A stretch of DNA of 64,000 nt, from contig JAGWVT010000001.1 in NCBI GenBank assembly GCA_018970765.1, forward strand, positions 1 through 64,000, in the 5' to 3' direction. The notes under the pieces were generated by a model. That model had not been told where the DNA came from. It saw only the letters and a list, made by a program, of their open reading frames with translations, and made no database searches. Shown here piece after piece: positions 1 through 64,000 of this stretch; within the stretch, counting starts at the first letter, position 1, and every line of letters begins with the position of its first letter. A program made the translations under genes and the position numbers. The stretch comes from Actinomycetales bacterium. Lineage in GTDB: Bacteria > Actinomycetota > Actinomycetes > S36-B12.

Positions 1-531
1 GGCCTTGCCTGCGGTGAAAATACGAACACCCTGGCTCGGTTCACGCTGCTTGCACAGGGCGAAACCGTTCACACAGCGAACTACATCGCACTGCCTACGG
101 CGCCCCCCGACTACGACATGGTGGAAGCCATCAAGGTGCGGGCCGCCGCACATTCCTTCGAAGGAAAGCTTTTCACCGTGGTCTCCTGCTCGGCTATTAC
201 TCCAGAGATCGTGGATGCCGTCGCGCACAATCAGGAGGCACGGGATCTATTAGAGCGAAAGCACGCGGCTTTCAGCGGTGTCTTCGGCCCGGACGGCCGG
301 CTCATCAGTGATCCCCTCATTGATGTCGAGGGAATCGTTTATGCGGATATTGACATTGCTGCGTGCGTTCAGCCAAAGCAGATGCACGACATCACCGGTC
401 ATTACAACCGTTTTGACATCTTCCAATTACATGTCAATCGACAACCCATTAATCGCATCACCCTTCACGACCAACAACCCCCTGGCCAACAGCCGCCACA
501 GTGGCCCGATCAGGTTCCTAGGCACGACTAG
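1..531 (+). CDS. Nitrilase family protein, C-terminal part (5' end outside window)
   Basis: The reading frame is open from the first base, so this is the last 176 residues of a longer protein. The fragment begins at a nitrilase-superfamily active-site region (GLACGENTNTLARF, with the presumed nucleophilic Cys at fragment residue 4). It later shows QPKQMHDITGHYNRFDIF, close to the GHYxRPD block near the end of aliphatic nitrilases. The catalytic Glu and Lys would lie upstream and cannot be checked. Nitrilases hydrolyse nitriles to carboxylic acids and ammonia. The next genes (FAH hydrolase, flavin reductase, P450) run in the same direction and suggest a catabolic cluster. The family call is good; the substrate is unknown. 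Confidence 0.8.
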   Translation, partial: GLACGENTNTLARFTLLAQGETVHTANYIALPTAPPDYDMVEAIKVRAAAHSFEGKLFTVVSCSAITPEIVDAVAHNQEARDLLERKHAAFSGVFGPDGRLISDPLIDVEGIVYADIDIAACVQPKQMHDITGHYNRFDIFQLHVNRQPINRITLHDQQPPGQQPPQWPDQVPRHD

Positions 532-554
532 CACACGAGAAGAGGAGTTCAGCG

Positions 555-1451
555 ATGCGATTGGTCACCTACAGTTCCGCCGGCGGCGTGCGAAAGGTCG
601 GCCTCGTCGCGGATATGTCTGTTGTCGACCTTCGTGCTGCATTGGCGGGTCTAGTCGATATTCCAGAAACCATGATGGCCTTCATTGCTGCTGGTCCGGA
701 ATTTCTTGCTCAAGTCCGCGATGAAGTTGCACGGACCCCGGTCTGGGCGCCGGAGCACTGCCAGTCATTGGATGCCGTAACCCTGCACGCTCCCTTGCGG
801 CCGGGGAAGATCATCGGCATCGGCCTGAACTATGTCGAGCACGTTGAGGAGTCCAGTCGTTCGTTGGATACCGCCAAGGATCTTCCTGATCGACCGGTGC
901 TGTTCAGTAAGCCGGGCACTGCGGTAGTTGGACCAGGTGAACCAATCCGACACAACGCGAAGTTGACCAAGCAGCTGGACTGGGAGTGCGAACTCGCTGT
1001 GGTGATTGGTCGGTTAACCCAAGGGGTAAGCGAGGAACGCGCCCTGGACTACGTCTTTGGGTACAGCATCATGAATGACATCAGTGCTCGGGATCAACGT
1101 CGATCAGGACAGTGGTTTTATTCCAAAGGTCAAGACAGCTTCGCACCTTTCGGACCGATGATCGTCACCGCCGATGAGATTCCCGATCCGCACACGCTGC
1201 AGTTGAGCCTGTTTGTTAATGATGATCAGCGCCAGAACGGGAATTCGCAGCACATGCTGTTCAAGATTCCGACCTTGATTGCGGATATCACTGCTGGCGT
1301 AACCCTCGAGCCGGGTGACGTTATCTCAACGGGTTCTCCACAGGGTGTTGGGGCAGCGATGGACCCACCGACCTTCTTGCAACCCGGTGACGTAGTCACG
1401 TGCATTATTGATCGGATCGGAACGCTGCGTAATCCCGTTGTCGCCGTCTAA
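555..1451 (+). CDS. Fumarylacetoacetate hydrolase (FAH) family protein
   Basis: A 298-residue protein with a short N-terminal region and an FAH fold from about residue 75. Likely metal ligands are visible: Glu144 and Glu146 in DWECELAVVIG and Asp175 in MNDISARD. The C-terminal half keeps the LEPGDVISTGSPQGVG motif typical of the family. FAH enzymes cleave C-C bonds in acylpyruvates, hydrate dienoates or decarboxylate oxo-acids in aromatic and amino-acid breakdown; which of these applies cannot be read here. The ATG at 555 follows a GAGGAG ribosome site about eight bases upstream. It lies 23 bases after the nitrilase and 10 before the flavin reductase, so probably in one operon. Confidence 0.88.
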   Translation: MRLVTYSSAGGVRKVGLVADMSVVDLRAALAGLVDIPETMMAFIAAGPEFLAQVRDEVARTPVWAPEHCQSLDAVTLHAPLRPGKIIGIGLNYVEHVEESSRSLDTAKDLPDRPVLFSKPGTAVVGPGEPIRHNAKLTKQLDWECELAVVIGRLTQGVSEERALDYVFGYSIMNDISARDQRRSGQWFYSKGQDSFAPFGPMIVTADEIPDPHTLQLSLFVNDDQRQNGNSQHMLFKIPTLIADITAGVTLEPGDVISTGSPQGVGAAMDPPTFLQPGDVVTCIIDRIGTLRNPVVAV

Positions 1452-1461
1452 GTCCAAGTTG

Positions 1462-2076
1462 ATGGCGGACAACTGGCGACATATCGACCCGGCAACACAT
1501 GGCGGGGTCTACTCCATTCTCAGTGCGCTTGTGGCGCCTCGCCCAATTGCCTGGGTGGCGACGATCGCACCGGATGGTACTGACAACATCGCACCACACT
1601 CGTTCTATCAACTCGTCAGCACAGCGCCGCCCGTTGTCATGGTGAGCTCGATCGGCGAGAAGGACACCGTGCGAAATATCCGCGCCACCGGGGAGTTCAC
1701 GGTGTGTGGTGCGCCAGCAGCACGTATGGCTGAGGTCAACGATTCGGCCGTCGAATTCCCGTACGGTGTCAGCGAATTCGACCGAGTGGGCCTGACTCGC
1801 CTTCCTGGTACGCGGATCTCGGTACCCCGTGCTGCTGAGGCCCCCTATGCGATGGAGTGTCACTTGATTGAGATTCGCCCAGTCGGCAACGGGCTCATGA
1901 TTCTTGGGGAGGTCGTGCACATCGTTGTAGACGAACGTGCGTTTGACGGAGATCAGATACAGGGCGAACGCCTGGACCTTGCCTCTCGGTTAGGTGCCAG
2001 TGACTGGGGCCATGGCTGCAGTGTCGTGAGCGTTCCCCGAGTCAGCCTCGAGGAGTTCAACGCGCGTGCTCAGTAG
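1462..2076 (+). CDS. Flavin reductase-like domain protein
   Basis: A 204-residue protein of the flavin-reductase-like, FMN-binding split-barrel family. The N-terminal motif is SALVAPRPIAWVATIAPDG, followed by NIAPHSFYQLVSTAPPVVMVS and, later, a conserved EFPYGVSEFDRVGLT segment. Members bind FMN; some reduce free flavin for a partner monooxygenase, others act on their own substrate. ATG 1462 lies 10 bases after the FAH stop; TTG 1459 is an alternative. The open frame extends further upstream, but only into the FAH coding region. Its partner, if any, is not a flavin monooxygenase in this window; the neighbouring oxygenase is a P450. Confidence 0.85.
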   Translation: MADNWRHIDPATHGGVYSILSALVAPRPIAWVATIAPDGTDNIAPHSFYQLVSTAPPVVMVSSIGEKDTVRNIRATGEFTVCGAPAARMAEVNDSAVEFPYGVSEFDRVGLTRLPGTRISVPRAAEAPYAMECHLIEIRPVGNGLMILGEVVHIVVDERAFDGDQIQGERLDLASRLGASDWGHGCSVVSVPRVSLEEFNARAQ

Positions 2077-2088
2077 GCTCCCGGTTTC

Positions 2089-3318
2089 ATGAGCGCTGGC
2101 CCGTCAACTCCGGAACCGGAAATCTGGGACCCGGTCTCTGCACAGTCTCACGAGGATCCCTACCCTGCCTACGCGCGGTTAAGAGAGGAATATCCGCTCT
2201 ATTACCTGAGAGCACACCACGCCTGGGCTCTTTCCCGATATGCGGATGTTCGTGACGCGCTGCGAGACTGGGAGTCGTACTCCAGTGCCCAGGGTGTTGA
2301 ACTGGGCGAGTATGTGCAGTTCTTCGGGGAAGGCAGTATTCAGGAGCTCGACCCACCGCGCCACGACGTAGTCCGGCGCGTTCTCGCAGCTCGCTTTGCC
2401 TCACGCAATATCAAGCGCTACGAAGCCATGGTCAGGGAGTGCGCGCATGAGTTGCTTGCTGAGATGCCTGCTTCCGAAAGTGATCAGAGCTGGGACATTG
2501 CGGCCCGCTTCACCCAGCGGCTGCCGATGATGACCATCTTTCGCTTGCTGGGTATTCCGGACCAGGATGTTCCGTGGGCCATCGATGCCGGCCTGGAGAT
2601 GTTGAATCGACCAGCGGGTGAATCAGGACCATCACCTGCCGCGATTGCCAGTCGAACTGAGCTAGTGACCTACATTCACGATCAGGTGATGCAGCGTCGC
2701 ACGGGCGGCTCGGTAATCGATGATGTTCTGGGCGACATGGCAATAGGCATCGAGTCTGGGCAGATGCGCCAGCAGGAGGTAGAAGGGCTGACTCTGCTAC
2801 TGATTGCTGCCGGTATGGAAACCACCGCCAGCCTGATGGGCAATGTTGTGCACGCGCTTGCCTGCGATGAAGTTCGCAAGGATGAACTGCTCGACGTGAA
2901 TCAGGAATTTTCGATGATCGCCATGGACGAGTTCCTCCGATTCGATGCCCCGGGACAGTGGCTGGCACGCGTCACCACTCGACCGGTCGTCTTGCACGGG
3001 CAGGAACTACCGACCGGTTCGCGGGTCCTCATGATCTTCGCGTCGGCAAATCGTGATCACCGGGAGTTTGAGCGGCCTGATGAACTCGTGCTCGATCGTG
3101 ATGGCAGTCGGAATCTGTCATTCGGCGAGGGTGTGCACTTCTGCCTTGGTATGCCACTGGCCAGACTTGAAGCCAAGGTGGGCCTGACGGAGTTCCTCAA
3201 GCGCGATCCAGAGTTCGTTCTGGCTGGGGCCTGTGAGCGCTACCCCTCCCATGTCATACGCGGCTTCTCCAGTATTCCGGTCAAGCGTAAGGATGCAGGC
3301 GTACGGAGTCATACGTGA
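2089..3318 (+). CDS. Cytochrome P450
   Basis: A soluble bacterial P450 of 409 residues, the usual length for the class. The I-helix oxygen-activation motif is AGMETT (241-246), the K-helix ExxR is EFLR (281-284), and the heme loop is FGEGVHFCLG with the axial Cys at 352. The N-terminal ENP-type start (DPVSAQSHEDPYPAYARLREE) is standard. It would hydroxylate an unknown small molecule using electrons from a ferredoxin and reductase, neither of which is encoded next to it. It starts 12 bases after the flavin reductase stop and overlaps the next gene by GTGA, consistent with a shared transcript. Confidence 0.93.
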   Translation: MSAGPSTPEPEIWDPVSAQSHEDPYPAYARLREEYPLYYLRAHHAWALSRYADVRDALRDWESYSSAQGVELGEYVQFFGEGSIQELDPPRHDVVRRVLAARFASRNIKRYEAMVRECAHELLAEMPASESDQSWDIAARFTQRLPMMTIFRLLGIPDQDVPWAIDAGLEMLNRPAGESGPSPAAIASRTELVTYIHDQVMQRRTGGSVIDDVLGDMAIGIESGQMRQQEVEGLTLLLIAAGMETTASLMGNVVHALACDEVRKDELLDVNQEFSMIAMDEFLRFDAPGQWLARVTTRPVVLHGQELPTGSRVLMIFASANRDHREFERPDELVLDRDGSRNLSFGEGVHFCLGMPLARLEAKVGLTEFLKRDPEFVLAGACERYPSHVIRGFSSIPVKRKDAGVRSHT

Positions 3319-4526
3319 CCAAGGAACCAACCTCACATGCGGACAGTGAGAAGCAGCGCGTCGGCTGGTTTGAGCTCTTCTATGACCTTGTGCTGGTGGC
3401 AACCATCAATCGAGCCGCACAGGTTTTCGGTGATAGTCCAACTTGGTCTACCGGGGGAATCATCGGTGCCGGATTGGCGATCATCCTGACGCTTTGGTTG
3501 GCAACTACCGTCAACCTAGCCTGTTTTGGGGCACGTGCAGGACTGCGGCAGGTCTTGGTTGTCATCCAAATGGTCGCCATCGTTATCGCGGCCTTGGCGA
3601 CGGGCTTAGGAACTGGATTACCGACCCTGATGGGTTTCGCGGCGCTCACCGTGGCGTTCGGCTCCATCACGGCGCTGTACTGGGCGTCCTCGGTGGGAGA
3701 ACCTCAGGTGGATCAGGAGGCCCGCGCCGTTGTGCTCGCCTCGGGCGCAGCAACAGGGGTCTTCGCCGCAGGTGCCCTTCTGGTCTGGCTGCAGGTCCCC
3801 AATGTCGCCGTTTGGGAAGGCGTGTGTATTGCCACGGGCGTTGTCCTGCTCGCGTGGCCGCTTCTGGGCCGATCGCTCAGCGGCCTTGTTGCCGTGGGCA
3901 GGTTGAGTACCGAGCATTTGCAGGAGCGTATGGGTCAGTTGGTGCTCATCGTGCTCGGCGAATCGCTCATCTATCTTGTGAAGAATCTGAGCGGCCTACC
4001 GCAAATTCCGCATCTACCGCTCCTCGTGCTGATCATCGTCGTGATCTTTGCCATCTGGCGCATCTACTTCACCACGATCTTCCCGGCTGGGCTCCCGTCA
4101 AAGCCAACGACAATCAGAACCTGGCTACTCGTACATGTGCTCCTTATCTTTGGAGCGATCTCGATGGCGGCCGCGTTGTCCTCAATCGCGGTCATTGGAT
4201 TCTCCGATCCACTTCCGGCGAATGCGGATTCCTGGACGGTCCTTCCAATGCTCTATGTGATGGGCGCGATGTTGATCTTGGCGATCACTCAGCGGAATAG
4301 ATTTGGATCTGATTCCGCAGGTGCCTTGTTTGGACGCCGCATTGTGCTGATTCATGCGGTGGCATTCGCCTGCATCCTCCTGCTGTGGCCACTCGGCGCC
4401 ATTGAGCCATTAACCGATTCACGATGGCCACTTGCGCTCGGCGGTCTCGTGATGATCGGTGATGCCCTTGCTTCGTGGGTGGTCCTCAGGTCGTCTCGGG
4501 AAGTGCAGACTCGGCTAGTGCTCTGA
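3315..4526 (+). CDS. ltrA: Low temperature requirement protein A (LtrA) family membrane protein
   Basis: A 403-residue, very hydrophobic protein with roughly ten or more membrane segments. The LtrA signature is near the N terminus (GWFELFYDLVLVATI), and VLIVLGESLIYLV occurs in the middle, matching the conserved GE(S/A) motif of the family. The molecular function of LtrA proteins is not established; the name comes from a Listeria cold-growth mutant. GTG 3315 overlaps the P450 stop as GTGA, indicating translational coupling. The 3' end overlaps the convergent lipoprotein gene by 41 bases. Confidence 0.85.
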   Translation: MTKEPTSHADSEKQRVGWFELFYDLVLVATINRAAQVFGDSPTWSTGGIIGAGLAIILTLWLATTVNLACFGARAGLRQVLVVIQMVAIVIAALATGLGTGLPTLMGFAALTVAFGSITALYWASSVGEPQVDQEARAVVLASGAATGVFAAGALLVWLQVPNVAVWEGVCIATGVVLLAWPLLGRSLSGLVAVGRLSTEHLQERMGQLVLIVLGESLIYLVKNLSGLPQIPHLPLLVLIIVVIFAIWRIYFTTIFPAGLPSKPTTIRTWLLVHVLLIFGAISMAAALSSIAVIGFSDPLPANADSWTVLPMLYVMGAMLILAITQRNRFGSDSAGALFGRRIVLIHAVAFACILLLWPLGAIEPLTDSRWPLALGGLVMIGDALASWVVLRSSREVQTRLVL

Positions 4527-5202
4527 TCTTCTCAGCGAGAGTGTTGACCTCGAGCATCTGCTGCTGCGCCGCTGCGTGCGCATCTGCGAGACCGCAGAAG
4601 GCAATGGTGTCGAAGAGATATTGATCCAAAGGTCCGACTTCGGCCGAGCGTCCATTGCTGACCTGATCCAGGGCCACCTGTGAAACGTTAAGCATCGTGG
4701 TGTTGTAGTCCGTCAGATTGTCCGCATCGACCCAGCGTGCTCGCTCCCGCAATGCCTGAGCTGCGGTAGTGCTCTTACCCACCTTCTTGGCGGCCTTTCG
4801 ATATTTCTTCGCAGCCTTGTTGGTCGCGGCGATCGTGTTCTCATAGTCGAAGCAGCCGTCATCCATGATGATTTCCGACCCGGCAATGATCGTGAGGTAG
4901 GCCGGACCCACCGGCTCAAGCGTTGGCTCGAGCGTGGGTTCTGGTGTCGGAGTCGGCGTGGGCTCGGGTGTTGGAATGGGTGGTGGCGTCGGAGTGGGGG
5001 TCGGCGCAACGCTGGGGACCGCCGCGGGGCTGCTGGGTACCCCTTGGGCGGTACTGGAGGCCGCGGAGGCCGCGGGGGACGCGGCCTGGTCGCTGCCGCA
5101 GCCGCTGAGGGCCAATGGGGCAAGGAGCGCAGTAAGTGCCAGCGGCGCAGCCCCGGCTAGCAGGGCTGTCCCAACGGGACTGATTCTTCGATGTGTTGCC
5201 AT
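4486..5202 (-). CDS. Predicted lipoprotein with Pro/Thr-rich linker
   Basis: A 238-residue secreted protein starting at ATG 5202; two GTG codons just upstream (5208, 5205) could also be used. A signal peptide ends in a lipobox (LALSGC), with the acylated Cys at about residue 35. An Ala/Ser-rich stretch follows, then a PTPTPTP-type linker (about residues 65-105) that would span the cell wall. The C-terminal domain of about 130 residues is predicted helical and contains two Cys (in DDGCFDYEN and IAFCGLADA). I do not recognise that domain. The 3' end overlaps ltrA on the opposite strand. Function unknown. Confidence 0.75.
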   Translation of the reverse strand: MATHRRISPVGTALLAGAAPLALTALLAPLALSGCGSDQAASPAASAASSTAQGVPSSPAAVPSVAPTPTPTPPPIPTPEPTPTPTPEPTLEPTLEPVGPAYLTIIAGSEIIMDDGCFDYENTIAATNKAAKKYRKAAKKVGKSTTAAQALRERARWVDADNLTDYNTTMLNVSQVALDQVSNGRSAEVGPLDQYLFDTIAFCGLADAHAAAQQQMLEVNTLAEKIRALAESALPETT

Positions 5203-5365
5203 CACCACTCGCGTTTCTCGAGAACCCTCGTTATTGATGTGCCTGACGGGTCACAAGTGTTTTTTGGGAATGTAGCGTCCTTTGGGGCATTTGGGATGGA
5301 AGCGCGCCGTGTCAGGGATACGGGGCTCGTCGGGCGTTGCGTCACGTCTGCCAGGCTTGGCGACT

Positions 5366-6178
5366 ATGACCCCCCTCGGACAGCAGGTTCGTCTTGCCCG
5401 GATTTTCGCCCGCGGTCACCTTTTTGGTCTGGCGGTGGACCACTTCGTCAGCTACGGCCAGGCAACCCAGGGTGGTTTGGCCGACCTCCCGCGGGCCCTG
5501 TCGCGCAGCATGGTTGGCGGTCCGGACTCGGTGACGATGACCGCGGGCACCGCCAAGCACTGCTGGGCGCCCTACGCCGGCACGGCCGCACTGATCGTGG
5601 AAGGCGCCTCATTCACCCCCGACGACCGAGTGAGCGAGATCATTGCCACGGTTGGTGATGCCGTCCGCCTTGGTGCGGACGCGATCGCCATGGCCGTGCC
5701 GGTGCGCGGGCCGACCGAAGGGCGCTACCTACGCTGGCTCAGCGACACTGTCCGAGAGGCCGCCCCTTACGGCCTACCGGTCATCGCACATATCTACCCT
5801 CGCGACTACACCGCGGAGCCGCGAATCGTCTTCCATGCTGAGCAGATCGCCTGGGCCGTCCGGTGCGGTATCGAGTGCGGGGTTGACGTCATCAAGGTCG
5901 GCTACCCAGGGGACAGGGCCGCGTTCGCCGAGATCGTTCGAGGTTGCCCGGCCCCGATCGTTATTGCCGGCGGCCCGCAGACCGCAACATTGCAGGAGGC
6001 CCTGCAGACGGTCTTCGATGCCATGTCCGCAGGTGCGCGGGGTGCTGTCGTTGGACGCAATATTTGGGGTGCTGACGACGTCGAGGGTGCTTCACGTGCA
6101 TTCGCAGATGTCATCCATGAAGGCCTGGATCCGCGGGCCGCGCTGCAACAAGCGGGCCAGCCGTACCGCGCGCCGTGA
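5366..6178 (+). CDS. Class I aldolase, DhnA/LsrF/DeoC-like TIM barrel
   Basis: A 270-residue TIM barrel of the DhnA/LsrF aldolase group. Visible signatures are LAVDH (22-26), the Schiff-base strand DVIKVGYPGD with likely catalytic Lys177, the phosphate-binding IAGGP (200-204) and GAVVGRNIW. Family members include archaeal-type fructose-bisphosphate aldolase, the amino-dideoxy-heptulosonate synthase, and LsrF. It overlaps the PfkB kinase downstream by GTGA, so the likely order is kinase product cleaved by aldolase. ATG 5366 begins the conserved region; the frame is open back to 5282, but the extra N-terminal residues look non-conserved. I see no clear ribosome site. Substrate unknown. Confidence 0.82.
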   Translation: MTPLGQQVRLARIFARGHLFGLAVDHFVSYGQATQGGLADLPRALSRSMVGGPDSVTMTAGTAKHCWAPYAGTAALIVEGASFTPDDRVSEIIATVGDAVRLGADAIAMAVPVRGPTEGRYLRWLSDTVREAAPYGLPVIAHIYPRDYTAEPRIVFHAEQIAWAVRCGIECGVDVIKVGYPGDRAAFAEIVRGCPAPIVIAGGPQTATLQEALQTVFDAMSAGARGAVVGRNIWGADDVEGASRAFADVIHEGLDPRAALQQAGQPYRAP

Positions 6179-7140
6179 TCATCGGCATAGGCGCGATCGC
6201 CGTCGATACCGTCCTCGTCACTGCTGGTCATTGGAACGAGGGCAAGGGACGGATTCTGCAGCGTCGCCTACGCATGGGTGGCAACGTTCGAAACGCGATG
6301 GTGGCTGCCGCCACGCTTGGCGGGCAGGTGGCATACCTGGGCTGCCTGTCGGCCGATGGGCAGTGGGCAGGGGTGGCATCGGACCTAGTTGACCACGGCA
6401 TTGATCTCAGCTTCGTCGAGTGGAACGACGGTGCTGCTCCGATTCAATCCACGATCGTCGTCACGGCGGATGCGGAGCGATTCATCGCCTTTGATGATTC
6501 CGTGCTGCAGACCACGCCCCTGCCATCCGCTGGCACGGTGCAGCACGCACTTGAGCTGGCGACCGTGCTGCTCGTCGATGCCAGCACAGCGCCACCAGGC
6601 ACGCTGGCGATTTTGGACGAGGCAAGGTCGCGCCGCATCCCCATCGTGGTCGATGCCGAGCGGTTCCTGTCCGGTGGCGCCGTTGTGGAGCAGATTCTGT
6701 CTCGAGCTGACCACGTCATTTTGCCCAGGCACTTCGCGCACAGCCTGACCTCGGCGTCCCTCGAAATCAGTGACCTTCCGACGCGTGTGCACGCTGCCTT
6801 GGGTACGCAGCCAGGCGTTGTCGTTGTTGTCACGGATGGAACCAATGGCGTCGTCGTGTGTACCCAGGCTGAAGGTTCGCCTGTCGTCGAACATCTGTCG
6901 GCATTCGAGATTCAGGCCATTGACACAGTCGGCTGCGGTGATGTGTTCCATGGTGCCTACGCCGTGGCACTCGATGGGAAGCAACAACTGAGGGATCGGT
7001 TGCGCTTCGCCTCGGCAGCGGCCGCATCGGTAGCCGCGTTGACTCAGGATCGCGATCGTGTACCGGATCTCCAAGTGATGTCGATCCTGTTGGGCGGACC
7101 CGGTCAGGGTTCCGTCGACCCCTCGGGTGCAAGAACGTAG
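6175..7140 (+). CDS. PfkB-family carbohydrate kinase
   Basis: A 321-residue ribokinase-fold kinase. The N-terminal signature RMGGNVRNAMVAAATLGG (33-50) and the C-terminal signature DTVGCGDVFHGAYA are present, the latter from residue 250 with Asp256 as likely catalytic base. The family phosphorylates sugars, nucleosides and related alcohols using ATP. GTG 6175 overlaps the aldolase stop by four bases. The pairing with a class I aldolase suggests phosphorylation of a keto-sugar (acid) before aldol cleavage, but the sequence does not identify the substrate. The last 37 bases are antisense to the GNAT gene. Confidence 0.88.
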   Translation: MIIGIGAIAVDTVLVTAGHWNEGKGRILQRRLRMGGNVRNAMVAAATLGGQVAYLGCLSADGQWAGVASDLVDHGIDLSFVEWNDGAAPIQSTIVVTADAERFIAFDDSVLQTTPLPSAGTVQHALELATVLLVDASTAPPGTLAILDEARSRRIPIVVDAERFLSGGAVVEQILSRADHVILPRHFAHSLTSASLEISDLPTRVHAALGTQPGVVVVVTDGTNGVVVCTQAEGSPVVEHLSAFEIQAIDTVGCGDVFHGAYAVALDGKQQLRDRLRFASAAAASVAALTQDRDRVPDLQVMSILLGGPGQGSVDPSGART

Positions 7141-7913
7141 TTGCCACGGTCATCAACACCAAGCACCTGCTCGTGGTTCGTGAGCGCCTTTTGAAACTCT
7201 CGCCGGACGCGCATGCGCCACTCCAAGGCCTCACTTGGATTCGCCTGTCGTAACCCAACGATGTCTTCGGGAATCTCGATGATCTGGCAGGTCGACCCCA
7301 GGTCAGCAACGGTTGTGTTGATGGCTGGCAGCGGGTGGATGGCGGCGCGAACTGCCCGGGCTGAAGCCACCGGCCACCAGGCGAGCAGGCGATCCGTCTC
7401 GTCCCCGTGGTTCAGTTCGTCATCCATGGCTCCATAGAAATTGACCTCGTAGCGTGCCACCTCCACGCCAAGATTGCGCAGGTTGAAGACCGCGTTGCGG
7501 CGCACCAGCGGATCAAATGTCCAGGCGATGACGGGTAGGTGTTGCTGCAGTGCCCAGAGGCGCTGGTGCTGCTTGAGGGCGGTGCCGATGCCACGATCGC
7601 GGGCCCCTGATACGACGCCGGCCATATGCGAGTGCAGCACCTCGATCCATCCGGTCGTTGCATCCCGATGTCTGCCCGGTAGGGCCACCGCGGCACCTAC
7701 GGGCTCGCCGTCAGCCAGAGCGATGCTTGCGTAGCCACCGGAGTAGGTGATCGCCTTCAGCAGGTTCGGTTGCAGTTGAGTACTTCCGGACACCGCGGGC
7801 CAGACGGCGTCGCAAACCTCGCGGACCAGTTGAAGTTCGGACGGGGATTGCGCTAGGTGTACTTCGACACCGGAGCGCTCGCAGGCTCGGGCGACAGCTT
7901 GTTCGGCAGACAC
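7104..7913 (-). CDS. GNAT-superfamily acetyltransferase-like protein (COG3375-like)
   Basis: A protein of about 269 residues resembling the large GNAT-like family typified by COG3375: VGAAVALPG, then ATTGWIEVLHSHMAGV and the acetyl-CoA loop SGARDRGIGTALK, followed by ITWTFDPLVRRN-like IAWTFDPLVRRN and FNLRNLGV. Function is unknown in this group. Start choice: the frame is open to GTG 7982, but GTG 7913 has a GGAG six bases upstream. It also leaves the repeat-bearing region 7940-7985 as non-coding control DNA. The 3' end is convergent with and overlaps the PfkB gene. Confidence 0.68.
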   Translation of the reverse strand: MSAEQAVARACERSGVEVHLAQSPSELQLVREVCDAVWPAVSGSTQLQPNLLKAITYSGGYASIALADGEPVGAAVALPGRHRDATTGWIEVLHSHMAGVVSGARDRGIGTALKQHQRLWALQQHLPVIAWTFDPLVRRNAVFNLRNLGVEVARYEVNFYGAMDDELNHGDETDRLLAWWPVASARAVRAAIHPLPAINTTVADLGSTCQIIEIPEDIVGLRQANPSEALEWRMRVRREFQKALTNHEQVLGVDDRGNYVLAPEGSTEP

Positions 7914-7939
7914 GATCAACTCCGGATCGACTCGCACGT

Positions 7940-7985
7940 GTACACGGTAGGCGATGCGCGGGTACACCGTGATCGGGTACACCGT
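7940..7985. repeat. Three GTACACSGT repeats upstream of divergent GNAT and M20 genes
   Basis: GTACACGGT (7940-7948) and two copies of GTACACCGT (7962-7970 and 7977-7985). The last two lie in identical 12-base direct repeats GGTACACCGTGA at 7961-7972 and 7976-7987, spaced 15 bases start to start. They sit just upstream of the M20 peptidase start at 8010 and upstream of the preferred GNAT start. Repeats of this kind can be regulator-binding sites. If the GNAT protein instead starts at 7982, they would merely encode a repeated TVYP. Confidence 0.5.
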
Positions 7986-8009
7986 GAGGCGATACAGCAG
8001 GATGTCAGC

Positions 8010-9101
8010 ATGATCAGTACCGACAGCCTGGTGGCTGATATTCGCTTACTCGTCGAAACTGAATCACCAACCGAATCGGTTGCGCACTGTCGGGCAGCCG
8101 CGGAATTGACGCAGGAAATTTGTACGAAGTGGTTGGGTGAGCCGGCGCGCATCGAAGAGCACGAAGGCCGACCGATCCTGCGCTGGGGTCAAGCGCAACC
8201 CCGGGTTCTCATCCTGGGCCACCTCGATACCGTGTGGCCCGTCGGAACACTGCAGCGACTGCCGTGGTCCTGCGATGGTGAGCGGATGCGCGGGCCCGGT
8301 GTCTTCGACATGAAAGCCGGGGTGGTGACCGCCATCGCGGCGCTCAGCCTGGTGCCAGATCGTTCGTCGATCGGCCTGATGTTCACCACAGATGAAGAGA
8401 CCGGCTCGTGGGCGTCACGTGCGGCCATTCATCAGGCCATTGCTGAGGCGCAGGCCGTGCTGGTCTTCGAGCCATCATTGGACGGCAAACTCAAGTCGGC
8501 GCGCAAAGGCACTTCCTGGTACCGACTGCGATTCACCGGCCGCGCCGCGCATGCCGGCTTGGATCCCGAACGTGGGGTGAATGCCCTGCTGATGGCTGCG
8601 CATTGCGCTACGGAAATTGCCGGATTCGCAGACCGTAGTCAGGGCAGCACGGTCACACCGACCATGCTTAGTGCTGGTACGACGGCGAATACTGTGCCCG
8701 CGCAGGCAGAACTCGTCGTGGACGTGCGCGCCTGGTCGTCAACCGAGCAGGAGCGCATTGATCAGCAGGTGCGTGCCTGCGCCCTCGTCGCGGCCGGTGA
8801 GTTCGGTGGCCTGGAAATTCTCGGCGGCATCGATCGCCCAGCCATGGCGGAGCAGGCGTCGGCGTCGCTGCTGCCCCTCGTGCGGGCAGCGGCTGAGAGC
8901 CTGGGGCTTCCGGTGCCAGGCCACTGTGCGGTTGGCGGCGCCAGTGACGGCAACCTGACGGCTGCCGCCGGAGTCCCCACCCTTGATGGGCTGGGACCGC
9001 TAGGGGACGGTGCCCACGCCGATCACGAGTGGGTGAGTGTGGCCGATCTAGTTCCCCGAACGGAACTTGTCGCGTGTGTGCTCGGCGATTTGGGCTGCTA
9101 A
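8010..9101 (+). CDS. M20-family metallopeptidase (carboxypeptidase G2-like)
   Basis: A 363-residue dinuclear zinc hydrolase. Predicted ligands and catalytic residues sit in the usual places: HLDT (His71, Asp73), GVFDMKAGV (bridging Asp100), TTDEETGS (Glu129/Glu130), FEPS (Glu154) and a late GDGAHADHEWV His. The dimerisation-domain motif GRAAHAGLDPERGVNA is present. The closest pattern I recognise is the glutamate carboxypeptidase/CPG2 group, which removes C-terminal Glu from folates or peptides; related members deacylate amino acids. ATG 8010 was chosen because homology begins there; the frame is open to 7857 through the divergent regulatory region. Confidence 0.85.
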   Translation: MISTDSLVADIRLLVETESPTESVAHCRAAAELTQEICTKWLGEPARIEEHEGRPILRWGQAQPRVLILGHLDTVWPVGTLQRLPWSCDGERMRGPGVFDMKAGVVTAIAALSLVPDRSSIGLMFTTDEETGSWASRAAIHQAIAEAQAVLVFEPSLDGKLKSARKGTSWYRLRFTGRAAHAGLDPERGVNALLMAAHCATEIAGFADRSQGSTVTPTMLSAGTTANTVPAQAELVVDVRAWSSTEQERIDQQVRACALVAAGEFGGLEILGGIDRPAMAEQASASLLPLVRAAAESLGLPVPGHCAVGGASDGNLTAAAGVPTLDGLGPLGDGAHADHEWVSVADLVPRTELVACVLGDLGC

Positions 9102-9119
9102 GGCGGCAGCTGGGTACGA

Positions 9120-9136
9120 ATTGAATTCGATTCAAT
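9120..9136. promoter_or_regulatory. Perfect inverted repeat and possible promoter before the lectin-like gene
   Basis: ATTGAAT-TCG-ATTCAAT is a perfect palindrome with 7-base arms at 9120-9136. Its left arm contains TTGAAT (9121-9126), which lies 18 bases before TACCAT (9145-9150), giving a plausible -35/-10 pair for the gene starting at 9209. A palindrome over a -35 element is what a repressor operator looks like. The AT-rich arms stand out against the surrounding GC-rich DNA. No protein is known to bind here. Confidence 0.5.
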
Positions 9137-9208
9137 CCCTGGGTTACCATGGGCGTTCTCACAAAGACGCGTGGCTCTCGGTGTGCACCGGAGCTAAGGG
9201 AGTCAGGC

Positions 9209-11926
9209 ATGAAGCGAACGCTTGGGCGGGTGTTCGTGGGAGTTGGCACAGTCACCGTCGCCTTGGTCATCGCAGGCTTGGCGTTGCCGCAGTGCCAGCC
9301 GCAGGCTGATGCGGTCGGCGCCACGCCTGGTTACCCGGGCATCACCGGGCCTTCGTCAGCAGCCTCTGGTGGTTTGAATACCGCGATCACGATCGGCAAT
9401 TTCACGCTCACCGATGCATCGGCCGGTGGTTCGGCCTGCAATATCGGAACGGTGCGTGCGGTGCTGTCGACCGACTTGGGCACGATCACTGCTACCGCCC
9501 CTTCAGGTGGCTCAGTATCGGGGTCGGGGACTGCGACGGTGACGCTCACCGGTTCGGTTGCCAACGTCGAGGCTTCCCTGGATGCCGCGACCCTCAGTAG
9601 CGCCTCAGCCGGGACGGCGACAGTCACCACGACCTTCCGGCCTAACAACACCTTCACCTCGGGCTCCGATAGTTACGTATTCGGCAACACCACGGGCCAC
9701 TACTACCGGGTGTACAACAACAGCACTTCAGTGGTGTGGTCGACCATGCGCACGAATGCCAATTCCACGTCGTTTTGCGGTGCGGGGGGCTATCTCACGA
9801 CTATCACCACTGCTGACGAGCGCACCAGCATCCAGAGTCTGTCCAGTTATGCCGATGCGGCCTATTGGCTGGGTGCGGTGCGCTCCTCCAGTTCGAGCAC
9901 ACCCAACGGCAGCGCCTGTACGTCGAGTTCCTGTCTGTGGTACTGGGACCCGGGTAGCAATGCGCCGTCGAGCGATCAGGCTGCTCGGATGAGTTACGGC
10001 GACCCGGGAAACCCACCGGGAACCAACGTCGGTACGCCATGGCATTCGGGTGAACCGAACAACTCCGGTCCCTATCTGGCCCTGTCGCCGGCCAGCTCGG
10101 TCTACAACTGGGACGACGTAGCAAGCGGCATCACTTTGCAGTATGGGTTGATCGAGTTCGGCAACAACACCTCTTACACGGTTGCTTCAGTAACGTCGAC
10201 CGTGCTCGTCGCCCAGTGCACCGCGACCACCACGAACTACACCGCGGACGGCACTAACGGGGTTAATGGCGCCCGCTATCGGGTGGTGAGCTTCACCAGC
10301 GGGGCAAGAACGGCCTGCGCATCCACCTGGTCGGCACCCACGGGTATTACGTCAGTAGACGTGCTCGTGGTCGGGGGTGGCGGTGGCGGCGGATCGGATG
10401 CCGGCGGTGGCGGTGGCGGAGGCGGTGTGCGCGAGCGGGCCTCGGTCACCGTCAGTGGCGGGTCGAGTTATGCCGTGACGGTCGGCGCTGGTGGTAGCGC
10501 AGCTCGATGTCCGCGTAATGCCGACTACAACAACTCGGATAACTGCGACCCCCGATCGCTGGCCACCTACGACGGCGCAGGTGCCTCTGGCGGTTCCAGT
10601 TCCTTCGACTCGATCACCTCGACCGGCGGTGGCGGCGGCGGATCCAAATTCGTCAGTGCCTACGCATCCAATGCACCCGGTGATGGTGTCGCGGGGGCAT
10701 CCGGTGGTGGTGGTGGTCACCCGACCAGCCAGCCCGGTGGTGCCGGGAGTTATGCGACGGACGGTAATGCTGAGACGCTCGGCAATGCCGGTGGAACCTC
10801 CGACAGTGGCAACGACTTCGCCGCGGGTGGTGGAGGTGCCGGTGGTGCTGGTTCCAACGGCACTGCCAGTGGTCCCGGGGCCGGTGGTGCCGGGGCCACT
10901 TCGGTTCTCACCGGTGCTTCGGTCACCTACGGTGCCGGCGGTGCCGGTGGCCGACACAGCACCGGCAGCACGGCCACCGCATCCAGCGGTGGTGGCAACG
11001 GTGCCGGCCGAACCTCGGCCGCAGCCGCTGGCACCAACGGACGCGGGGGTGGTGGCGGAGGCGGCGGCAATGTTGGTGCAGGATTCGGCACCGGCGGTGA
11101 TGGCGGTTCCGGTGTCGTCATCCTGCGGTATCGCATCGACATTAGCTCCACGACAACCGACCAGGACACGTCAACCGCGTCGACGGTGGACGTGGCGTTC
11201 GGCAAGGTGGGCACGGCCTTCTCGCAGGCGCTGACCTTTAGTGGAGGCCTCGGTCCAACGTTCTCGTACGCAGTCGTGAGCGGTTCGCTCCCGGCTGGAC
11301 TGGGCCTGGATGGTGCGACGGGTCGCACGCTGACGATCTCGGGAACGCCAACTGTCGGAGGGATTTCGACCGTCACCATCCGGGCAACGGATGCTGATGC
11401 CGGAAACATCCCCACGGATCAACAGGTGACGATCGCGATCACCGACCTGGTGATGCCTTCGCTGCTGCTCGCTGACCCACGGGCGACCTCGTTGACCACG
11501 CCAGGTCCCAGCACGCTTGCTGGCGGTGCAAACATGGTGACCTGCGTCTACTCATCGAACGCGTCTGGGGCCGAACTCAACACCGCGACCGTACGCACCG
11601 ACACCGCGAGCCTGGGTTCCACGGAGACATCCCGCGCGGTCGGTGGTGCCACGGTCACCCTCAGCAACGACAACGGTTACGGCGTGTTCAAGGCGCACGG
11701 CAGTACCGCGGCAAATCTTCAGTCGCTGCTCGGTGGCGCCAATGGCCTACGCATCACGAAATCGACCGGTCAGGCGTCAGGCTTCTATTTCACGGTCAAG
11801 GTGATTCCCTACTGGTCGTCGGTGCCGGCCTGCACGGACAGCAATGCCGGGACCATGTCCCAGGTTGTCCAAGTCAAGCCGCTGGGCATCAAACGCACGG
11901 TGACCACGCCGGTCACGGTGGAGTAG
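9209..11926 (+). CDS. Large secreted protein: C-type lectin domain, glycine-rich region, putative Ig-like domain
   Basis: A 905-residue exported protein. ATG 9209 has an AAGGGA-type ribosome site and begins a signal peptide (MKRTLGRVF, hydrophobic core VALVIAGLAL). Residues of about 155-320 read as a C-type lectin domain, with GHYYRVY at the start, a GEPNNSG calcium/sugar motif near residue 281 and YNWDD near 300. Residues of about 387-635 are extremely Gly/Ala/Ser-rich, with runs such as GGGGGGG. A He_PIG-like Ig domain follows (about 664-743; SGSLPAGLGLDGATGRTLTISGTP). The C-terminal 150 residues are unassigned. No LPXTG or membrane anchor is seen at the end. Probably a surface or extracellular adhesin-like protein. 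Confidence 0.82.
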   Translation: MKRTLGRVFVGVGTVTVALVIAGLALPQCQPQADAVGATPGYPGITGPSSAASGGLNTAITIGNFTLTDASAGGSACNIGTVRAVLSTDLGTITATAPSGGSVSGSGTATVTLTGSVANVEASLDAATLSSASAGTATVTTTFRPNNTFTSGSDSYVFGNTTGHYYRVYNNSTSVVWSTMRTNANSTSFCGAGGYLTTITTADERTSIQSLSSYADAAYWLGAVRSSSSSTPNGSACTSSSCLWYWDPGSNAPSSDQAARMSYGDPGNPPGTNVGTPWHSGEPNNSGPYLALSPASSVYNWDDVASGITLQYGLIEFGNNTSYTVASVTSTVLVAQCTATTTNYTADGTNGVNGARYRVVSFTSGARTACASTWSAPTGITSVDVLVVGGGGGGGSDAGGGGGGGGVRERASVTVSGGSSYAVTVGAGGSAARCPRNADYNNSDNCDPRSLATYDGAGASGGSSSFDSITSTGGGGGGSKFVSAYASNAPGDGVAGASGGGGGHPTSQPGGAGSYATDGNAETLGNAGGTSDSGNDFAAGGGGAGGAGSNGTASGPGAGGAGATSVLTGASVTYGAGGAGGRHSTGSTATASSGGGNGAGRTSAAAAGTNGRGGGGGGGGNVGAGFGTGGDGGSGVVILRYRIDISSTTTDQDTSTASTVDVAFGKVGTAFSQALTFSGGLGPTFSYAVVSGSLPAGLGLDGATGRTLTISGTPTVGGISTVTIRATDADAGNIPTDQQVTIAITDLVMPSLLLADPRATSLTTPGPSTLAGGANMVTCVYSSNASGAELNTATVRTDTASLGSTETSRAVGGATVTLSNDNGYGVFKAHGSTAANLQSLLGGANGLRITKSTGQASGFYFTVKVIPYWSSVPACTDSNAGTMSQVVQVKPLGIKRTVTTPVTVE

Positions 11927-11937
11927 CCGGTTGCCGT

Positions 11938-11953
11938 CGCGAATCGGGTCGCG
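11938..11953 (+). terminator. Possible hairpin after the lectin-like gene
   Basis: CGCGA (11938-11942), six-base loop, TCGCG (11949-11953), a few bases after the stop codon of the lectin-like gene. There is no T tract, and five base pairs is short, so this is only a weak candidate terminator. Confidence 0.25.
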
Positions 11954-11977
11954 GTGTCACTCCGCCTAGTCGTCCGC

Positions 11978-11983
11978 AACAAT
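11978..11983 (+). promoter_or_regulatory. Possible -10 box giving a leaderless mRNA (PPOX-like gene)
   Basis: AACAAT ends exactly six bases before ATG 11990. That is the spacing seen at several other starts in this window, but the hexamer matches TANNNT only at the A and final T, so it is weaker than the others. Confidence 0.4.
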
Positions 11984-11989
11984 GCCTCT

Positions 11990-12406
11990 ATGACTAAATC
12001 AGTGACCCTCGCCGACGGCGTACGCGCCGTCCTTGATGCCCCGGAGTTCGCCACGGTGGCAACCCTGCTACCGGATGGATCACCGCATCTGTCGGTGGTC
12101 TGGGTGGAGCGCGATGGTGACGACGTGCTGTTCTCCACCGTCGTCGACCGTCGCAAGCACCGAAACCTGGTCGCGGATCCGCGCGTCAGCTTGCTGGTCT
12201 ATCCGAAGGACAACCCGTACTCCTACGTCGAGATCCGGGGGATCGTGACGATGACCGAAGAAGGTGGCCGCGAACTCATTGACCGGCTGGCGGGTAAGTA
12301 CCGCGGTCTCGATCGGTATCCCTATGACGATGGCACCGACAACGTCCGCGTTGTGATCCGCGTTCGGCCAACAAAGGTCGTCGCCCTCGACCTATCCAGC
12401 CGATGA
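11990..12406 (+). CDS. Pyridoxamine 5'-phosphate oxidase-fold protein (PPOX class, possibly F420-dependent)
   Basis: A 138-residue split-barrel protein. Its start (FATVATLLPDGSPHLSVVWV), the middle (LLVYPKDNPYSYVEIRG) and the late YPYDDGTDNVRVVIRVRP match the actinobacterial PPOX-class family, many of whose members use coenzyme F420 or bind FMN or heme. Cofactor and substrate cannot be read from the sequence. ATG 11990 is preferred because it lies six bases after a -10-like hexamer and starts the conserved region; an in-frame GTG at 11954 is the alternative. It is followed closely by the CurA-like reductase, probably in one transcript. Confidence 0.82.
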   Translation: MTKSVTLADGVRAVLDAPEFATVATLLPDGSPHLSVVWVERDGDDVLFSTVVDRRKHRNLVADPRVSLLVYPKDNPYSYVEIRGIVTMTEEGGRELIDRLAGKYRGLDRYPYDDGTDNVRVVIRVRPTKVVALDLSSR

Positions 12407-12416
12407 GAGCGTGTCA

Positions 12417-13460
12417 ATGACGCAGCCGCTGGTCAATCACGCAGTCGTTCTCGCAGAACGACCACGCGGACTTCCCAATTCGGCCACCTGGCGCCTAGAG
12501 GAGCGCCCCATCCCCGCTGTGCGTGCTGGTCAAGTGCTCATTGCAGTTCGGGAGTGTTCCCTCGACCCGGCCATGCGCGGCTGGTTGGACGATCGTCCCT
12601 CCTACCTGCCGCCCGTGGGTATCGGTGAGGTCATGCGGGCCATGGTGGTTGGCGAGGTCATCGAATCGCAGGTGGACGGACTCACCATTGGTACCTGGGT
12701 GCTGGGAGCCCTTGGCGTGCAGGAGTATGCGGTGGCCCGCCCAAGCGGACTCACCATTGTCGATCCGCAACTTGGTACCCCGACGGAGTACCTGGGCATC
12801 CTTGGGACGACGGGGTTGACCGCCTACTTCGGACTGTTCGAGCATGGCCGACCCAGGGCGGGCGACACTGTCGTTGTTTCTGCTGCTGCCGGCGGTGTGG
12901 GCTCGGTGGTGGGCCAGTTGGCGCGAATCTCAGGCACCCGCGTTGTTGGCATCGCCGGTGGATCGCAGAAGTGTGCGTATCTGATGGACGAACTCGGGTT
13001 CGATGCAGCCATCGACTATCGCAGTGGCGATGTTCGGCGCGCACTGCGTAAAGCATGCCCGGCTGGTATCGACGTGTACTTCGACAATGTCGGCGGCGAG
13101 ATTCTTGACGATGCCCTTGCGAATCTGGCCATGGGCGCTCGAGTGGTCGTCTGTGGTGCCATTTCGCAGTACAACGTTGACCCGGACGGCGCCGATCCCG
13201 CTCAGCGCACAGTGAGTGGACCCGGAAACTATTTGAGCCTGCTCGTGCGCCGAGGGACGATGTCAGGCTTCCTGGTATTCGACTACGCCGATCAATACGC
13301 CACTGCCCGGCAGCGGCTGTCTGGTTGGGTGAAGTCCGGAGCGATCGTGGCGAGGCAGACGGTTGTCAGTGGTGGTGTCCAGGATTTCCCCGAAACCCTG
13401 CTAGCACTGTTCAGTGGTGAGAACGTGGGCAAACTGACGTTGCGCCTGGAATCGGGCTAG
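12417..13460 (+). CDS. NADP-dependent medium-chain oxidoreductase (CurA / prostaglandin-reductase type)
   Basis: A 347-residue zinc-independent MDR protein. The N-terminal RGLPNSATWRLEERPIP and DPAMRGWLDD motifs and the NADPH site SAAAGGVGSVVGQLA are typical of the alkenal/one oxidoreductase group (CurA, PTGR, leukotriene B4 dehydrogenase). YFDNVGGEILDDAL and GAISQYN support the same group. Such enzymes reduce activated C=C bonds of 2-alkenals, enones or nitroalkenes. ATG 12417 has GAGAG upstream, near the stop of the preceding gene; GTG 12411 is possible. The stop shares a CTAG with the convergent gene. Confidence 0.87.
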   Translation: MTQPLVNHAVVLAERPRGLPNSATWRLEERPIPAVRAGQVLIAVRECSLDPAMRGWLDDRPSYLPPVGIGEVMRAMVVGEVIESQVDGLTIGTWVLGALGVQEYAVARPSGLTIVDPQLGTPTEYLGILGTTGLTAYFGLFEHGRPRAGDTVVVSAAAGGVGSVVGQLARISGTRVVGIAGGSQKCAYLMDELGFDAAIDYRSGDVRRALRKACPAGIDVYFDNVGGEILDDALANLAMGARVVVCGAISQYNVDPDGADPAQRTVSGPGNYLSLLVRRGTMSGFLVFDYADQYATARQRLSGWVKSGAIVARQTVVSGGVQDFPETLLALFSGENVGKLTLRLESG

Positions 13461-13924
13461 GACGATTCACCTTTTATTGCCGTAGACATTCGATCCGCAT
13501 AGTCCCAGCTGGTCACCGCAAGGTCCGTCACAGCGATAGCAACTTCATCGGCGATGCGCGAGAGCAGCCACTGGGCCAGTGAACTTTCCCGTTGGATGCT
13601 ATAACGCTCGAGCAAAAGCGGAAGGATCCGCCCGGCCGCTTTAGGTTCGATCTGCGCGCGGCCGTGTCCGCGCACACCGCGATACGGGGGGTGGTCGCCG
13701 GCAATCTCGAAGCCGCAGTAGGGCTCGGTCTGCAGGCGGCGCACGACAAGGGCTTCCCGTTGCGTGCAGCACCACAAAGTGTCTTCTTGCGGGAGGAACC
13801 ACAGTGACTGCACCGTTGGGCCCGGCGTACCGGCGGTGGCAAGTCGAATCGGAATTGTCGCAGTAGACCAGAAGTCACGAATCTGTCCCGGCGTCCATGG
13901 TCCGGAGATCACCGTGAGACTCAC
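13457..13924 (-). CDS. Pyridoxamine 5'-phosphate oxidase family protein
   Basis: A 155-residue FMN-binding split-barrel-type protein, shown by IRLATAGTPGPTVQSLWFLPQEDTLW-like segments (for example SLWFLPQEDTLWCCTQ) and the PPYRGVRGHGRAQIEP core. These are hallmarks of the general stress/PNPOx-like family. Substrate unknown. GTG 13924 overlaps the stop of the alditol-oxidase-like gene as GTGA, so the two are translationally coupled. The 3' end meets the CurA-like gene at a shared CTAG. Confidence 0.8.
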   Translation of the reverse strand: MSLTVISGPWTPGQIRDFWSTATIPIRLATAGTPGPTVQSLWFLPQEDTLWCCTQREALVVRRLQTEPYCGFEIAGDHPPYRGVRGHGRAQIEPKAAGRILPLLLERYSIQRESSLAQWLLSRIADEVAIAVTDLAVTSWDYADRMSTAIKGESS

Positions 13925-15198
13925 GTGACTCGGTCCCGCATCGCTGCGCCCATGAGTGCATCGGTCATGGAATTGCTGAACTTGCCCTCCGGATCAAGCT
14001 CGCGCACTCGCTTGGCGAATTGGTCGAAGCGTGGATAGCCGCGGACGATCATCTCCGGGGTAAAGGTAGTGACCTTGCCCCAGTGTGGTCGGGCGCCCAG
14101 GGGGGCCAGGAGTTCATCGATGATCGGTAGCACGTCGTACACCGCATTGGTCTTGTGCCAGGTGAAGTGGATGCCAATCGTTGGTCGTTCGTAATTAGGC
14201 GATAGCCAAAGGTCATCTGCAGCGACGGATCGAATTTCAGTCGCATGCAGGATCGGATGCACGATCGCGCGGATTCCTTCGATCGCCTGAATCGCTTGAC
14301 TGGCCATATCCCGTGGTAGCAGGTACTCGGCCTGGATCTCATCCCCGGAACTTGGCGTGAAGGCCATCTGAAAATGCGGCAGGCGGTCAAACCAGGGACC
14401 CGGTTCCCCCAGCTGCGCAGTGCAGTTGATGGGGTCGTGATCAGGGAGTGGGTGCGCCGGCGTGGTTCGTTGCCGTGCGCCGAGCCAGGAAGTTTGGGGC
14501 CATGAGGACGTGACATCACACCGCTGCTTTAACCACACCTGGCACCGCTCGGATTCATCCCAGGTGGTGAACACACTGACGGAGGTTGCTGCGCCGAAGA
14601 TCTCATCAAGGCTGTCGACTAGACGTGCGCGCGGTAGGTCGTCGAACACCACCTGGGCGACCTCGTAGAAACGCTCCGTTGCCAGGCGCAGGTGAGTTAC
14701 GGCACCCAGGCACCCGAGTGCGACGACCTCCGCCGCAAGTTCTGCGCCGGCGATTTCAACGAGGCGACCATCAGCGCGGATCAACCGCATTCCGGTGACC
14801 GCGGTTGCCAGATTGCCGAGGCGATCTCCCGAACCATGTGTGCCGGTTGCGCATGCGCCTGCCACGCTGATGTGCGGTAGGGACGCCAGGTTGTGCAGGG
14901 CGCGGCCGTGCTCCATGAGAACCGGGGCAAGATCGCCGTAGGTCACGGCGGCACTCACCCAGACTTCGTTCGAATCAGCCTCAATCTCGATCTCTCTCGG
15001 CAGACCTGCGAGGCTCAGCTGGACCTGTGATGTGTCGGCAAGTGGGCTGAATGAGTGCGCGGTGCCTATGGGGCGGATCCTTGAGGTGTCGGCAATGACC
15101 GCCTGCGCTTCGGCGAGTGATTGTGGCCGAATGCATCGGACGGCAGAGAACTGCTGATTACCGGCCCAGTTGTGTCTGATGGGGTCTGTCACCGTCAT
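13921..15198 (-). CDS. FAD-linked oxidase of the alditol oxidase / aldonolactone oxidase family
   Basis: A 425-residue VAO-fold flavoprotein, close in length to Streptomyces alditol oxidase. The N terminus carries HNWAGN (9-14) and IGTAHSFSP, whose His48 aligns with the residue that holds FAD covalently in AldO-type enzymes. GACATGTHGSG continues the FAD site, and the C-terminal domain has PHWGK and DPEGKFSN. Alditol oxidases convert sugar alcohols to aldoses and H2O2; the closely related lactone oxidases act on aldono-1,4-lactones. ATG 15198 follows TACGCT by exactly six bases, predicting a leaderless transcript. Confidence 0.87.
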   Translation of the reverse strand: MTVTDPIRHNWAGNQQFSAVRCIRPQSLAEAQAVIADTSRIRPIGTAHSFSPLADTSQVQLSLAGLPREIEIEADSNEVWVSAAVTYGDLAPVLMEHGRALHNLASLPHISVAGACATGTHGSGDRLGNLATAVTGMRLIRADGRLVEIAGAELAAEVVALGCLGAVTHLRLATERFYEVAQVVFDDLPRARLVDSLDEIFGAATSVSVFTTWDESERCQVWLKQRCDVTSSWPQTSWLGARQRTTPAHPLPDHDPINCTAQLGEPGPWFDRLPHFQMAFTPSSGDEIQAEYLLPRDMASQAIQAIEGIRAIVHPILHATEIRSVAADDLWLSPNYERPTIGIHFTWHKTNAVYDVLPIIDELLAPLGARPHWGKVTTFTPEMIVRGYPRFDQFAKRVRELDPEGKFSNSMTDALMGAAMRDRVT

Positions 15199-15204
15199 GC
15201 AGGC

Positions 15205-15210
15205 AGCGTA
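15205..15210 (-). promoter_or_regulatory. -10 box (TACGCT) for a leaderless alditol-oxidase-like mRNA
   Basis: On the minus strand TACGCT-GCCTGC-ATG places a TANNNT hexamer six bases before the start codon, so transcription would begin at or next to the A of the ATG. No ribosome site is seen before this start. No convincing -35 is visible. Confidence 0.6.
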
Positions 15211-15219
15211 GAAGGCAAC

Positions 15220-15225
15220 TAGGGT
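15220..15225 (+). promoter_or_regulatory. -10 box (TAGGGT) for a leaderless DnaX-like-domain mRNA
   Basis: TAGGGT-TTCGGA-GTG: the hexamer lies six bases before GTG 15232. It is back to back with the opposite -10 at 15205-15210, so two divergent leaderless promoters share a 33-base gap. Confidence 0.6.
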
Positions 15226-15231
15226 TTCGGA

Positions 15232-15561
15232 GTGGCTGGTCCCCCGGATGCCTTGTCTTCATTGCCTGGTGAGCCACTTCATGCACTTCGTGCGCAGTGG
15301 TCCGATGTGTTGATGCTGCTGGAGCGCATCGATCGCGTCGCCTGGATGATCTGGTTCGACGCACGCCTAGCAGCATTCGACGGCCAAGCCCTAGTTCTGG
15401 ATTTCTCTGACCCCGCCAGGCTCGATCCTGGTCAGCGCTACCCGCTTCGCGAAGACGTTCGCGATAGGGATGCACTCGTGCTGGCAATTCAGCAGGTGAC
15501 CGGTTACCAGGTTGAGATTCAGATTCAATCGCAGATGGTTGAGGTTGACGGTGAGCACTAA
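15232..15561 (+). CDS. Small stand-alone protein resembling the C-terminal domain of DNA polymerase III tau (DnaX)
   Basis: A 109-residue protein with the spacing of the actinobacterial DnaX C-terminal domain: ALRAQWSDVLMLLERIDRVAW, then FDGQALVLDFSDPARL, then ALVLAIQQVTGYQVEIQI. In DnaX the equivalent pattern is W-x-x-V-L, a mid-domain Trp, FDG-x-x-L-x-L-x-F, and a final helix-strand ending in a hydrophobic I. No ATPase domain is present. It starts at GTG 15232 under a leaderless promoter and overlaps the exonuclease III start by 11 bases. Role unknown; a DNA repair or replisome accessory function is an inference from the neighbour and the resemblance. Confidence 0.6.
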   Translation: MAGPPDALSSLPGEPLHALRAQWSDVLMLLERIDRVAWMIWFDARLAAFDGQALVLDFSDPARLDPGQRYPLREDVRDRDALVLAIQQVTGYQVEIQIQSQMVEVDGEH

Positions 15562-16381
15562 CGGATCGACGCCTTTTCGTGTCGTGACTGTTAACGTCAA
15601 CGGCATTCGCGCCGCAGCCCGTCGTGGCGGCATGGACTGGTTGCATCAGATCAAGGCCGATGTGATCTGCCTGCAGGAAGTCCGCGCTACCCATGCCCAA
15701 CTCCATGAAGTGCTGAGTCAGTCTCCGCTGAAGTCCTTTCACGTTGTCCACGCGCCCGCGCCACAGTTGGGACGAGCTGGCGTGGCGATTCTGACGAAAG
15801 ATGAACCACTTGACCAGCGGGAGAGGTCCGGCGTTGACGGGCTAGACAACAGTGGTCGCTGGGTCGAAGCCGATGTCGCCTCGCCATGGGGGCCGACCAC
15901 CGTGGCGTCGGTCTATGTCCACACCGGTGAGGCAGACTCCCCGAAGCAACTGGAAAAGTATGCATTCCTTGATGTGATGGACACCCGATTGAAGACATTG
16001 CGCACTCGTGCAACCCGTCGCAAAGGGCACGTAATCGTCTGTGGCGACTTCAATGTGGCGCACCGGGAGATCGATATCAAGAACTGGCGCGGGAATCTCA
16101 CCAGCGCTGGGTTTCTTCCACAGGAGCGTGCCTACTTGGATCGCTGGTTTCAGCGCGACTGGATTGATCTAGGACGCTCACTGGGTGGCCCTGGACCGGG
16201 GCCCTACACCTGGTGGTCCTGGCGTGGTCGCGGGTTCGATACGGACGGCGGGTGGCGGATTGACTACGTTCTGAGCACGGCGGCACTAGCTGAACGTGCG
16301 AAGAATGCCGTCGTGGGCAAGGCACCCACCTACGCGGAGCGTTGGAGTGATCACGCCCCATTGACGGTCACCTTCAACTAA
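15551..16381 (+). CDS. xth: Exodeoxyribonuclease III / AP endonuclease
   Basis: A 276-residue endonuclease/exonuclease/phosphatase-fold enzyme of base excision repair, cutting at abasic sites and degrading DNA from 3' ends. Conserved residues are in place: VVTVNVNGIRAA (metal/phosphate Asn), CLQEVRA (metal Glu), the GRWVEAD region, VCGDFNVAH, WWSWRGRGFDTDGGWRIDYVLS and the final WSDHAPL His. GTG 15551 begins just inside the end of the DnaX-like gene, suggesting coupled translation. The frame is open back to 15512. Confidence 0.92.
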   Translation: MSTNGSTPFRVVTVNVNGIRAAARRGGMDWLHQIKADVICLQEVRATHAQLHEVLSQSPLKSFHVVHAPAPQLGRAGVAILTKDEPLDQRERSGVDGLDNSGRWVEADVASPWGPTTVASVYVHTGEADSPKQLEKYAFLDVMDTRLKTLRTRATRRKGHVIVCGDFNVAHREIDIKNWRGNLTSAGFLPQERAYLDRWFQRDWIDLGRSLGGPGPGPYTWWSWRGRGFDTDGGWRIDYVLSTAALAERAKNAVVGKAPTYAERWSDHAPLTVTFN

Positions 16382-16391
16382 CCACGAATTG

Positions 16392-17210
16392 GTGAGGGTC
16401 TTTTGGGGGCTGTTGCGAGCCTGCCATCCGTTGCCCACCTTGGCGGTCACCTCCTGCGTAAGTCTGCTGGGTTGGCGACTCGGTTGGCAGGGTGATCAAC
16501 TGCTGCTACTTATTGCGGCGGTGTTGACCGGTCAGCTCTCTATCGGTTGGAGTAACGACGCGCACGACGCAGCTGAAGATTCCGCGCTTCAGCGCGTTGA
16601 GAAGCCCGTGGTGGACGGCAGTGTGACATCAACGGCGCTCTGGATTTGTGCGCTGGCGACGGCAGTCGCCTGCATTCCGCTGTCGCTGCTAGCGGCCGGG
16701 CTCGCCGGCGGTCTGTTTCACATTGCAGCAGTTGGCATGGCCTGGTGGTACAACCTGCAATTGTCGCGGACCCGCTGGTCCTGGTTTCCGTACCTGATCG
16801 CCTTCGGCGCGCTGCCCTTCTTCCTCTGCCTGGGCGGTCCGTGGGCAGGCCTGCCGCCGCTGTGGCTGATCATCGCGGCAGCAAGCCTCGGCGTTGGCGC
16901 GCACCTGGCCAATGCCGGTGCCGACATGAGCCGCGACAGTGCGGGGACGGTCGTGAGCCTAGGTCAGCGGGGCACTATCGCTATCGCTCTTCCGTTGCTG
17001 GCCATGGCGAGCCTGGCGGTCGTGGTTGCCATCAGTGCAGCTATGCCGGTCCTTGGTCTGGTCGGCGGTATCGGTGCCCTCGGCTTGGTGGTGTTCGCAG
17101 GTGTGCAGTGTTCGCAACAGCGTTGGCGAACTGGTTTTCGAATCGTCATGGCCCTTGCCGGTTGGTGCGTTCTACTCGTGTTGATCGCGCCGATGAACCT
17201 GCAGGGGTAG
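16392..17210 (+). CDS. UbiA-family prenyltransferase-like membrane protein
   Basis: A 272-residue integral membrane protein with about eight to nine hydrophobic segments. It has the UbiA first Asp motif as SIGWSNDAHD (NDxxD) and GMAWWYNLQLSRTRWSW after the central loops. UbiA enzymes transfer a polyprenyl chain to an acceptor such as a quinone ring, heme or phosphoribose. The second Asp motif is less clear (NAGADMSRD), which fits the shorter, divergent actinobacterial members. Acceptor unknown. GTG 16392 was chosen; TTG 16389 is immediately upstream. It follows xth by 10 bases. Confidence 0.75.
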   Translation: MRVFWGLLRACHPLPTLAVTSCVSLLGWRLGWQGDQLLLLIAAVLTGQLSIGWSNDAHDAAEDSALQRVEKPVVDGSVTSTALWICALATAVACIPLSLLAAGLAGGLFHIAAVGMAWWYNLQLSRTRWSWFPYLIAFGALPFFLCLGGPWAGLPPLWLIIAAASLGVGAHLANAGADMSRDSAGTVVSLGQRGTIAIALPLLAMASLAVVVAISAAMPVLGLVGGIGALGLVVFAGVQCSQQRWRTGFRIVMALAGWCVLLVLIAPMNLQG

Positions 17211-17224
17211 CACGAGCTAGTGCT
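17209..17224 (+). terminator. Possible terminator hairpin between convergent UbiA and SIS genes
   Basis: AGCAC (17209-17213), loop GAGCTA, GTGCT (17220-17224), followed by GTTTG. It lies right at the end of the UbiA-like gene, facing the SIS gene. The five-pair stem and short T run make this a weak candidate. Confidence 0.35.
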
Positions 17225-17240
17225 GTTTGCCGCAGGTTGG

Positions 17241-18218
17241 TTAAGTACTGCTGATTGCACCCCAGGTAGCCGCGGCGAGCAGTTCCGCGACAGTGACCTC
17301 GCTCAGCAGCCGGACATCATCGATGTCGTCGTGGGCGTATCGAAGCGATCGTGCAGCACCTGTACTACCTGTGGTAGCGGGCAGGTCGGCACCGGCGCAG
17401 ACCACGGTTGAAGCCCGTTCAGTGGTCCAACGCAGGAGGTTGGCCTCCCATGGACTTCCGGGGAACAGCAGCATCCGGTAGTCCGTGGTCTTGGTGAGGT
17501 AGACATCCACGTGGCTCCAGTCCCCCGTCTCGCAAGCGATGGCCGGTCGGCGCGGACCCTCGCGCAGCATCAGTGCCGATTGCTGCGCGGAACTCAACCG
17601 TGCTGCTGGAGCGACCATGGTGGTGCCAGCGGGACCTAGGAGCAGATCAGCAAAGTCGGGGAGCCAGCGCGCGCTGGTCTCGATGATGTCGGCGCATGCG
17701 GTGGCGGCTTGACCGAGGAGTGCAGTGGTGTCCACTCGTGGATCCCAGCGGGAGATCAGCGCGAGGTGTAGGGCCAGGGTGTGTTGGAAGGACCGGCAGG
17801 CGACTCCGCCGCGCTCTTGATCGGCGTCTATCAGCAGTGTGTGCTCCGCTAGCTCGGTGATCGGGCTACCGGGAGTGTTGGTGACGGCGATGATCGAGCA
17901 CTGGCCCGTCAGCGACCGAGTGGTAGCCAATGTTTCCTCGGATCCACCGGATGCGGACACCGCAATGACGATGTCCTGGGCGCGCAGTTTCGGAAGCAGG
18001 CTGCTGGAGGCGAGTTCAGCGGTAGCGACAAGCCCAACTGCGCGCAGGCGGGCGGCACAGATCGCATTCGCGTAGTGCGAAGAGCCCATCCCGAGAAATA
18101 GCATCCGCGAGTCCGCCGACCAGTTAGGCCAGGGCTGCTGATCGCCCAGCACTGCGGCGAGTCGTTTCAGCGCAGCGGGTTTGGCTTCGATGTCCTGCCG
18201 GAACAGTTCGGGATTCAT
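17241..18218 (-). CDS. SIS-domain sugar isomerase/deaminase (GlmS isomerase-domain type)
   Basis: A 325-residue double-SIS protein with no glutaminase domain. The phosphosugar-binding loops are LFLGMGSSHYANA and IAVSASGGSEETLA, followed by IAVTNTPGSPITELAEH, as in GlmS isomerase halves and AgaS/GlmD-type aminosugar-phosphate deaminases. It probably binds an aminosugar phosphate and isomerises or deaminates it. The start ATG overlaps the kinase stop (TGATG), so it is coupled to the maltokinase-like gene. Together they suggest aminosugar uptake into central metabolism; substrate specificity is inferred. Confidence 0.82.
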   Translation of the reverse strand: MNPELFRQDIEAKPAALKRLAAVLGDQQPWPNWSADSRMLFLGMGSSHYANAICAARLRAVGLVATAELASSSLLPKLRAQDIVIAVSASGGSEETLATTRSLTGQCSIIAVTNTPGSPITELAEHTLLIDADQERGGVACRSFQHTLALHLALISRWDPRVDTTALLGQAATACADIIETSARWLPDFADLLLGPAGTTMVAPAARLSSAQQSALMLREGPRRPAIACETGDWSHVDVYLTKTTDYRMLLFPGSPWEANLLRWTTERASTVVCAGADLPATTGSTGAARSLRYAHDDIDDVRLLSEVTVAELLAAATWGAISST

Positions 18219-19390
18219 CAGTTGTGGCCATTCCTAGGATTGGTGTGTCGTGGTGACGGGTCATTCAGTTGATCGAGCAGTGCGGGTAGTGCCGCATGTG
18301 GAACGTACCGCCAGTGCGGCAGGTGCTGGGCGGCGTAGAGGTATTCACGGCACTCTTGCTGCACTCGCAGGGCGGGGATGATTTCTTCGTCCAAAAGTTC
18401 TGGTCGGTGCAGGTTATCGAGGTATCCGTTCATGAAGGACTCCTCGGCGCGCCGCATCCACTCCTGCACGAGTCCTGGGTCGTGCTCAGGAGTTCGGTAC
18501 ATCACTACTCGACCTATGTGATCGATGGAGCAAAGCATTCCAGCGACGTCCAGTGCGGCAGGTTGGGTTGCTAGACGCTGCGGCAAGGGTAGAACCGGGT
18601 TCCCGTCGAAATCGATGATCATGAATTCCTCAGTCGGCGTGCCGTTCGCTGACGGGGTCGCGCGCAGGATCTGTCCAAGGTGAAGGTCACCGTGGATGAC
18701 CATCAGTGGCGTGCCTGCAGATTCGCGCAGCGCACGCAATTGAAGTCGGGCTCGCTCCGCTAAGGAACGCAATAGGACGGTCTCGTCACCCGATTCGCCC
18801 ACCAGCGAGGCCATGCCGACCTGCGCCGCGTCAAGTGCTGCGACCGCCGCGTCGTACCAGGCGTGCACCAGCGCGGTGCTTGCTTTCTCGACCCCGGCCT
18901 CCGCGAAGACTTCGTGCATGCCAGCAACAAGTTCACCGATACGAAGCATTGGTGCCAATGCCTGAGCCATGGTGGTTTCCTGGCGGGCCAAGGATCGAAC
19001 CAACTCTGGACCCCATTCCCAGCCGTCAATGGCACCTGGCACGAAACTGGTGACGATAGCCAGCAGTGCGCCGGCGTCATCCTCAAGAAGCCCCCAAGGT
19101 CGCGGCGTATACCGGTATGCGGCCTGGGCGAGAAGCTGCAGTCGTTCGGGTGCGGGATGTCGTCCAGGCGTGGGGTGGTTCAGCCACTTGACGACCGCAC
19201 GTTCACCGACAACTACTGATGTGTTCGTCTGGTCTACCGTAATCCGACGCTCACCCCGCGCAGGTTCCGCGAACCAGGTCGTGAGATGTGCGTTGGCAAG
19301 ACCTCCATGGCACTGGTCGACCATTGCGTCGATCAGTGCCTGTGAAGCTCCCTCGGCAATTCCGATGCGGCGTGGCTCAGGGGTCGTCAC
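18218..19390 (-). CDS. Maltokinase-like phosphotransferase; candidate glucosamine kinase
   Basis: A 390-residue protein-kinase-like (aminoglycoside phosphotransferase-fold) kinase. Visible sites are the ATP-lysine strand AVVKWL (Lys68), the catalytic loop VIHGDLHLGQIL (His233-Gln240), the metal motif IDFDGNP (Asp260) and LDVAGMLCSIDH, all matching the maltokinase family arrangement (HGDxHLGQ, DFxGxP, DVAGM). The trehalose-synthase and GlgE genes that accompany maltokinase are absent. Instead a SIS deaminase-like gene follows directly, the context reported for the actinobacterial glucosamine kinases related to maltokinase. I therefore favour an aminosugar substrate; maltose cannot be excluded. 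ATGA overlap with the glycosyltransferase. Confidence 0.75.
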   Translation of the reverse strand: MTTPEPRRIGIAEGASQALIDAMVDQCHGGLANAHLTTWFAEPARGERRITVDQTNTSVVVGERAVVKWLNHPTPGRHPAPERLQLLAQAAYRYTPRPWGLLEDDAGALLAIVTSFVPGAIDGWEWGPELVRSLARQETTMAQALAPMLRIGELVAGMHEVFAEAGVEKASTALVHAWYDAAVAALDAAQVGMASLVGESGDETVLLRSLAERARLQLRALRESAGTPLMVIHGDLHLGQILRATPSANGTPTEEFMIIDFDGNPVLPLPQRLATQPAALDVAGMLCSIDHIGRVVMYRTPEHDPGLVQEWMRRAEESFMNGYLDNLHRPELLDEEIIPALRVQQECREYLYAAQHLPHWRYVPHAALPALLDQLNDPSPRHTNPRNGHN

Positions 19391-20712
19391 TTCATCTGGT
19401 CGGGTGTCTGTGGTGGCGTCTCACCTAGACCAACTGCCTCGATGACATCCGCACCGAAGCGCAGACCGTCGCGAACTCGAATGGCGGCGCCGTTGGCAGC
19501 CATTCTTGCCTGCAAGTCACGGTCGCCGAGCATGCGCGCCAGAGCGTCGAACATCTGCTCATCGGTGAACTCGTATGTGCTCAGACGCACACCGAATCCG
19601 AGTTCGTCCATGCGCTGAGCGTTGTCGTACTGATCCCAGAACAGGGGGAGCAAGATCATGGGTTTGCCGAAGTGCAAGGCTTCGGTGGTCGTGTTGTTCC
19701 CTCCATGAGTGATGACGAGATCAACGTGGGGAATGACGTTGGTCTGTGGCAGGAACTGTGCGCCGACCATGTTGGGTGCAAGCGTGTACTCGGAGTGTTG
19801 CGGCCCCATGCTGACGATGTACCGGTGTGGGGTCCGGCCGAGGACGTCGACCAGACGCTTCATCAACTCGACATCGGCGCTGCCCAGCGATCCCAATGAG
19901 AGGTAGATCAGCGCGCTGCCATCGGGGCGGTTGAGTACCTCGGCCGGGATCTCATAAGCGTCGTCCGTCTGGCGAACACTGGAATCCATGCGGAACCAGT
20001 TCGCTCCAAGTGGACGAATATCCGTGTAGTCCGCCTCCTGCGGATAGACGTAGAGGTTGGCCGCCGCTGACGTGTGAATGAATTCCAAGGCGGGCAACGG
20101 CTCAGTTCCCTGGCTGACCACCCAGTCATTCCACTGTTGCCACATGGGTCGGTGGATGCGGTCATAGGCAGCACGGAAGTCGGCCCACGCACTTGCGTCC
20201 TCCGCAGGAAGGCCGGAGAACTTCGGTGGCACGGTCGGGCCCGTCATCTCCAGCGGCTGGCAAGAGACGATGCGGACGAACGGTGCCCCGGAGGTCATGA
20301 GCGCTGGGAAGGTGAGCACGTTGTCCTCGACGATGACATCGGGCTTGACTCGAGCCACCACCTCGCGAAGCTGCGGTTCGCAGTACATTGCGCCGTCGAT
20401 CAAGGCCTGCCAGGTGGGTTGAATGAAGCCTTCCAGTTGCTCGACCGTGGGAAGGCGGAATACCGGTGCGGTATCGCGAATGAAATCAGCCCAAAACTGA
20501 CCGGCCTCCTGTGGTCCCTCCGGTGGCGGTGCCAGGTCGACGAGGTCCTCCTCGAATCCCAGCGGCGCTAGGCGTCCTTCCCATTCGGTGGATGAGGCGA
20601 ACACGACGCGGTGTCCGCGTTCGGTCAACACGCGTCCGATACCGATGCACTGGTTGGTCGGACCGTAGGCCGACTCCGGCATGAAGAGCACAGTGAGTGA
20701 ACGCTTGGTCAT
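19387..20712 (-). CDS. Glycosyltransferase family 1 (UGT / macrolide-glycosyltransferase type)
   Basis: A 441-residue GT-B enzyme. The N-terminal acceptor domain starts LTVLFMPESAYGPTNQCIGI. The C-terminal nucleotide-sugar domain shows LIYLSLGSLG and the donor-binding block ITHGGNNTTTEALHFGKP followed by LPLFWDQYDNAQR, as in MGT/UGT enzymes that glycosylate small lipophilic acceptors. The acceptor is unknown. ATG 20712 has GGAGG four bases upstream. It lies 29 bases after tetR and overlaps the kinase gene by ATGA, so all four genes appear to be one operon. Confidence 0.85.
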   Translation of the reverse strand: MTKRSLTVLFMPESAYGPTNQCIGIGRVLTERGHRVVFASSTEWEGRLAPLGFEEDLVDLAPPPEGPQEAGQFWADFIRDTAPVFRLPTVEQLEGFIQPTWQALIDGAMYCEPQLREVVARVKPDVIVEDNVLTFPALMTSGAPFVRIVSCQPLEMTGPTVPPKFSGLPAEDASAWADFRAAYDRIHRPMWQQWNDWVVSQGTEPLPALEFIHTSAAANLYVYPQEADYTDIRPLGANWFRMDSSVRQTDDAYEIPAEVLNRPDGSALIYLSLGSLGSADVELMKRLVDVLGRTPHRYIVSMGPQHSEYTLAPNMVGAQFLPQTNVIPHVDLVITHGGNNTTTEALHFGKPMILLPLFWDQYDNAQRMDELGFGVRLSTYEFTDEQMFDALARMLGDRDLQARMAANGAAIRVRDGLRFGADVIEAVGLGETPPQTPDQMK

Positions 20713-20741
20713 CGGACCTCCATCTGCTTGTTGACTTGTTG

Positions 20742-21389
20742 CTATCGAGCTTTGACTGGTGTGGCGGGGAACGACAATGGATGCCCCGTTGCCATTCGTG
20801 CGTAGTCCAGGATGAGGGCCGCACTCGCCCTCGGATCAAGGACCGGGTGTCCGGCCATGATTCGGTACCCGTAGGCGTCCTCAAGGGCCACGAGGTTGCG
20901 CGCGATGTCCAATGAACTGCTGGCGAGGTGAAACATGTCGGCTGCTACTCCTGCATCCAAGAGTTGCTGGTACATAGTTACTTGGCGGTCGAAGAGGGAA
21001 GTGAGCAAGACGGCATAGACGGTATTGCGTGCCGCTTCGCCGCCGAGGGCGCAGAGCAGGCGAACCTCCTCGTCATCCTTGCCGGTAGGCAGACCCGACA
21101 GGATCGTGAGCACAAGGCGCTCGGCCGGGTCAGCGACACCTTCAATCGCCCGCAGTCGCTCGTCGTAAAAGCGCTCCATGCCCGCCCGATTGGCTTCGAT
21201 GAGCAGGTCTTGGAGATCAGGAAAGTGGTAGAGCACGGCACCGGAGGTCAGCCCGGCCTGTTCGGCGACTTGATTCAAGCGAACCTGAGTTCCGTGGACC
21301 GACATTGCGCGCTGAGCGGCAGCCAGCAGGTCCGCGCGCCGGGACGCGCGGGATCGCGCATCAGCTTGCTTTGTCGTGGTCTTGGCCAT
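20742..21389 (-). CDS. TetR-family transcriptional regulator
   Basis: A 215-residue regulator: an N-terminal basic stretch, then a TetR helix-turn-helix (QVRLNQVAEQAGLTSGAVLYHFPDLQDLLIEA, the usual T-x-G-x-x-Y-x-H-F-x-x-K pattern written here as LTSGAVLYHFPD). A divergent ligand-binding domain follows, with an EERLxALxGGEAARN-like LLCALGGEAARNT. As the first gene of the minus-strand operon with the glycosyltransferase, kinase and SIS genes, it is likely their local repressor, with its operator in 21390-21533. That gap also holds the polyamine-transporter promoter. Confidence 0.88.
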   Translation of the reverse strand: MAKTTTKQADARSRASRRADLLAAAQRAMSVHGTQVRLNQVAEQAGLTSGAVLYHFPDLQDLLIEANRAGMERFYDERLRAIEGVADPAERLVLTILSGLPTGKDDEEVRLLCALGGEAARNTVYAVLLTSLFDRQVTMYQQLLDAGVAADMFHLASSSLDIARNLVALEDAYGYRIMAGHPVLDPRASAALILDYARMATGHPLSFPATPVKAR

Positions 21390-21501
21390 GGCCTCGCCAC
21401 GATACCGAGCGGAGTGGATTTTGAATGTCGATTCAGGAAAGTGCTTGCGAGTTGTGACGCGCTATGAAAGCCTTCCCGGAACACGCATTCAAATGACCGA
21501 G

Positions 21502-21517
21502 GCCCCCGTCGTGGGGC
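21502..21517 (+). promoter_or_regulatory. GC-rich hairpin just before the polyamine-binding-protein ribosome site
   Basis: GCCCC (21502-21506), loop CGTCGT, GGGGC (21513-21517), immediately followed by GGTTAGGAGA, which carries the ribosome site for ATG 21534. It could be a weak attenuator or an mRNA-stability element; nothing in the sequence decides which. Confidence 0.3.
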
Positions 21518-21533
21518 GGTTAGGAGATCCCAC

Positions 21534-22646
21534 ATGCGGGCAGGTCGTGGACATGCCGCAAGGGCGAGGGTTATCGGTGCAACTGCCGTAGCCACGCTCG
21601 CCGTGCTTACCGTGAGCGCATGCTCAAGTTCTGGATCCGGGGCAGCCGACCTTGATCCCAATGCGGACCTGAGCAAGCAGACGCTGACCATTTCGAACTG
21701 GGCCGGCTACTACCCAGAGGACCTCGCACAAAAGGTCCAGGAGGCCATCGGTACCCCGGTGACAATCACCAACCACGCCACGAACGAAGAGATCATGGCC
21801 AAGCTGACCGCCGGTGGTGACTCCGGCATCGACGTGGCCTTCGTCTCAGGTCAGTTCGCGCAGGCACTCAACGAGGCCGGCCTTGTCGAAGCCATTAATC
21901 CTGACTTTGTCCCGAACTTGAAGAACCTGTATCCCGAGGCACAGCAGTTGGCCTACGACCCAGGCAACAAGTTTTCTGTCCCGTATGCCTGGGGCACAAC
22001 GGGTATTTGCTACCGCAGTGACTTGATAGATGAGCCGACGAGTTGGAACGACATCCTTCAGCCGAGCGCCGAGAACAAGGGCAAGGTCACCGCGCTAGCT
22101 ACCGAACGCTGGTTGATGCTGCCGGCGCAGAAACTTCTTGGTTTTTCAGCGAACACCACAGACGAGGCGGAAATGCAGCAGGTCAAAGACACGCTCATCG
22201 CGGCCAAGCCAAACCTGCTGGCCTATGACGACACCACCTTCTACAGCCGACTGGTGTCGGGTGAGGCGAATGCGGTGGTGGCCTGGGACGGCTGGTGCAA
22301 CTACGGCATCGCCGAAGATCCCAACATCAAGTTCGTGGTTCCCAAGGAGGGCAGCGATCTGTGGGTGGACACCATGGTCGTGCTGAAGTCGTCCAAGAAC
22401 AAGGAAGCCGCGCACGCCTTCATCAACTACATCCTGGATCCGGCCAACCATGCGTGGGTTGCTGAGAACATCCTGTACAAGGTGCCCAATAAGGCGGCGA
22501 TGGATGCCGTGGGTGCTGAGTTGGCCAAGTCATTCCCGAATATGGGTACGACACCCGCGGAGCTTCTCAAGGGCGAGTCCCTAGTTGATCTGGGTGATGC
22601 GGGGCCGATGTACACCAAGATCGCCACTGAGGTGACTTCCAGCTAG
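21534..22646 (+). CDS. potD: Polyamine (spermidine/putrescine)-type ABC transporter substrate-binding lipoprotein
   Basis: A 370-residue lipoprotein with signal peptide and lipobox LTVSAC (Cys30). The mature start (TLTISNWAGYYPEDLAQKVQEA) and ITNHATNEEIMAKLTAGG, then FSVPYAWGTTGICYR, match PotD/PotF-type periplasmic binding proteins (NW-G-Y start, VPY-WGT-G). It would capture a polyamine or a similar cation for the permease pair downstream. ATG 21534 has GGAGA eight bases before. First gene of the pot operon, divergent from tetR. Confidence 0.87.
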   Translation: MRAGRGHAARARVIGATAVATLAVLTVSACSSSGSGAADLDPNADLSKQTLTISNWAGYYPEDLAQKVQEAIGTPVTITNHATNEEIMAKLTAGGDSGIDVAFVSGQFAQALNEAGLVEAINPDFVPNLKNLYPEAQQLAYDPGNKFSVPYAWGTTGICYRSDLIDEPTSWNDILQPSAENKGKVTALATERWLMLPAQKLLGFSANTTDEAEMQQVKDTLIAAKPNLLAYDDTTFYSRLVSGEANAVVAWDGWCNYGIAEDPNIKFVVPKEGSDLWVDTMVVLKSSKNKEAAHAFINYILDPANHAWVAENILYKVPNKAAMDAVGAELAKSFPNMGTTPAELLKGESLVDLGDAGPMYTKIATEVTSS

Positions 22647-22665
22647 TCGCGAAGACACACCAGTT

Positions 22666-23553
22666 GTGAATGAGTCCCAAGGAGGGCGTGGCGCGGTAAA
22701 GCGTCGCGCCCTCCTGGCACGTGCAGTCTTCACGGGGCCAGGACTGCTCTACGTCACGGCGTTCATGACGATCCCACTTGTCATCATCGCCGTCTATTCG
22801 TTCCTCAACCGCGGTCGCTTTGGCGGTGTGAAATTCGAGCCGACCCTGGAGAACTACCTGCGGGCCTTTGAGCCCGTCTACCTTTCGGTTTTCGGGAACT
22901 CGATCCTCATTGCGCTGGTCACTACGTTGCTGGCGTTGTTGATCGGGTATCCGGCAGCCATGGCTATCGCGCGCCTGCCCCGCCGTTGGCGAACGATCGC
23001 TCTGGTACTCGTGGTGCTGCCCTTCTGGTCGAACTTCCTGATCCGCACCTACGCGTGGATCATTTTGCTCAACTCCCAGGGCCCAATCAACAGCGCACTT
23101 GTCGGTTGGGGAATTCTCGGTGCACCGTTGGATCTGCTCTACAACCGGGGAGCCGTGGTGGTCGGCCTGTTATACGCCTACCTGCCGCTGATGATCCTGC
23201 CCGTGTATGCGTCCATTGAGCGGCTGGATCCCCAACTCGGTGAAGCTGCAGCCAACCTCGGGGCCGGTCGGTTTCGCACGTTCCTTGACGTGACGTTGCC
23301 TTTGACACTGCCAGGCGTGCTCATTGGGTCGATCTTTGTGTTTGTACCCAGTCTCGGTAACTTCATCGTTCCCGAACTGCTCGGCGGCGGCAAGACCGTG
23401 ATGGTGGGCAACCTCATCCGCGATCAGTTCCTTGAGGCACGCGACTGGCCCTTCGGTGCCGTCATCGCGCTTATCGTGGTGGCTCTGCTGGTAGGACTGT
23501 TCGCTGCGCAAGCGCGAGTCTCTCGAGCAATCAATGGTGGTAGTCGTGCGTAA
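22666..23553 (+). CDS. potB: ABC transporter permease, polyamine type (PotB-like)
   Basis: A 295-residue inner-membrane permease with six predicted transmembrane segments. The EAA loop is EAAANLGAGRFRTFLDVTLPLTLPG, with the ATPase-coupling helix and the family ending (VPSLGNFIVPELLGG) of PotB proteins. It forms the channel with the PotC-like partner. GTG 22666 lies 19 bases after potD. The gene overlaps the next one by 20 bases. Confidence 0.9.
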   Translation: MNESQGGRGAVKRRALLARAVFTGPGLLYVTAFMTIPLVIIAVYSFLNRGRFGGVKFEPTLENYLRAFEPVYLSVFGNSILIALVTTLLALLIGYPAAMAIARLPRRWRTIALVLVVLPFWSNFLIRTYAWIILLNSQGPINSALVGWGILGAPLDLLYNRGAVVVGLLYAYLPLMILPVYASIERLDPQLGEAAANLGAGRFRTFLDVTLPLTLPGVLIGSIFVFVPSLGNFIVPELLGGGKTVMVGNLIRDQFLEARDWPFGAVIALIVVALLVGLFAAQARVSRAINGGSRA

Positions 23554-24343
23554 GTCGAACGCAAGGAATGCTGCGAAGCTGCCCAGGGGCCTGATGCTGG
23601 CGCTCGCCGGCACCTTCGGCTTCCTCTATCTGCCGATCGCCGTACTCGTGGTGATGTCCTTCAACGCCAGTAAGACTCCATTTACCTGGACCGGTTTCAG
23701 TACGAAGTGGTACGCGTCGCTGGCCGGTAATGACGAAATCCGTGAAGGCTTCATCAACACGATGATCGTCGCCGTAGGTTCCACGATCGGCGCCACCATC
23801 TTGGGCACGCTGCTGGCGATTGGGATCGCCAGATACGTGCGATCAAGTCTGCTGGAGGCTTACTCGCTGGCGCCGGGCATCATTCCGGATCTTGCCTTGG
23901 CGATCGGATTACTTGCCATGTTCAGCCTGATCGGGATGACGTTAGGGCTGCACTCGGTGCTGCTCGCGCACATCGTGTTCGGGATGGCATTCGTGGCTGC
24001 CGTAGTCATCGCGCGCATGGGTCAAACGGATCCCAGCTTGGAGGAGGCCAGTCGCGATCTGGGTGCGGGAGCCGTGAGCACCTTCTTTCGCATTACGTTG
24101 CCTAGCCTCGCCCCAGCCATCATTGCCGGAGCCTTGTTGGTCTTCACGCTCAGCCTCGATGAGTTCGTCATCGCCTTCTTCACCAACGGTCCTGATAGCC
24201 CGACCCTGCCTATCGTCATCTACTCGATGGTGCGCTTCGGCGTGACGCCGGAAATCAATGCCCTGGCTGCGCTTCTCCTGCTGGTCAGTTTCACAGTCGT
24301 GATCTCAGCCCAGCGAATCACCCGACTCACCGATGCCATCTAG
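23534..24343 (+). CDS. potC: ABC transporter permease, polyamine type (PotC-like)
   Basis: A 269-residue permease with six transmembrane segments. The EAA loop EEASRDLGAGAVSTFFRITLP and the late LSLDEFVIAFFTNGPDSPTLP are characteristic of PotC/PotI. It pairs with the upstream permease. The start is uncertain: ATG 23534 lies inside potB, while GTG 23546 is also in frame and neither has a strong ribosome site. Confidence 0.9.
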   Translation: MVVVVRKSNARNAAKLPRGLMLALAGTFGFLYLPIAVLVVMSFNASKTPFTWTGFSTKWYASLAGNDEIREGFINTMIVAVGSTIGATILGTLLAIGIARYVRSSLLEAYSLAPGIIPDLALAIGLLAMFSLIGMTLGLHSVLLAHIVFGMAFVAAVVIARMGQTDPSLEEASRDLGAGAVSTFFRITLPSLAPAIIAGALLVFTLSLDEFVIAFFTNGPDSPTLPIVIYSMVRFGVTPEINALAALLLLVSFTVVISAQRITRLTDAI

Positions 24344-24387
24344 TTCATGATCCCCAGACCCAACGATCTCCTGTGAAGGTGCCTGAC

Positions 24388-25485
24388 ATGAATTCTGCGA
24401 CCGCAGTCACGACGGGGGCGAATAGCGCAGCCCTGCTCGATATTCGAGCGGTGTCGAAGAGTTTTGGTTCTGTCGTGGCACTGGATGACGTGAGTATGCA
24501 GATACAACCCAACGAGTTCTTTGCGCTTTTGGGCCCGTCGGGTTGCGGGAAGACGACGTTGCTGCGGGCCATTGCCGGGTTTGAAGATCCTGATCAGGGC
24601 AGCATCACGATTTTGGGCACGGACGGCAACGCAATCACTCTGCTGGACTTGCCACCGAATCGTCGACCAGTCAACTTGATGTTCCAGTCCTACGCCCTGT
24701 TTCCGCACATGTCAGTACGAGGGAATGTCGCGTACGGCCTGCAGCGCGAGGGCCTACCCAAAGACGAGGTTGCCCGTCGAGTCGATGAGGTCCTCACGAC
24801 GGTGGCACTCACAGACAAGGCGGATGCACGCCCCAACCAACTCTCGGGTGGCCAGCGTCAGCGTGTGGCGTTGGCTCGTGCCATCGTGAAGCGTCCGCGC
24901 CTGCTGCTTCTTGACGAGCCACTCTCGGCACTGGATCGCAAAGTACGCGCCGAAATGCAGTTAGAGTTGAAGCGCTTGCAGCGCGAGTTTGGAATCACCT
25001 TTGTGGTAGTCACTCACGATCAGGACGAGGCAATGTCTCTCGCCGATCGGATTGCCGTGATGGACCAGGGACGAGTGCAGCAGGTTGCTGATCCGGTCAC
25101 CCTCTACCGAAATCCGGCGAACCTCTTCGTCGCTGATTTTGTTGGTGAAAGCACCATCCTGCGCGGCAGCGCTTTGTCGGGTGGCATCAATGTGCCTGGC
25201 GTGGGGCACCTGCCGCTCGCCGGCACGCACGCAGATGGTGACCGCATCGCACTTGTGCTGCGACCCGAGGAGTGCCGCTGCGTAGGTGAGAATGCGGGTC
25301 TGCTGGTCGGACAGGTGATGCAGGTTCAGTTTGCTGGCGGGTCGTCTCGGGTTGCATTAGGCGTTTCTGGATTGCCGCAGCCATTCCTGGTGAGCATGCC
25401 TGGGGTTTGCGAACTGGCAGTCGGTAGTACGGCTGGGATCACTTGGCGGCCAGAGACGGCATCGGTCCTCAAGGATGACCAGTGA
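24388..25485 (+). CDS. potA: ABC transporter ATP-binding protein, polyamine type (PotA-like)
   Basis: A 365-residue ATPase. It has Walker A GPSGCGKT (about 49-56), the Q-loop in MFQSYALFPHM, the signature LSGGQRQRVALARA, Walker B LLLLDEPLSALD and the switch His in VTHDQDE. A C-terminal TOBE-like regulatory domain follows (LRPEECR...). ATG 24388 is preferred because AAGG lies eight bases upstream; GTG 24373 is also in frame. It powers the potBC permease. Its stop overlaps the oxidase start (GTGA), linking transport to amine oxidation. Confidence 0.92.
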   Translation: MNSATAVTTGANSAALLDIRAVSKSFGSVVALDDVSMQIQPNEFFALLGPSGCGKTTLLRAIAGFEDPDQGSITILGTDGNAITLLDLPPNRRPVNLMFQSYALFPHMSVRGNVAYGLQREGLPKDEVARRVDEVLTTVALTDKADARPNQLSGGQRQRVALARAIVKRPRLLLLDEPLSALDRKVRAEMQLELKRLQREFGITFVVVTHDQDEAMSLADRIAVMDQGRVQQVADPVTLYRNPANLFVADFVGESTILRGSALSGGINVPGVGHLPLAGTHADGDRIALVLRPEECRCVGENAGLLVGQVMQVQFAGGSSRVALGVSGLPQPFLVSMPGVCELAVGSTAGITWRPETASVLKDDQ

Positions 25486-26903
25486 GTCGCAGTGACGTGG
25501 TTGGCGCAGTTACTGCGCGTCGTAGTGCATTGGCCGACGCCGAGCCACGCCCATTCTGGACGGATCGTGCCGGCGCACCGGCCCCTCGGCCACCACTGAC
25601 CGGCCAATTGTCTGCCGACCTCGTCATTATCGGCGGAGGATTCACCGGCCTGTGGGCAGCTATTGAGGCGCGCACAAGATTCCCGGAGTGGTCCGTGGTG
25701 CTGCTGGAAGGCCGAGGCATTGGCCAAGGTGCATCAACGCGCAATGGTGGGTTCATCTCGGCATCGCTGACACATGGACTTGCCCATGGTCAAGCGCTGT
25801 GGCCGGGTGAAATGGAAACGCTAGTTCGACTCGGCCGTGAGAATCTTGCCCAGATCCAAGCCTTCTGCAGTCGGGAGGGAATCGAGGCCGACCTGCGCAT
25901 TTGTGGCAAGACCACGGTGGCTGTGACTGAGCACCAGGTGGCGAACCTGGCCGACTCTGTTGACCTAAGTCGGCAGTTCGGCGAAGACGTCAAGTGGCTT
26001 GACGCCGACGAAGTCCGCGCTGATGTTGCATCGCCCACTTACCGAGCTGGACTGCGGGTACTGGGTTCCAGTGGACTCGTCGATCCGGCACGCCTGGCCT
26101 GGGGGCTGGCCTGCGCGGCATCAGTGCGCGGTGTGCGGCTCTTCGAGAACTCGTCCGTCAGCGGGGTCTCGCGGGAAGGTCGCTTGCTTCGTGTGCGCAC
26201 GAGCGAAGGTCAGGTGCGTACACCACGAGTACTCCTGGCGACGAACGCCTACCCGCCGCTACTTCGTCGACTGAAGGCCTGGGTGCTCCCCATTTACGAC
26301 CATGTGCTGGTTACCGAACCGTTGTCCGCCGAGCAGTGGCGGTCTATCGGCTGGAACGATCGCCAGGGTTTGACTGATGCCGGCAATCAGTTCCACTACT
26401 ACCGCCCAACCGAAGATGGTCGAATTCTGTGGGGCGGCTATGACGCCATCTACTACTTCGGCAATGACACCAGTCCTGCTCGTGAGCAGCGCCTGGCTTC
26501 ACATCAACTGCTCGCTGACCACTTCTTCACGACTTTTCCGCAACTTGAGGGACTGCGATTCACGCATCGCTGGGCGGGTCTGATCGACTCCACTTCGCGA
26601 TTCACACCAGCTTTCGGTTTGGCCAAAGGTGGTGGTCTGGCGTATGCGGTGGGCTACACCGGACTTGGTGTGGGCGCGTCGAGGTTCGGTGCTCGAGTGG
26701 CTCTTGACCTGCTCAGTGGAGAACCGACCGAGCGCACGCAGCTGCAGATGGTGCGACACCGTCCGGTGCCCTTCCCGCCAGAACCCCTGCGCTATCCGGT
26801 GGTCCAGCTGACGCGCAGTGCCCTCGCGCGGGAGGATCGCACCGGCAGACGCGGTGCCTGGCTGAGCCTGTTGGACAGGTTCAAGGTCGGGTTCAACAGC
26901 TAG
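25482..26903 (+). CDS. FAD-dependent amine oxidase of the DAO family (PuuB-like)
   Basis: A 473-residue flavoprotein with the N-terminal dinucleotide motif DLVIIGGGFTGLWAA and the DAO-family pattern GASTRNGGF shared by gamma-glutamylputrescine oxidase-like proteins. A late GYTGLGVGASRFGARVALDL closes the FAD domain. These enzymes oxidise secondary amines or (glutamyl)polyamines to aldehyde, amine and H2O2. Four-base overlap with potA strongly suggests it acts on the transported amine. No gamma-glutamylputrescine synthetase is present in the window, so the free amine may be the substrate. Confidence 0.85.
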   Translation: MSRSDVVGAVTARRSALADAEPRPFWTDRAGAPAPRPPLTGQLSADLVIIGGGFTGLWAAIEARTRFPEWSVVLLEGRGIGQGASTRNGGFISASLTHGLAHGQALWPGEMETLVRLGRENLAQIQAFCSREGIEADLRICGKTTVAVTEHQVANLADSVDLSRQFGEDVKWLDADEVRADVASPTYRAGLRVLGSSGLVDPARLAWGLACAASVRGVRLFENSSVSGVSREGRLLRVRTSEGQVRTPRVLLATNAYPPLLRRLKAWVLPIYDHVLVTEPLSAEQWRSIGWNDRQGLTDAGNQFHYYRPTEDGRILWGGYDAIYYFGNDTSPAREQRLASHQLLADHFFTTFPQLEGLRFTHRWAGLIDSTSRFTPAFGLAKGGGLAYAVGYTGLGVGASRFGARVALDLLSGEPTERTQLQMVRHRPVPFPPEPLRYPVVQLTRSALAREDRTGRRGAWLSLLDRFKVGFNS

Positions 26904-26939
26904 GTTCGCTTCGTCCGGTGTGATGACTTGGGAGGTCGC

Positions 26940-27704
26940 ATGGGTAGGAATGATCTTGGCGGACGTGTTGCGGTTGTTACCGGTGCCTCGCGTGGCATTG
27001 GGCGCGCAATTGCGCTGCGTCTGGCCGAAGCTGGGGCTGACATCGCCGCAGTTGCACGTTCCGAGGAAGCTCTTGCAGAACTTGGGACTGAGATCGAGCA
27101 AATGGGTCGACGTTGCGCAGCAATCGCTTGCGATGTGACCGCCGACGATGCGCCCGGGCAGATTCAACAGGCCGTGCTCACCCAATTGGGTCGGGTCGAC
27201 ATACTTATCAACAATGCCGGTGGAAATTCCTTCATGACTTCCCTTGAGGCAATGCGTCCCTCGGGTTGGCGTAAGACGCTACTGCTCAATCTGGACTCAT
27301 CAGTCATGCTCACCCAGGCGCTCATCCCGGGCCTGGCTGAACACGGTAACGGCGTCATCATCAATGTCGCCTCGGTCGCCGGGCTTCGAGGCGCCCCGCT
27401 GATGGCGCACTATGGAGCCGCAAAGGCCGCGCTGATTTCCTTCACTCAGTCACTCGCGATTGAAGTTGCCCACAAGGGCGTTCGTGTTAATGCACTGGTG
27501 CCTGGATGGATCGCAACTGACCTGACCGGCTTCCTGCGGACCGATGACGATGCGGAGCGCGGCGTGCTGAGTAGGGTGCCGATGGCTCGTTGGGGCGAGT
27601 CGGCAGAAATCGCTGAGGCTGCGCTGTTCCTGGCCAGTGACATGTCCTCCTTCATGACGGGGCAGGCCCTCATTGTCGATGGTGGACTTTCCGCGATGCC
27701 CTAG
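26940..27704 (+). CDS. Short-chain dehydrogenase/reductase (SDR)
   Basis: A 254-residue classical SDR with cofactor motif TGASRGIG (14-21), NNAGG, catalytic Ser/Tyr/Lys in INVASVAG and HYGAAKAAL, and the C-terminal FMTGQALIVDGG typical of FabG-like members. Substrate unknown. ATG 26940 has GGGAGG four bases upstream, stronger than the in-frame GTG 26928. It is 36 bases downstream of the amine oxidase and may be the last gene of the pot operon. Confidence 0.9.
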   Translation: MGRNDLGGRVAVVTGASRGIGRAIALRLAEAGADIAAVARSEEALAELGTEIEQMGRRCAAIACDVTADDAPGQIQQAVLTQLGRVDILINNAGGNSFMTSLEAMRPSGWRKTLLLNLDSSVMLTQALIPGLAEHGNGVIINVASVAGLRGAPLMAHYGAAKAALISFTQSLAIEVAHKGVRVNALVPGWIATDLTGFLRTDDDAERGVLSRVPMARWGESAEIAEAALFLASDMSSFMTGQALIVDGGLSAMP

Positions 27705-27757
27705 GAAGGCGACCCCCGGTGCCGTAGCATGTGCCATCGCTGACGGAAGGGCGGAGC

Positions 27758-28312
27758 ATGATGGTGCACCCCAAGCGCATGCAGGCATTGGTCGTCGTAG
27801 GTGGTGTTGTCACATCGCTCCTCCTCGGCGCCTGCTCCTCCGGTGGTGGCGAGGCCACACCCTCGGCGACGCTCTCACCTTCCGCACTTGAGCTACTGAC
27901 CGAGTCGCCGGAGCCCATTGCTGCCGGTGACCCTGATGCCGAGTCCTACTGCTTGGCCTACTTTGAAGTAGACGGCACGCGAAGCGCCATTGTGGGCGAC
28001 TTCGTGGACGAGGATTACGGTTCCATGAAAGCTGCGGAAAACGCCATGCGCAAGCAGCTTCGAGTCTTGAAGCGCGAAGGCATTGCGGCTGAGCTTCTCG
28101 GTACCCAATACGCGCGGATCGCCAAACTATCCACTCGCGCACTCAATATCTACCGCAAACTGCTGAAAAAGGAACGCAAGGGCAAGAAGACCAAGTTCAC
28201 CGTGCAGGACTTTGACACCACACTGCTTCGCATCGAGGAGCAGTGTGATGGGTTTGGCTGGCCGCTACCTGAGGAAAATCTGCAGGCACGGGCAGATGCT
28301 GGACGCGTATAA
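27758..28312 (+). CDS. Predicted small lipoprotein
   Basis: A 184-residue protein with a signal peptide and lipobox LLLGAC followed by SSGGGEATPS, so likely membrane-anchored outside the cell. The mature part is about 150 residues, mostly helical and Lys/Arg-rich in the middle (YRKLLKKERKGKKTKF), with two Cys in SYCLAYFE and EEQCDGFG that could form a disulfide. I do not recognise the family. GGAAGG lies seven bases before ATG 27758, and TAGCAT (27726-27731) could be its -10. Confidence 0.72.
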   Translation: MMVHPKRMQALVVVGGVVTSLLLGACSSGGGEATPSATLSPSALELLTESPEPIAAGDPDAESYCLAYFEVDGTRSAIVGDFVDEDYGSMKAAENAMRKQLRVLKREGIAAELLGTQYARIAKLSTRALNIYRKLLKKERKGKKTKFTVQDFDTTLLRIEEQCDGFGWPLPEENLQARADAGRV

Positions 28313-28328
28313 GCATCGGTAGTGCCAA

Positions 28329-28676
28329 TCAGTCTTTGACGGGTGCCAATCCCTGGTACTCCGCGGCTGGAAACTTGCGGCTAATGGCCTCGAGTTTGCT
28401 GAAGGTGGCGTCGGCTAGGTCGATCTCCATCACATCAGCCAGACGGACCAGATAGATGAGGATGTCAGCCATCTCCTCGCCCACTCGCTTGTGCAACTTC
28501 CCTGTGGTCGCCAGGGACTGCGCACGTTCGGCAGGGAGCCACTGAAACAACTCCGCCAGCTCCCCGACCTCTCCGGTAATCGCAAGAACAAGGGACTTGG
28601 GGTCATGGAACTTCTCCCAATCCCGCACTCGCGTGAAGGCACGCATGCGGTCTCGAATTTCCGCAAGTTCATCCAT
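28329..28676 (-). CDS. MazG-like nucleotide pyrophosphohydrolase (RS21-C6 / dCTPase type)
   Basis: A 115-residue all-alpha NTP pyrophosphatase. The divalent-metal motifs EVGELAELFQW and EEMADILIYLVRLAD (ExxE-x-ExxxD) match the RS21-C6/MazG-like family, which hydrolyses dCTP or modified dNTPs to the monophosphate and pyrophosphate as housecleaning. ATG 28676 starts the conserved region; the frame is open upstream to 28856 but would run across the zinc-ribbon gene on the other strand. Confidence 0.87.
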   Translation of the reverse strand: MDELAEIRDRMRAFTRVRDWEKFHDPKSLVLAITGEVGELAELFQWLPAERAQSLATTGKLHKRVGEEMADILIYLVRLADVMEIDLADATFSKLEAISRKFPAAEYQGLAPVKD

Positions 28677-28763
28677 GGCGCCACTCCATTGACGGACTAT
28701 GGCACATGATCCACCGCGTGGCAGCACCGCTGTCGGCGGCGCTGGTGCTGAGATGAGGCCGTG

Positions 28764-28892
28764 ATGGGTGATCCGGGACCGTGCCCTGCCTGTGAGCGGG
28801 TGGCTCTGCAGCGCCGCGGCGGTAAGGACGTCTGTCCGCGCTGCTATTACATTCAACCGTGCTGTGACGGTGGGGAGTGTTCGCCAGGCTGA
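28764..28892 (+). CDS. 42-residue Cys-rich zinc-ribbon-like protein
   Basis: A very short gene reading MGDPGPCPACERVALQRR then GGKDVCPRCYYIQPCC and a further Cys near the end. The CPxC...CPxC pairs, spaced about 16 residues, make a classic zinc ribbon, followed by a Cys-Cys and a seventh Cys. A GATGAGG ribosome site stands just before GTG 28761/ATG 28764. I recall similar small proteins annotated as hypothetical in actinobacteria, but cannot confirm. It overlaps the 3' end of the thiamine transporter ATPase on the opposite strand by 40 bases. Function unknown. Confidence 0.62.
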   Translation: MGDPGPCPACERVALQRRGGKDVCPRCYYIQPCCDGGECSPG

Positions 28893-29554
28893 TCAAGCTC
28901 ATTGAGCTGATCGAGCTCAAGGAGCACGTCACAGATGCGCAGCGCTTCATCGGGGTCATGAGTTACATGCAGTGCCGCGACACCACGTTCGCGAACGATC
29001 TGCGCCAGTTCATCTCCCAGCCGTTGACGTAGGGGCGCATCAAGGGCACTGAACGGCTCGTCAAGCAGCAACACAGCCGGATCCGCCGCGAGCGCTCGAA
29101 CGAGGGCAACGCGTTGGGCCTGCCCACCGCTGAGCGTTCGTACGGAGCGATGCGCAAGGTGCTGCAGACCGACCCAGGCAAGGAGTTCGCTCGCACGCTT
29201 GCGAGCTGCTCCCTTGCGAAGTCCCTGCCGGCGCGGACCGTAGGCGACGTTGTCGAGGACATCGAGGTGTCCAAAGAGCGCTGGTTCCTGGAACACCATG
29301 GCGATACGTCGCTGGTGAACCGGAAGGTCGGTGACATCTATGGCATCGACAAATATTCGTCCGCGTACCGGAGGAACGAGGCCGGCGATGGTGGCCAGCA
29401 GGGTGCTCTTGCCCGCACCGCTGGGTGCGGTCACCCCGAGAATCTGCCCGGACCCCACCTGCAGGTTGAGGTCTGACTGCAGAGGAATCACCGGCTGATG
29501 GCCTTTGGGTGATCGGTACCCAGTGCTCAGTTCCTGGATTTGTAGCCGGATCAC
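28853..29554 (-). CDS. thiQ: Thiamine ABC transporter ATP-binding protein (ThiQ-like)
   Basis: A 233-residue ATPase with Walker A APSGAGKS (Ala in place of the usual first Gly), Q-loop MVFQEPALF, signature LSGGQAQRVALVRAL, Walker B LLLDEPFSALD and switch His in HVTHDPDEA. It lacks the C-terminal regulatory domain of PotA. It overlaps the ThiP-like permease stop by ATGA and is the last gene of the riboswitch-controlled operon. The 3' end is antisense to the zinc-ribbon gene. Confidence 0.87.
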   Translation of the reverse strand: MIRLQIQELSTGYRSPKGHQPVIPLQSDLNLQVGSGQILGVTAPSGAGKSTLLATIAGLVPPVRGRIFVDAIDVTDLPVHQRRIAMVFQEPALFGHLDVLDNVAYGPRRQGLRKGAARKRASELLAWVGLQHLAHRSVRTLSGGQAQRVALVRALAADPAVLLLDEPFSALDAPLRQRLGDELAQIVRERGVAALHVTHDPDEALRICDVLLELDQLNELDQPGEHSPPSQHG

Positions 29555-31176
29555 CGTGCTCCCTGCCAGCGTGCAGCCATGCGATCGATCGATAGCACCA
29601 GCGCCAAAGTGACCAGACTAAGGATGACCGCAAGTGCTGCTGCAGCGCTAAAAGTCTGTTCACCGGGTCTGCTCAGCAGTCGGGCAATGGCCACGGGAAG
29701 TGTTGGGCTGCTCGGTCGACCGAGGAACGAAGCGGCACCGAATTCCCCGAGGCTGACCGCGCAGGCGAGCCCGCCTGAGGCGATCATCACGATGCGAAGT
29801 GTCGGGCCATAGGCGGTGAAGAAGGCGCGGAGCGGATGTGCACCAAGGGTTGCGGCCACAGCTCGTCCGTGATCTTCAGTGCTGCGAAGCCCGGGCGCGG
29901 CGACAGCAATAACCAACGGAACGGCGACGAGCGAATGTGCGAGTGGAATGAGAAGTCCGGAGTCGCGCAAGTCCAGGGGGGGACGCCCATAGGCCAACAG
30001 GGTGCCTAGTCCGATTGTGGCCGCGGATAGGCCAAGAGGCAGGATGCCGAGCAGAGCAACCAGTCGACCGGCTCGATTGGCGATGAGCGCAAGCGCGCTC
30101 GCGGCGCCGATGGTTGCTGCGAAGACTCCTGCCACGAGGGCGAACATGACGGAAGTAACCATCGCCTGCAGGGGTGAACCGATGCGAGTTGTTCCGCCGT
30201 CAATGCGTCCAAGGCTGAACCAGGAATCCAGACTCACATGCCCGCCGACATGTATTGATGCCGCTACCAAACTCGCAATGGGCGTTAAGACAGCCAGACA
30301 GGAGGCCACCGCTGTGGTGAGCACGAGGATTCGGCCCAACCGATGGCGCGGTAATGGCAGTAAGGCTGGGCGATCGAGTCGTTGTTGCGGGGTGCGGCGA
30401 GCAACAAGTGCTGCCGCGGCAAGAACCACACCTATGAGCGCAAGTTGAACAAAGGCAGTTGCCGCCGCTGCCGGAAAGTCCAAGAGCACTGACGTCTGCC
30501 GCAAGATCAACATCTCGAGGGTCTGCAGGCGACCGTCACCCAAGATCGTCACGATCCCAAGCGAGGTAAATGAAAAGATGAAGACAATTGCCGCTGCCGC
30601 GGCCAGTGGTGCACGAAGCAGCGGAATGGTCACCGTGCGAAATGCCGTGAGGGGATCTGCCCCGAGGGTCCGAGCGGCGGCTGCCGGCATTGGATCCTGA
30701 TGTGCCCAGGCTGAGCCAACGATGCGCACCACCACAGCGAGGTTCACGAATGCGTGGGCAGCAATGATGACGAGTAGGCCGGACGGACGCTCTATCCCGG
30801 CTATCCCCAGCCCCGATCGGAACGCGAGCGCGACGACCACAGTCGGGAGGACGAAGGGCACCGTCAGGAGTGCGAGAGCTACAGCTTGACCGGGAAAGCG
30901 GTAGCGCGCGACGACTGCGGCAATGGGCACACCGATCAGTAGGGCGACGACGGTGCTGAGAATGGCCTGCCCTGTAGCCAAGATCAGTACCTGCCAGAGT
31001 GCAGGAGAAGCCACCGACTGCCTGGCTTGGTCCATATTGACGTGAAGCAGCAGGTTGATCAGCGGCCAGACTAAGAATGCGCCGATGAACAGTGCGGGGA
31101 GCAGCCAGAGCCATCGGATGACGAGCGGAAAGGCCAGTGGTGAAGTTTGCGTCACCGCTGCATCACTGTGCCCCAC
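29551..31176 (-). CDS. thiP: Thiamine ABC transporter permease (ThiP-like, fused two-domain)
   Basis: A 541-residue permease carrying two ABC permease halves in one chain, about twelve transmembrane segments, as in ThiP and iron(III) FbpB proteins. EAA-like loops are visible in each half (AAARTLGADPLTAFRTVTIPLL and GRAVAATLGAHPLRAFFTAYGP). Linkage to a TbpA-type binding protein under a TPP riboswitch supports thiamine rather than iron. It overlaps the binding-protein gene by 25 bases. Confidence 0.88.
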   Translation of the reverse strand: MGHSDAAVTQTSPLAFPLVIRWLWLLPALFIGAFLVWPLINLLLHVNMDQARQSVASPALWQVLILATGQAILSTVVALLIGVPIAAVVARYRFPGQAVALALLTVPFVLPTVVVALAFRSGLGIAGIERPSGLLVIIAAHAFVNLAVVVRIVGSAWAHQDPMPAAAARTLGADPLTAFRTVTIPLLRAPLAAAAAIVFIFSFTSLGIVTILGDGRLQTLEMLILRQTSVLLDFPAAAATAFVQLALIGVVLAAAALVARRTPQQRLDRPALLPLPRHRLGRILVLTTAVASCLAVLTPIASLVAASIHVGGHVSLDSWFSLGRIDGGTTRIGSPLQAMVTSVMFALVAGVFAATIGAASALALIANRAGRLVALLGILPLGLSAATIGLGTLLAYGRPPLDLRDSGLLIPLAHSLVAVPLVIAVAAPGLRSTEDHGRAVAATLGAHPLRAFFTAYGPTLRIVMIASGGLACAVSLGEFGAASFLGRPSSPTLPVAIARLLSRPGEQTFSAAAALAVILSLVTLALVLSIDRMAARWQGAR

Positions 31177-32261
31177 TCGGTGAGCCAGCTACTGAGGTTC
31201 TCTGCCACCTCCTGTGCTGGGAGCTGTTCCGGATCGGGAACCTGCGCCGCGAACTTGGTGAAGACCTCGGGCAGCGGCGTTCCCTGTCGCGCCGGGAATA
31301 CGAACATGCTCAGCGGGATGTCGGCCTGCACGGCAGGACTGAGTAGCCACTCGATGACTGCTCCTGCCGCCGCTGGTTGCTCGGTGCCCCTCAGCACGCC
31401 GGCATACTCGACTTGGCGGTAGCAGCCATCGGTGAGCACGGTTGTCTGGGGTCGGGCAGGGGGAGTCCCCTCTGCGTAGACGATCTCTGCGGGTGGGCTG
31501 GTTGCGTAGGAGACCACCAGCGGTCGATCACCACCGCTCAGACTAAATGATCCGTAGTAGGCATCAGACCAGCTCCCCGCCACCGCGACGTCGTTTTCGA
31601 GTAGGCCGTTCCAGTAGCCCGGCCAGTCATTGCCGTAGCGCGCAATCGTGCTGAGTAGGAAGGCGAGTCCCGGTGAAGAGGTGGCTGGATCAGTCACCAC
31701 GAGTTGACCGCGGTAACGCGGGTCGATGAGATCGGCAAGTGATGTTGGTGGAGTCAACTGCGCATCGTTATACCACTTCGTGTCGATATTAATGCATACG
31801 TCGCCATAGTCGACCGGCGTCACGACTGCGTCCGTGCCCTCATTAAGCGCAGGTGTGATGGTCTGTGGATCCTCGACTTGGAATGGCTGGAAAACCTCGG
31901 CGTCAAGTGCGCGAGCAAGCAGGGTGTTGTCGATGCCGAACAGTAGGTCCGCGCTTGGTGCGCCAGCTGTCAGAATCGCGCCAGACACCATGGACCCTGC
32001 ATCACCCGCGGTGATGATCTGCAGGTCTATGCCGGTCTGTTTACGCAAGTCATCAAGCAAGGCCTGATTGATCGCAAAGGAGTCATGCGTAAGCATGCGC
32101 ACGGTCGTCGGCGTGCCTGGCACCCAATCCTGCTGAGTGGACTCAGATGATTCAGGTGAATCGGTGGATTCCGTGGGCCCAGTGTTAGTGCAGGCCATCA
32201 GCAACACGCTTGCGGCAGCGAAGGTGCACACGGCGAGTACTCGGGGGAACAGTCGATGCAT
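31152..32261 (-). CDS. thiB: Thiamine ABC transporter substrate-binding lipoprotein (ThiB/TbpA-like)
   Basis: A 369-residue lipoprotein with lipobox VLLMAC followed by a Ser/Thr/Glu-rich linker. The mature part matches ThiB: VRMLTHDSFAIN, DLLFGIDNTLLARAL, TPVDYGDVCINID and DGCYRQVEYAGVLRGTEQP. It binds thiamine or its phosphates outside the cell. ATG 32261 is chosen because GGAGGG lies seven bases before it; the in-frame ATG at 32282 lies inside the riboswitch and cannot be the start. The riboswitch therefore controls access to this ribosome site. Confidence 0.9.
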   Translation of the reverse strand: MHRLFPRVLAVCTFAAASVLLMACTNTGPTESTDSPESSESTQQDWVPGTPTTVRMLTHDSFAINQALLDDLRKQTGIDLQIITAGDAGSMVSGAILTAGAPSADLLFGIDNTLLARALDAEVFQPFQVEDPQTITPALNEGTDAVVTPVDYGDVCINIDTKWYNDAQLTPPTSLADLIDPRYRGQLVVTDPATSSPGLAFLLSTIARYGNDWPGYWNGLLENDVAVAGSWSDAYYGSFSLSGGDRPLVVSYATSPPAEIVYAEGTPPARPQTTVLTDGCYRQVEYAGVLRGTEQPAAAGAVIEWLLSPAVQADIPLSMFVFPARQGTPLPEVFTKFAAQVPDPEQLPAQEVAENLSSWLTEWGTVMQR

Positions 32262-32265
32262 TGGG

Positions 32266-32352
32266 CATCCCTCCGCTGGCATTACCCAGATCAGGTCAGC
32301 GGGTCGATGGCGGCGGCCACCCTCTCAGCCCGGCGATCCACCGAGCTCCCCA
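32266..32352 (-). ncRNA. TPP riboswitch (THI element) controlling thiBPQ
   Basis: Reading the minus strand: GGGGAGCTC (5' side), then CTGAGAG (32322-32328 on the plus strand), a variable stem with GGTGGCCGCC, then CCTGATCTGG (32286-32295) and GTAATGCCAGCGGAGGGA. The CUGAGA and CCUGAU...GNNAAUGCCAGCG-AGGGA blocks are the conserved pyrimidine- and pyrophosphate-binding segments. The ribosome site GGAGGG sits inside the 3' conserved strand, so ligand binding should hide it and block translation. Confidence 0.93.
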
Positions 32353-32357
32353 AGCGC

Positions 32358-32363
32358 ACCATA
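32358..32363 (-). promoter_or_regulatory. -10 box for the thiamine riboswitch transcript
   Basis: Minus strand TATGGT, followed by GCGCTTG and then GGGG of the riboswitch, which fits initiation at about 32351. It sits in the 23-base gap between the riboswitch and the stop of the upstream phosphatase gene. No clear -35 was found. Confidence 0.55.
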
Positions 32364-32375
32364 GCAAGATGCGAC

Positions 32376-32999
32376 CTAGTGCTGCTGGGTGAGATTCCAC
32401 ATGCGGATCACTGGGCAGCCGTGTTCCCAGCCGAGGGCACCGATTCCGGCCGGGTCGAGGGCCAGGTGTCGTCCAAATATCGGGGGCATGCCCAGCCAGG
32501 TGGCAGCGAGGATGCGAAGGAACTGACCGTGTGCCACAAGCAGGCAGTCCTGTCCGGCCTGCAGCGTCGGTAGGCAGCGGTTGATGACCTGGGTTGCGCG
32601 GGCGGCTACTTCGTCGAGTTGTTCGCCCGCAGTGTCGCCGCTAGGTACGTGGTGGTCCCAGATGACCCAAGACGGATCAGCGAGTTCTGTGCGAATGTCG
32701 ACGGTGCGACGGCCCTCCCAGGCACCGTAGTCCCACTCCACTGCCGCCTGCTCGATTTCATACGAGGCAAGACCAGCGAACTGTGCTGTCTGCCGGGCAC
32801 GCTGCAGTGGACTCACGAGCACCAGTGCTGGTTGCAGTGTCGCGACGAATGGGGCGAGTTGACGCGCTGCCTGCTCTCCTTCAGCGCTTAGTGGCACATC
32901 CGTTCGACCGGTGTGCAGCATGGCGGTGCTCCACTCGGTGTTGCCGTGGCGAATGACCCACAGGCGGGCCGGATGCAAAGCTGCTACGGCCACTGTCAC
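32376..32999 (-). CDS. Histidine phosphatase family protein (phosphoglycerate-mutase-like)
   Basis: A 207-residue protein with the RHG motif LWVIRHGNTEW (nucleophilic His18), acid Glu in VEWDYGAWEGR and the second catalytic His in LLVAHGQFLRIL. This is the CobC/acid phosphatase-like branch rather than a dedicated glycolytic mutase. Substrate unknown. GTG 32999 overlaps the upstream membrane-protein stop (GTGA), so it is the last gene of the three-gene minus-strand operon 34752-32376. Confidence 0.9.
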   Translation of the reverse strand: MTVAVAALHPARLWVIRHGNTEWSTAMLHTGRTDVPLSAEGEQAARQLAPFVATLQPALVLVSPLQRARQTAQFAGLASYEIEQAAVEWDYGAWEGRRTVDIRTELADPSWVIWDHHVPSGDTAGEQLDEVAARATQVINRCLPTLQAGQDCLLVAHGQFLRILAATWLGMPPIFGRHLALDPAGIGALGWEHGCPVIRMWNLTQQH

Positions 33000-34039
33000 G
33001 GGCCTCCTTCGTGCTGCCTGATTCGACGACGATCCCAGCCGTAGATGCCGAATGCCAGAAGCCCGACAGCGAGTTGTATCAGGGTCCAGAACAGTCGCCA
33101 GATCAAGTCAGCGGCAAGAGCCGTGGTGGCGTCGACACCGAAAGCGACCAGCAGTGCGATCAGTGCTGCGTCGACGGTCCCCAGTCCGCCGGGCGTGATG
33201 GGCACGCTGGTTAGCAGGATGGCGATGGAGAACGCTGCGAAGACCTCGATGAAACTCAAGGGGTGCGGGAAGGCACCCAACCCAGCCAGGGCGCAGATCA
33301 GAATCACCATCGGCATGAACTGTGCGATGAGATTGGTTATCGTCAGTGGCAGCCAGCGTTGTCCGACCATCGTCGCCGCTTGAGCATGGAATGCCACCAG
33401 GGAAGTCGATAGGTCGGGTGGCGTCTTGCGAATCACGCGAAATGCAGCACCGATTGGGCGTTGGAGCACCTGGCCGATGCGCGCGGCTCCATCCTCACTG
33501 CGCAGCACAATTGCTGTGAGCACCATCACCACGGCGGTGATCAGCAGTGCGATGACCGCAATCGTGGTGTAGCCCAGGGTTGATCGCCCCTCTGCGATGA
33601 GCAGCAGGATCGCCGCAGATGGCGCCGCGAGCGTGATCAGGAGAGTCCAGACGGCGTCCGCCGTGACCGCGGCGGCGGCTTTTGGGGTTGCCACGCGGTA
33701 TGTCGCCAGGACGGAGTACTGGGAACCGGCGGCGATTGCGCCGCCACCTGGAATCACGTTGCTCACCAAGAACGACACCTGCCGACTGGTGAAGGCAACG
33801 CGGTAGGGCAGGTGCGGGATGGCCGCCTGCGCAGTGAGCGGGTACAGCAGATTGTTGGCGACGGCCGCACCGAAAAGTGCCAGCAGCCACCAGGGCGACA
33901 TTTGGCGCAGCTCGGTGAACGCCTGCTGATAGTTGGCGAACTGCGGGAAGATGAAGGCGAAGACCGCCACGATAAGCACGATGCCAACCACGGCGGTGAT
34001 GACGGATCGCCATCGCTTGCCAGCGCCTTGACTAGTCAT
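32996..34039 (-). CDS. Lysylphosphatidylglycerol-synthase-TM / UPF0104 family membrane protein
   Basis: A 347-residue protein with about eight transmembrane segments. The signatures SRQVSFLVSNVIPGGGAIAAG and FSIAILLTSVPITPGGLGTVDAAL correspond to the two conserved (N/P)xxxPGG(L/A)G motifs of the flippase-like UPF0104 family. Members are proposed lipid flippases or synthase anchors; no synthase domain is present here. It starts by ATGA overlap with the YczE-like gene and ends by overlap with the phosphatase. Confidence 0.83.
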   Translation of the reverse strand: MTSQGAGKRWRSVITAVVGIVLIVAVFAFIFPQFANYQQAFTELRQMSPWWLLALFGAAVANNLLYPLTAQAAIPHLPYRVAFTSRQVSFLVSNVIPGGGAIAAGSQYSVLATYRVATPKAAAAVTADAVWTLLITLAAPSAAILLLIAEGRSTLGYTTIAVIALLITAVVMVLTAIVLRSEDGAARIGQVLQRPIGAAFRVIRKTPPDLSTSLVAFHAQAATMVGQRWLPLTITNLIAQFMPMVILICALAGLGAFPHPLSFIEVFAAFSIAILLTSVPITPGGLGTVDAALIALLVAFGVDATTALAADLIWRLFWTLIQLAVGLLAFGIYGWDRRRIRQHEGGP

Positions 34040-34752
34040 GCATCCAACTCCGGGAATTCGTCTTCATCCACGCTCGTCAGAGGCTCATCCTTTCGCCTGC
34101 CGATACGTCCAGCAAGCTTCAGCCCATACCCCACGCTGGTCCCGATCAGGCCAGCGAACAGCAGTGTGCCGAGTCCAACTGTTCCGCCCAGCAGCCAGCC
34201 GGTGAGCAAAACGAGTATCTCGATCGTCGTTCGCACAGCGGCCACGGGCCAGCCGGTCCGGCGATGGATGCTGGTCATCCAGCCGTCTCGCGGGCCTGGT
34301 CCCAGATTCGTAGTCAAGTACAGGCCACTGCCGATGCCGATACAGGCGATGCCGGTGAGCACGCAGATCAACTGAAGTGGGAATGCCGTTGGCGTTGGCA
34401 GAACGAGCATCATCACTTCGATGGCCACTGAGATGACGATGATGTTGGCGATGGTGCCCAGACCCGGCCGTTCACGGAGCGGAATCCACAGCAGCAAAAC
34501 AACGCATCCGGTGAGGAAGGAGGTCACGCCAATGCTCAAGCCGGTACGGACTGTTAGGCCCTGGGCCAGCACTGTCCACGGGCTCACGCCCAGGCCGGCA
34601 TCAATGATGAATGCCTCACCCATGCCGAAGAACCACAGACCCACGATCAGGATGGCGAAGGTGGGCGGAGAAGCCTTCCACCGACTGGGAGCTCTCCACC
34701 GGGTAACGGGCACCGACCGCTCGGGCCTTAGCCAGGCGAGCCAGCTGGGCAT
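34036..34752 (-). CDS. YczE/YitT-like membrane protein
   Basis: A 238-residue membrane protein with about five segments. LIVGLWFFGMGEAFIIDAGLGVSPWTVLAQGL and GIGSGLYLTTNLGPGPRDGWM (each present as shorter conserved cores, GLGVSPWTV and NLGPGPRDG) are diagnostic of the YczE family, of unknown function. First gene of the minus-strand operon. The ATG has no good spaced ribosome site. AAGCGT lies six bases before it, a weak match to the leaderless pattern found elsewhere. Confidence 0.8.
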   Translation of the reverse strand: MPSWLAWLRPERSVPVTRWRAPSRWKASPPTFAILIVGLWFFGMGEAFIIDAGLGVSPWTVLAQGLTVRTGLSIGVTSFLTGCVVLLLWIPLRERPGLGTIANIIVISVAIEVMMLVLPTPTAFPLQLICVLTGIACIGIGSGLYLTTNLGPGPRDGWMTSIHRRTGWPVAAVRTTIEILVLLTGWLLGGTVGLGTLLFAGLIGTSVGYGLKLAGRIGRRKDEPLTSVDEDEFPELDA

Positions 34753-34908
34753 CCTCGAACGCTTACGGTCCTGCGGGGGTGACGTGATGGGTCACTCCGA
34801 TCACTCAGGTTGAACGGCCAATGAGAACGATCCAAAGTCAACAATGCGGTGCTAGCGGGGTACCGCCCTGGCACAGTATCCACCGTCAACTAGGCGAGGA
34901 GCGTCCAC
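34753..34908. other. 156-base divergent intergenic region
   Basis: Separates the YczE-like gene (minus) from the zinc alcohol dehydrogenase (plus). It must hold both promoters. I see a good ribosome site (GGCGAGGAG) for the dehydrogenase at its right end. I find no convincing repeat, hairpin or RNA gene. Confidence 0.5.
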
Positions 34909-36093
34909 ATGATCGATGAATGGCGTGAGCGGGGGATCGAGGCCGCGGTACTCACCGCACCGGGAACGTACGAGGTTCAGACGTTTCCCTACCCGTCCCT
35001 GCAGGACGGTGGCCTGTTGATGGAAGTGGAGATGTCCGGCATCTGCGGTACGGACAAGCACACATATCTGGGGGAGACCAAGCAGTACGTGGGTACGCCA
35101 GCCGAATGCGACACGCCCTTTCCAATCATCCAGGGCCATGAGAATGTTGGGATCGTTGCCGATCTCGGGCCGGGCGCGGAGTCCCTGGAGTTTTACGGGC
35201 GACCGCTCGCCGTTGGTGACCGAATCACCATGTGCCCGGACCTGGTCTGCGGACGCTGCTACGAGTGCACGCACGTCATGGGCTACGTCTGGTGTCAAAA
35301 CAGCCAGTGCTACGGCAACTCGTTGTCCAGTGCTCAGGCACCGCACCTGTTCGGTGGCTGGAGTGAGGCGATGTACCTGCGACCGGACACTTTCATTTAC
35401 AAGGTGCCTAGCGGTCTGGAACCTCGGGTTGCCGTCCTTGCTGAGTTGATGGCTTGCACTGCGTCACTGGACAAGCTCAAAGAATTCAGTTCGCATTCCT
35501 ATGAAGGCTTCAACTCCGCGGATACCGTCGTTGTTATTGGATCTGGCCCGCTCGGACTACTGCATATCGCTAAGGCAGACATGATGGGTGCCGGTCAGAT
35601 CATCGCCACGGATCTCAGCGCGGACCGACTGGCCTTTGCCAAGCGGATGGGCGCTGACGTGACACTGGACGTGTCTACGACATCACCTGAGGAGCGCATC
35701 GCCACCGTTAGGTCGCTCACTCAAGGCCGTGGCGCCGATGTAATCCTGCACATGGCGAACTCTCCCGCATCCTTCGTTGAGGGCATCGAGATGCTCAAGC
35801 GCGGCGGCATGATGCTCGAAATGGGAAACTTCGCCGATACGGGTGAGATCAGCATGAATGTTCATCGACATATCTGCAGCAAGAACATTCGACTCATCGG
35901 CATCACCAATCATCCGTCGACCGGATACGGCCCGGCCCTGACACTGCTGGAACGGCATCAAGACCGTTACCCCTTCGCTGACATGGTGAGCCATGAATAC
36001 GGCCTCGCAGATGCCGAGCCGGCTATGCAGATGAGTATGAGTCCGCAAAGCCTGAAGGTCGTGATGAGCCCGCAGGGGCGAGGCCGAGGGTGA
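34909..36093 (+). CDS. Zinc-dependent alcohol dehydrogenase family protein
   Basis: A 394-residue MDR enzyme with catalytic zinc ligands GICGTDKH (Cys46) and GHENVG (His77-Glu78), structural-zinc cysteines in VCGRCYECTHVMGYVWCQ, and the NAD site VVVIGSGPLGLLHIAKA. It oxidises an unknown alcohol or polyol; the long insertion between the two zinc lobes (EFYGRPLAVGDR) suggests a threonine/sorbitol-dehydrogenase-like branch. GAGGAG precedes ATG 34909. Its stop overlaps the DUF2182 start (GTGA). Confidence 0.9.
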   Translation: MIDEWRERGIEAAVLTAPGTYEVQTFPYPSLQDGGLLMEVEMSGICGTDKHTYLGETKQYVGTPAECDTPFPIIQGHENVGIVADLGPGAESLEFYGRPLAVGDRITMCPDLVCGRCYECTHVMGYVWCQNSQCYGNSLSSAQAPHLFGGWSEAMYLRPDTFIYKVPSGLEPRVAVLAELMACTASLDKLKEFSSHSYEGFNSADTVVVIGSGPLGLLHIAKADMMGAGQIIATDLSADRLAFAKRMGADVTLDVSTTSPEERIATVRSLTQGRGADVILHMANSPASFVEGIEMLKRGGMMLEMGNFADTGEISMNVHRHICSKNIRLIGITNHPSTGYGPALTLLERHQDRYPFADMVSHEYGLADAEPAMQMSMSPQSLKVVMSPQGRGRG

Positions 36094-36842
36094 CTGACGT
36101 TCAGCGCCCCATGGGTCAGCGTGGCGCTGTCGCAAGCCTGGGGATGGTGATCGCCCTTGGTTGGCTGGCGCTTGTGCTCACGATGTCCGGTGAGCACGCG
36201 CACACCATGACTGAACTGGACCTGCAATTTTTGGCCATGTGGGTGGCCATGAGCGTAGCCATGATGCTGCCCACGATTGCTCCGCTGGCCCTGGCCTATG
36301 CCCAAGTCGGCCTTGGGCATGCGGCGAGTTATGTGGGTGGTTACCTCGCTTTCTGGATCGCCATTGCGCCGCTGGCCTACGCGCTGCTTGCCGTGATGCA
36401 CAACTGGGTCTGGTTAGTGGCCGCCTGGGTGGTCGCCGGTATCTGGCAGGCGGTCCCCTGGACCCGTACTGCGTTGCAGCGTTGTCGGATCACCAGCAAT
36501 AGCGACCATGCAGCGCGATCGTCAGGTTCGCTGATTGCTGGAGTGCGACAAGGCGCCTGGTGCACAGTTGCGTGCCTGCCCATCATGGTTGCTGGAATGG
36601 CGACGGCCATGGTGGTTTCGCCAATCGCGGGGACCGCACTGATGGTCCTGTTGACTGTCTTCATGATCTGGGAGAAGCGGGGAGCACGAACCGCGCCAAC
36701 CAGGGAGTTTGCCCGCACTCTCCGAATAAGTGCAGTGGCCATTTGTGTCCTGGGTGTTGGCCTTATCGGTGTAACGGCTGCAGTGACGTGGGCTGGTCAG
36801 GCCCCGGAGTCGTCAGGCCACGAGCACCATCATCAGAGTTGA
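36090..36842 (+). CDS. DUF2182 family integral membrane protein
   Basis: A 250-residue membrane protein with about six segments. The signature MWVAMSVAMMLPTIAPLALAYAQ and GVRQGAWCTVACLPIMVAGMA match DUF2182, annotated as putative metal-binding membrane proteins. Candidate ligands are His-rich ends (EHAHTM near residue 35 and HEHHHQS at the C terminus) and the Met-rich first helix. Copper or another metal is a guess. GTG 36090 overlaps the dehydrogenase stop, so the pair is co-translated. The last 10 bases overlap the convergent MocA-like gene. Confidence 0.8.
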   Translation: MTDVQRPMGQRGAVASLGMVIALGWLALVLTMSGEHAHTMTELDLQFLAMWVAMSVAMMLPTIAPLALAYAQVGLGHAASYVGGYLAFWIAIAPLAYALLAVMHNWVWLVAAWVVAGIWQAVPWTRTALQRCRITSNSDHAARSSGSLIAGVRQGAWCTVACLPIMVAGMATAMVVSPIAGTALMVLLTVFMIWEKRGARTAPTREFARTLRISAVAICVLGVGLIGVTAAVTWAGQAPESSGHEHHHQS

Positions 36843-37426
36843 GTTGGCTGGTCGAAATGATCAAGGTCCTCGCGAGTATCTAGGTCCTGTCCGCTTGCCA
36901 CATCCCCGAGCTCCACGACCACCAGGTCGCGGCGCGTGGCTAGGAAATCACGTGCACCACGATCACCCTCGGCCATGTGCATCGCTTGTTGCCAATGTTG
37001 TCGAGTGATCAGCACCGGGTGCCCGCGAACACCGGCATAAGATCCGACGACCACCGGTTCGCTATGGCCCAGGAGCCGTTCAACCGCAGGCACGGTCAGG
37101 CCTGGTAAGTCCACCGGTGTGATGGCCACTCGCTCGATGTCTGGTGCCTGATCAACGAGCCAGGCCAGACCGGCGCGCAGCGAACTGCCCATCCCCGTTG
37201 ACCAAGCTTCGTTGATCACGACGGTTGCCTTGGGCACTGCGCCCTGCCAGGCACCGAGCACCACAACGACCGGGGAACATCCGGCCTCGGCCAGGACTCG
37301 AACTGCGCGATCGACGAGGCGTTCACCGCCGACCATGAGCGGCGCCTTTGGTTCGCCGAGCCGGGTACCGGCACCGGCGGCGAGGACCAGGCCAGCGGTG
37401 CGCGGGGGGTTGACAGGCGAACTCAG
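36833..37426 (-). CDS. Molybdenum cofactor cytidylyltransferase-like NTP transferase (MocA-like), possible CTG start
   Basis: About 197 residues with the nucleotidyltransferase start GLVLAAGAGTRLGEPKAPL, then the metal Asp in ITPVDLPGLT and GVRGHPVLI, matching MocA/MobA-like enzymes that transfer CMP to molybdopterin for xanthine-dehydrogenase-type enzymes. Start problem: no ATG, GTG or TTG lies between the XdhC stop and the conserved region. CTG at 37426 overlaps that stop (CTGA) and has GGAG seven bases upstream; TTG 37489 would lie 66 bases inside xdhC. The gene is clearly coupled to xdhC whichever start is used. Confidence 0.82.
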   Translation of the reverse strand: MSSPVNPPRTAGLVLAAGAGTRLGEPKAPLMVGGERLVDRAVRVLAEAGCSPVVVVLGAWQGAVPKATVVINEAWSTGMGSSLRAGLAWLVDQAPDIERVAITPVDLPGLTVPAVERLLGHSEPVVVGSYAGVRGHPVLITRQHWQQAMHMAEGDRGARDFLATRRDLVVVELGDVASGQDLDTREDLDHFDQPTQL

Positions 37427-38529
37427 CGTGGTGCTCCGGGATGGATGGGGCCGGATGTTGCGGCGAGCTTTGCACCGCTGCCACCCCAACGGCTCTGGAT
37501 GATTTCGGCGGCAATGGAGATCGCCGTCTCCTCGGGAGTGCGTGCACCCAGGTCCAGGCCGATCGGGGAGTGCAGGCGCTGCAATTCATCGTCGGTCATC
37601 CCGATTGCCCGCAGGCGCTCCAAGCGGTCCTCGTGGGTACGTCGGGACCCCATGGCCCCGACGTAGCCCGCCGATGTGCGCAGGGCGACCTCGAGTGCCG
37701 GTACGTCGAACTTCGGATCATGTGTAAGCACGGCGATCACGGTGCGTTGATCGACCTGTTGCTGCGCTAGCCAGCGGTGGGGCCAGTCGACGACGACCGC
37801 GTCGGCGTCTGGGAAGCGTTTCGCTGTGGCGAACACCGGGCGTGCGTCACAAACCGTCACCTTGAACCCGAGGACCTTGCCGATGCGAACAAGTGCTGCC
37901 GAAAAGTCGATAGCACCGAAGATGAACATCTGCGGTGGCGGCGCAAAACTCATGACGAAGACTTCAAGTCCTTCGTCCATGCGTTCACCTGCAGCGCCGT
38001 AGTGCAGGAAGCCAGTCGTTCCCGAAGCCAGCATGCCGAGCGCATCAGCGCGAACGGTGTCGTCCAAGCGTTGGGTGCCCAGGCTTCCCTCAGTACGTTC
38101 CGGGCGGATAACAAGGTGTTTGCCCAAGCGGTCGTCACCGCTGACAACTGTGGCGATAGCGACCGGCCGTTCGGCCGCAACATCGGCAACGATCCCGCCG
38201 AGCTCCGGCCAGCTGCTCTGATCGACGCGCTCCACGAAGGTTTCCAAGATCCCGCCACAGGTCAGGCCCACGGCGAAGGCATCGTCGTCGCTGACTCCGT
38301 AGGTCTGCCTGCGCGGTTGTCCGTCAGCCAGGACCTGCTGGCCAAGGTCGTACAGGGCCCCCTCGACGCAACCACCGCTGACCGACCCCACGGCTTCGCC
38401 CTGGTCGGTCACCAGCATTGAGGCTCCGGCCGGTCTTGGCGCCGATCGCCAGGTTCGAACCACGGTGGCCATGGCCGCAGATCCGCCTCGCTGCCAGACC
38501 CCATGTAGGTCGTCCAGAACCTCCAGCAC
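37423..38529 (-). CDS. xdhC: XdhC/CoxI family Mo-hydroxylase maturation protein
   Basis: A 368-residue protein with an N-terminal XdhC/CoxI domain (ATVVRTWRSAPRPAGASMLV and SVSGGCVEGAL, with the conserved Cys) and a C-terminal Rossmann domain (MFIFGAIDFSAALVRIG, VTHDPKFDVPALEVAL, YVGAMGSRRTHEDR). Such proteins bind Moco and promote its sulfuration and insertion into xanthine- or CO-dehydrogenase-like enzymes. The GTG at 38529 has GGAGG four bases upstream; the longer open frame to 38769 runs across moaE and is not used. Divergent from moaE. Confidence 0.88.
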   Translation of the reverse strand: MLEVLDDLHGVWQRGGSAAMATVVRTWRSAPRPAGASMLVTDQGEAVGSVSGGCVEGALYDLGQQVLADGQPRRQTYGVSDDDAFAVGLTCGGILETFVERVDQSSWPELGGIVADVAAERPVAIATVVSGDDRLGKHLVIRPERTEGSLGTQRLDDTVRADALGMLASGTTGFLHYGAAGERMDEGLEVFVMSFAPPPQMFIFGAIDFSAALVRIGKVLGFKVTVCDARPVFATAKRFPDADAVVVDWPHRWLAQQQVDQRTVIAVLTHDPKFDVPALEVALRTSAGYVGAMGSRRTHEDRLERLRAIGMTDDELQRLHSPIGLDLGARTPEETAISIAAEIIQSRWGGSGAKLAATSGPIHPGAPR

Positions 38530-38583
38530 GGGACCTCCTGGCGTCGTAGTGGTGCGGGTGATGCACCGGATGCGATCGACCCC

Positions 38584-38589
38584 AATAAT
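38584..38589 (+). promoter_or_regulatory. -10 box (AATAAT) for a leaderless moaE mRNA
   Basis: AATAAT-GGCCTG-ATG: five of six matches to TATAAT, ending six bases before the moaE start codon. No ribosome site precedes moaE. Confidence 0.55.
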
Positions 38590-38595
38590 GGCCTG

Positions 38596-39027
38596 ATGTC
38601 CGGGTTGGCGCAGGTACTCCGCTGCGATGTGGTCGCCAGCCCCATCGCGGCGGGAGAGCTGGCCAGCCTGGTTTCCAGCCCTGAGGTCGGTGCGGTCGTG
38701 ACCTTCAGTGGCGATGTGCGGCGCTTCGACCACGGCCGTGAAGTTCGGGCTCTCGCCTACGAAGGGCACCCAACTGCGGCACGCATCCTGGGCGAGGTCG
38801 CGGCCGATATTGCGTCACGATTCGACGTGCTCGCCCTCGCCGTCGTGCATCGGGTGGGTGATCTGGAGATTGGCGACACCGCATTAGCCGCAGCTGTTGC
38901 CGCAGAGCATCGTGGCGAGGCGTTTCAGGCCTGCCTGGCACTGGTCGACCTGACCAAGGAGCGCTTACCGGTATGGAAGCACCAGTGGTTCGTCGACGGG
39001 ACGGATGAGTGGGTGAATTGCGCATGA
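38596..39027 (+). CDS. moaE: Molybdopterin synthase catalytic subunit MoaE
   Basis: A 143-residue MoaE. GAVVTFSGDVRRFDHGREVRALAYEGH, AVVHRVGDLEIGD and the catalytic-lysine end DLTKERLPVWKHQW are all characteristic. It transfers sulfur from thiocarboxylated MoaD to precursor Z to form molybdopterin. Leaderless start at ATG 38596; its stop overlaps moaA by ATGA. MoaD lies two genes on. Confidence 0.93.
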   Translation: MSGLAQVLRCDVVASPIAAGELASLVSSPEVGAVVTFSGDVRRFDHGREVRALAYEGHPTAARILGEVAADIASRFDVLALAVVHRVGDLEIGDTALAAAVAAEHRGEAFQACLALVDLTKERLPVWKHQWFVDGTDEWVNCA

Positions 39028-40028
39028 CGGCGACGCTGGTCGACACCTACGGCCGTGTGCATCGGGATCTGCGAGTATCGCTGACTGATCGCTGTTCTCT
39101 GCGGTGCACCTACTGCATGCCACCAGACTTCGCCGACTGGATTCCGGGCGATCACCTTCTCAGCACTGACGAACTCATGACGGTCCTTGAACTCGCCGTC
39201 GCCCATGGCATCACTGGCATTCGTCTCACCGGCGGAGAACCACTACTGCGACCTGACATCGTCGAGATTGTTCGTCGTATTGCCCAGCTACCGCAACCAC
39301 CAACCATTGCCCTGACTACCAATGGCCTGAAGTTGGCGCAGTTGGCCCAGCCTTTGGCCGATGCCGGACTAACTCGAGTGAACGTCAGCCTCGACACCCT
39401 CAATCCAGAGCGTTTCAAGAAACTCACCTATCGAGACCGCCACCACGATGTGCTGGCGGGCATCGAAGCCGCCAAGGCCGCCAAGCTGCTTCCAGTCAAG
39501 GTCAACGCCGTCCTGATGCGCGGGATCAATGATGACGAAGCGATCCCCCTACTGCGGTATGCACTTGAACACGACTGGAATCTCCGCTTTATCGAGCAGA
39601 TGCCGCTGGATGCCTCAGGCTCCTGGCAGAAGTCAGACATGGTGACCGCTCAGGAGATCTTCGACATGCTCAGTGCCGAGTTCGTACTGACTGCGGTCCC
39701 GACTCGCGGTTCGGCTCCGGCCGAGGAGTTTGCCGTCGAGGGCTACCAAGCGACGGTGGGAATCATCGCGAGTGTGTCGAAACCATTCTGCGCGGCCTGT
39801 GATCGCCTGAGGTTGACCGCTGACGGCCAGTTGCGTAACTGTTTGTTCGCGCAGGACGAGACAGACCTTCGAAACACGTTGCGTAACCCCGACATCGGCG
39901 ACGTCGAACGCATGCAGCGAATTGCGGACCTCTTCCAGTCATCGGTGCGCGCCAAGCTGCCTGGACACGGCATCAACGATCCGCTGTTCATACAGCCGGC
40001 CCGGCCGATGTCTGCGATTGGCGGGTAG
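39024..40028 (+). CDS. moaA: GTP 3',8-cyclase MoaA (radical SAM)
   Basis: A 334-residue enzyme for the first step of molybdenum-cofactor synthesis. The N-terminal radical SAM cluster motif is SLTDRCSLRCTYCMP (CxxxCxxC), then RLTGGEPLLR. The C-terminal [4Fe-4S] motif is KPFCAACDRLRLTADGQLRNCLF, and the essential Gly-Gly tail ends the protein (MSAIGG). ATG 39024 overlaps the moaE stop; the in-frame GTG 39009 is less likely. Confidence 0.95.
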   Translation: MTATLVDTYGRVHRDLRVSLTDRCSLRCTYCMPPDFADWIPGDHLLSTDELMTVLELAVAHGITGIRLTGGEPLLRPDIVEIVRRIAQLPQPPTIALTTNGLKLAQLAQPLADAGLTRVNVSLDTLNPERFKKLTYRDRHHDVLAGIEAAKAAKLLPVKVNAVLMRGINDDEAIPLLRYALEHDWNLRFIEQMPLDASGSWQKSDMVTAQEIFDMLSAEFVLTAVPTRGSAPAEEFAVEGYQATVGIIASVSKPFCAACDRLRLTADGQLRNCLFAQDETDLRNTLRNPDIGDVERMQRIADLFQSSVRAKLPGHGINDPLFIQPARPMSAIGG

Positions 40029-40035
40029 TGGTCGA

Positions 40036-40293
40036 GTGATCGAAGACGGCCAGGTTGAAGTCCATTTCTATGCGGCGGCACGCGCGGCCGTTGGCAGGTC
40101 GACGGTCACGACCTCAAGCGGCACCCTGGCGGTGATTCTCGCCAAGCTCGGTCAGGACTACCCGCAGTTCCAGGCCGTTCTGCCGCGGTGCAGTTTCCTG
40201 GTTGACGAAGTCGCGGTACATGGTGATCCGCGCCAGATTGTGGTCGGATCCGGCGCCAGACTCGATGTGCTCCCGCCCTTTGCCGGAGGCTGA
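40036..40293 (+). CDS. moaD: Molybdopterin synthase sulfur carrier subunit MoaD
   Basis: An 85-residue ubiquitin-like protein of the MoaD/ThiS family, recognised by VHFYAAARAAVGRSTV near the start, the DEVAVHGD loop and the C-terminal DVLPPFAGG, whose terminal Gly-Gly is adenylated and thiocarboxylated. GTG 40036 lies seven bases after the moaA stop. No MoeB-type activating enzyme is present in the window. Confidence 0.9.
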   Translation: MIEDGQVEVHFYAAARAAVGRSTVTTSSGTLAVILAKLGQDYPQFQAVLPRCSFLVDEVAVHGDPRQIVVGSGARLDVLPPFAGG

Positions 40294-40382
40294 TGTTTGT
40301 CGGGGACGGCATTCACCAGACGAAAGCGGCGTCGGACCCTACAGTTAACCGCAATTGCAGCGTGTCGAATCGTGGAGGCCAC

Positions 40383-40976
40383 GTGGACCTTGAGAACTCC
40401 TTTGTGGTGCCGGCAAATATCGAGACCGCCTGGCAAACCCTGCTCGACGTGGAAGCCATCGCCCCCTGCATGCCCGGCGCGACCTTGGAGTCGGTTAACG
40501 GTGACGAGTTCAGTGGCAACGTGAAGGTAAAGCTCGGCCCGGTCTCGATGACCTACCAGGGAACGGCCCGTTTCGTGACGAAGGATGCATCACAGCATCG
40601 TGCGGTGATCGAGGGCAACGGCCGCGAGAGTCGGGGCACAGGTACGGCCTCCGCACTGGTCACCGCACAGCTGGTCGCCGAGTCCGAGCAGCGAACCCGA
40701 GTTGATGTCACGACCGTGCTCACCATCACTGGCAAGGCCGCTCAGTTCGGTCGGGGTGTTATGCAAGATGTCGCAGGTCGCCTCATTGACCAGTTCGCGG
40801 GCAACCTCGAATCCGTCCTATCCACGAGTTCCGCGTCAAGTCCACCCCCGATCCAGACGGCTGACTCGATCGATCTGCTGGGCACCGCCGGGGCACCTGT
40901 GCTGAAGCGGCTCATTCCGGTCGCCATCGGGGTCGTCGTGGTCGGTGCACTCATCTGGTTCCTGGTCGCGCGCTAG
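40383..40976 (+). CDS. coxG: CoxG-like SRPBCC protein with C-terminal membrane anchor
   Basis: A 197-residue protein. The N-terminal SRPBCC fold matches CoxG (LENSFVVPANIETAWQTLLDVEAIAPCMPGA; FSGNVKVKLGPVSMTYQGTARF). The C terminus has a proline-rich linker and a single hydrophobic helix (IPVAIGVVVVGALIWFLVAR) that would tail-anchor it. CoxG of CO-oxidising bacteria recruits CO dehydrogenase to the membrane. GTG 40383 has a strong GGAGG five bases upstream. TACAGT at 40340-40345 in the 89-base gap after moaD could be its own -10. Confidence 0.85.
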   Translation: MDLENSFVVPANIETAWQTLLDVEAIAPCMPGATLESVNGDEFSGNVKVKLGPVSMTYQGTARFVTKDASQHRAVIEGNGRESRGTGTASALVTAQLVAESEQRTRVDVTTVLTITGKAAQFGRGVMQDVAGRLIDQFAGNLESVLSTSSASSPPPIQTADSIDLLGTAGAPVLKRLIPVAIGVVVVGALIWFLVAR

Positions 40977-40989
40977 TGGGCGTATTCCG

Positions 40990-41886
40990 GTGACTGCTAC
41001 TGGCGAGCTGGCCGATCGAATCCCCGACCCGTCGGCCATGGCGCAAGCCCTGGGTGCGACCGGGTACCTCACCGATGAGGGACTTGCCACCGCCTTGTTC
41101 TGCGCCGTGCGGCTGCCGCAACCTCTGCTGCTGGAGGGGGAGGCTGGAGTTGGGAAAACTCAGGCCGCAAAGGCCCTCGCGCAGATGCTGGATACGCCTT
41201 TGATTCGGCTGCAGTGCTTTGAGGGCATCGACTCAGCTGAGGCTCTTTACGAATGGAACTATCCCCGCCAATTGCTGAGCATCAGGGTTGCTGAGGCAAG
41301 TGGGAGTGCACTGCGCGAGGAATCACTCTTCGATCGTGAATACCTCATCGAACGACCCTTGCTACAGGCATTGGAACACCCGGGTCCCCAGCCAGCGGTG
41401 CTCTTGATCGATGAGATCGATCGTGCCGACGAAGAGTTCGAGGCCTTCCTCCTAGAGATGCTGGCAGAGCAGTCCGTGACTGTGCCAGAGATCGGCACCC
41501 TTCGCGCTCGGGTGGCACCAATTGTCATTCTCACGTCGAATCGAACACGCGATCTGCATGACGCACTGAAGCGGCGCTGTCTGTATCACTGGATCGACTA
41601 CCCAAATCAGGAGCAGGCCACGGCCATCATCCGATTGCGGGTGCCGACTGCGCATGGTGCACTCGCGACCCAAATTGCCGCTGCCGTTCAGCGACTGCGA
41701 AGCATGGATGTGCAGAAGCCTCCCGGTATCGCCGAAGCGATCGATTGGGTACATGCAGCGATGCTCCTTGGTTTGCTGCATCTTGACGAGCATGGTGTGA
41801 ACGCCACCCTCGGCTCGGTGCTGAAGTATCGCGAGGACCAAGAACTCGTGCGTGAGCGAGGTCTGGCCTGGGTGGCACAGGGTTGA
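40990..41886 (+). CDS. MoxR-type AAA+ ATPase (CoxD-like)
   Basis: A 298-residue AAA+ protein of the MoxR/CoxD group, with Walker A EGEAGVGKTQ, QCFEGIDSAEALYEWNYPRQ (a CoxD-like pre-sensor segment), Walker B VLLIDEIDRAD, sensor 1 ILTSNRTRDLHDALKRRC and a C-terminal lid. CoxD is a chaperone that helps install the Cu-S-Mo site of CO dehydrogenase; related MoxR/VWA pairs mature other metalloenzymes. GTG 40990 is the likely start (ATG 41038 is the alternative). The gene overlaps the VWA protein by four bases. Confidence 0.9.
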   Translation: MTATGELADRIPDPSAMAQALGATGYLTDEGLATALFCAVRLPQPLLLEGEAGVGKTQAAKALAQMLDTPLIRLQCFEGIDSAEALYEWNYPRQLLSIRVAEASGSALREESLFDREYLIERPLLQALEHPGPQPAVLLIDEIDRADEEFEAFLLEMLAEQSVTVPEIGTLRARVAPIVILTSNRTRDLHDALKRRCLYHWIDYPNQEQATAIIRLRVPTAHGALATQIAAAVQRLRSMDVQKPPGIAEAIDWVHAAMLLGLLHLDEHGVNATLGSVLKYREDQELVRERGLAWVAQG

Positions 41887-43100
41887 CTGAGTCCACAAGC
41901 TCGGTTGGCAGTTCGGTTGACCTAGCCGCGATCGCAGCCGCGTTCGGCCAGCGACTCCATGCAATCGGTGTGCCGGTGACGCCAGAGCACAGTGCTCGCT
42001 TCGCCGCGAGCGTGCAGGCAGCGAATCCACGGACGCTTCCGCAGCTGTACTGGCTGGCGCGCATAACGCTGGTCAGTCACCGTGATCAACTTCCTGGATT
42101 CGATTTGCTGTTCGACCAAATGTTTCGCGGCATCCTCATGCTGTCGCAGGCCGGACCAGGTGGCGACCCAGCAGGCGTTCCGGCCGCACTGCCAACACTG
42201 CCTCCCACCGGGCAGCATGCCCCTCGTACCCAGGGTGCGCAGCACCACCCGGGGGATGGCGCGCTCATTACCAGTTCCACACCAGGACCGGTTGCCGACG
42301 AGCAGGATGCCGTCGGTGACGACCCCAGCCTGCTGGCCGCGGCAAGTGCACAGGAGCGGCTCGGCAATCGTGACTTCGCGACGTTGACCGTCGAGGAGAC
42401 TTCACAGATCCGTCGATTGATCGAAGATCTGCCGATGGTGCTGCCGCGAAGATCGGGCCGTCGAACGTATCGCGCGCAGCGCGGCCAGGCCCTGGACCTG
42501 CGTGCCACGCTGCGCCGAGCCCACCGCAGTGCCGGGGATCCACTGCATCTGGTCCGACGCCGGCGGCGCACCAAGCCGCGTCGACTGGTGCTGCTTGCCG
42601 ATGTCTCCGGTTCCATGGAGCCCTATTCCCGCGCCTACCTCCACTTGCTTCGCGGCGCGGTACTCGCCCTGCGCGCGGAGGCATTCGTCTTCGCAACGCG
42701 CCTGACACGCCTTTCCCGACCGCTGGCTCAGGGCAGCACGGATGCGGCCTACCAACAGGTCGCTGCCAAGGCGGGTGACTGGTCGGGTGGCACTCGTCTG
42801 GGTGCCTGCCTGCTGGAATTCGTAGAGCGCCATGGGCGCCGGGGCATGGCACGGGGTGCGGTTGTCGTGGTGGTCTCCGATGGCTGGGAGATCGAGGACC
42901 CCGCCCTGGTCGGGGAGGCGATGGCTCGGCTGCGGCGCCTGGCACACCATGTCATCTGGGTAAACCCGCGCCAGGCGGCCGAGGGCTATCAGCCCCTGGT
43001 CGGGGGAATGGCCGCCGCAATTCCGTATGTGGACACATTCGTGAGCGGGCACAGTGTCGATGCCCTCGGGCAGGTGGTGGATGCCATCGCTGCTGCCTAG
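41883..43100 (+). CDS. VWA-domain protein, CoxE-like
   Basis: A 405-residue protein. A helical N-terminal region and an acidic/Arg-rich middle (LPRRSGRRTYRAQRGQALD) are followed by a von Willebrand A domain with a complete MIDAS motif (VLLADVSGSMEPYSRAYL; later GDWSGGTRLG and VVVSDGWEIED). CoxE partners CoxD in copper insertion into CO dehydrogenase. TTG 41883 overlaps the ATPase stop (TTGA), so the pair is coupled. It is the last gene of this transcript, ahead of a hairpin. Confidence 0.88.
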   Translation: MTESTSSVGSSVDLAAIAAAFGQRLHAIGVPVTPEHSARFAASVQAANPRTLPQLYWLARITLVSHRDQLPGFDLLFDQMFRGILMLSQAGPGGDPAGVPAALPTLPPTGQHAPRTQGAQHHPGDGALITSSTPGPVADEQDAVGDDPSLLAAASAQERLGNRDFATLTVEETSQIRRLIEDLPMVLPRRSGRRTYRAQRGQALDLRATLRRAHRSAGDPLHLVRRRRRTKPRRLVLLADVSGSMEPYSRAYLHLLRGAVLALRAEAFVFATRLTRLSRPLAQGSTDAAYQQVAAKAGDWSGGTRLGACLLEFVERHGRRGMARGAVVVVVSDGWEIEDPALVGEAMARLRRLAHHVIWVNPRQAAEGYQPLVGGMAAAIPYVDTFVSGHSVDALGQVVDAIAAA

Positions 43101-43101
43101 T

Positions 43102-43123
43102 ACCCAGGGCGCAAAGCCTGGGT
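43102..43123 (+). terminator. Terminator-like hairpin between coxE-like gene and moeA
   Basis: ACCCAGG (43102-43108) pairs with CCTGGGT (43117-43123) around an eight-base loop, starting two bases after the coxE-like stop codon. There is no T tract, common for high-GC terminators. It precedes the moeA promoter. Confidence 0.5.
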
Positions 43124-43136
43124 GAGCCTGGCTCCA

Positions 43137-43142
43137 TAGGGT
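43137..43142 (+). promoter_or_regulatory. -10 box (TAGGGT) for a leaderless moeA mRNA
   Basis: TAGGGT-GTCGTC-ATG: TANNNT ends six bases before the moeA start codon, with no ribosome site between. Confidence 0.62.
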
Positions 43143-43148
43143 GTCGTC

Positions 43149-44405
43149 ATGCCTGGGCAGCGACGCACGGAAATCACTCCGCCGTTGCTCGGGGTCGACA
43201 CCTACCTGGCGAACGTGCTGGACCAAGTGGGGCCGTTGCCGCCCATCGGCCTTTCTCTCCTTGATGCCAGTGGCTGCGTGCTGGCAGCCGATATTCATGC
43301 TGCGCACCCATTGCCGAGCTTCGACAACTCATCGATGGACGGCTACGCCGTCATCGCGGCGGACGTCGCCGCAGCTACCCGACAGCAGCCGGTGCGCTTG
43401 CGCGTTGTCGATGACGTGCCCGCCGGCTTCGTGGCCACCGAGTCAGTGCAACCTGGAACGGCGGTTCGCATCATGACTGGCGCCCCCGTGCCGGAGGGTG
43501 CCGATGCCGTGGTTCAGGTGGAGCGGACCGATGGTGGCGAGCGTGTGGTTGCGATCCGCGAACCGGTGCCACCGGGAGCGAATATTCGTCGCCTCGGTGA
43601 GGACGTGCTCTCCGGTGAGGTGGTGCTGCGAGCCGGCACGCTGCTTACTGAGCGGCAGATCGCATTGCTGGCGGCCTTGGGCCATGACTCGGTTCAAGTG
43701 CATCCGCGCCCACGTGTCGTGGTGCTGTCGACGGGCTCGGAACTGGTTGAGCCCGGGGGCGAACTTCGTAAAGGTCTGATCCACGATTCCAACAGTTTTC
43801 TACTCGTCGCGGCCACGCTGGCAGCTGGCGCCATCGCCTATCGACTACCACCGCTGGTGGACGACGAGGAACTCGTCCTGACGACCCTGCAGGATCAACT
43901 CCACCGCGCCGACCTGGTGTTGACCACTGGTGGAGTGAGCATGGGGGCATACGACCCGGTGAAGGCCGCCTTGAAAACCCTAGGCACCTTTACCTTCACC
44001 AAGGTCGCGATGAATCCAGGTATGCCGCAGGGCTTCGGAGTACTGCAGGACGGCTCTCCGCGCGGACTACCGGTGTTGACGCTGCCAGGTAATCCCGTCA
44101 GTGCCTTCGTCTCCTTCGAGGCGTTTGGGCGACCACTCATTCGCACGCTACAGGGCCGGGCGCAGATCCATCGCCCTGCGGTCCGAGCGCTCGCCGCCTG
44201 CGACTTCCGCTCGCCGGCGGGCAAGCGACAATTCGCGCGTGGTCGGTTCACATCGACGTCGCCGCTCGCGGTAGAGCCGGTTGGGGGCCAAGGATCGCAT
44301 GTATTAGGGGGACTGGCGCTGGCGGAATGCCTCATCGTCGTACCGGAGGATGTCACCGAAGTCTCCGCAGGCAGCCCAGTGACCGTGTGGGACCTACGGA
44401 CTTAA
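43149..44405 (+). CDS. moeA: Molybdopterin molybdenumtransferase MoeA
   Basis: A 418-residue MoeA. Signatures are PLPSFDNSSMDGYAV, RIMTGAPVPEGADAVV, VVVLSTGSELVEPG, LVLTTGGVSMGAYDPVK and the GNPVSAFVSFEAF block. It inserts molybdate into adenylated molybdopterin. Starts at ATG 43149 under its own leaderless promoter and leads the moeA-moaC-mogA transcript; moaC follows within about 20 bases. Confidence 0.95.
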   Translation: MPGQRRTEITPPLLGVDTYLANVLDQVGPLPPIGLSLLDASGCVLAADIHAAHPLPSFDNSSMDGYAVIAADVAAATRQQPVRLRVVDDVPAGFVATESVQPGTAVRIMTGAPVPEGADAVVQVERTDGGERVVAIREPVPPGANIRRLGEDVLSGEVVLRAGTLLTERQIALLAALGHDSVQVHPRPRVVVLSTGSELVEPGGELRKGLIHDSNSFLLVAATLAAGAIAYRLPPLVDDEELVLTTLQDQLHRADLVLTTGGVSMGAYDPVKAALKTLGTFTFTKVAMNPGMPQGFGVLQDGSPRGLPVLTLPGNPVSAFVSFEAFGRPLIRTLQGRAQIHRPAVRALAACDFRSPAGKRQFARGRFTSTSPLAVEPVGGQGSHVLGGLALAECLIVVPEDVTEVSAGSPVTVWDLRT

Positions 44406-44422
44406 GGGTGGCGGATTTAGGG

Positions 44423-44905
44423 ATGGCTGGAGTGGAAGCAGGGTTCAATCATCTCGATGCACAAGGCCATGCACGCATGGTGGACGTCACCGAGAAGGAC
44501 GTGACGGTACGCACCGCGTCTGCAGAGGGCTTCGTTCGCCTTGCCGCATCGACGGTACTGGCGCTCAGGGACGGTGCGGTGCCCAAGGGCGATGCAATTG
44601 CCGTCGCTCGTATCGCCGGAATCGCGGCAGCCAAGCGCACGCCTGATCTGATCCCGCTTTGTCACCCCATTGCAATCCACGCAGTTTCCGTCGAACTCGA
44701 AGTGCAGGACGACGGTGTGGCAATTGCGGCAACCGTTCGCACTGCCGATCGCACCGGGGTAGAGATGGAGGCACTGACCTGCGTCACCGTCGCCGCGCTG
44801 GCCCTCATAGACATGGTGAAGGCACTCGACCGGGCAGCCACGATCACCGACGTGTGTGTGGTGAGCAAGTCTGGCGGCAGGTCGGGGACGTGGACGCGAT
44901 CATGA
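44423..44905 (+). CDS. moaC: Cyclic pyranopterin monophosphate synthase MoaC
   Basis: A 160-residue MoaC with FNHLDAQGHARMVDVTEKD, the active-site IPLCHPIAIHAVSVE and TGVEMEALTCVTVAALALIDMVKAL. It converts the MoaA product into cyclic pyranopterin monophosphate. The start is either ATG 44423 or GTG 44408; neither has a well-spaced ribosome site. It overlaps mogA by ATGA. Confidence 0.94.
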   Translation: MAGVEAGFNHLDAQGHARMVDVTEKDVTVRTASAEGFVRLAASTVLALRDGAVPKGDAIAVARIAGIAAAKRTPDLIPLCHPIAIHAVSVELEVQDDGVAIAATVRTADRTGVEMEALTCVTVAALALIDMVKALDRAATITDVCVVSKSGGRSGTWTRS

Positions 44906-45414
44906 CTGAGTCCGGCCAGCCCAGTACCTTTCGCGCTCGAGTCGTCACCGTGTCGACGCGGACTGCTGCAGGTGTTTTCGACGATCGCTCTGGCCCGATC
45001 CTTGTTGCCGGACTCGGTGAACTGGGCCTGCTGGTCGAAGGTCCCGTCGTGGTGGCCGACGGGGAACCGGTTGGCGTGGCGCTCCGCGAAGCCATCGATG
45101 AGCGCATCGACGTGGTCGTCACCACTGGTGGGACCGGCTGCACCCCCACCGACCGCACTCCGGAGCAGACCCAGCCACTCATCGATCGTCCAGTGCCAGG
45201 GATTGCTGAAGCAATTCGCGCCTTTGGTGTCGCCCAGGGGGTTCCCACGGCCGCACTGTCACGCGGCGTCGCCGGGTTTGCAGGGCAGACGTTGTTGATC
45301 AATCTGCCTGGGTCAGCAGGTGGTGCGCGAGATGGGCTCAATGTCCTTTGCGGCCTGCTCGTGCATGCCCTCGAGCAAAACCTCGGCTCAGATCACCGAC
45401 GAGTCAACGGATGA
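44902..45414 (+). CDS. mog: Molybdopterin adenylyltransferase MogA/MoaB-type
   Basis: A 170-residue protein. VVTVSTRTAAGVFDDRSGP, VVVTTGGTGCTPTDRTPEQT and LINLPGSAGGARDGL are the family motifs. It adenylates molybdopterin before MoeA inserts molybdate. ATG 44902 overlaps the moaC stop; its own stop overlaps the dacB-like start (ATGA), which joins the Moco genes to the next block. Confidence 0.92.
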   Translation: MTESGQPSTFRARVVTVSTRTAAGVFDDRSGPILVAGLGELGLLVEGPVVVADGEPVGVALREAIDERIDVVVTTGGTGCTPTDRTPEQTQPLIDRPVPGIAEAIRAFGVAQGVPTAALSRGVAGFAGQTLLINLPGSAGGARDGLNVLCGLLVHALEQNLGSDHRRVNG

Positions 45415-46757
45415 GGCCCCAGACTCGACAGGTAACAACGACCGCAGCAGCCCTGCTGCTGAGCCTGAGTTGTGCTGTTCTCGGTGTCCCTGCTGCTGCA
45501 GACCAACCCGGTCCGCCACCCGCCGGCGCGGCAGCAGTGCTCACGCCGACGATCGTTGTAGGCAGCACCGCTCCACTGCCTACGACAGCGGGTTTACGCA
45601 GCCAGTTGCAGGGGCTAATCAAAGGGCCCGGTCTTGGCAATGTCGCGATCGTCGTCGCTGACCCGTCATCGAACACAGTGCTTTTTGAGCGTCGCTCCGC
45701 CTCAACGCGCACCCCCGCGTCGACCTTGAAACTCCTTACCGCGGCTGCGGCTCTGACTCTGCTGGGCACTGAGCAACGCCTAGCAACCCGAGTGGTCGTC
45801 GAGGAATCCACGCTGACACTCATCGGTGGTGGTGACGCGACGCTGGTACGCGGCAAGAGTTCGAATCCACCCTGGGAAGATTCGGCGTCACTGCGCAAAT
45901 TGGCGCGAGCCGTTGCGGAGCAGATTGGCGAATCATCAGTTCGCCTGCAGTACGACGACACGTTGTTCACCGGTCCGGCATTGGCGCCGGGCTGGTCGAA
46001 CTCGTTTCCCGCCGACGGTGTGGTCGCTCCCGTTAGTGCACTCATGGTCGATGCGGGGCGCACTAGTCCGTCCGCGCTTTCCCGAGTCCAAGACCCTGCA
46101 CGGCAGGCTGCTGATGTCTTTGCACAATTGCTACGTGCTGAGGGCGTCAAGGTACGCGCGATTCGTCCCGGCGAGGCCAGTCAAGATGCCACTGAGATTG
46201 CGCGCGTGGAGTCTGCGCCGATGATTGATCTGGTGCAGCGGATGTTGACCGAGTCGGACAACGATCTGGCTGAATCGTTGGGACACCTTGTTGGCAAGGC
46301 GGCCGGATTCGACGCCAGCTTCGCGGGGGGCGCTCAGGCCACGATGCAGGTTGCCGAGGACTTGGGGTTGACCACCGACCGCCTTCAGGTGGTCGACGCC
46401 AGTGGGCTGTCGTCACGCAATGCACTGTTACCTGCCACGCTCGTGGAACTGCTGAGCATGGTTGCCACCGGCGCGGACTCCCGACTTGGGCCCATCGCCC
46501 CTGGCTTGGCCGTCGCAGGCGGCACGGGCACCTTGGCGGATCGCTACCGCGAGCGCAGCGCCCGACCGGCGGCGGGATTGGTGCGCGCCAAAACGGGAAC
46601 GCTGACCTCGGTGGTGGCACTAACGGGATCGGTTCGTGACGTTGATGGCCGCGTCCTGGTCTTCGCGTTCTTGGCTGAGAAGGTTTCGGATATCGAGGCG
46701 GCACGGCGTACGGTGGATGCAATGGCCGCTCGACTTGCTGAATGTGGGTGTCGCTGA
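45411..46757 (+). CDS. dacB: D-alanyl-D-alanine carboxypeptidase/endopeptidase (PBP4, DacB type)
   Basis: A 448-residue penicillin-binding protein with an N-terminal signal sequence (LLLSLSCAVLGVPAAA). All three motifs are present: STLK in RTPASTLKLLTA (nucleophilic Ser), SDN in TESDNDLAES, and KTG in VRAKTGTLTSV. It trims peptidoglycan stem peptides outside the cell. ATG 45411 overlaps the mog stop; the frame is open upstream within mog but begins there without a signal peptide. Confidence 0.92.
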   Translation: MRPQTRQVTTTAAALLLSLSCAVLGVPAAADQPGPPPAGAAAVLTPTIVVGSTAPLPTTAGLRSQLQGLIKGPGLGNVAIVVADPSSNTVLFERRSASTRTPASTLKLLTAAAALTLLGTEQRLATRVVVEESTLTLIGGGDATLVRGKSSNPPWEDSASLRKLARAVAEQIGESSVRLQYDDTLFTGPALAPGWSNSFPADGVVAPVSALMVDAGRTSPSALSRVQDPARQAADVFAQLLRAEGVKVRAIRPGEASQDATEIARVESAPMIDLVQRMLTESDNDLAESLGHLVGKAAGFDASFAGGAQATMQVAEDLGLTTDRLQVVDASGLSSRNALLPATLVELLSMVATGADSRLGPIAPGLAVAGGTGTLADRYRERSARPAAGLVRAKTGTLTSVVALTGSVRDVDGRVLVFAFLAEKVSDIEAARRTVDAMAARLAECGCR

Positions 46758-47800
46758 TGACGAAGTCTGAGACCTTCTCGCTGCTCCCGGTGAATCAGTT
46801 CGATCACTTCTATCGGGGCGGTGATCGCATCGGTGCGCTGCGCCACGGCCCGGGTGGCCCGCAGCGGCCCGAAGAGTGGCTGGGTTCGACCACCGAGCGT
46901 TTCGGTCAGTCTCCGGCGGGGCTGTCGACGCTAGCCGATGGCCGCCTGTTGCGAGACGCGATCGAAGCGGATCCGCAGATGTGGTTGGGGTCGGCGCACA
47001 TCGAGCGGTACGGCAGCAGCGTCGAGGTTCTCGTCAAGCTCCTAGATCTCGGTCAGCGCTTGCCGGTGCATCTGCACCCCAATCGCGCTTTTGCCAAAGA
47101 GCACCTCGGGCTGGCACATGGCAAGACGGAAGCTTGGTACGTGCTGGATGCACCCCCGGGCGCACGTGTTGGCGTCGGATTCGCAGAGCAAATGAGTCTG
47201 GAGCAGGTACGAACCTGGGTTGGCAACCGCGATAGTGCTGCGCTGCTTGCTGCACTGCGCACTCGCGAGGTGAAGCCTGGTGACGCCATGCTGGTTCCTG
47301 CCGGCCTGCCACATACCGTGCAGGACGGTGTGTTCGTCCTCGAACTGCAGGAACCCACCGACCTGTCGATTCTGCTGGAATGGGCGGACTTCGCCGTCGA
47401 TGGGGAAAAGGACGGCCACCTAGACCTTGGCTTCGACATCGCACTGCAGGCCGTCGACCTTGCCGCAGTTTCGGACAGTGACCTCGATCGCCTCGTGGTG
47501 CCAGCAGAACAACTGCAGGGTTCAGGCCTGCATTCGGTCTTTCCCGCGCAGGCTGATCCCTACTTCCGCGCCCAACGCCTCAACGCGCAGATCGAGCCGG
47601 TGGCGGTGGATGCCGGCTTCGCAATCGTGCTGGTTCTTGAGGGACACGGATCACTGACCTCGCGCGACGATGCCATTGATGTGCGCCGCGGTGATGTCGT
47701 GCTGGTGCCGCATGGGATTGGCGATTGGGTCTGTGGCGCTGGACTGGTTGCGGTGGCCTGCCGACCGCCCGCAGCGGAAGCCACCGGTACTGCGCGATGA
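46757..47800 (+). CDS. Class I mannose-6-phosphate isomerase-like cupin protein
   Basis: A 347-residue cupin protein. The zinc-site region is LPVHLHPNRAFAKEHLG, then GKTEAWYVLDAPPGARV and MLVPAGLPHTVQDGVFVLELQEPTDLS, in the order of type I phosphomannose isomerases. These interconvert mannose-6-phosphate and fructose-6-phosphate. Its isomerase activity is likely but not certain, because shorter ManA-like proteins may act on other sugar phosphates. ATG 46757 shares a base with the dacB stop (TGATG). Confidence 0.82.
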   Translation: MTKSETFSLLPVNQFDHFYRGGDRIGALRHGPGGPQRPEEWLGSTTERFGQSPAGLSTLADGRLLRDAIEADPQMWLGSAHIERYGSSVEVLVKLLDLGQRLPVHLHPNRAFAKEHLGLAHGKTEAWYVLDAPPGARVGVGFAEQMSLEQVRTWVGNRDSAALLAALRTREVKPGDAMLVPAGLPHTVQDGVFVLELQEPTDLSILLEWADFAVDGEKDGHLDLGFDIALQAVDLAAVSDSDLDRLVVPAEQLQGSGLHSVFPAQADPYFRAQRLNAQIEPVAVDAGFAIVLVLEGHGSLTSRDDAIDVRRGDVVLVPHGIGDWVCGAGLVAVACRPPAAEATGTAR

Positions 47801-47824
47801 AGGCTTGAGCATGATGGGTGGCGA

Positions 47825-48844
47825 ATGACGCGACAGGTGATCGACTGGAATCTCGCCCAGTCGATCGGTATTCGCTTCGCGCCGAAGGGCCCCGAGCTCG
47901 ATCGAGACAGCACCTTCGCGACCGTATCGATGTTGCGTGAATTGGCCGCCGAAGCGGTGGAGTTGGTGGCGGGAGTCACCGAACTTCAGGTGCCGGGTGG
48001 CCCGGCCGCGGTGGTGGTGGACCGTCCCCGGTGGATCCAGGCGAACATCGCTGGATTGCGGGACGGTGTCGGCCCGCTGCTGACACAGTCATCAATGGCG
48101 TCGATCCTGCCGGCAGTGAGCTCGGGAGCTGCAGCTGTCCAGATTGGTGCGGCGTTAGCCTGGCTTTCAACCCGTGTCCTGGGTCAGTTCGAAGTGTTCG
48201 CCCGGGGTCAGCAGCCTGGTCAGTTATTGCTGCTGGCGCCCACGATCGTCAACGTCGAACGGCAGCTGGGCGTACCGGAGCGCGACTTCCGCCTCTGGGT
48301 ATGCCTGCATGAAGAGGCCCATCGTTTGCAGTTCGCTGCCGCACCCTGGTTGACGCAGTACCTGCTTGAACAGCTCAAGATCTTCCTCGACGCTGGTGAC
48401 GAGGACGCACTCACCGTGGTGCGCCGCCTGGCCAGCGGTGTGCGATCACGCCAAGGATCCTGGCTGGAACAGGTGCAGGCACCAGCGCAGCGTCAGGCTT
48501 TCGGCAGCATGACCGCGGTCATGTCACTGCTTGAAGGTCACGCTGACGTTGTCATGGATGCCGTGGGTCCAACAGTCATCCCGAGCCTGGCAACAATTCG
48601 TCAGCGATTCGAAGCTCGCCGCGATCATGCAGTTGGATTGAACGCGATCATCCGTCGCGTCCTAGGTATGGATCTCAAACTGCGTCAGTATCGAGAAGGT
48701 GCCGCATTCGTCCGCCAGGTTCAGTCGCAGGTGGGCGTGGCCGGACTCAATGCCGTCTGGTCCTCGCGCAGCAACCTGCCAACAGCGGCCGAGATCGGTG
48801 ATCCGGCAGCGTGGGTACGTCGGGTACATCCCGTTCTGGTGTGA
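47825..48844 (+). CDS. Zinc-dependent metalloprotease-like protein (DUF2342)
   Basis: A 339-residue protein of the actinobacterial DUF2342 zincin family. The HExxH motif is CLHEEAHRLQF near residue 163, and a downstream LLEGHADVVMDAVGP supplies the third-ligand Glu/His region. The start VDRPRWIQANIAGL is also typical. The family was once linked by phylogenetic profile to coenzyme F420; the substrate is unknown. It usually sits beside tilS, as here: its stop overlaps tilS as GTGA. Confidence 0.88.
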   Translation: MTRQVIDWNLAQSIGIRFAPKGPELDRDSTFATVSMLRELAAEAVELVAGVTELQVPGGPAAVVVDRPRWIQANIAGLRDGVGPLLTQSSMASILPAVSSGAAAVQIGAALAWLSTRVLGQFEVFARGQQPGQLLLLAPTIVNVERQLGVPERDFRLWVCLHEEAHRLQFAAAPWLTQYLLEQLKIFLDAGDEDALTVVRRLASGVRSRQGSWLEQVQAPAQRQAFGSMTAVMSLLEGHADVVMDAVGPTVIPSLATIRQRFEARRDHAVGLNAIIRRVLGMDLKLRQYREGAAFVRQVQSQVGVAGLNAVWSSRSNLPTAAEIGDPAAWVRRVHPVLV

Positions 48845-49851
48845 ACGTGTCTGGCCGACCGGTCCACCCGCGCTTGCGTTCGGCAGTCCTGGATTGCCTC
48901 AGTGATCTGGCAGCCGGTGACCACGTTTTGGTGGCCTGCTCGGGCGGTCCAGATTCACTCGCGCTGGCTGCGGCCACTGCTCAGGTCACACGTGAACGAA
49001 ATCTGATCGGCGTAGCGGTCATCATTGATCACCGACTGCAAGCTGGCTCGGATCAGGTGGCCGCGCAGGCTGCCTCGGCCTGTCGGCTCCTCGGCCTTGA
49101 TCGCGCCGAAGTGATCACTGTGTCGGTTACTGCGGATGGTGGACCTGAAGCAGCAGCGCGAACTGCGCGATACTCGGCTCTGCGTGCTTGCGCGGAACAG
49201 AACGGTTCGCGCGTGGTCCTTCTCGCGCACACAATGGACGATCAAGCCGAGACTGTCCTGCTGCGCCTGGCGCGTGGATCGGGCGCGCGGTCGTTAGCTG
49301 CGATGGCGTCGCAGCAGGGCATTTATCGACGGCCCTTTCTTGATCTACCGCGCGCCGTAGTCCATGAAGGATGCCGGCAGGCATTGGCGCCGCTCAAACT
49401 GGAGCCCTGGCGTGATCCGCACAACGACGACTCGCGCTTTGCTCGAGTTCGAGTGCGCGCAGTGCTGGCCGACCTTGTGCAGGCACTCGGACCGGGTGTC
49501 ATCCCAGGCTTGGCGCGCTCCGCAGCGTTGCTGCGTGATGACGCAGATGCGCTCGATGAGCAGGCGAGCGCGTGGATTGCCAGCAATGTGACGACCACGC
49601 AAGGTGACCAGCCGCAGGACAGCGCCCTGTCGATCGAAGGGCTGCTAGCAATTCCCCGGGCACTTCGCACGCGCATCATTCGGGCGAGTTGCCTAGCGGC
49701 TGGTTGCCCAGCCACTGACCTGGATCGTGCGCATATCGACGACGTAGAGCGTCTGGTGACGCATTGGCATGGCCAAGGGGAGATCGCTCTGCCTGGGCGA
49801 GTACGGGCCTGGCGCGACTATGGAAGGCTGCGCATCCATGGACGCCAGTGA
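48841..49851 (+). CDS. tilS: tRNA(Ile)-lysidine synthase TilS
   Basis: A 336-residue N-type ATP pyrophosphatase with the PP-loop [13 protein letters not shown] (Ser34-Ser39), [36 protein letters not shown] and RPFLDLPRA followed by [18 protein letters not shown]. It converts C34 of tRNA-Ile(CAU) to lysidine so it reads AUA. The C-terminal domain is short, as in actinobacteria. Essential in most bacteria. It overlaps hpt by 14 bases. Confidence 0.94.
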
Positions 49852-50392
49852 CCTCGGATCCGACTTGGACCACGTACTGCTCTCAGAGGAGCAGATCCTC
49901 GGACGGCTGGCCGAGATGGCGGCCCAGGTGGAGGCTGACTACGCGGGACGAGACCTGCTACTAGTGGGTGTACTCAAGGGGGCCGTCATGGTGATGGCGG
50001 ACCTGTCGCGGGCCTTCACCCGATCCATCGACATGGACTGGATGGCGATCTCGTCCTATGGCTCCGGGACGAAGTCAAGTGGTGTGCTGCGGATTCTCAA
50101 GGACTTAGATGGCGACATCGCAGGTCGAAATGTGCTGCTCTGCGAGGACGTTCTGGACTCTGGCCTGACGCTCTCCTGGTTGCTGCGAAATCTCAGCTCC
50201 CGGGGCCCGGCATCCGTGGAGTTGCTCACACTGCTGCGAAAGCCGGATGCCATTAAGGTCGAAGTGCACCCCAAATACGTGGGGTTCGACATCCCAAATG
50301 AGTTCGTGGTCGGGTACGGACTCGACTTCGCTCAGCAGTACCGCAACCTGCGCTGCGTGGGAACGCTCGCCCCGCATGTCTACGGAGGGTGA
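49838..50392 (+). CDS. hpt: Hypoxanthine phosphoribosyltransferase
   Basis: A 184-residue purine salvage enzyme. [17 protein letters not shown], the [11 protein letters not shown] loop and the PRPP-binding [14 protein letters not shown] are diagnostic, as is [25 protein letters not shown] near the end. It forms IMP (and often GMP) from hypoxanthine or guanine. ATG 49838 lies within the end of tilS; the tilS-hpt-ftsH order is conserved widely. Confidence 0.95.
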
Positions 50393-50467
50393 GCACGCTT
50401 CGCTCACGGCGCAGCGCCGAAGGTCCCCAGCACCGGATTGCCGGAGGTACCAGGCGTCCTGCCGTAG

Positions 50468-50473
50468 TACCTT
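50468..50473 (+). promoter_or_regulatory. -10 box (TACCTT) for a leaderless ftsH mRNA
   Basis: TACCTT-GACGGG-GTG: TANNNT ending six bases before the ftsH GTG. The gap after hpt is 87 bases, so ftsH appears to have its own promoter. Confidence 0.6.
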
Positions 50474-50479
50474 GACGGG

Positions 50480-52462
50480 GTGGATGTCAGACGGCTGGTT
50501 CGCGGACCCATCCTGTGGATTGTCTTCGCCGTTGCCTTGGTGATGGTCGGATCGAGCCTGTTGTCAGGGATGGGTGCTCCCGAGCAGGTTGATACCAGCC
50601 AGGCCGTGAGCGATATTCGCGCCAACAAAGTCGATACCGCGACCATCACCGATCGTGATCAGGTGCTCGAGTTGACGCTCAAGGACGGTGCGAAGGTTCG
50701 CAGTTCGTACATCCAGGGCCAGGGTCTGACCCTGCAGGAGTTACTCCAGACCAAGGTGGATGCCGGCCAGTTGCCCGGTGGCTACAACGTCGTGGTCCCT
50801 TCGGAGAACTTCCTGGTCACCCTGCTCATCTCGTTACTGCCGATCGCCATCGTGGTGCTGCTGCTGTTCTTCTTCATGAGTCAGATGCAAGGCGGTGGCT
50901 CGCGGATTATGAACTTCGGCAAGTCCAAGGCGAAGGTCATCACGAAGGACATGCCACAGACGACATTCGCGGACGTGGCCGGTGCGGACGAGGCTGTCGA
51001 GGAATTGCAGGAGATCAAGGAGTTCCTGGCTGATCCGGCACGCTTCCAGGCTGTCGGTGCCAAGATTCCGAAGGGTGTTCTGCTCTACGGGCCGCCCGGG
51101 ACCGGCAAGACGTTGTTGGCTCGAGCGGTGGCCGGTGAGGCGGGTGTGCCGTTCTTCTCGATTTCGGGCTCGGACTTCGTGGAGATGTTCGTCGGTGTGG
51201 GCGCCAGCCGCGTGCGTGACCTGTTCGAACAGGCGAAGGCGAATGCTCCGGCAATCATCTTCGTCGATGAGATCGATGCAGTCGGGCGCCATCGCGGTGC
51301 CGGCCTTGGCGGTGGTCACGACGAGCGTGAGCAGACGCTCAATCAGATGCTCGTGGAGATGGACGGCTTCGACGTAAGTGGCGGCGTCATTCTCATTGCC
51401 GCAACTAACCGTCCCGACATCCTTGACCCTGCCCTGCTGCGACCCGGGCGTTTCGATCGTCAGATCGCGGTGGAGCGCCCAGACCTCTCAGGTCGTGAGG
51501 CGATTCTGCAGGTGCATGCGCAAGGAAAACCGCTGGCGACCGACGTCGATCTCATGGCGGTGGCGCGCAGAACCCCGGGTTTCACCGGAGCTGACCTCGC
51601 CAATGTGCTGAATGAAGCCGCGCTCCTCACTGCACGAACGGGGGGCACCCTGATCGACAACGCGGCACTGGATGAAGCCATCGATCGCGTCATTGCTGGT
51701 CCGCAGAAGCGCACGCGCGTCATGGATGACAAGGAAAAGTCCATCACCGCGTATCACGAAGCCGGGCACGCGCTTGTTGCTGCGGCGCTCCCCGGCAATG
51801 ATCCGGTGCACAAGATCACGATCCTGCCACGTGGGCGAGCGTTGGGGTACACGATGGTGCTGCCTGACCAAGAGCGCTATTCGATGCCGCGCTCGCAGAT
51901 GTTGAACCAACTGGCCTACATGCTCGGTGGACGTGCGGCCGAGGAATTGATCTTCCACGACCCGACCACAGGCGCCTCCAACGACATTGAGAAAGCCACG
52001 GCACTGGCTCGTGCCATGGTCATGCAGTACGGCATGACCGAGCGGCTCGGGGCGATTCGCTACGGCAAGGAGCAGGGTGAGGTGTTCCTCGGTCGCGACA
52101 TGGGCCATGTGCGCGATTACTCCGAGGAAGTCGCCGGAGCAATCGACGAAGAAGTACGCGCCTTTATCGAAGCCGCACACCAGGAGGCCTACGAAATCCT
52201 GGTTGCCAATCGGGATGTGCTTGATGCCCTAGTCCTTGCGCTTCTCGAAAAGGAGACTTTGGACAAGGCTCAGATCGAAGAGGTGTTTGCTTCGCTGCAG
52301 TTGCGTGAACCACGGCCTGCGTGGACCGGCTCCTCGCGTCGGCGACCCGATGAGCGTGGTCCGATTCCGGTACCCGTCAGTGCGGCCGGAAGCAACGGGT
52401 CAAGTTCTACGAATGGCAGTTCACCCAACGGGTTCCATCCCGAACCGGCCGAGAACGTCTAG
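50480..52462 (+). CDS. ftsH: ATP-dependent zinc metalloprotease FtsH
   Basis: A 660-residue membrane AAA+ protease. Two transmembrane segments flank an extracytoplasmic domain (residues about 8-30 and [21 protein letters not shown] near 115-135). Walker A is GPPGTGKT (204-211), Walker [13 protein letters not shown], second region of homology [20 protein letters not shown], and the zinc site HEAGH (426-430). The C-terminal tail is low-complexity Ser/Asn/Gly. It degrades membrane and short-lived cytosolic proteins. GTG 50480 is used. Confidence 0.96.
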
Positions 52463-52468
52463 GCGAAG

Positions 52469-53068
52469 GTGTCCGGGGAGGTCCCGATTCCGTCCGAACC
52501 GGGCGGCATCGATATCGCATCGGCCGAGGCGGCCGTCCGCCAGCTACTGGTGGCTGTCGGGGAAGACCCGGATCGCGAGGGGCTGCGGGACACTCCGGCA
52601 CGGGTGGCTCGTGCCTATGCGGAGATGTTTGCTGGCTTACGCATGTCCCCAGAGGAGGCCCTCACCACGACCTTCGATGCTGGGCACGAGGAACTCGTCA
52701 TCGTGCGGGACATCGACATGGTGAGCATGTGTGAACACCATTTGCTGCCTTTTCACGGAGTCGCCCACGTCGGATACATCCCCAATGAGAATGGACGCAT
52801 CACCGGCCTGTCGAAGTTGGCGCGCCTCGTCGATGTGTTCGCTCGACGTCCGCAAGTTCAGGAGCGCCTGACCTCGCAGGTTGCCGATGCCATGGTTCGG
52901 ATCTTGCAACCGCGGGGCACCATCGTGGTGATTTCGGCGGAGCATCTGTGTATGTCGGTTCGCGGTGTACGCAAGCCGGGTGCGCGCACCGTCACCAGCG
53001 CGGTTCGGGGAAGCCTGCGCGATGCGGCCACCCGCGCTGAAGCGATGTCGCTCATTCTCGATCGTTGA
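52469..53068 (+). CDS. folE: GTP cyclohydrolase I FolE
   Basis: A 199-residue enzyme opening folate biosynthesis (GTP to dihydroneopterin triphosphate). Zinc ligands and active-site residues lie in [19 protein letters not shown] and [33 protein letters not shown] is the N-terminal signature. GTG 52469 lies six bases after ftsH. It heads folE-folP-folBK. Confidence 0.95.
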
Positions 53069-53077
53069 GTCGCCGCC

Positions 53078-53938
53078 ATGACCATCACCGATCTCATGGC
53101 CGGACGTCGAAGTGCACCGGTGGTGATGGGCGTCCTCAATGTGACCCCCGACTCGTTTTCCGACGGTGGTCGCTTTGACACTCAGGAAGCCGCGGTGCGA
53201 CATGGCCGCTCGATGCGCGCTCTGGGCGCCGACATCATCGATGTTGGCGGCGAGTCGACCAGGCCGGGAGCAATTCGAATCGACACGGATGAGGAAATCG
53301 CCCGGGTCGTAGGTGTGGTCAGTGCTTTAGCGCGTATCGGTGCCGTGGTGAGTATCGACACGATGCGGGCCGATGTTGCCCGGGCTGCTGTTGAAGTGGG
53401 TGCCTCGCTGGTGAACGACGTCAGCGGCGGATTGGCTGATCCGCAGATGCACACGACCGTGGCGGCGCTCGGGGTGCCATACGTGGTCACGCATTGGCGT
53501 CGAGCAGGTGACCAGATGACCCATGCATCGTCCTACCAAGACTGCGTCAGCGAGGTGTGCACGGAGCTTCAAACACAGGCCGAGAGAGCGCTCGACGCCG
53601 GCATCGCCGCCACGCGGATCATCGTTGATCCCGGTTTGGGGTTCGCCAAAGGCCCGGATGAAAACTGGGCGCTACTCGCCGGGCTGCCACAGCTGCGCGC
53701 TCTAGGCTTCCCCGTGCTGGTGGGTGCCTCGAGAAAGCGCTTCCTGGGATCGTTGCTGCGATCCGCCGACGACACACCTCGCCCGGTAGACGGTCGGGAC
53801 ACGGCAACTGCACTGATCTCCCTGTTGGCCACGGTCCATGGCGCCTGGGGTGTGCGAGTGCATAACGTGGTCGATAGTTGTGATGCGCGCAAGATTCTGT
53901 CGTCTTGGCAAGCAGGCAGGGAGTGCACTGATGCTTGA
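53078..53938 (+). CDS. folP: Dihydropteroate synthase FolP
   Basis: A 286-residue TIM barrel. MGVLNVTPDSFSDGG, DVGGESTRPGA, SIDTMRADVARAA, DPGLGFAKGPDEN and GASRKRFLG are the substrate-binding motifs. It condenses p-aminobenzoate with the pterin diphosphate and is the sulfonamide target. ATG 53078 is nine bases after folE; the stop lies within the folB-folK start region. Confidence 0.95.
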   Translation: MTITDLMAGRRSAPVVMGVLNVTPDSFSDGGRFDTQEAAVRHGRSMRALGADIIDVGGESTRPGAIRIDTDEEIARVVGVVSALARIGAVVSIDTMRADVARAAVEVGASLVNDVSGGLADPQMHTTVAALGVPYVVTHWRRAGDQMTHASSYQDCVSEVCTELQTQAERALDAGIAATRIIVDPGLGFAKGPDENWALLAGLPQLRALGFPVLVGASRKRFLGSLLRSADDTPRPVDGRDTATALISLLATVHGAWGVRVHNVVDSCDARKILSSWQAGRECTDA

Positions 53939-54806
53939 TGCAATCCGCATCATGGGTATCACCGGGTTCGGCTACCACGGTGTTTTGGACTTCGAGCGTC
54001 GCGACGGTCAGGAGTTCGTGGTCGACCTTGAGATTGCGACGCCAAAAGTCGGGGAGAGCGCGGTCAACGATGACATTGCGGCCACGCTCGATTATCGAGA
54101 CCTCCTTGACCGCACACATGCGCTGATCACCGGCCCGCCACTTCAACTGATTGAGACCCTTGCCGAACGGATTGCAGCCAGCATCCTCGATGCCGGCGCT
54201 TCGGCCGTGCACGTGACTGTTCACAAACCTCACGCGCCACTGCCAGTGCCGGTCAGTGACGTAGCGGTCGCGGTTATGCGGCGTCGCATCCGTGCAGTAA
54301 TTGGGCTCGGTGCCAATCTGGGCGATGCCGCACACGCGCTGCAGGAGGCGGCTCAGGCGATCCTCGCGCTGCCACGGGTGCGACTGGTAGCGGCTTCGAG
54401 TATTTACGACACCGCACCGATAAGCGATATTCCCCAGCCTGACTACTGCAACGCGATCCTCATCGTGCAGGCGGACTGGGATCCGGCAAGCCTGTTGAGG
54501 CAGTTGCATGTGATCGAGGCTTCGTTCGGGCGAGCACGTACCGAATCCATGGGTCCGCGCACCTTGGACCTCGATCTGATTGACGTCAGTGACGTCGACG
54601 GACCAGTGACCAGCGACGCCGAGTTCTGTCGGGTGCCGCATCCGCGCGCCGGTCAACGCCGATTCGTCCTTGAGCCCTGGGCGCAGATTGATCCGCAAGG
54701 TTGGCTCAGTTGGTCCGGTCCGGTTGTCGCACTCCTGGCCGCATTGGGTGACCAGCAGGGCGTGCGTAGAACAAGCCAAAGTCTGCTCTCCGGGGTGAGT
54801 GCCTGA
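53931..54806 (+). CDS. folBK: Fused dihydroneopterin aldolase and HPPK (FolB-FolK)
   Basis: A single 291-residue chain. Residues of about 1-120 are FolB (ITGFGYHGVLDFERRDGQEF, with the active-site GYHG; then TLDYRDLL and ETLAERIAASIL). Residues of about 121-291 are FolK (AVIGLGANLGDAAHALQEA, SSIYDTAPISDIPQPDYCNA, RTLDLDLIDV, VPHPRAGQRRFVLEP). There is no stop or restart between them. The two steps are consecutive: dihydroneopterin to 6-hydroxymethyl-dihydropterin, then its diphosphate for FolP. It overlaps folP by eight bases. In many actinobacteria these are separate genes. Confidence 0.93.
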   Translation: MLDAIRIMGITGFGYHGVLDFERRDGQEFVVDLEIATPKVGESAVNDDIAATLDYRDLLDRTHALITGPPLQLIETLAERIAASILDAGASAVHVTVHKPHAPLPVPVSDVAVAVMRRRIRAVIGLGANLGDAAHALQEAAQAILALPRVRLVAASSIYDTAPISDIPQPDYCNAILIVQADWDPASLLRQLHVIEASFGRARTESMGPRTLDLDLIDVSDVDGPVTSDAEFCRVPHPRAGQRRFVLEPWAQIDPQGWLSWSGPVVALLAALGDQQGVRRTSQSLLSGVSA

Positions 54807-54807
54807 G

Positions 54808-55368
54808 ATGCAACCGACTCGAATCCGAGTACTCCTCATCCTCGGCTTGGTAGCTGCAGCGTTTGGATGGAGCCTGGTGGCGGTGATCCAGGGGCAGTCC
54901 GGCAGGACACTGCCCGTGCCCTGGTTGGCGGGAATCACTATGTGGGTCCTCGCCACGGGATTGACGATCTGGACGCTCATGAGTCGACCCCGACTGCTGC
55001 GGCGTCCCGGTGCTCGCCCGATGCCCCCACTGGTAGCGGCCAGAACCGCTGCGCTTGCCATGGCTGCCTCGCGCACAGGTGCACTGATTAGTGGTCTGTA
55101 TGCGGGAGTTAGCTTGGGGGCGCTGTCCATCGTCACCTCCCGCGATACACCTGCGGGTCAGAACACACTGTTTGCCGCGTTGACCGCCTGCGCTGGCGCG
55201 TTGGCGCTGGCCGTGGTCGCGGTCTGGCTGGAGCGCATCTGTCGGCTGCCTCAAGATCCCGGCAATGACCAGGATGGGTTGGCGTCGGGTGGTCAGGCTC
55301 GCAAGGAGCCGGGTGCTGCCAGTGCCCGGGTAGGCTCGCCGCACATCAGTGATGAGAGGTGGCCGTGA
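54808..55368 (+). CDS. DUF3180 membrane protein
   Basis: A 186-residue protein with four predicted transmembrane segments (starting MQPTRIRVLLILGLVAAAFGW; later LVAARTAALAMAASRTGALISGLYAG). This matches DUF3180, an actinobacterial family found next to folK. Function unknown. ATG 54808 directly follows the folBK stop; GTG 54799 is in frame upstream. Its stop overlaps the next start (GTGA). Confidence 0.85.
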   Translation: MQPTRIRVLLILGLVAAAFGWSLVAVIQGQSGRTLPVPWLAGITMWVLATGLTIWTLMSRPRLLRRPGARPMPPLVAARTAALAMAASRTGALISGLYAGVSLGALSIVTSRDTPAGQNTLFAALTACAGALALAVVAVWLERICRLPQDPGNDQDGLASGGQARKEPGAASARVGSPHISDERWP

Positions 55369-55673
55369 GCGATAAGGCAGCAGGGACCGGAGAGCCCCTA
55401 GAGGACCTCCCCTTCGACGAGTTGAAGCATCGCGCTTTCTCAATCGCCGAACATCGAGTAGACCTGGGTTTCTTCACCGATCTGTTCACCCATATGCCAG
55501 GCATGGTGGCAATCGAAGGTGAAGGCGGTGACCTCGGCGCTGTTGGTGGCACATTCATTGAAACGGTGCGTGCGGTACGCGAGCTGTTTGGCAATGCGGA
55601 ATTCGATCCAACAACCGAAGCTTTGCTGCGCGCTCGGTTCGCTACCTACATTCGGGCGCACGAAAAGTCGTAA
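55365..55673 (+). CDS. Uncharacterised 102-residue protein
   Basis: A small acidic protein (EPLEDLPFDELKHRAFSIAEHRVDLGFF; then LFTHMPGMVAIEGEGGDLGAVG). No motif is recognised; no membrane segment, signal peptide or Cys cluster. GTG 55365 overlaps the DUF3180 stop by GTGA, which supports it as a real gene translated with that protein. It is followed by a 14-base tandem repeat. Confidence 0.7.
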   Translation: MSDKAAGTGEPLEDLPFDELKHRAFSIAEHRVDLGFFTDLFTHMPGMVAIEGEGGDLGAVGGTFIETVRAVRELFGNAEFDPTTEALLRARFATYIRAHEKS

Positions 55674-55677
55674 TGGT

Positions 55678-55731
55678 GTTGAACGGTCTGGGTTGAACGG
55701 TCGGGGTTGAACGGTCAGGGTTCAGCGGGGG
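55678..55731. repeat. Tandem 14-base repeat between convergent genes
   Basis: Three copies of GTTGAACGGTCNGG at 55678-55691, 55692-55705 and 55706-55719 (third-last base T, G, A), then a decayed fourth beginning GTTCAGCGGGG. It fills nearly all of the 61 bases between the 102-residue gene and the end of the NuoD-like gene. Not a hairpin, so not an obvious terminator. Confidence 0.75.
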
Positions 55732-55734
55732 TCC

Positions 55735-56865
55735 TCATCGATCAATATCGCCGACGACTAGGAACATCGAACGCAGTGCGTCAGCGAGACGCTCCAACGG
55801 TGTTCCGGGTAGTGCGCGCACCAGCGCCTGTGCGTGATTGAAGGACGGGGTACGCAGTTTCAGGCGCCATGGCGAGCGTTCGGCCGTGCTGACTAGGAGA
55901 TATCCCTGCATGCCGAGCGGTCCTTCGATTGCGAAGTACCAGGAGCCTTCAGGCACGCGCACCACTTTGGGCAGCGGGACATCCACCGGTCCGTCCCCGA
56001 GTTCACGCACTCTGGTCAGGCACTGCCGGACGAGCTCGATGCTCGACCGCACTTCGGTGAGTAATTGCCTGTAGCGGGACTGAGCATCGCCGGCAGACTC
56101 ACGCTCATGGTTTGCCAGATGCGTTCCAGTCCTCTGTAGCTCGGGATAGGCCAGGTAGCCAGGTTGCCAACGCAGGTCGAGATCAAGCCCGCTGGCACGT
56201 CCAACAGGGCCACTGGTACCGAAGGTGATCGCATCGCTGGTACTCAACAGCCCGATCCCGCGCAGATTTGCGGTGCGCTGTTCGACCTCGCTGGCGATGT
56301 CCTGCCAGGCTGCCAGCAAGTCATTGAGTACCTGCTCGGCGGCATCAAGCCACTGGAGATCGAGTGGCTGCGCAAGTCCTCCGATTCGGGTGATCATCGG
56401 GTGGACGCGGTTACCGGTCGCACGCTGCTGGATGCTGATGAAAGTTTCGCGCCAGGGTAGGACGCGTGGCGTGAGCGGTTCTAGGAGTAGGAGCATTGCG
56501 GTGATGCGAGTGAACTCGGCCAACAGTGTCCGAGACCAGGTCGCACGTTCGGGCGGGGTGATGCCGAGTGCCTGTTCGATGGTCAGGGCCACGCCGAGTT
56601 CGCCGTGGAAAGCCGAGAGCCAGTCATGACGGTTCGCGAGCATCAGGATCTGTCGATAGTCGCGCGCCTCGAACAGTTTCTCAGCGCTTCGATGGAGGAA
56701 GCCAACAATCGGGTCAGCTGTGGTGATGATGCCATCGCGCACCGTGAGATCGAGCATGAGTGCCGCATGCCCGGTCGGATGCAGGTCGCCAAGATCCAAT
56801 GCGATGTCGACATCAAGATACCGAGCTGCGCCTACGCCGACTCGAATGTGCTCGCACACCGTCAT
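55735..56865 (-). CDS. Orphan NuoD-like protein (complex I 49 kDa subunit homologue)
   Basis: A 376-residue divergent paralogue of NADH dehydrogenase subunit D. It aligns from DLGDLHPTGHAALMLDLTV (NuoD: G-P-x-H-P-x-x-H-G-x-L) through DPIVGFLHRSAEKLFEARDY (NuoD: GxLHRGxEKL) to the terminus, where SPWRLKLRTPSFNHAQAL and a final GDIDR mirror NuoD. No other nuo gene is near. The Arg of the LHR motif is kept; its human equivalent is, as I recall, the dimethylated NDUFS2 Arg85. ATG 56865 overlaps the methyltransferase stop (ATGA). Role unknown. Confidence 0.82.
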   Translation of the reverse strand: MTVCEHIRVGVGAARYLDVDIALDLGDLHPTGHAALMLDLTVRDGIITTADPIVGFLHRSAEKLFEARDYRQILMLANRHDWLSAFHGELGVALTIEQALGITPPERATWSRTLLAEFTRITAMLLLLEPLTPRVLPWRETFISIQQRATGNRVHPMITRIGGLAQPLDLQWLDAAEQVLNDLLAAWQDIASEVEQRTANLRGIGLLSTSDAITFGTSGPVGRASGLDLDLRWQPGYLAYPELQRTGTHLANHERESAGDAQSRYRQLLTEVRSSIELVRQCLTRVRELGDGPVDVPLPKVVRVPEGSWYFAIEGPLGMQGYLLVSTAERSPWRLKLRTPSFNHAQALVRALPGTPLERLADALRSMFLVVGDIDR

Positions 56866-57827
56866 GACGGGCTCACCGGTGAGCTCCGGCGCGTCGCCAA
56901 CAGGTACATTCCCGGCGGCATACTTGATGACATCGGCAGTCGTCGTAGCGTCCCACCACTTGGGGTACTTGCCTGCAGAGCGTCCATTGCCACGTGTGCG
57001 GTGAGGTTGGCATGACCGTCCGTGCGTGGAGCAACGGCGCGGCCATCGCGATATCCGATACAGGTGCCGGCGTCCCAAGTACCTGCGACTCGCTCAGCTT
57101 TGACGTGGCCGTAGTCGATGGCCAGCGCCCAGCCAACAGCCACGTGATCAACGATCAACTGCCACAGGTGCTCGCGCGGCATGCCAATCTCGCAGCGCAT
57201 GAAGGATCGTTCGATCGGCCACCACTGTGCAGCCCAGGATTCCCATTGGCGAAACTCGTCACGCTCCGGCGAGTCGACGGGTGGGCCCAGGTACGCCTGG
57301 TGGTCCTGGGCGAGGATCACGCGCGCACGCCCATCGCAGTCCGCCTCGATGATCGGGCAGGGTAAGTCATCGAGAAGTTCATGGGCAATGGCAATTCCCG
57401 TGATTGCTGGCTGACCGGCAAGTGTCTGGCGCAGATCGCCGCAGACCCACGCGATACGTGAATCAAGGCCTACCGGACGCGGTCGAAGGTCGAAGCCGCG
57501 AAGGTTGATGCGCTGGCTCAGCTTCTGGTCGTCACTCCAGTTGGCGATGTCCTGGAGCAGTTGCCCTGATGCCGCTCCCAAATCTTCGATACAGGCATGC
57601 CGGTGATGTTCGAGGAACTCGCCGATGTAGTCGGTGACGAGGTCAGCGATGGCCCGTCCAGCCGTAACTGCGGTACGGAAGTGCCCCTCGGGGGCCTGGC
57701 GGGTGTAGAAGCCGTTTGGGCCGAATGCACTCTCCTGCCAGGCCTGTTCCCATGTCGGTAGATCAGTCGGTCGTTCGGTCGGCAGATCCGGTCGGACGGG
57801 TGACGGCACGACAGGGACGCTACCCAC
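56862..57827 (-). CDS. MidA/NDUFAF7-like SAM-dependent methyltransferase
   Basis: About 321 residues. GPNGFYTRQAPEGHFRTAV, the SAM loop CIEDLGAASGQLLQDIA, AIAHELLDDLPCPII (MidA: ANELLDALP) and ALAIDYGHVK (MidA: IDYG) identify the family. Human NDUFAF7 methylates the complex I subunit homologous to NuoD, and the gene is directly coupled to the orphan NuoD-like gene here. Start uncertain: the frame is open to 57938, but that overlaps the divergent DUF2520 gene. GTG 57827 has GAGAG upstream, and GTG 57809 is also possible. Confidence 0.78.
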   Translation of the reverse strand: MGSVPVVPSPVRPDLPTERPTDLPTWEQAWQESAFGPNGFYTRQAPEGHFRTAVTAGRAIADLVTDYIGEFLEHHRHACIEDLGAASGQLLQDIANWSDDQKLSQRINLRGFDLRPRPVGLDSRIAWVCGDLRQTLAGQPAITGIAIAHELLDDLPCPIIEADCDGRARVILAQDHQAYLGPPVDSPERDEFRQWESWAAQWWPIERSFMRCEIGMPREHLWQLIVDHVAVGWALAIDYGHVKAERVAGTWDAGTCIGYRDGRAVAPRTDGHANLTAHVAMDALQASTPSGGTLRRLPMSSSMPPGMYLLATRRSSPVSPS

Positions 57828-57830
57828 CTC

Positions 57831-57836
57831 TACGCT
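57831..57836 (+). promoter_or_regulatory. -10 box (TACGCT) for a leaderless DUF2520 mRNA
   Basis: TACGCT-CTCAAC-GTG: TANNNT six bases before GTG 57843. It lies in the very short gap to the divergent methyltransferase. Confidence 0.6.
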
Positions 57837-57842
57837 CTCAAC

Positions 57843-58742
57843 GTGTTGACCGGTGCCCCACCACGCCTGCGCGTCGGCGTGGTCGGTGCCGGCCGTGTTG
57901 GTGCGGTCTTCGGTGCGGCGCTGGCTCGTGCGGGCCATCAGGTCGTCGCGGTTTCGGCCATCTCTCAGATGTCGGTGTTACGTGCCCAAGCGCTCCTACC
58001 GGGTGTTCCCATCACCGATGTGCTGACGGTAGTTCAGGAAGCCGAGTTGGTGGTCCTCGCGGTACCGGACGACGTACTCGCCGAACTGGTCACCGGCCTT
58101 GCCGAGACTGGTTCGGTGCGAGCCGGGCAGTTCTGGTGCCATCCGGCCGGTGCCCATGGCATCGAGGTGCTGGCGCCCGTGGCCCAACGTGGCGCGATCC
58201 CACTTGCCATTCATCCGGTGATGACCTTCACCGGCACCAGCATCGACCTTGCGCGCCTTGCTGACTGCCCCTTCGGAGTTACCGCACCCGAAGGGTTCCG
58301 TTCCGTGGCGGAGGCATTGGTCGTGGAAATGGGCGGCGAGCCCATCTGGGTGCCCGAACAGGCACGTGCTCGCTACCACGCAGCTTTGGCGTTAGGTGCC
58401 AATGGACTGGTGACCCTGGTGAACGCGGCGCTTGATTTGCTGCGTGAATCGGGGGTGGCAGATGGCCGTCGACTCATCGAACCGCTCCTTCAGGCCAGCC
58501 TCGAGAACGCGCTGCGCATGGGTGACCAGGCGCTGACCGGCCCGGTTGCCCGGGGTGACGCGGCCACTGTGGCGACCCACCTTGAAACAATCGCGGACGC
58601 CCAACTTGAAGTGGCGTACGCCTACCGGGCGATGGCTCGGCTCACGGCTTTGCGAGCAGTCGACTCCGGGCTTCTGGCCCCCACTGCCGCGGAATCATTG
58701 CTCGACGTTCTCGCCCGCGACATCGCTGAGGGTGGTGCCTGA
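57843..58742 (+). CDS. Rossmann-like / DUF2520 protein (candidate ketopantoate reductase)
   Basis: A 299-residue dehydrogenase-like protein. The NAD(P) motif RVGVVGAGRVGAVFGAAL (about 10-27) is followed by VLAVPDDVLAELV, then a DUF2520 half with HPVMTFTG and YHAALALGANGLVTLVNAAL. Function is not proven for this family. It lies two bases before panC, and no panE is in the window. A structurally related non-PanE ketopantoate reductase called PanG has been described in Francisella, so a role in pantothenate synthesis is a reasonable hypothesis. Confidence 0.85.
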   Translation: MLTGAPPRLRVGVVGAGRVGAVFGAALARAGHQVVAVSAISQMSVLRAQALLPGVPITDVLTVVQEAELVVLAVPDDVLAELVTGLAETGSVRAGQFWCHPAGAHGIEVLAPVAQRGAIPLAIHPVMTFTGTSIDLARLADCPFGVTAPEGFRSVAEALVVEMGGEPIWVPEQARARYHAALALGANGLVTLVNAALDLLRESGVADGRRLIEPLLQASLENALRMGDQALTGPVARGDAATVATHLETIADAQLEVAYAYRAMARLTALRAVDSGLLAPTAAESLLDVLARDIAEGGA

Positions 58743-58743
58743 A

Positions 58744-59604
58744 ATGCAACTCATCCATGAACGTGCCGTGCTGCGCGAGGCGCTGGGTGATCGGCCATCC
58801 GCATCCATCGCTACGGTGATGACCCTCGGTGCGCTCCACGAAGGTCACGCCGCTCTCATGGCACGAGCTCGCCAGGCGGTTGGGCCGACTGGTCAGGTCA
58901 TCGTCACAGTCTTCGTGAATCCGCTCCAGTTCGCAGCGGGAGAGGACTTCGCAAAATATCCGCGTACGCTCCAGGCGGATGTCCAGCTCGCTGAGGCGGC
59001 TGGTGCCAACTTCGTCTACGCCCCCGACGTCGAGGAAATCTACGGCACTGTGAGCGAGGGTGAGTCGGCGCAGGTGCGTGTGCAACCTGGACCATTGGGG
59101 AACGAACTCGAAGGTGCCAGTCGCCCCGGGCACTTTGCGGGTGTGCTCACCGTAGTGGCCATCCTGCTGCACCACACGAGGTGCGGCTTCGCTCCCTTTG
59201 GTGAAAAGGACTATCAGCAACTCACCCTGGTGCGCGCAATGGTGCGCGAACTTGGCTTCGATGTGGAAGTCCTACCGGTGCCAACTCTTCGCGAAAGTGA
59301 TGGACTCGCCTTGAGTAGTCGCAATCGCTACCTCAGTGGGCAAGAGCGAGAGGTAGCCCGGGCAATCCCGCAGGCGCTCCACGCCGCGCAGTTGGTTCAG
59401 TATCGCGGTGCGCAGGCGAGTCTGGAAGCAGCCCAGGCGGCACTGCGAACGCAGCCGGCGGTCGACGTGGACTATCTCGAGTTGCGCGGCACCGCATTGC
59501 AACCAGCACCGAGTACCGGCCCAGCGCGACTGCTGCTTGCTGCGAAGGTGGGAAGTACCCGCCTGCTAGACAACGTGGCCATCGAACTAGGTAATCCCTC
59601 ATGA
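58744..59604 (+). CDS. panC: Pantothenate synthetase PanC
   Basis: A 286-residue ATP-dependent ligase joining pantoate and beta-alanine. The HIGH-like motif is TLGALHEGHAALM, followed by VTVFVNPLQFAAGEDFAKYPR, GPLGNELEGASRPGHFAGVLTVV, FGEKDYQQL and the KMSKS-like DGLALSSRNRYLS. ATG 58744 follows the DUF2520 stop directly; the longer open frame to 58546 only shadows that gene. Its stop overlaps nadB by ATGA. Neither panB nor panD is in the window. Confidence 0.95.
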   Translation: MQLIHERAVLREALGDRPSASIATVMTLGALHEGHAALMARARQAVGPTGQVIVTVFVNPLQFAAGEDFAKYPRTLQADVQLAEAAGANFVYAPDVEEIYGTVSEGESAQVRVQPGPLGNELEGASRPGHFAGVLTVVAILLHHTRCGFAPFGEKDYQQLTLVRAMVRELGFDVEVLPVPTLRESDGLALSSRNRYLSGQEREVARAIPQALHAAQLVQYRGAQASLEAAQAALRTQPAVDVDYLELRGTALQPAPSTGPARLLLAAKVGSTRLLDNVAIELGNPS

Positions 59605-61292
59605 GTCTTGACATGATGAGTTTTGGCATGGCACCAGCTCGCATCGCACCCACCTTGATGGCAGGTGCTCCGGGTTGGACTGCGCGTGCAGACGTCATCG
59701 TCATCGGGTCTGGCGTGGCAGGGTTAACGACCGCTCGGTACGCACGTGCGGCCGGTCGCACCGTGCTGTTGGTGACGAAGGCCCAGGTCAGCGAAGGTTC
59801 CACGCGGTGGGCGCAGGGTGGGATTGCGGCAGCACTGGCCGACGACGACTCCCCTGAGGAGCACCTTCGCGACACCCTTGAGGCAGGTGTCGGACTATGC
59901 GACGAAGAAGCGGTGCGCATTCTGGTCACTGAGGGGCCGATTGCGGTGCGGGCACTCATTGGCCTTGGTGCGCACTTCGACACCGATGACTCGGGTCGTA
60001 TTGCGCTGACTCGCGAAGGCGGTCACCACCGCAGTCGTATCGCCCATGCCGGCGGTGATGCAACCGGGGCCGAGATATCACGGGCCTTGGTGAGCGCAGT
60101 GCGCGCCGATCCTGGGATCGAACTGCTGGAGAATGCCCTGGCGCTGGATCTGCTCCGCGATGCGCAAGGTGCTGTACAGGGCATCACCTTGCATGTCGTC
60201 GGTTCTGGTCAGCGCGATGGAGTCGGTGCTGCGCTGGCGCCGGTGGTGGTGCTGGCCACAGGTGGATTGGGGCAGGTCTTCGGTCAAACGACGAACCCCT
60301 TCGTCGCCACTGGCGACGGCATGGCTATGGCACTTCGAGCCGGTGCGGCAGTCGCTGATTTGGAGTTCGTGCAGTTCCATCCCACGGTGTTGTGGCTCGG
60401 ACCGCATGCAGCGGGGCAGCAGCCATTAGTTTCCGAAGCAGTACGCGGCGAAGGTGCCGTCCTGGTGGATGATCGCGGTGAACAGTTCATGATCGGCCAG
60501 CATGAACTTGCAGATTTAGCCCCTCGCGATGTGGTCGCAAAGGCGATCATGCGTCGCATGCGTGAGCAGGGCACGGACCATGTGTGGTTGGACGGCCGTG
60601 CCCTCGGCGCGGATACCTGGGTCAGCAGATTTCCCACGATCTTGGAGGCATGTCGAACTCGCGGTATCGATCCGGTTACCGATTTGATCCCGGTTGCGCC
60701 GGCGCAGCACTACGCATCCGGGGGCGTATTGACGGATAGTTGGGGACGTTCAACGGTGCCTGGGCTGTTCGCCTGCGGGGAGGCAGCCTGCACTGGTGTC
60801 CATGGAGCCAACCGTCTGGCTTCGAATTCACTGCTTGAAGGGCTGGTCTTCGCGGAGCGCATCGGCCAGGTCCTCTCCCGCGAGCTGCCAGACGTGCGGC
60901 CGGTGGTTGGGCCTATGAGCGGGGCGGCGCCTGGGTCGCTGGTGGGCACCTCAGTTCGTCGCACCCTGCAACAGGGTATGGACGAGGGGGCGGGAGTCCT
61001 GCGCAGTGCAGCATCCCTGTCGAGCGTGCGCGCACTGCTCGCCGATCTTCCTGACCAGGCTCCGGGGCGGCCTTGTACGGAGGATTGGGAGACATCAAAC
61101 TTGTACGCAATTGCCAGCGTGCTTGCACAGCACGCGTTGATTCGAGAAGAGACGCGCGGCTCGCACTGGCGAGAGGATTTTCCAGATCGTGACGACGAAC
61201 ACTGGCGGGTACGCCTTGTCACCCGCGTAGATGCCGACGGGTTGGCGATCACTGAGCGTCGACCGGTTGATGCCATGAGTCAGGAACCCTGA
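59601..61292 (+). CDS. nadB: L-aspartate oxidase NadB
   Basis: A 563-residue flavoprotein of the succinate dehydrogenase/fumarate reductase family. The FAD site is ADVIVIGSGVAGLTTARYA, then GSTRWAQGGIAAAL, SRIAHAGGDATG, PAQHYASGGVLTD and GLFACGEAACTGVHGANRLASNSLLEGL. It makes iminoaspartate, the NadA substrate. The N terminus is about 25 residues longer than the conserved start and Met-rich, so a later ATG (59613, 59616, 59628 or 59658) could be used. nadA is not in the window. Coupled to nadC. Confidence 0.95.
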   Translation: MSLDMMSFGMAPARIAPTLMAGAPGWTARADVIVIGSGVAGLTTARYARAAGRTVLLVTKAQVSEGSTRWAQGGIAAALADDDSPEEHLRDTLEAGVGLCDEEAVRILVTEGPIAVRALIGLGAHFDTDDSGRIALTREGGHHRSRIAHAGGDATGAEISRALVSAVRADPGIELLENALALDLLRDAQGAVQGITLHVVGSGQRDGVGAALAPVVVLATGGLGQVFGQTTNPFVATGDGMAMALRAGAAVADLEFVQFHPTVLWLGPHAAGQQPLVSEAVRGEGAVLVDDRGEQFMIGQHELADLAPRDVVAKAIMRRMREQGTDHVWLDGRALGADTWVSRFPTILEACRTRGIDPVTDLIPVAPAQHYASGGVLTDSWGRSTVPGLFACGEAACTGVHGANRLASNSLLEGLVFAERIGQVLSRELPDVRPVVGPMSGAAPGSLVGTSVRRTLQQGMDEGAGVLRSAASLSSVRALLADLPDQAPGRPCTEDWETSNLYAIASVLAQHALIREETRGSHWREDFPDRDDEHWRVRLVTRVDADGLAITERRPVDAMSQEP

Positions 61293-62185
61293 TGAGTCAA
61301 CCCTGGGTTGAGGCTCTGCGTGCGATTGGTCTGCCACGTGAAGACGTGAACTGGATCATTGAGCGAGCCTTGGCCGAGGATGTTGACGAGCGCGGTGATG
61401 TGACATCGATAGCGACCCTGGACCCGAATGCGCAGGGTGTCATGGATCTGACCGCCCGCAGACCTGGTGTGGTCGCTGGTGTTCCAGTGGCCGCGGCAGT
61501 GTTCGCCGCGGTGAATCCAGATGTTGATCTACAGATACGCAAGGCCGACGGATCGCGCGTGTTAGGCGGGGACGTGATCCTCACTGCGCGCGGTCGACTC
61601 AATGATTTGTTGCGTGCCGAGCGACCGGCACTCAATCTGCTGGGCCACCTGTCCGGCGTTGCCACACTTACCCGATCGTGGGTCGATGCGATCGCCGGTA
61701 CCGGAGCCACGATTCGCGATACCCGCAAAACCACGCCGGGGATGCGCACCCTGGAGAAGTACGCCGTTCGCTGTGGTGGTGGAACCAACCACCGCATGTC
61801 GTTGTCGGATGCAGCACTCATCAAGGACAACCATGTGCTTGCAGCCGGTGGTGTGGTCGCTGCATTCGAGCGAGTGCGCCAGGTCTTTCCAGATCTGCCG
61901 ATCGAGGTGGAGGTCGATCGGCTCGACCAACTGGATGATGTCCTTCAAGCGGGCGCCGACTTAGTCCTGCTGGATAACTTCACGATCCAGGATCTGAATG
62001 CAGCTGTCGCGCTCAATGCCGGCCGTGCCCGCCTTGAGTCTTCCGGTGGCTTGAGCCTGGAACATGCACGTGACGTTGCCGAGACCGGGGTGGACTACCT
62101 TGCCGTCGGAGCGCTGACGCACTCGGCCCCGGTCTTGGATATCGGAGCAGATGTTCGTGCTGAATTCGCCGTTCAGGAGGGGTAG
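61292..62185 (+). CDS. nadC: Quinolinate phosphoribosyltransferase NadC
   Basis: A 297-residue enzyme converting quinolinate and PRPP to nicotinate mononucleotide. HLSGVATLTRSWVDA, DTRKTTPGMRTLEKYAV, CGGGTNHRMSLSDAALIKDNH, EVEVDRLDQLD and the C-terminal VDYLAVGALTHSA are all family motifs. ATG 61292 shares a base with the nadB stop. coaX follows at once. Confidence 0.96.
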   Translation: MSQPWVEALRAIGLPREDVNWIIERALAEDVDERGDVTSIATLDPNAQGVMDLTARRPGVVAGVPVAAAVFAAVNPDVDLQIRKADGSRVLGGDVILTARGRLNDLLRAERPALNLLGHLSGVATLTRSWVDAIAGTGATIRDTRKTTPGMRTLEKYAVRCGGGTNHRMSLSDAALIKDNHVLAAGGVVAAFERVRQVFPDLPIEVEVDRLDQLDDVLQAGADLVLLDNFTIQDLNAAVALNAGRARLESSGGLSLEHARDVAETGVDYLAVGALTHSAPVLDIGADVRAEFAVQEG

Positions 62186-62947
62186 ATGCTGCTCACCATT
62201 GACGTCGGTAACACCAATACCGTGTTGGGGCTGTTCGCCGGGCAGGATCTGACGGCCTCCTGGCGAATCAAGACCGATGCTCGAACCACGGCCGATGAAC
62301 TGATGCTTACCTTTCGCGGGCTGCTCGAGGGTCATGGCGCGATTGACGGCATCGCGCTGTGCAGCACGGTGCCGGCTGTCTTGCGTGAGATGCGCGTCAT
62401 GCTAGATCGCTACTACCCGACCACACCCACGGTCATTGTTGAGCCCGGCATCAAGACGGGAGTGCCTATCCTCACGGATAACCCGAAGGAAGTCGGCACC
62501 GACCGCATTGTGAACACGCTGGCGGCATTTCACGGGTTCTCTGGCCCTTGCATCGTGGTCGACTTCGGTACGTCAACGAACCTTGATGTGGTGTCCGCCA
62601 AAGGGGAGTTCCTAGGTGGCGCATTGGCTCCCGGTATTGAGATTTCACTTGAAGCCCTCGCGGACCGGGCAGCGCAACTGCGCAAGGTGGAACTGGTCGA
62701 GCCACGTTCAGCTATCGGCAAGAACACCGTCGAGGCGCTGCAGTCGGGAGCGCTCTATGGATTCGCCGGACAGGTAGATGGACTCGTGGACCGCATCGTT
62801 GCCGAACTTGGTGCCGTGACTGCGGTCATTGCGACCGGGGGGCTGGCACCTATCGTCGTGCCGGAATCTCGCACGATCACCAATCACGAACCTGACCTCA
62901 CGCTGGTCGGCCTACGGCTCATCTTCGAGCGGAATCAGCCGAACTAG
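62186..62947 (+). CDS. coaX: Type III pantothenate kinase CoaX
   Basis: A 253-residue ASKHA-fold kinase. LLTIDVGNTNTVLGLF (phosphate 1), EVGTDRIVNTLAAFH, VVDFGTSTNLDVV (phosphate 2; most CoaX have GTATT/GTATNID here) and FLGGALAPGIEISLEAL are present. It phosphorylates pantothenate, first step of CoA synthesis, matching panC upstream. GGAGG lies five bases before ATG 62186. The 3' end overlaps the HAD gene by 29 bases. Confidence 0.95.
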   Translation: MLLTIDVGNTNTVLGLFAGQDLTASWRIKTDARTTADELMLTFRGLLEGHGAIDGIALCSTVPAVLREMRVMLDRYYPTTPTVIVEPGIKTGVPILTDNPKEVGTDRIVNTLAAFHGFSGPCIVVDFGTSTNLDVVSAKGEFLGGALAPGIEISLEALADRAAQLRKVELVEPRSAIGKNTVEALQSGALYGFAGQVDGLVDRIVAELGAVTAVIATGGLAPIVVPESRTITNHEPDLTLVGLRLIFERNQPN

Positions 62948-63653
62948 GCAGCGACAGCATCCTGGTCACCGCGGCCAATCCGTGGATTGGTCCCTTGGTA
63001 CGCGGCAGGATCAGGGTCCTGATCCCCAGAGCAATGCCCCCGGTGTCGTCTCGGCCTGAGTCGCCAACCATGAGCGTGTGCGCCGCCGGGAGATCAAGAG
63101 CGAGCAGTGCAGCATCGAAGATCCCCGGATCCGGCTTGACCACACCGACCTCATAGGAGAGCACCACGGCATCAATCCACTCGCTAATTCCTTCGCGGTC
63201 CAGGACTGGTCGGATCGGCACGCCGATGTTTGACAGGACACCTATCCGTAGGCCAGCGGCCTTGAGTGCACGCAGCGTCGGCACGGTGTCCGCGTAGGCA
63301 TGCCAGGTATCCAGGAGCACGTCATACAGTGCCTCGGCGAACTCTGCCGGCACGGCCGGTCCAGCAGCGAGCAGTTCGTGGAACACGCGCCGGTGGTCAG
63401 TGAAGGACAGATCACGCGAGCTTTGCGGATCCTGGATACGAGCTGTCTCCCAAATGCGGTCGAGGAAGAACTCCAGGGCAGCGCGCTCGGCTTCAGGTAG
63501 GGCGTAGGGCTGCTTGGACAACGCACGGTCGACCCACTCCCCGGCGTGGCCCTGGTCGACCAATGTTGCGTGCAGGTCGAAAATCACACCACGGACTGGC
63601 TCAACGACGGGAAAGTCCTCCGTATGGAATGCAGACGGTTGCCCGATACTCAC
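62919..63653 (-). CDS. HAD-superfamily hydrolase with DLH in place of the DxD motif
   Basis: A 244-residue HAD protein. Motif I reads GVIFDLHATLVD: the nucleophile Asp is present, but the usual second Asp is His. Motif II is GVLSNIG, the Lys motif VVKPDPGIFDAAL and motif IV MVGDSGRDDTGG. The helical cap fits subfamily IA. In haloacid dehalogenases the second Asp is also absent, so it may be a dehalogenase-like enzyme or a divergent phosphatase. GTG 63653 has TAGGCT exactly six bases upstream. Confidence 0.85.
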   Translation of the reverse strand: MSIGQPSAFHTEDFPVVEPVRGVIFDLHATLVDQGHAGEWVDRALSKQPYALPEAERAALEFFLDRIWETARIQDPQSSRDLSFTDHRRVFHELLAAGPAVPAEFAEALYDVLLDTWHAYADTVPTLRALKAAGLRIGVLSNIGVPIRPVLDREGISEWIDAVVLSYEVGVVKPDPGIFDAALLALDLPAAHTLMVGDSGRDDTGGIALGIRTLILPRTKGPIHGLAAVTRMLSLPSSADSARR

Positions 63654-63659
63654 CGGCTC

Positions 63660-63665
63660 AGCCTA
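63660..63665 (-). promoter_or_regulatory. -10 box (TAGGCT) for a leaderless HAD mRNA
   Basis: Minus strand TAGGCT-GAGCCG-GTG: TANNNT six bases before GTG 63653. Confidence 0.6.
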
Positions 63666-63679
63666 GGTCCGATTCGCAC

Positions 63680-63685
63680 TAACCT
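63680..63685 (+). promoter_or_regulatory. -10 box (TAACCT) for a leaderless lysS mRNA
   Basis: TAACCT-TGCCCC-GTG: TANNNT six bases before GTG 63692. Together with 63660-63665 it makes a divergent pair of leaderless promoters in a 38-base gap. Confidence 0.6.
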
Positions 63686-63691
63686 TGCCCC

Positions 63692-64000
63692 GTGACCGAC
63701 GCCGACCCTGTCGAGAGTGGATTGACGGACGAGGCCACCGAGGACGTGCCGGAACAGATGCTGATACGCCAGGCGAAGCGGGCACGCTTGCTCGACGCAG
63801 GACTGCCGCCCTACCCGGTTGGACTGGTGCCGACACACGAGCTTGCCGACATCAGGGCGACGTATGCCCAGCTACCGATCGATACTCAGACCGGGGAGCG
63901 GGCAGCGGTTGCTGGTCGCATCCTCTTTATGCGCAATACCGGCAAACTGTGCTTCACGACCATTCAGTCAGGGGATGGGTCTCAGCTGCAGATCATGCTC
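63692..64000 (+). CDS. lysS: Lysyl-tRNA synthetase LysS, N-terminal part (3' end outside window)
   Basis: 103 codons are open to the window edge. After an acidic N-terminal extension the protein shows QMLIRQAKRARLLDAGLPPYP, THELADIRATYAQL, AVAGRILFMRNTGKLCFTTI and QSGDGSQLQIML. These belong to the N-terminal anticodon-binding OB-fold of class II LysRS. The catalytic domain lies beyond the window. GTG 63692 is supported by the leaderless promoter. The position after coaX is conserved in actinobacteria. Confidence 0.9.
   Translation, partial: MTDADPVESGLTDEATEDVPEQMLIRQAKRARLLDAGLPPYPVGLVPTHELADIRATYAQLPIDTQTGERAAVAGRILFMRNTGKLCFTTIQSGDGSQLQIML

Follow-up and report, generated by a model that had tools for sequence, protein, structure and literature searches.

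What might a bacterium do with a polypeptide that places a C-type lectin, a long glycine-rich stretch and an Ig-like domain in a single chain? The question is raised by one gene of the window, i.e., the whole stretch of 64,000 nucleotides analysed here, which comes from contig JAGWVT010000001.1 of an Actinomycetales bacterium. The original prediction described the product as a secreted mosaic in which a sugar-binding lectin stands beside glycine-rich low complexity of the silk or PE_PGRS type. The mosaic itself holds: a C terminus without Pfam match follows He_PIG in a chain that also combines a glycine-rich part with a predicted C-type lectin fold. The nature of two of its parts, the glycine-rich region and the sugar site of the lectin, has to be seen differently.

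The gene and the chain it encodes

The gene runs along the forward strand from an ATG at 9209 to a stop codon ending at 11926, exactly as had been proposed (9209-11926), and its translation comprises 905 aa. Since the purine-rich AAGGGAG, recognised by eye, is found 5' of the ATG at 9209, this start is preferred over a second in-frame ATG upstream, at 9149. The preceding long frame ends at 9101 and the following one starts at 11954, while scans for promoters and terminators found none (0.5 and 1.5 were expected). Nine neighbouring genes were scanned against NCBIfam. Six of them have matches, all to enzyme families (sugar kinase, M20 peptidase type, F420-dependent PPOX oxidoreductase, NADPH reductase, FAD-linked oxidase and P450), and three have none; the sole match above a curated cut-off is that of the PPOX family (TIGR03618, 125.2 bits vs 79.05), an F420-type neighbour that points to the Actinomycetota. 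No virion gene was found among the nine. The GC content of the gene (0.646, and 0.714 at third positions) is near, and slightly higher than, that of the three neighbours measured (0.589–0.643 and 0.641–0.699).

The features of the protein are collected in Table 1. Its first residues display, by eye, the traits of a signal peptide, namely a basic start, a hydrophobic core and an ADA/V junction, and the protein is probably exported via this putative Sec signal, in agreement with the secretion that had been predicted. No membrane anchor can be recognised by eye in the chain, and the protein may therefore be released.

Table 1. Features along the gene and its product, with positions in the window
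Feature	Residues	Positions	Strand	Basis
Probable Sec signal peptide	1-35	9209..9313	+	By eye from the translation; preferred ATG 9209
N-terminal Thr/Ser/Gly-rich region	36-161	9314..9691	+	Position relative to relatives; model pLDDT mostly <60
Predicted C-type lectin domain	162-319	9692..10165	+	Profile, Foldseek, VIA
Glycine-rich domain Gly_rich_2	371-642	10319..11134	+	Pfam, viral relatives, model, shuffles
He_PIG (Ig-like) domain	656-740	11174..11428	+	Pfam on fragment
C-terminal region	748-905	11450..11923	+	No Pfam match; two Cys

In many relatives a cadherin-like region lies directly before the lectin, in the place taken here by the N-terminal region; this is the case in L006, L007, L025, L028 and L029 and in viral proteins. 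Membership of the present region in this cadherin-like group was rejected as not significant: it scored -2.1 bits against the cadherin-like profile after correction for composition, and 257 of 1000 shuffles scored as high against a profile from which it had been left out. The idea that the C terminus is a second copy of the N-terminal region is likewise unsupported (118 of 1000 shuffles as high). The C terminus had been called unassigned, and it stayed so, with no Pfam match at E <=10 and no match in 98 other genomes.

The predicted He_PIG-like domain was recovered as PF05345 in a scan of the fragment, with 33.5 bits and thus above the cut-off of 24; a scan of the whole protein at E <=1 did not report it. 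The 3' part of the gene was also compared with 165 other genomes of the order and matches 24 of them, chiefly across He_PIG, and in G138 a glycine domain leads directly into a He_PIG-type stretch, in the same order as here. Phage and plasmid records match this part of the gene as well: six of 50,697 phage records, each inside residues 662-745 (the He_PIG part), and 18 of 72,556 plasmids, with their best places inside residues 662-761. Another protein, L003 (G000:C155), contains He_PIG three times and ends in a domain of the OmpA family.

The glycine-rich region

Glycine accounts for 89 of the 259 aa between residues 383 and 641, and the original prediction regarded this tract as silk-like low complexity. 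That description is the one to be abandoned. Pfam Gly_rich_2 (PF21722) matches the region with 67.8 bits against a cut-off of 24.3, covering profile positions 5-226 of 226, and Tandem Repeats Finder reports just four arrays, of 15 to 34 bases, between 9000 and 12000. Together with the shuffle control given below, these results led us to reject a silk-like repeat in favour of an ordered Gly_rich_2 domain homologous to viral domains.

The viral relatives were gathered by scanning viral DNA with the last-strand pattern of the domain, which gave at least 120 stretches, 80 of them examined (L073-L152). Regular expressions extracted 48 segments from these 80 loci, one of them empty, and 35 passed a minimum length of 235 aa; alignment A5 used 33 of these, leaving out L127, whose listed start and end are those of L094, and L088, the longest. 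The 33 segments align with the domain at 37–46 % identity, figures that are inflated by the shared glycine. A profile made of viral sequences alone gave the segment from the window 108.3 bits, and among 1000 shuffles of the same composition the highest score was -16.7; without composition correction the corresponding values were 235.6 and 174.5 bits. Within the alignment, 53 columns are at least 80 % glycine and stand in register, and the segments between them vary in length. The longest loop of the present protein measures 31 residues and contains Cys434 and Cys446, the median at this place being 12 (range 4–31). A viral scan made with the protein's own glycine domain matched 600 stretches and confirmed 0, perhaps as a result of low-complexity filtering. 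According to the lectin profile, no open frame of the 80 viral loci L073-L152 contains a lectin.

A model of residues 355-646 (pLDDT 83.5, pTM 0.86) predicts a beta-sandwich that bears a bundle of extended glycine-rich strands. The top two Foldseek matches are the fibre of cyanophage Pam3 (E 3.1e-6) and the tail tip of mycobacteriophage Bxb1 (5.4e-5). Among the matches listed by VIA the same two proteins lead, Pam3 gp24 (PDB 7ypx, 7yfw; PMC9608196) with Z 15.9 over 190 residues at 2.8 Å and Bxb1 (PDB 9d93 chain Q) with Z 15.5 over 190 residues at 3.5 Å, followed by the glycine-rich (TG) ligand-binding domain of ALK/LTK at 7.3–8.9 and then by values of at most 4.6. In a library of viral models there were 231 matches at E <=0.001, and most of the 50 listed are named glycine-rich domain-containing. 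As judged from profiles and model, a single folded domain makes up the glycine-rich region, and its relatives are viral domains of the tail-fibre type.

In the Pam3 study, gp24 is described as a virion fibre that forms trimers, has a helical shaft at its N terminus and comes with a chaperone. Its TNF-like domain carries a glycine-rich lattice of 12 motifs; its glycine stem is conserved, and the variable distal tip is proposed there to choose the receptor (PMC9608196). The predicted domain of the bacterial protein has this Pam3 gp24-type (glycine-rich/TNF-like) fold in its model, with a beta-sandwich and stacked glycine-rich extended strands in common. Unlike that of gp24, it lies mid-chain, between the lectin and the Ig-like domain of a probably exported protein, and the Bxb1 counterpart is likewise a virion part. 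The ALK/LTK domain has a similar arrangement at a Z value near VIA's middling level, in proteins that are animal receptor kinases and show 17–20 % identity over the aligned residues; that Pam3 gp24 resembles C. elegans ALK had been reported before, in the Pam3 study (PMC9608196).

The proposed likeness to the PE_PGRS proteins of mycobacteria stands in part. They are glycine-rich too, and polyglycine-helix sandwiches have been proposed for them (PMC7550000). The present protein has a single Gly_rich_2 domain, the sole family reported by the full-length Pfam scan at E <=1, and no PE domain was reported there. A polyglycine sandwich is also described for gp38 of S16 (PMC6851490); this protein is not named among the fold matches of the glycine domain listed by Foldseek and VIA.

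The lectin domain and its sugar site

A profile built from 14 relatives, and excluding the lectin segment itself, gives this segment 79.3 bits; when residues 150-330 were shuffled 1000 times, the highest score was 12.1 bits. This score is not fully independent, because 11 of the 14 relatives came from searches with the window sequence and three from the Pfam family. Pfam Lectin_C itself gives the fragment 14.3 bits, below the cut-off of 22.6, a value that the relative L007 exceeds with 28.5 bits. Profile A2, made of 14 lectins including the present one (L012 was left out of 15 rows; the rows left out of alignment A4 include L012, L058, L063 and L066), matches animal C-type lectins of known structure; the lowest E values are 2.6e-43 among multi-domain chains and 9.2e-17 where the chain has a single domain.

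The AlphaFold2 model of residues 36-325 has a mean pLDDT of 61.5. Values are 72–93 over fragment residues 121-190 and 79–92 over 251-280, and the model is weak (37–65) over 191-250, where the long loops and the EPN motif lie. All 50 Foldseek matches listed, out of 338, are C-type-lectin-fold proteins by name, and a VIA match reaches Z 14.4 over 128 residues at 2.6 Å. The original prediction had placed a C-type lectin at about 160-320 and had offered as its own refutation the failure of this region to model as such; the region did model as a C-type lectin fold, in line with the profile score. That residues 162-319 take this fold holds on the predicted structure.

The sugar site is another matter. 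EPN, Glu and WND act as calcium ligands in mannose-type C-type lectins. The present domain has EPN at residues 282-284, lacks the Glu that follows it, and has W301-D302-D303 in place of WND, so that EPN is all that it retains of this ligand set. The comparison extended to 56 lectin domains, and one examination of the calcium site dropped rows with <90 aligned positions. EPN occurs in 51 of them, the following acidic pair in 47, WND in 46 and all three in 44, counts made by regular expression that include near-identical viral copies and serve as a guide only. The domain from the window is one of the 12 without the full set, with EPN present and both the acidic pair and WND absent. DCAR2, CEL-I and the mannose receptor share its fold (VIA Z 13.9–14.4) and the EPN motif; in contrast to them, it is without the calcium-site Glu, reads WDD instead of WND, and has a last strand, LIEFG, that by eye lacks Cys.

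Calcium-dependent mannose binding, which the original prediction wished to see tested, is therefore not supported, the Glu being missing and WND altered. Sugar binding via EPN is weakened, since the motif itself is present, as predicted, but in an incomplete calcium site and in a part where the model is unconfident. From its sequence, the lectin probably works without the Ca2+/mannose site of the textbooks; because the ligand site is degenerate and lies in the weakly modelled part, the domain may bind protein, or nothing.

A classical calcium-dependent lectin of the mannose type, held on a flexible silk-like or PE_PGRS-like glycine spacer, would account for the EPN motif, for a WDD that is close to WND and for the C-type lectin fold. 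We regard this reading as improbable: the Glu after EPN is missing, the full motif set found in 44 of 56 domains is not found here, and the supposed spacer is an ordered, homologous domain. About equally doubtful is the idea that the C-type lectin fold serves as a scaffold on which a protein ligand is bound, in the manner of the variable proteins that belong to diversity-generating retroelements. The degenerate sugar site would suit such a scaffold, and C-type lectin folds are known targets of these retroelements (PMC10743442). Against it, no direct repeat of at least 35 bases is found within 4000-17000, and the remaining DNA matches in the whole genome are 56–101 bases long and 69–83 % identical. 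The sole reverse transcriptase match, of 33.1 bits (cut-off 29.6), stands in a 740-residue open frame on another contig, C107 (L230, G000:C107:2659-2994). With no template repeat nearby and a reverse transcriptase on C107 only, the gene was rejected as a retroelement target.

A matrix or ice-binding protein might offer the glycine strands as a rigid flat surface and use the lectin fold for ice or mineral, and type II antifreeze proteins do occur among the lectin-fold matches (Z 13.3–13.7). A further point in its favour concerns PDB 2PNE, the snow-flea antifreeze protein. A PE_PGRS stretch is modelled on this entry in PMC7550000. This reading is very unlikely. The antifreeze Z values are tied with those of many sugar receptors, and the glycine domain is matched best by phage fibres and ALK/LTK, with no antifreeze protein named among the 50 matches listed.

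Occurrence and proposed role

A scan of the order detected Gly_rich_2 in 46 of 146 genomes, which represent 24 of 39 genera; the genome of the window is included with four matches, and a fifth Gly_rich_2 protein, on C82, was missed by the scan and reaches 33.2 bits in Pfam. Pfam Lectin_C occurs in five of the 146, the present genome not being among them. Profile A2 detects lectins in 11 of 166 genomes of the order, four in this genome and one in each of ten others; with a more stringent E value and a spread of 396 genomes from the phylum, 12 match, and the other 11 have at most three each. This genome encodes three further lectin proteins: C71 also contains nine TIG domains (86.0 bits against the lectin profile), C124 contains Fn3 (79.9 bits), and C82 scores 46.7 bits. 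As Pfam Lectin_C finds nothing in them at E <=0.01, they are called lectins by our own profile. The match in the C82 protein (L224, ORF 3-2456 on the minus strand) is partial, covering 107 of 144 positions; this protein also contains Gly_rich_2 and Fn3, and a match to SUEL (galactoside/rhamnose lectin) of 28.8 bits, below the cut-off of 31.4.

By these profile matches, the union of lectin and glycine domain seems to occur twice in the genome, in the window gene and in C82. Our own profiles find both domains in none of the other lectin open frames examined, many loci reaching only about 1500 bases past the match, in a joint scan from which loci L073-L192 were left out. Pfam detects both in the 3151-residue frame of G117, as a distant pair about 4 kb apart. 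The view that a glycine tract is unusual beside a lectin thus proved apt among the open frames examined, with the window protein and C82 found by profiles and G117 by Pfam.

Elsewhere in the genome the glycine domain has other partners: C106 (L052) and C141 (L053) encode subtilase-family (S8) proteins with a C-terminal Gly_rich_2. The Gly_rich_2 protein of C81 (L002) and a lectin/Fn3 protein of G123 (L051, G123:C101) have related C termini, 35 % identical over 180 aa (E 8e-26) and hydrophobic by eye. The two proteins probably share this C terminus as a membrane anchor for different ectodomains, and both kinds of ectodomain therefore seem to use one kind of anchor. The genome is a draft with 5.27 % contamination, and the contigs of C82 and of other paralogues are short. 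In tetranucleotide usage, seven stretches of this genome resemble the window at 0.849–0.944, and three of seven stretches of other genomes score in the same range, at 0.854–0.880; the scores of L222 and L053 are under that of the lowest window chunk of about equal length.

Lectins of this kind were also seen in other settings. In L228 (G151:C175, ORF 304-3075 on the minus strand) the lectin is fused to a DUF5060 protein, the rest of which looks glycoside-hydrolase-like by eye. The contigs of L055, L056, L059, L060 and L061, classed as viral, encode a beta region and a C-type lectin with starts that resemble signal peptides by eye; they may be phage-carried host genes or misassigned contigs.

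Viral relatives of the glycine domain raise the question whether part of a prophage tail fibre was captured here or persists as a remnant. The best solved matches listed for the domain are indeed phage fibre and tail-tip proteins, the window protein has PHROG matches, one of them to a tail fibre assembly family, and in 30 of 47 viral segments the domain ends at most five residues from the end of the open frame. We nevertheless consider such an origin highly improbable. The protein has a probable N-terminal signal peptide (by eye), its neighbours match enzymes wherever they match anything, its GC content is near theirs, and the domain is spread over 46 of 146 genomes of the order, here including two subtilase-family proteins.

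Our preferred explanation, to which we assign a probability of roughly 0.6, is that the gene encodes an exported bacterial adhesin or recognition protein with two putative binding heads. The chain would be exported and would turn outward both its lectin and the ends of the glycine-rich bundle, which may bind glycans or proteins on the surface of other cells, of particles or of the cell's own envelope. He_PIG and the C-terminal parts would provide a spacer and a means of attachment. If the Pam3 fibre is a guide, the specificity of the glycine domain would reside in its loops, one of which is here unusually long and contains Cys.

The individual parts of such a protein, and the likeness between Pam3 and ALK, are already known; what is new is their union in this protein. 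In the open-licence literature we found no paper naming PF21722, and none on a bacterial protein that joins a C-type lectin with this glycine domain. More tentatively, and with clearly less confidence than in the adhesin itself, we suggest that the glycine-rich beta-sandwich of phage fibres and ALK/LTK is a regular recognition module of exported bacterial proteins, coupled here to a lectin in a two-site adhesin. If this were true, the long loops would give the bacterium surfaces of its own for choosing receptors, and phages and their hosts would share one kit of binding heads.

Glycine stretches in bacterial proteins are easily written off as low complexity, and the one described here is, as judged from homology, shuffles and model, an ordered domain also present in viral proteins of the tail-fibre type. 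Should the domain serve recognition in exported bacterial proteins, genes annotated as 'glycine-rich domain' would acquire a role that can be tested, and its coupling to a lectin would provide a compact protein for testing two-site adhesion.

Follow-up and report, generated by a model that had tools for sequence, protein, structure and literature searches.

A divergent NuoD paralog and an adjacent MidA/NDUFAF7-family methyltransferase in an actinomycete: a likely D subunit of a second complex I-type module and its candidate arginine methylase

The window analyzed here, i.e., the whole stretch of 64,000 nucleotides of actinomycete DNA (GC content of 62%), harbors on its minus strand a gene for a divergent NuoD homolog, here termed NuoDx, together with a gene for a methyltransferase of the MidA/NDUFAF7 family, as originally observed. 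We consider it likely that NuoDx represents the D subunit of a second complex I-type module which lacks the NADH module and whose cluster N2 is tuned by the MidA-family enzyme. NuoDx (nuoD2) would join NuoB2, which would carry cluster N2, NuoC2, and NuoI2, with its two 4Fe-4S clusters, all of which are encoded elsewhere, beside korAB. The most likely point of electron entry would be reduced ferredoxin from 2-oxoacid:ferredoxin oxidoreductase, from which electrons are predicted to reach N2 of NuoB2 by way of the two NuoI2 clusters and to exit at the NuoB2/NuoDx interface. The neighboring enzyme is presumed to symmetrically dimethylate Arg59 of NuoDx, a residue predicted to lie beside N2, and the modified arginine may help to lock NuoDx onto NuoB2 and to tune N2. 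In Streptomyces and others, the module would possess its own membrane arm and thus form an 11-subunit complex I, whereas the window's lineage appears to have lost this arm and to retain only B2-C2-D2-I2.

The coordinates of both genes and of their relevant codons are listed in Table 1. The sequence reveals an overlap of 4 bp between them, formed by the TGA stop codon of the methyltransferase gene (56864 to 56862) and the ATG of NuoDx (56865 to 56863). Rather than the first codon of the longest open reading frame, the downstream GTG is regarded as the more likely methyltransferase start, because overlap with the divergent gene at position 57843 is thereby avoided. The gene order is tilS-hpt-ftsH-folE-folP-folBK-DUF3180, followed by the NuoDx/MidA pair and then by the divergent DUF2520-panC-nadB-nadC-coaX, with no other complex I gene near the pair in this locus of the window. 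The pair is situated between the DUF3180 gene (54799 to 55368), at the end of the folate genes, and the DUF2520/panC gene (57843 to 58742), at the start of the pantothenate/NAD genes; the same spot is the site of NuoDx and MidA in many actinomycetes, often with intervening genes. A plasmid search returned no match. Elsewhere in the window, a TPP riboswitch (Rfam RF00059, 61.5 bits; 32251 to 32362, minus strand) is located upstream of an apparent thiamine ABC-transporter operon (31152 to 32282 and following, minus strand).

Table 1. Features of the NuoDx/MidA locus (positions in the window)
Feature	Position	Strand	Remark
NuoDx (nuoD2 type), divergent NuoD, 376 aa	55735..56865	-	Proposed substrate and D subunit of second connecting module
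MidA/NDUFAF7-family (PF02636, COG1565) methyltransferase	56862..57827	-	Likely start GTG 57827
Methyltransferase, longest open reading frame	56862..57938	-	Starts at 57938
ATGA overlap, methyltransferase stop/NuoDx start	56862..56865	-	From sequence
NuoDx Arg59 codon CGA	56689..56691	-	Aligned with Arg85 of bovine/human NDUFS2, which is dimethylated; canonical NuoD of same genome has Thr
NuoDx Trp82 codon TGG	56620..56622	-	Quinone-site Tyr in canonical NuoD (Tyr108 bovine, Tyr87 Thermus)

NuoDx belongs to PF00346 (143 bits; cut-off, 24) and retains the FLHRSAEKL block and a C-terminal GDIDR, while its score of 213 bits against the NCBIfam equivalog for standard NuoD falls below the required 360, with similar outcomes for other models. 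Its AlphaFold model is weak (pLDDT 59), yet retrieves NuoD/NDUFS2 chains in a structure search. In a scan of named genomes, whose matches were mostly Streptomyces, NuoDx and the second NuoD of that genus proved to be members of one family. Two other identities were considered and ruled out. The large subunit of [NiFe] hydrogenase binds NiFe by two CxxC motifs, both of which are absent from NuoDx, where the only two cysteines are far apart; a recent copy of canonical NuoD is incompatible with the tree, in which the canonical clade is separate (support of 1.0) and NuoDx splits off deeply. A normal NuoD is also present in the same genome, encoded within a complete nuo operon on contig C26.

At 46 bits against a cut-off of 23.3, the methyltransferase is assigned to PF02636, and it is the only protein of this family found in a search of the window's genome. 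It displays the family motifs HFxT, GAxxG (the SAM loop), HExLDxxP, DYGH, and TAHV, which are largely kept across 20 relatives. Its AlphaFold model is poor (pLDDT 44). A profile of its relatives reached three solved structures and no others, these being the COG1565 proteins 4f3n (5e-21) and 1zkd (6e-15) and the NDUFAF7 homolog 5ztz (3.6e-10). The original prediction had described a NuoD homolog with an LHR-x-x-EKL block and a C-terminal DR, whose ATG overlaps the stop codon of a methyltransferase of the MidA/NDUFAF7 family, and this description is borne out by the above data. According to reviews, NDUFAF7/MidA is of alpha-proteobacterial origin (PMC9006661).

Candidate partners of NuoDx are encoded outside the window. 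On contig C207 of the same genome (L126:2436-6717), nuoB2-nuoC2-nuoI2 is divergent from korA/korB, which specify 2-oxoacid:ferredoxin oxidoreductase, and NuoI2 is a two-cluster NuoI-like protein. In relatives, the nuoB2-C2-I2 cluster is located just downstream of the nuo operon and, in most of those inspected, is accompanied by korAB; korAB does not adjoin nuoB2 in all genomes. The proximity of nuoB2-C2-I2 to korAB points to a module of the complex I type fed by ferredoxin. Two or more NuoB-family genes were present in 115 of the 119 NuoDx genomes, a count which hydrogenase subunits inflate in some genomes without NuoDx. The nuo2 operons of a Streptomyces genome (G023) and of G399 specify A, B, C, H, I, J, K, L, M, and N, the sole core subunit absent, apart from the NADH module, being D. 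Judged by this gene content, NuoDx is predicted to supply D for nuo2 in Streptomyces and G399, and once it is counted as such, the complement of an 11-subunit complex I (A, B, C, D, and H to N, without E, F, and G) is found in both. In G399 (L180), a genome rated 100% complete, no canonical NuoD was detected, only NuoDx, nuo2, and MidA. The passages on nuo2 in the published Streptomyces literature describe a partial second complex I operon without the NADH module and with nuoD2 apart, and list no nuoC2 and make no mention of MidA (PMC3765725, PMC8388888); a NuoC-like subunit was located inside nuo2 in G023 (L142, about 7576 to 9315) and in G399 (L180, 9161 to 9724).

The residue on which the proposed methylation centers is well documented in other systems. 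Arg85 of NDUFS2, which follows GLLH, is symmetrically dimethylated by NDUFAF7 (PMC3829151), while the equivalent arginine is dimethylated in Paracoccus and unmethylated in Escherichia coli (PMC3750175); this position adjoins cluster N2, and mutation of the arginine abolishes functional N2 (PMC8042128). In our alignment, the equivalent column contains Arg in 62/62 NuoDx proteins and Thr in 47/47 canonical NuoD proteins, including that of the window's own genome, so that the methylatable residue is present only in the paralog which accompanies the enzyme. Given the unmethylated arginine of E. coli, Arg by itself is no proof of methylation. The arginine is also part of a reciprocal arrangement, as the NuoD Arg of Yarrowia faces a NuoB Thr, and Thermus combines a NuoD Thr with a NuoB Arg that fills the equivalent space next to N2 (PMC8042128). 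The corresponding NuoB column, assigned by motif (VAGR in canonical NuoB and xxGT in NuoB2) and not by structure superposition, contains Arg in all 40 readable canonical NuoB proteins and Thr in all 21 NuoB2 proteins. Canonical NuoD-Thr is, therefore, matched with NuoB-Arg, and NuoDx-Arg with NuoB2-Thr, a complementarity which, at the level of sequence, argues independently for NuoDx as the partner of NuoB2. Canonical NuoD, with Thr at this position and a compensating Arg in its NuoB, cannot be the MidA target there.

Of the 297 genomes surveyed from the window's class, 106 contain both genes and 175 contain neither, NuoDx alone was detected in 13, and MidA alone in 3; these genomes are related and several are incomplete, and Fisher p-values on their counts overstate the support. 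Within families, the two genes appear and vanish together; in one family (f90), for example, 11 genomes possess both and 16 lack both. MidA occupies the flank of 75 of the 80 Streptomyces NuoDx loci, the remaining 5 being truncated. Where both genes reside on one contig (95 genomes), the gap between them ranges from approximately 0.1 to 11 kb, and MidA lies directly upstream of NuoDx in the same direction in 26; tight translational coupling is local to the window and not general. The class contains 109 genomes with MidA, and the 3 without NuoDx include 2 that are incomplete; G353 (L162, 5279 to 6985), with a MidA-like protein and no detectable NuoDx, is the only one of the 3 that is fairly complete. 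The possibility that MidA had merely been overlooked in the apparent NuoDx-only genomes was addressed with a tailored profile, which recovered the enzyme in four (G399, G460, G312, and G440); it was rejected, as 10 well-covered NuoDx genomes, 5 of them from the window's own family, stayed negative in the genome-wide search. NuoDx retains its arginine in these 10 genomes, which indicates that the enzyme is not strictly required. From these distributions, it seems that MidA requires NuoDx and that NuoDx can manage without MidA.

The retention of the arginine where MidA was not detected would also be expected if the two proteins were functional neighbors only, with the MidA-like enzyme methylating another protein, RNA, or DNA and the NuoDx arginine being unmethylated as in E. 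coli. Three genomes from other classes of the same phylum (G092, G208, and G279) encode PF02636 proteins alongside just one detected NuoD each, which carries Thr in the methylatable position; the family is thus likely to have other targets there. DNA methylation by the MidA of Wolbachia was tested in a 2025 paper (PMC12455994). We nevertheless regard such a mere neighborhood as unlikely, in view of the near absence of MidA without NuoDx in the class, the exclusion of canonical NuoD as a target through its Thr, and the match of the enzyme's profile to the structure of an NDUFAF7 homolog. The preferred interpretation, that of an enzyme and its dedicated substrate, was already part of the original prediction and is well supported by comparison: the arginine aligns with the NDUFS2 residue that NDUFAF7 dimethylates, the pair recurs in other actinomycete genomes, canonical NuoD has Thr, and the window's genome has only one MidA. 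NuoDx had further been viewed as an orphan, which is accurate as to its location, with no complex I gene nearby, but not as to its probable partners NuoB2, NuoC2, and NuoI2 on contig C207. The accompanying claim that enzyme and substrate act alone, outside complex I, is not upheld, since NuoDx is matched by these three subunits and is predicted to complete a second complex I in many relatives; only where the second membrane arm has been lost, as in the window's lineage, could the pair be placed apart from a complex I that pumps protons.

In that lineage, a single NuoH is found in the window's genome and in the whole family, with no second membrane arm, and A, H, and J to N are absent beside B2-C2-I2 at contiguous loci of relatives. 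One NuoH is likewise the number in 44 of the 119 NuoDx genomes, the window's included, and NuoDx is thereby ruled out as a component of a complete second complex I in the window's genome, where only B2, C2, D2, and I2 of the 11-subunit set are present. The iron-sulfur ligands are kept, with both 4Fe-4S motifs in 21/21 NuoI2 proteins, the CC and GCPP cysteines in 21/21 NuoB2 proteins, and the segment bearing the third cysteine in 18 of the latter, the other three being unread by a simple motif search. By comparison, the quinone-site Tyr column contains Trp in 58/58 NuoDx proteins versus Tyr in 47/47 canonical NuoD proteins, and the HP[SA]THG loop, containing the quinone-site His, is preserved in 24 of 28 NuoDx proteins where the genome encodes two or more NuoH, as against 2 of 30 where it encodes a single NuoH. 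This combination implies that the electron wire has been retained while the quinone pocket has been relaxed, which fits a module freed from its membrane arm. We propose that B2-C2-D2-I2 of the window's lineage probably serves as a connecting module, perhaps soluble, which receives its electrons from ferredoxin and whose N2 site is tuned by its own arginine methylase.

The single NuoH could also be shared, with B2-C2-D2-I2 docking where the NADH-fed arm would otherwise join the canonical membrane arm, so that the same proton pump would be driven by ferredoxin. Ferredoxin-fed relatives of complex I are known, namely, the cyanobacterial and 11-subunit enzymes, and a shareable NuoH is what those 44 genomes offer; the erosion of HP[SA]THG precisely where one NuoH is present would be odd in a protein that meets a membrane subunit and a quinone tunnel, and we judge such docking to be decidedly improbable. 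Still less credence is given to the suggestion that the module is a decaying remnant of nuo2, temporarily retained after loss of the membrane arm. The loss of seven membrane genes, the eroded quinone loop, the repeated loss of MidA, and the lower similarity of NuoB2 and NuoDx are in keeping with decay, but all 15 family members searched have kept a second NuoD-type and a second NuoB-type gene, the open reading frames are intact, and the cluster cysteines, the Arg, and the Trp are constant across many families. Returning to the connecting module, we tentatively raise the broader possibility, about which we have more doubt than confidence, that several actinomycete lineages have reduced complex I to a membrane-free wire of four subunits (NuoB2-C2-D2-I2), served by its own arginine methylase, which would convey electrons from 2-oxoacid:ferredoxin oxidoreductase to an acceptor different from the quinone usually bound in the tunnel.

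If correct, these proposals provide a natural test of arginine methylation at cluster N2, with two arrangements in one cell: a complex I with NuoD-Thr/NuoB-Arg, which needs no methylase, and a second module with NuoDx-Arg/NuoB2-Thr, which is accompanied by MidA. As Streptomyces possesses the pair, this is genetically testable in a tractable bacterium. The proposals would, furthermore, account for the displaced nuoD2 of Streptomyces and add a C subunit to nuo2, and they portray a complex I which apparently sheds its membrane arm yet retains its electron wire.

Several known systems bear comparison. The 11-subunit complex I of anaerobes and cyanobacteria has no NADH module. The actinomycete module resembles it in lacking E, F, and G while possessing B, C, D, and I, which implies an electron donor other than NADH, but it occurs alongside a full 14-subunit complex I, the gene for its D subunit is located elsewhere, all aligned NuoDx proteins have Trp in place of the quinone-site Tyr, and the window's genome is without a second membrane arm. 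In the case of Streptomyces nuo2 and its separate nuoD2, as described in the passages cited above (PMC3765725, PMC8388888), the D subunit is of the same family as NuoDx, whereas the window's lineage retains B2-C2-D2-I2 only. NDUFAF7/MidA and NDUFS2 of humans and Dictyostelium, along with the likewise dimethylated NuoD of Paracoccus, share with the present pair the enzyme family, the position of the arginine beside N2, and the NuoD-homolog partner (PMC3829151, PMC3750175); unlike in these systems, the actinomycete enzyme, whose methylation of NuoDx we infer, accompanies a second NuoD, and the main NuoD has Thr. Finally, the Arg/Thr switch at N2 of Thermus and Yarrowia (PMC8042128) comprises the same two arrangements, D-Thr/B-Arg and D-Arg/B-Thr; unlike either organism, one actinomycete genome holds both, one per complex.
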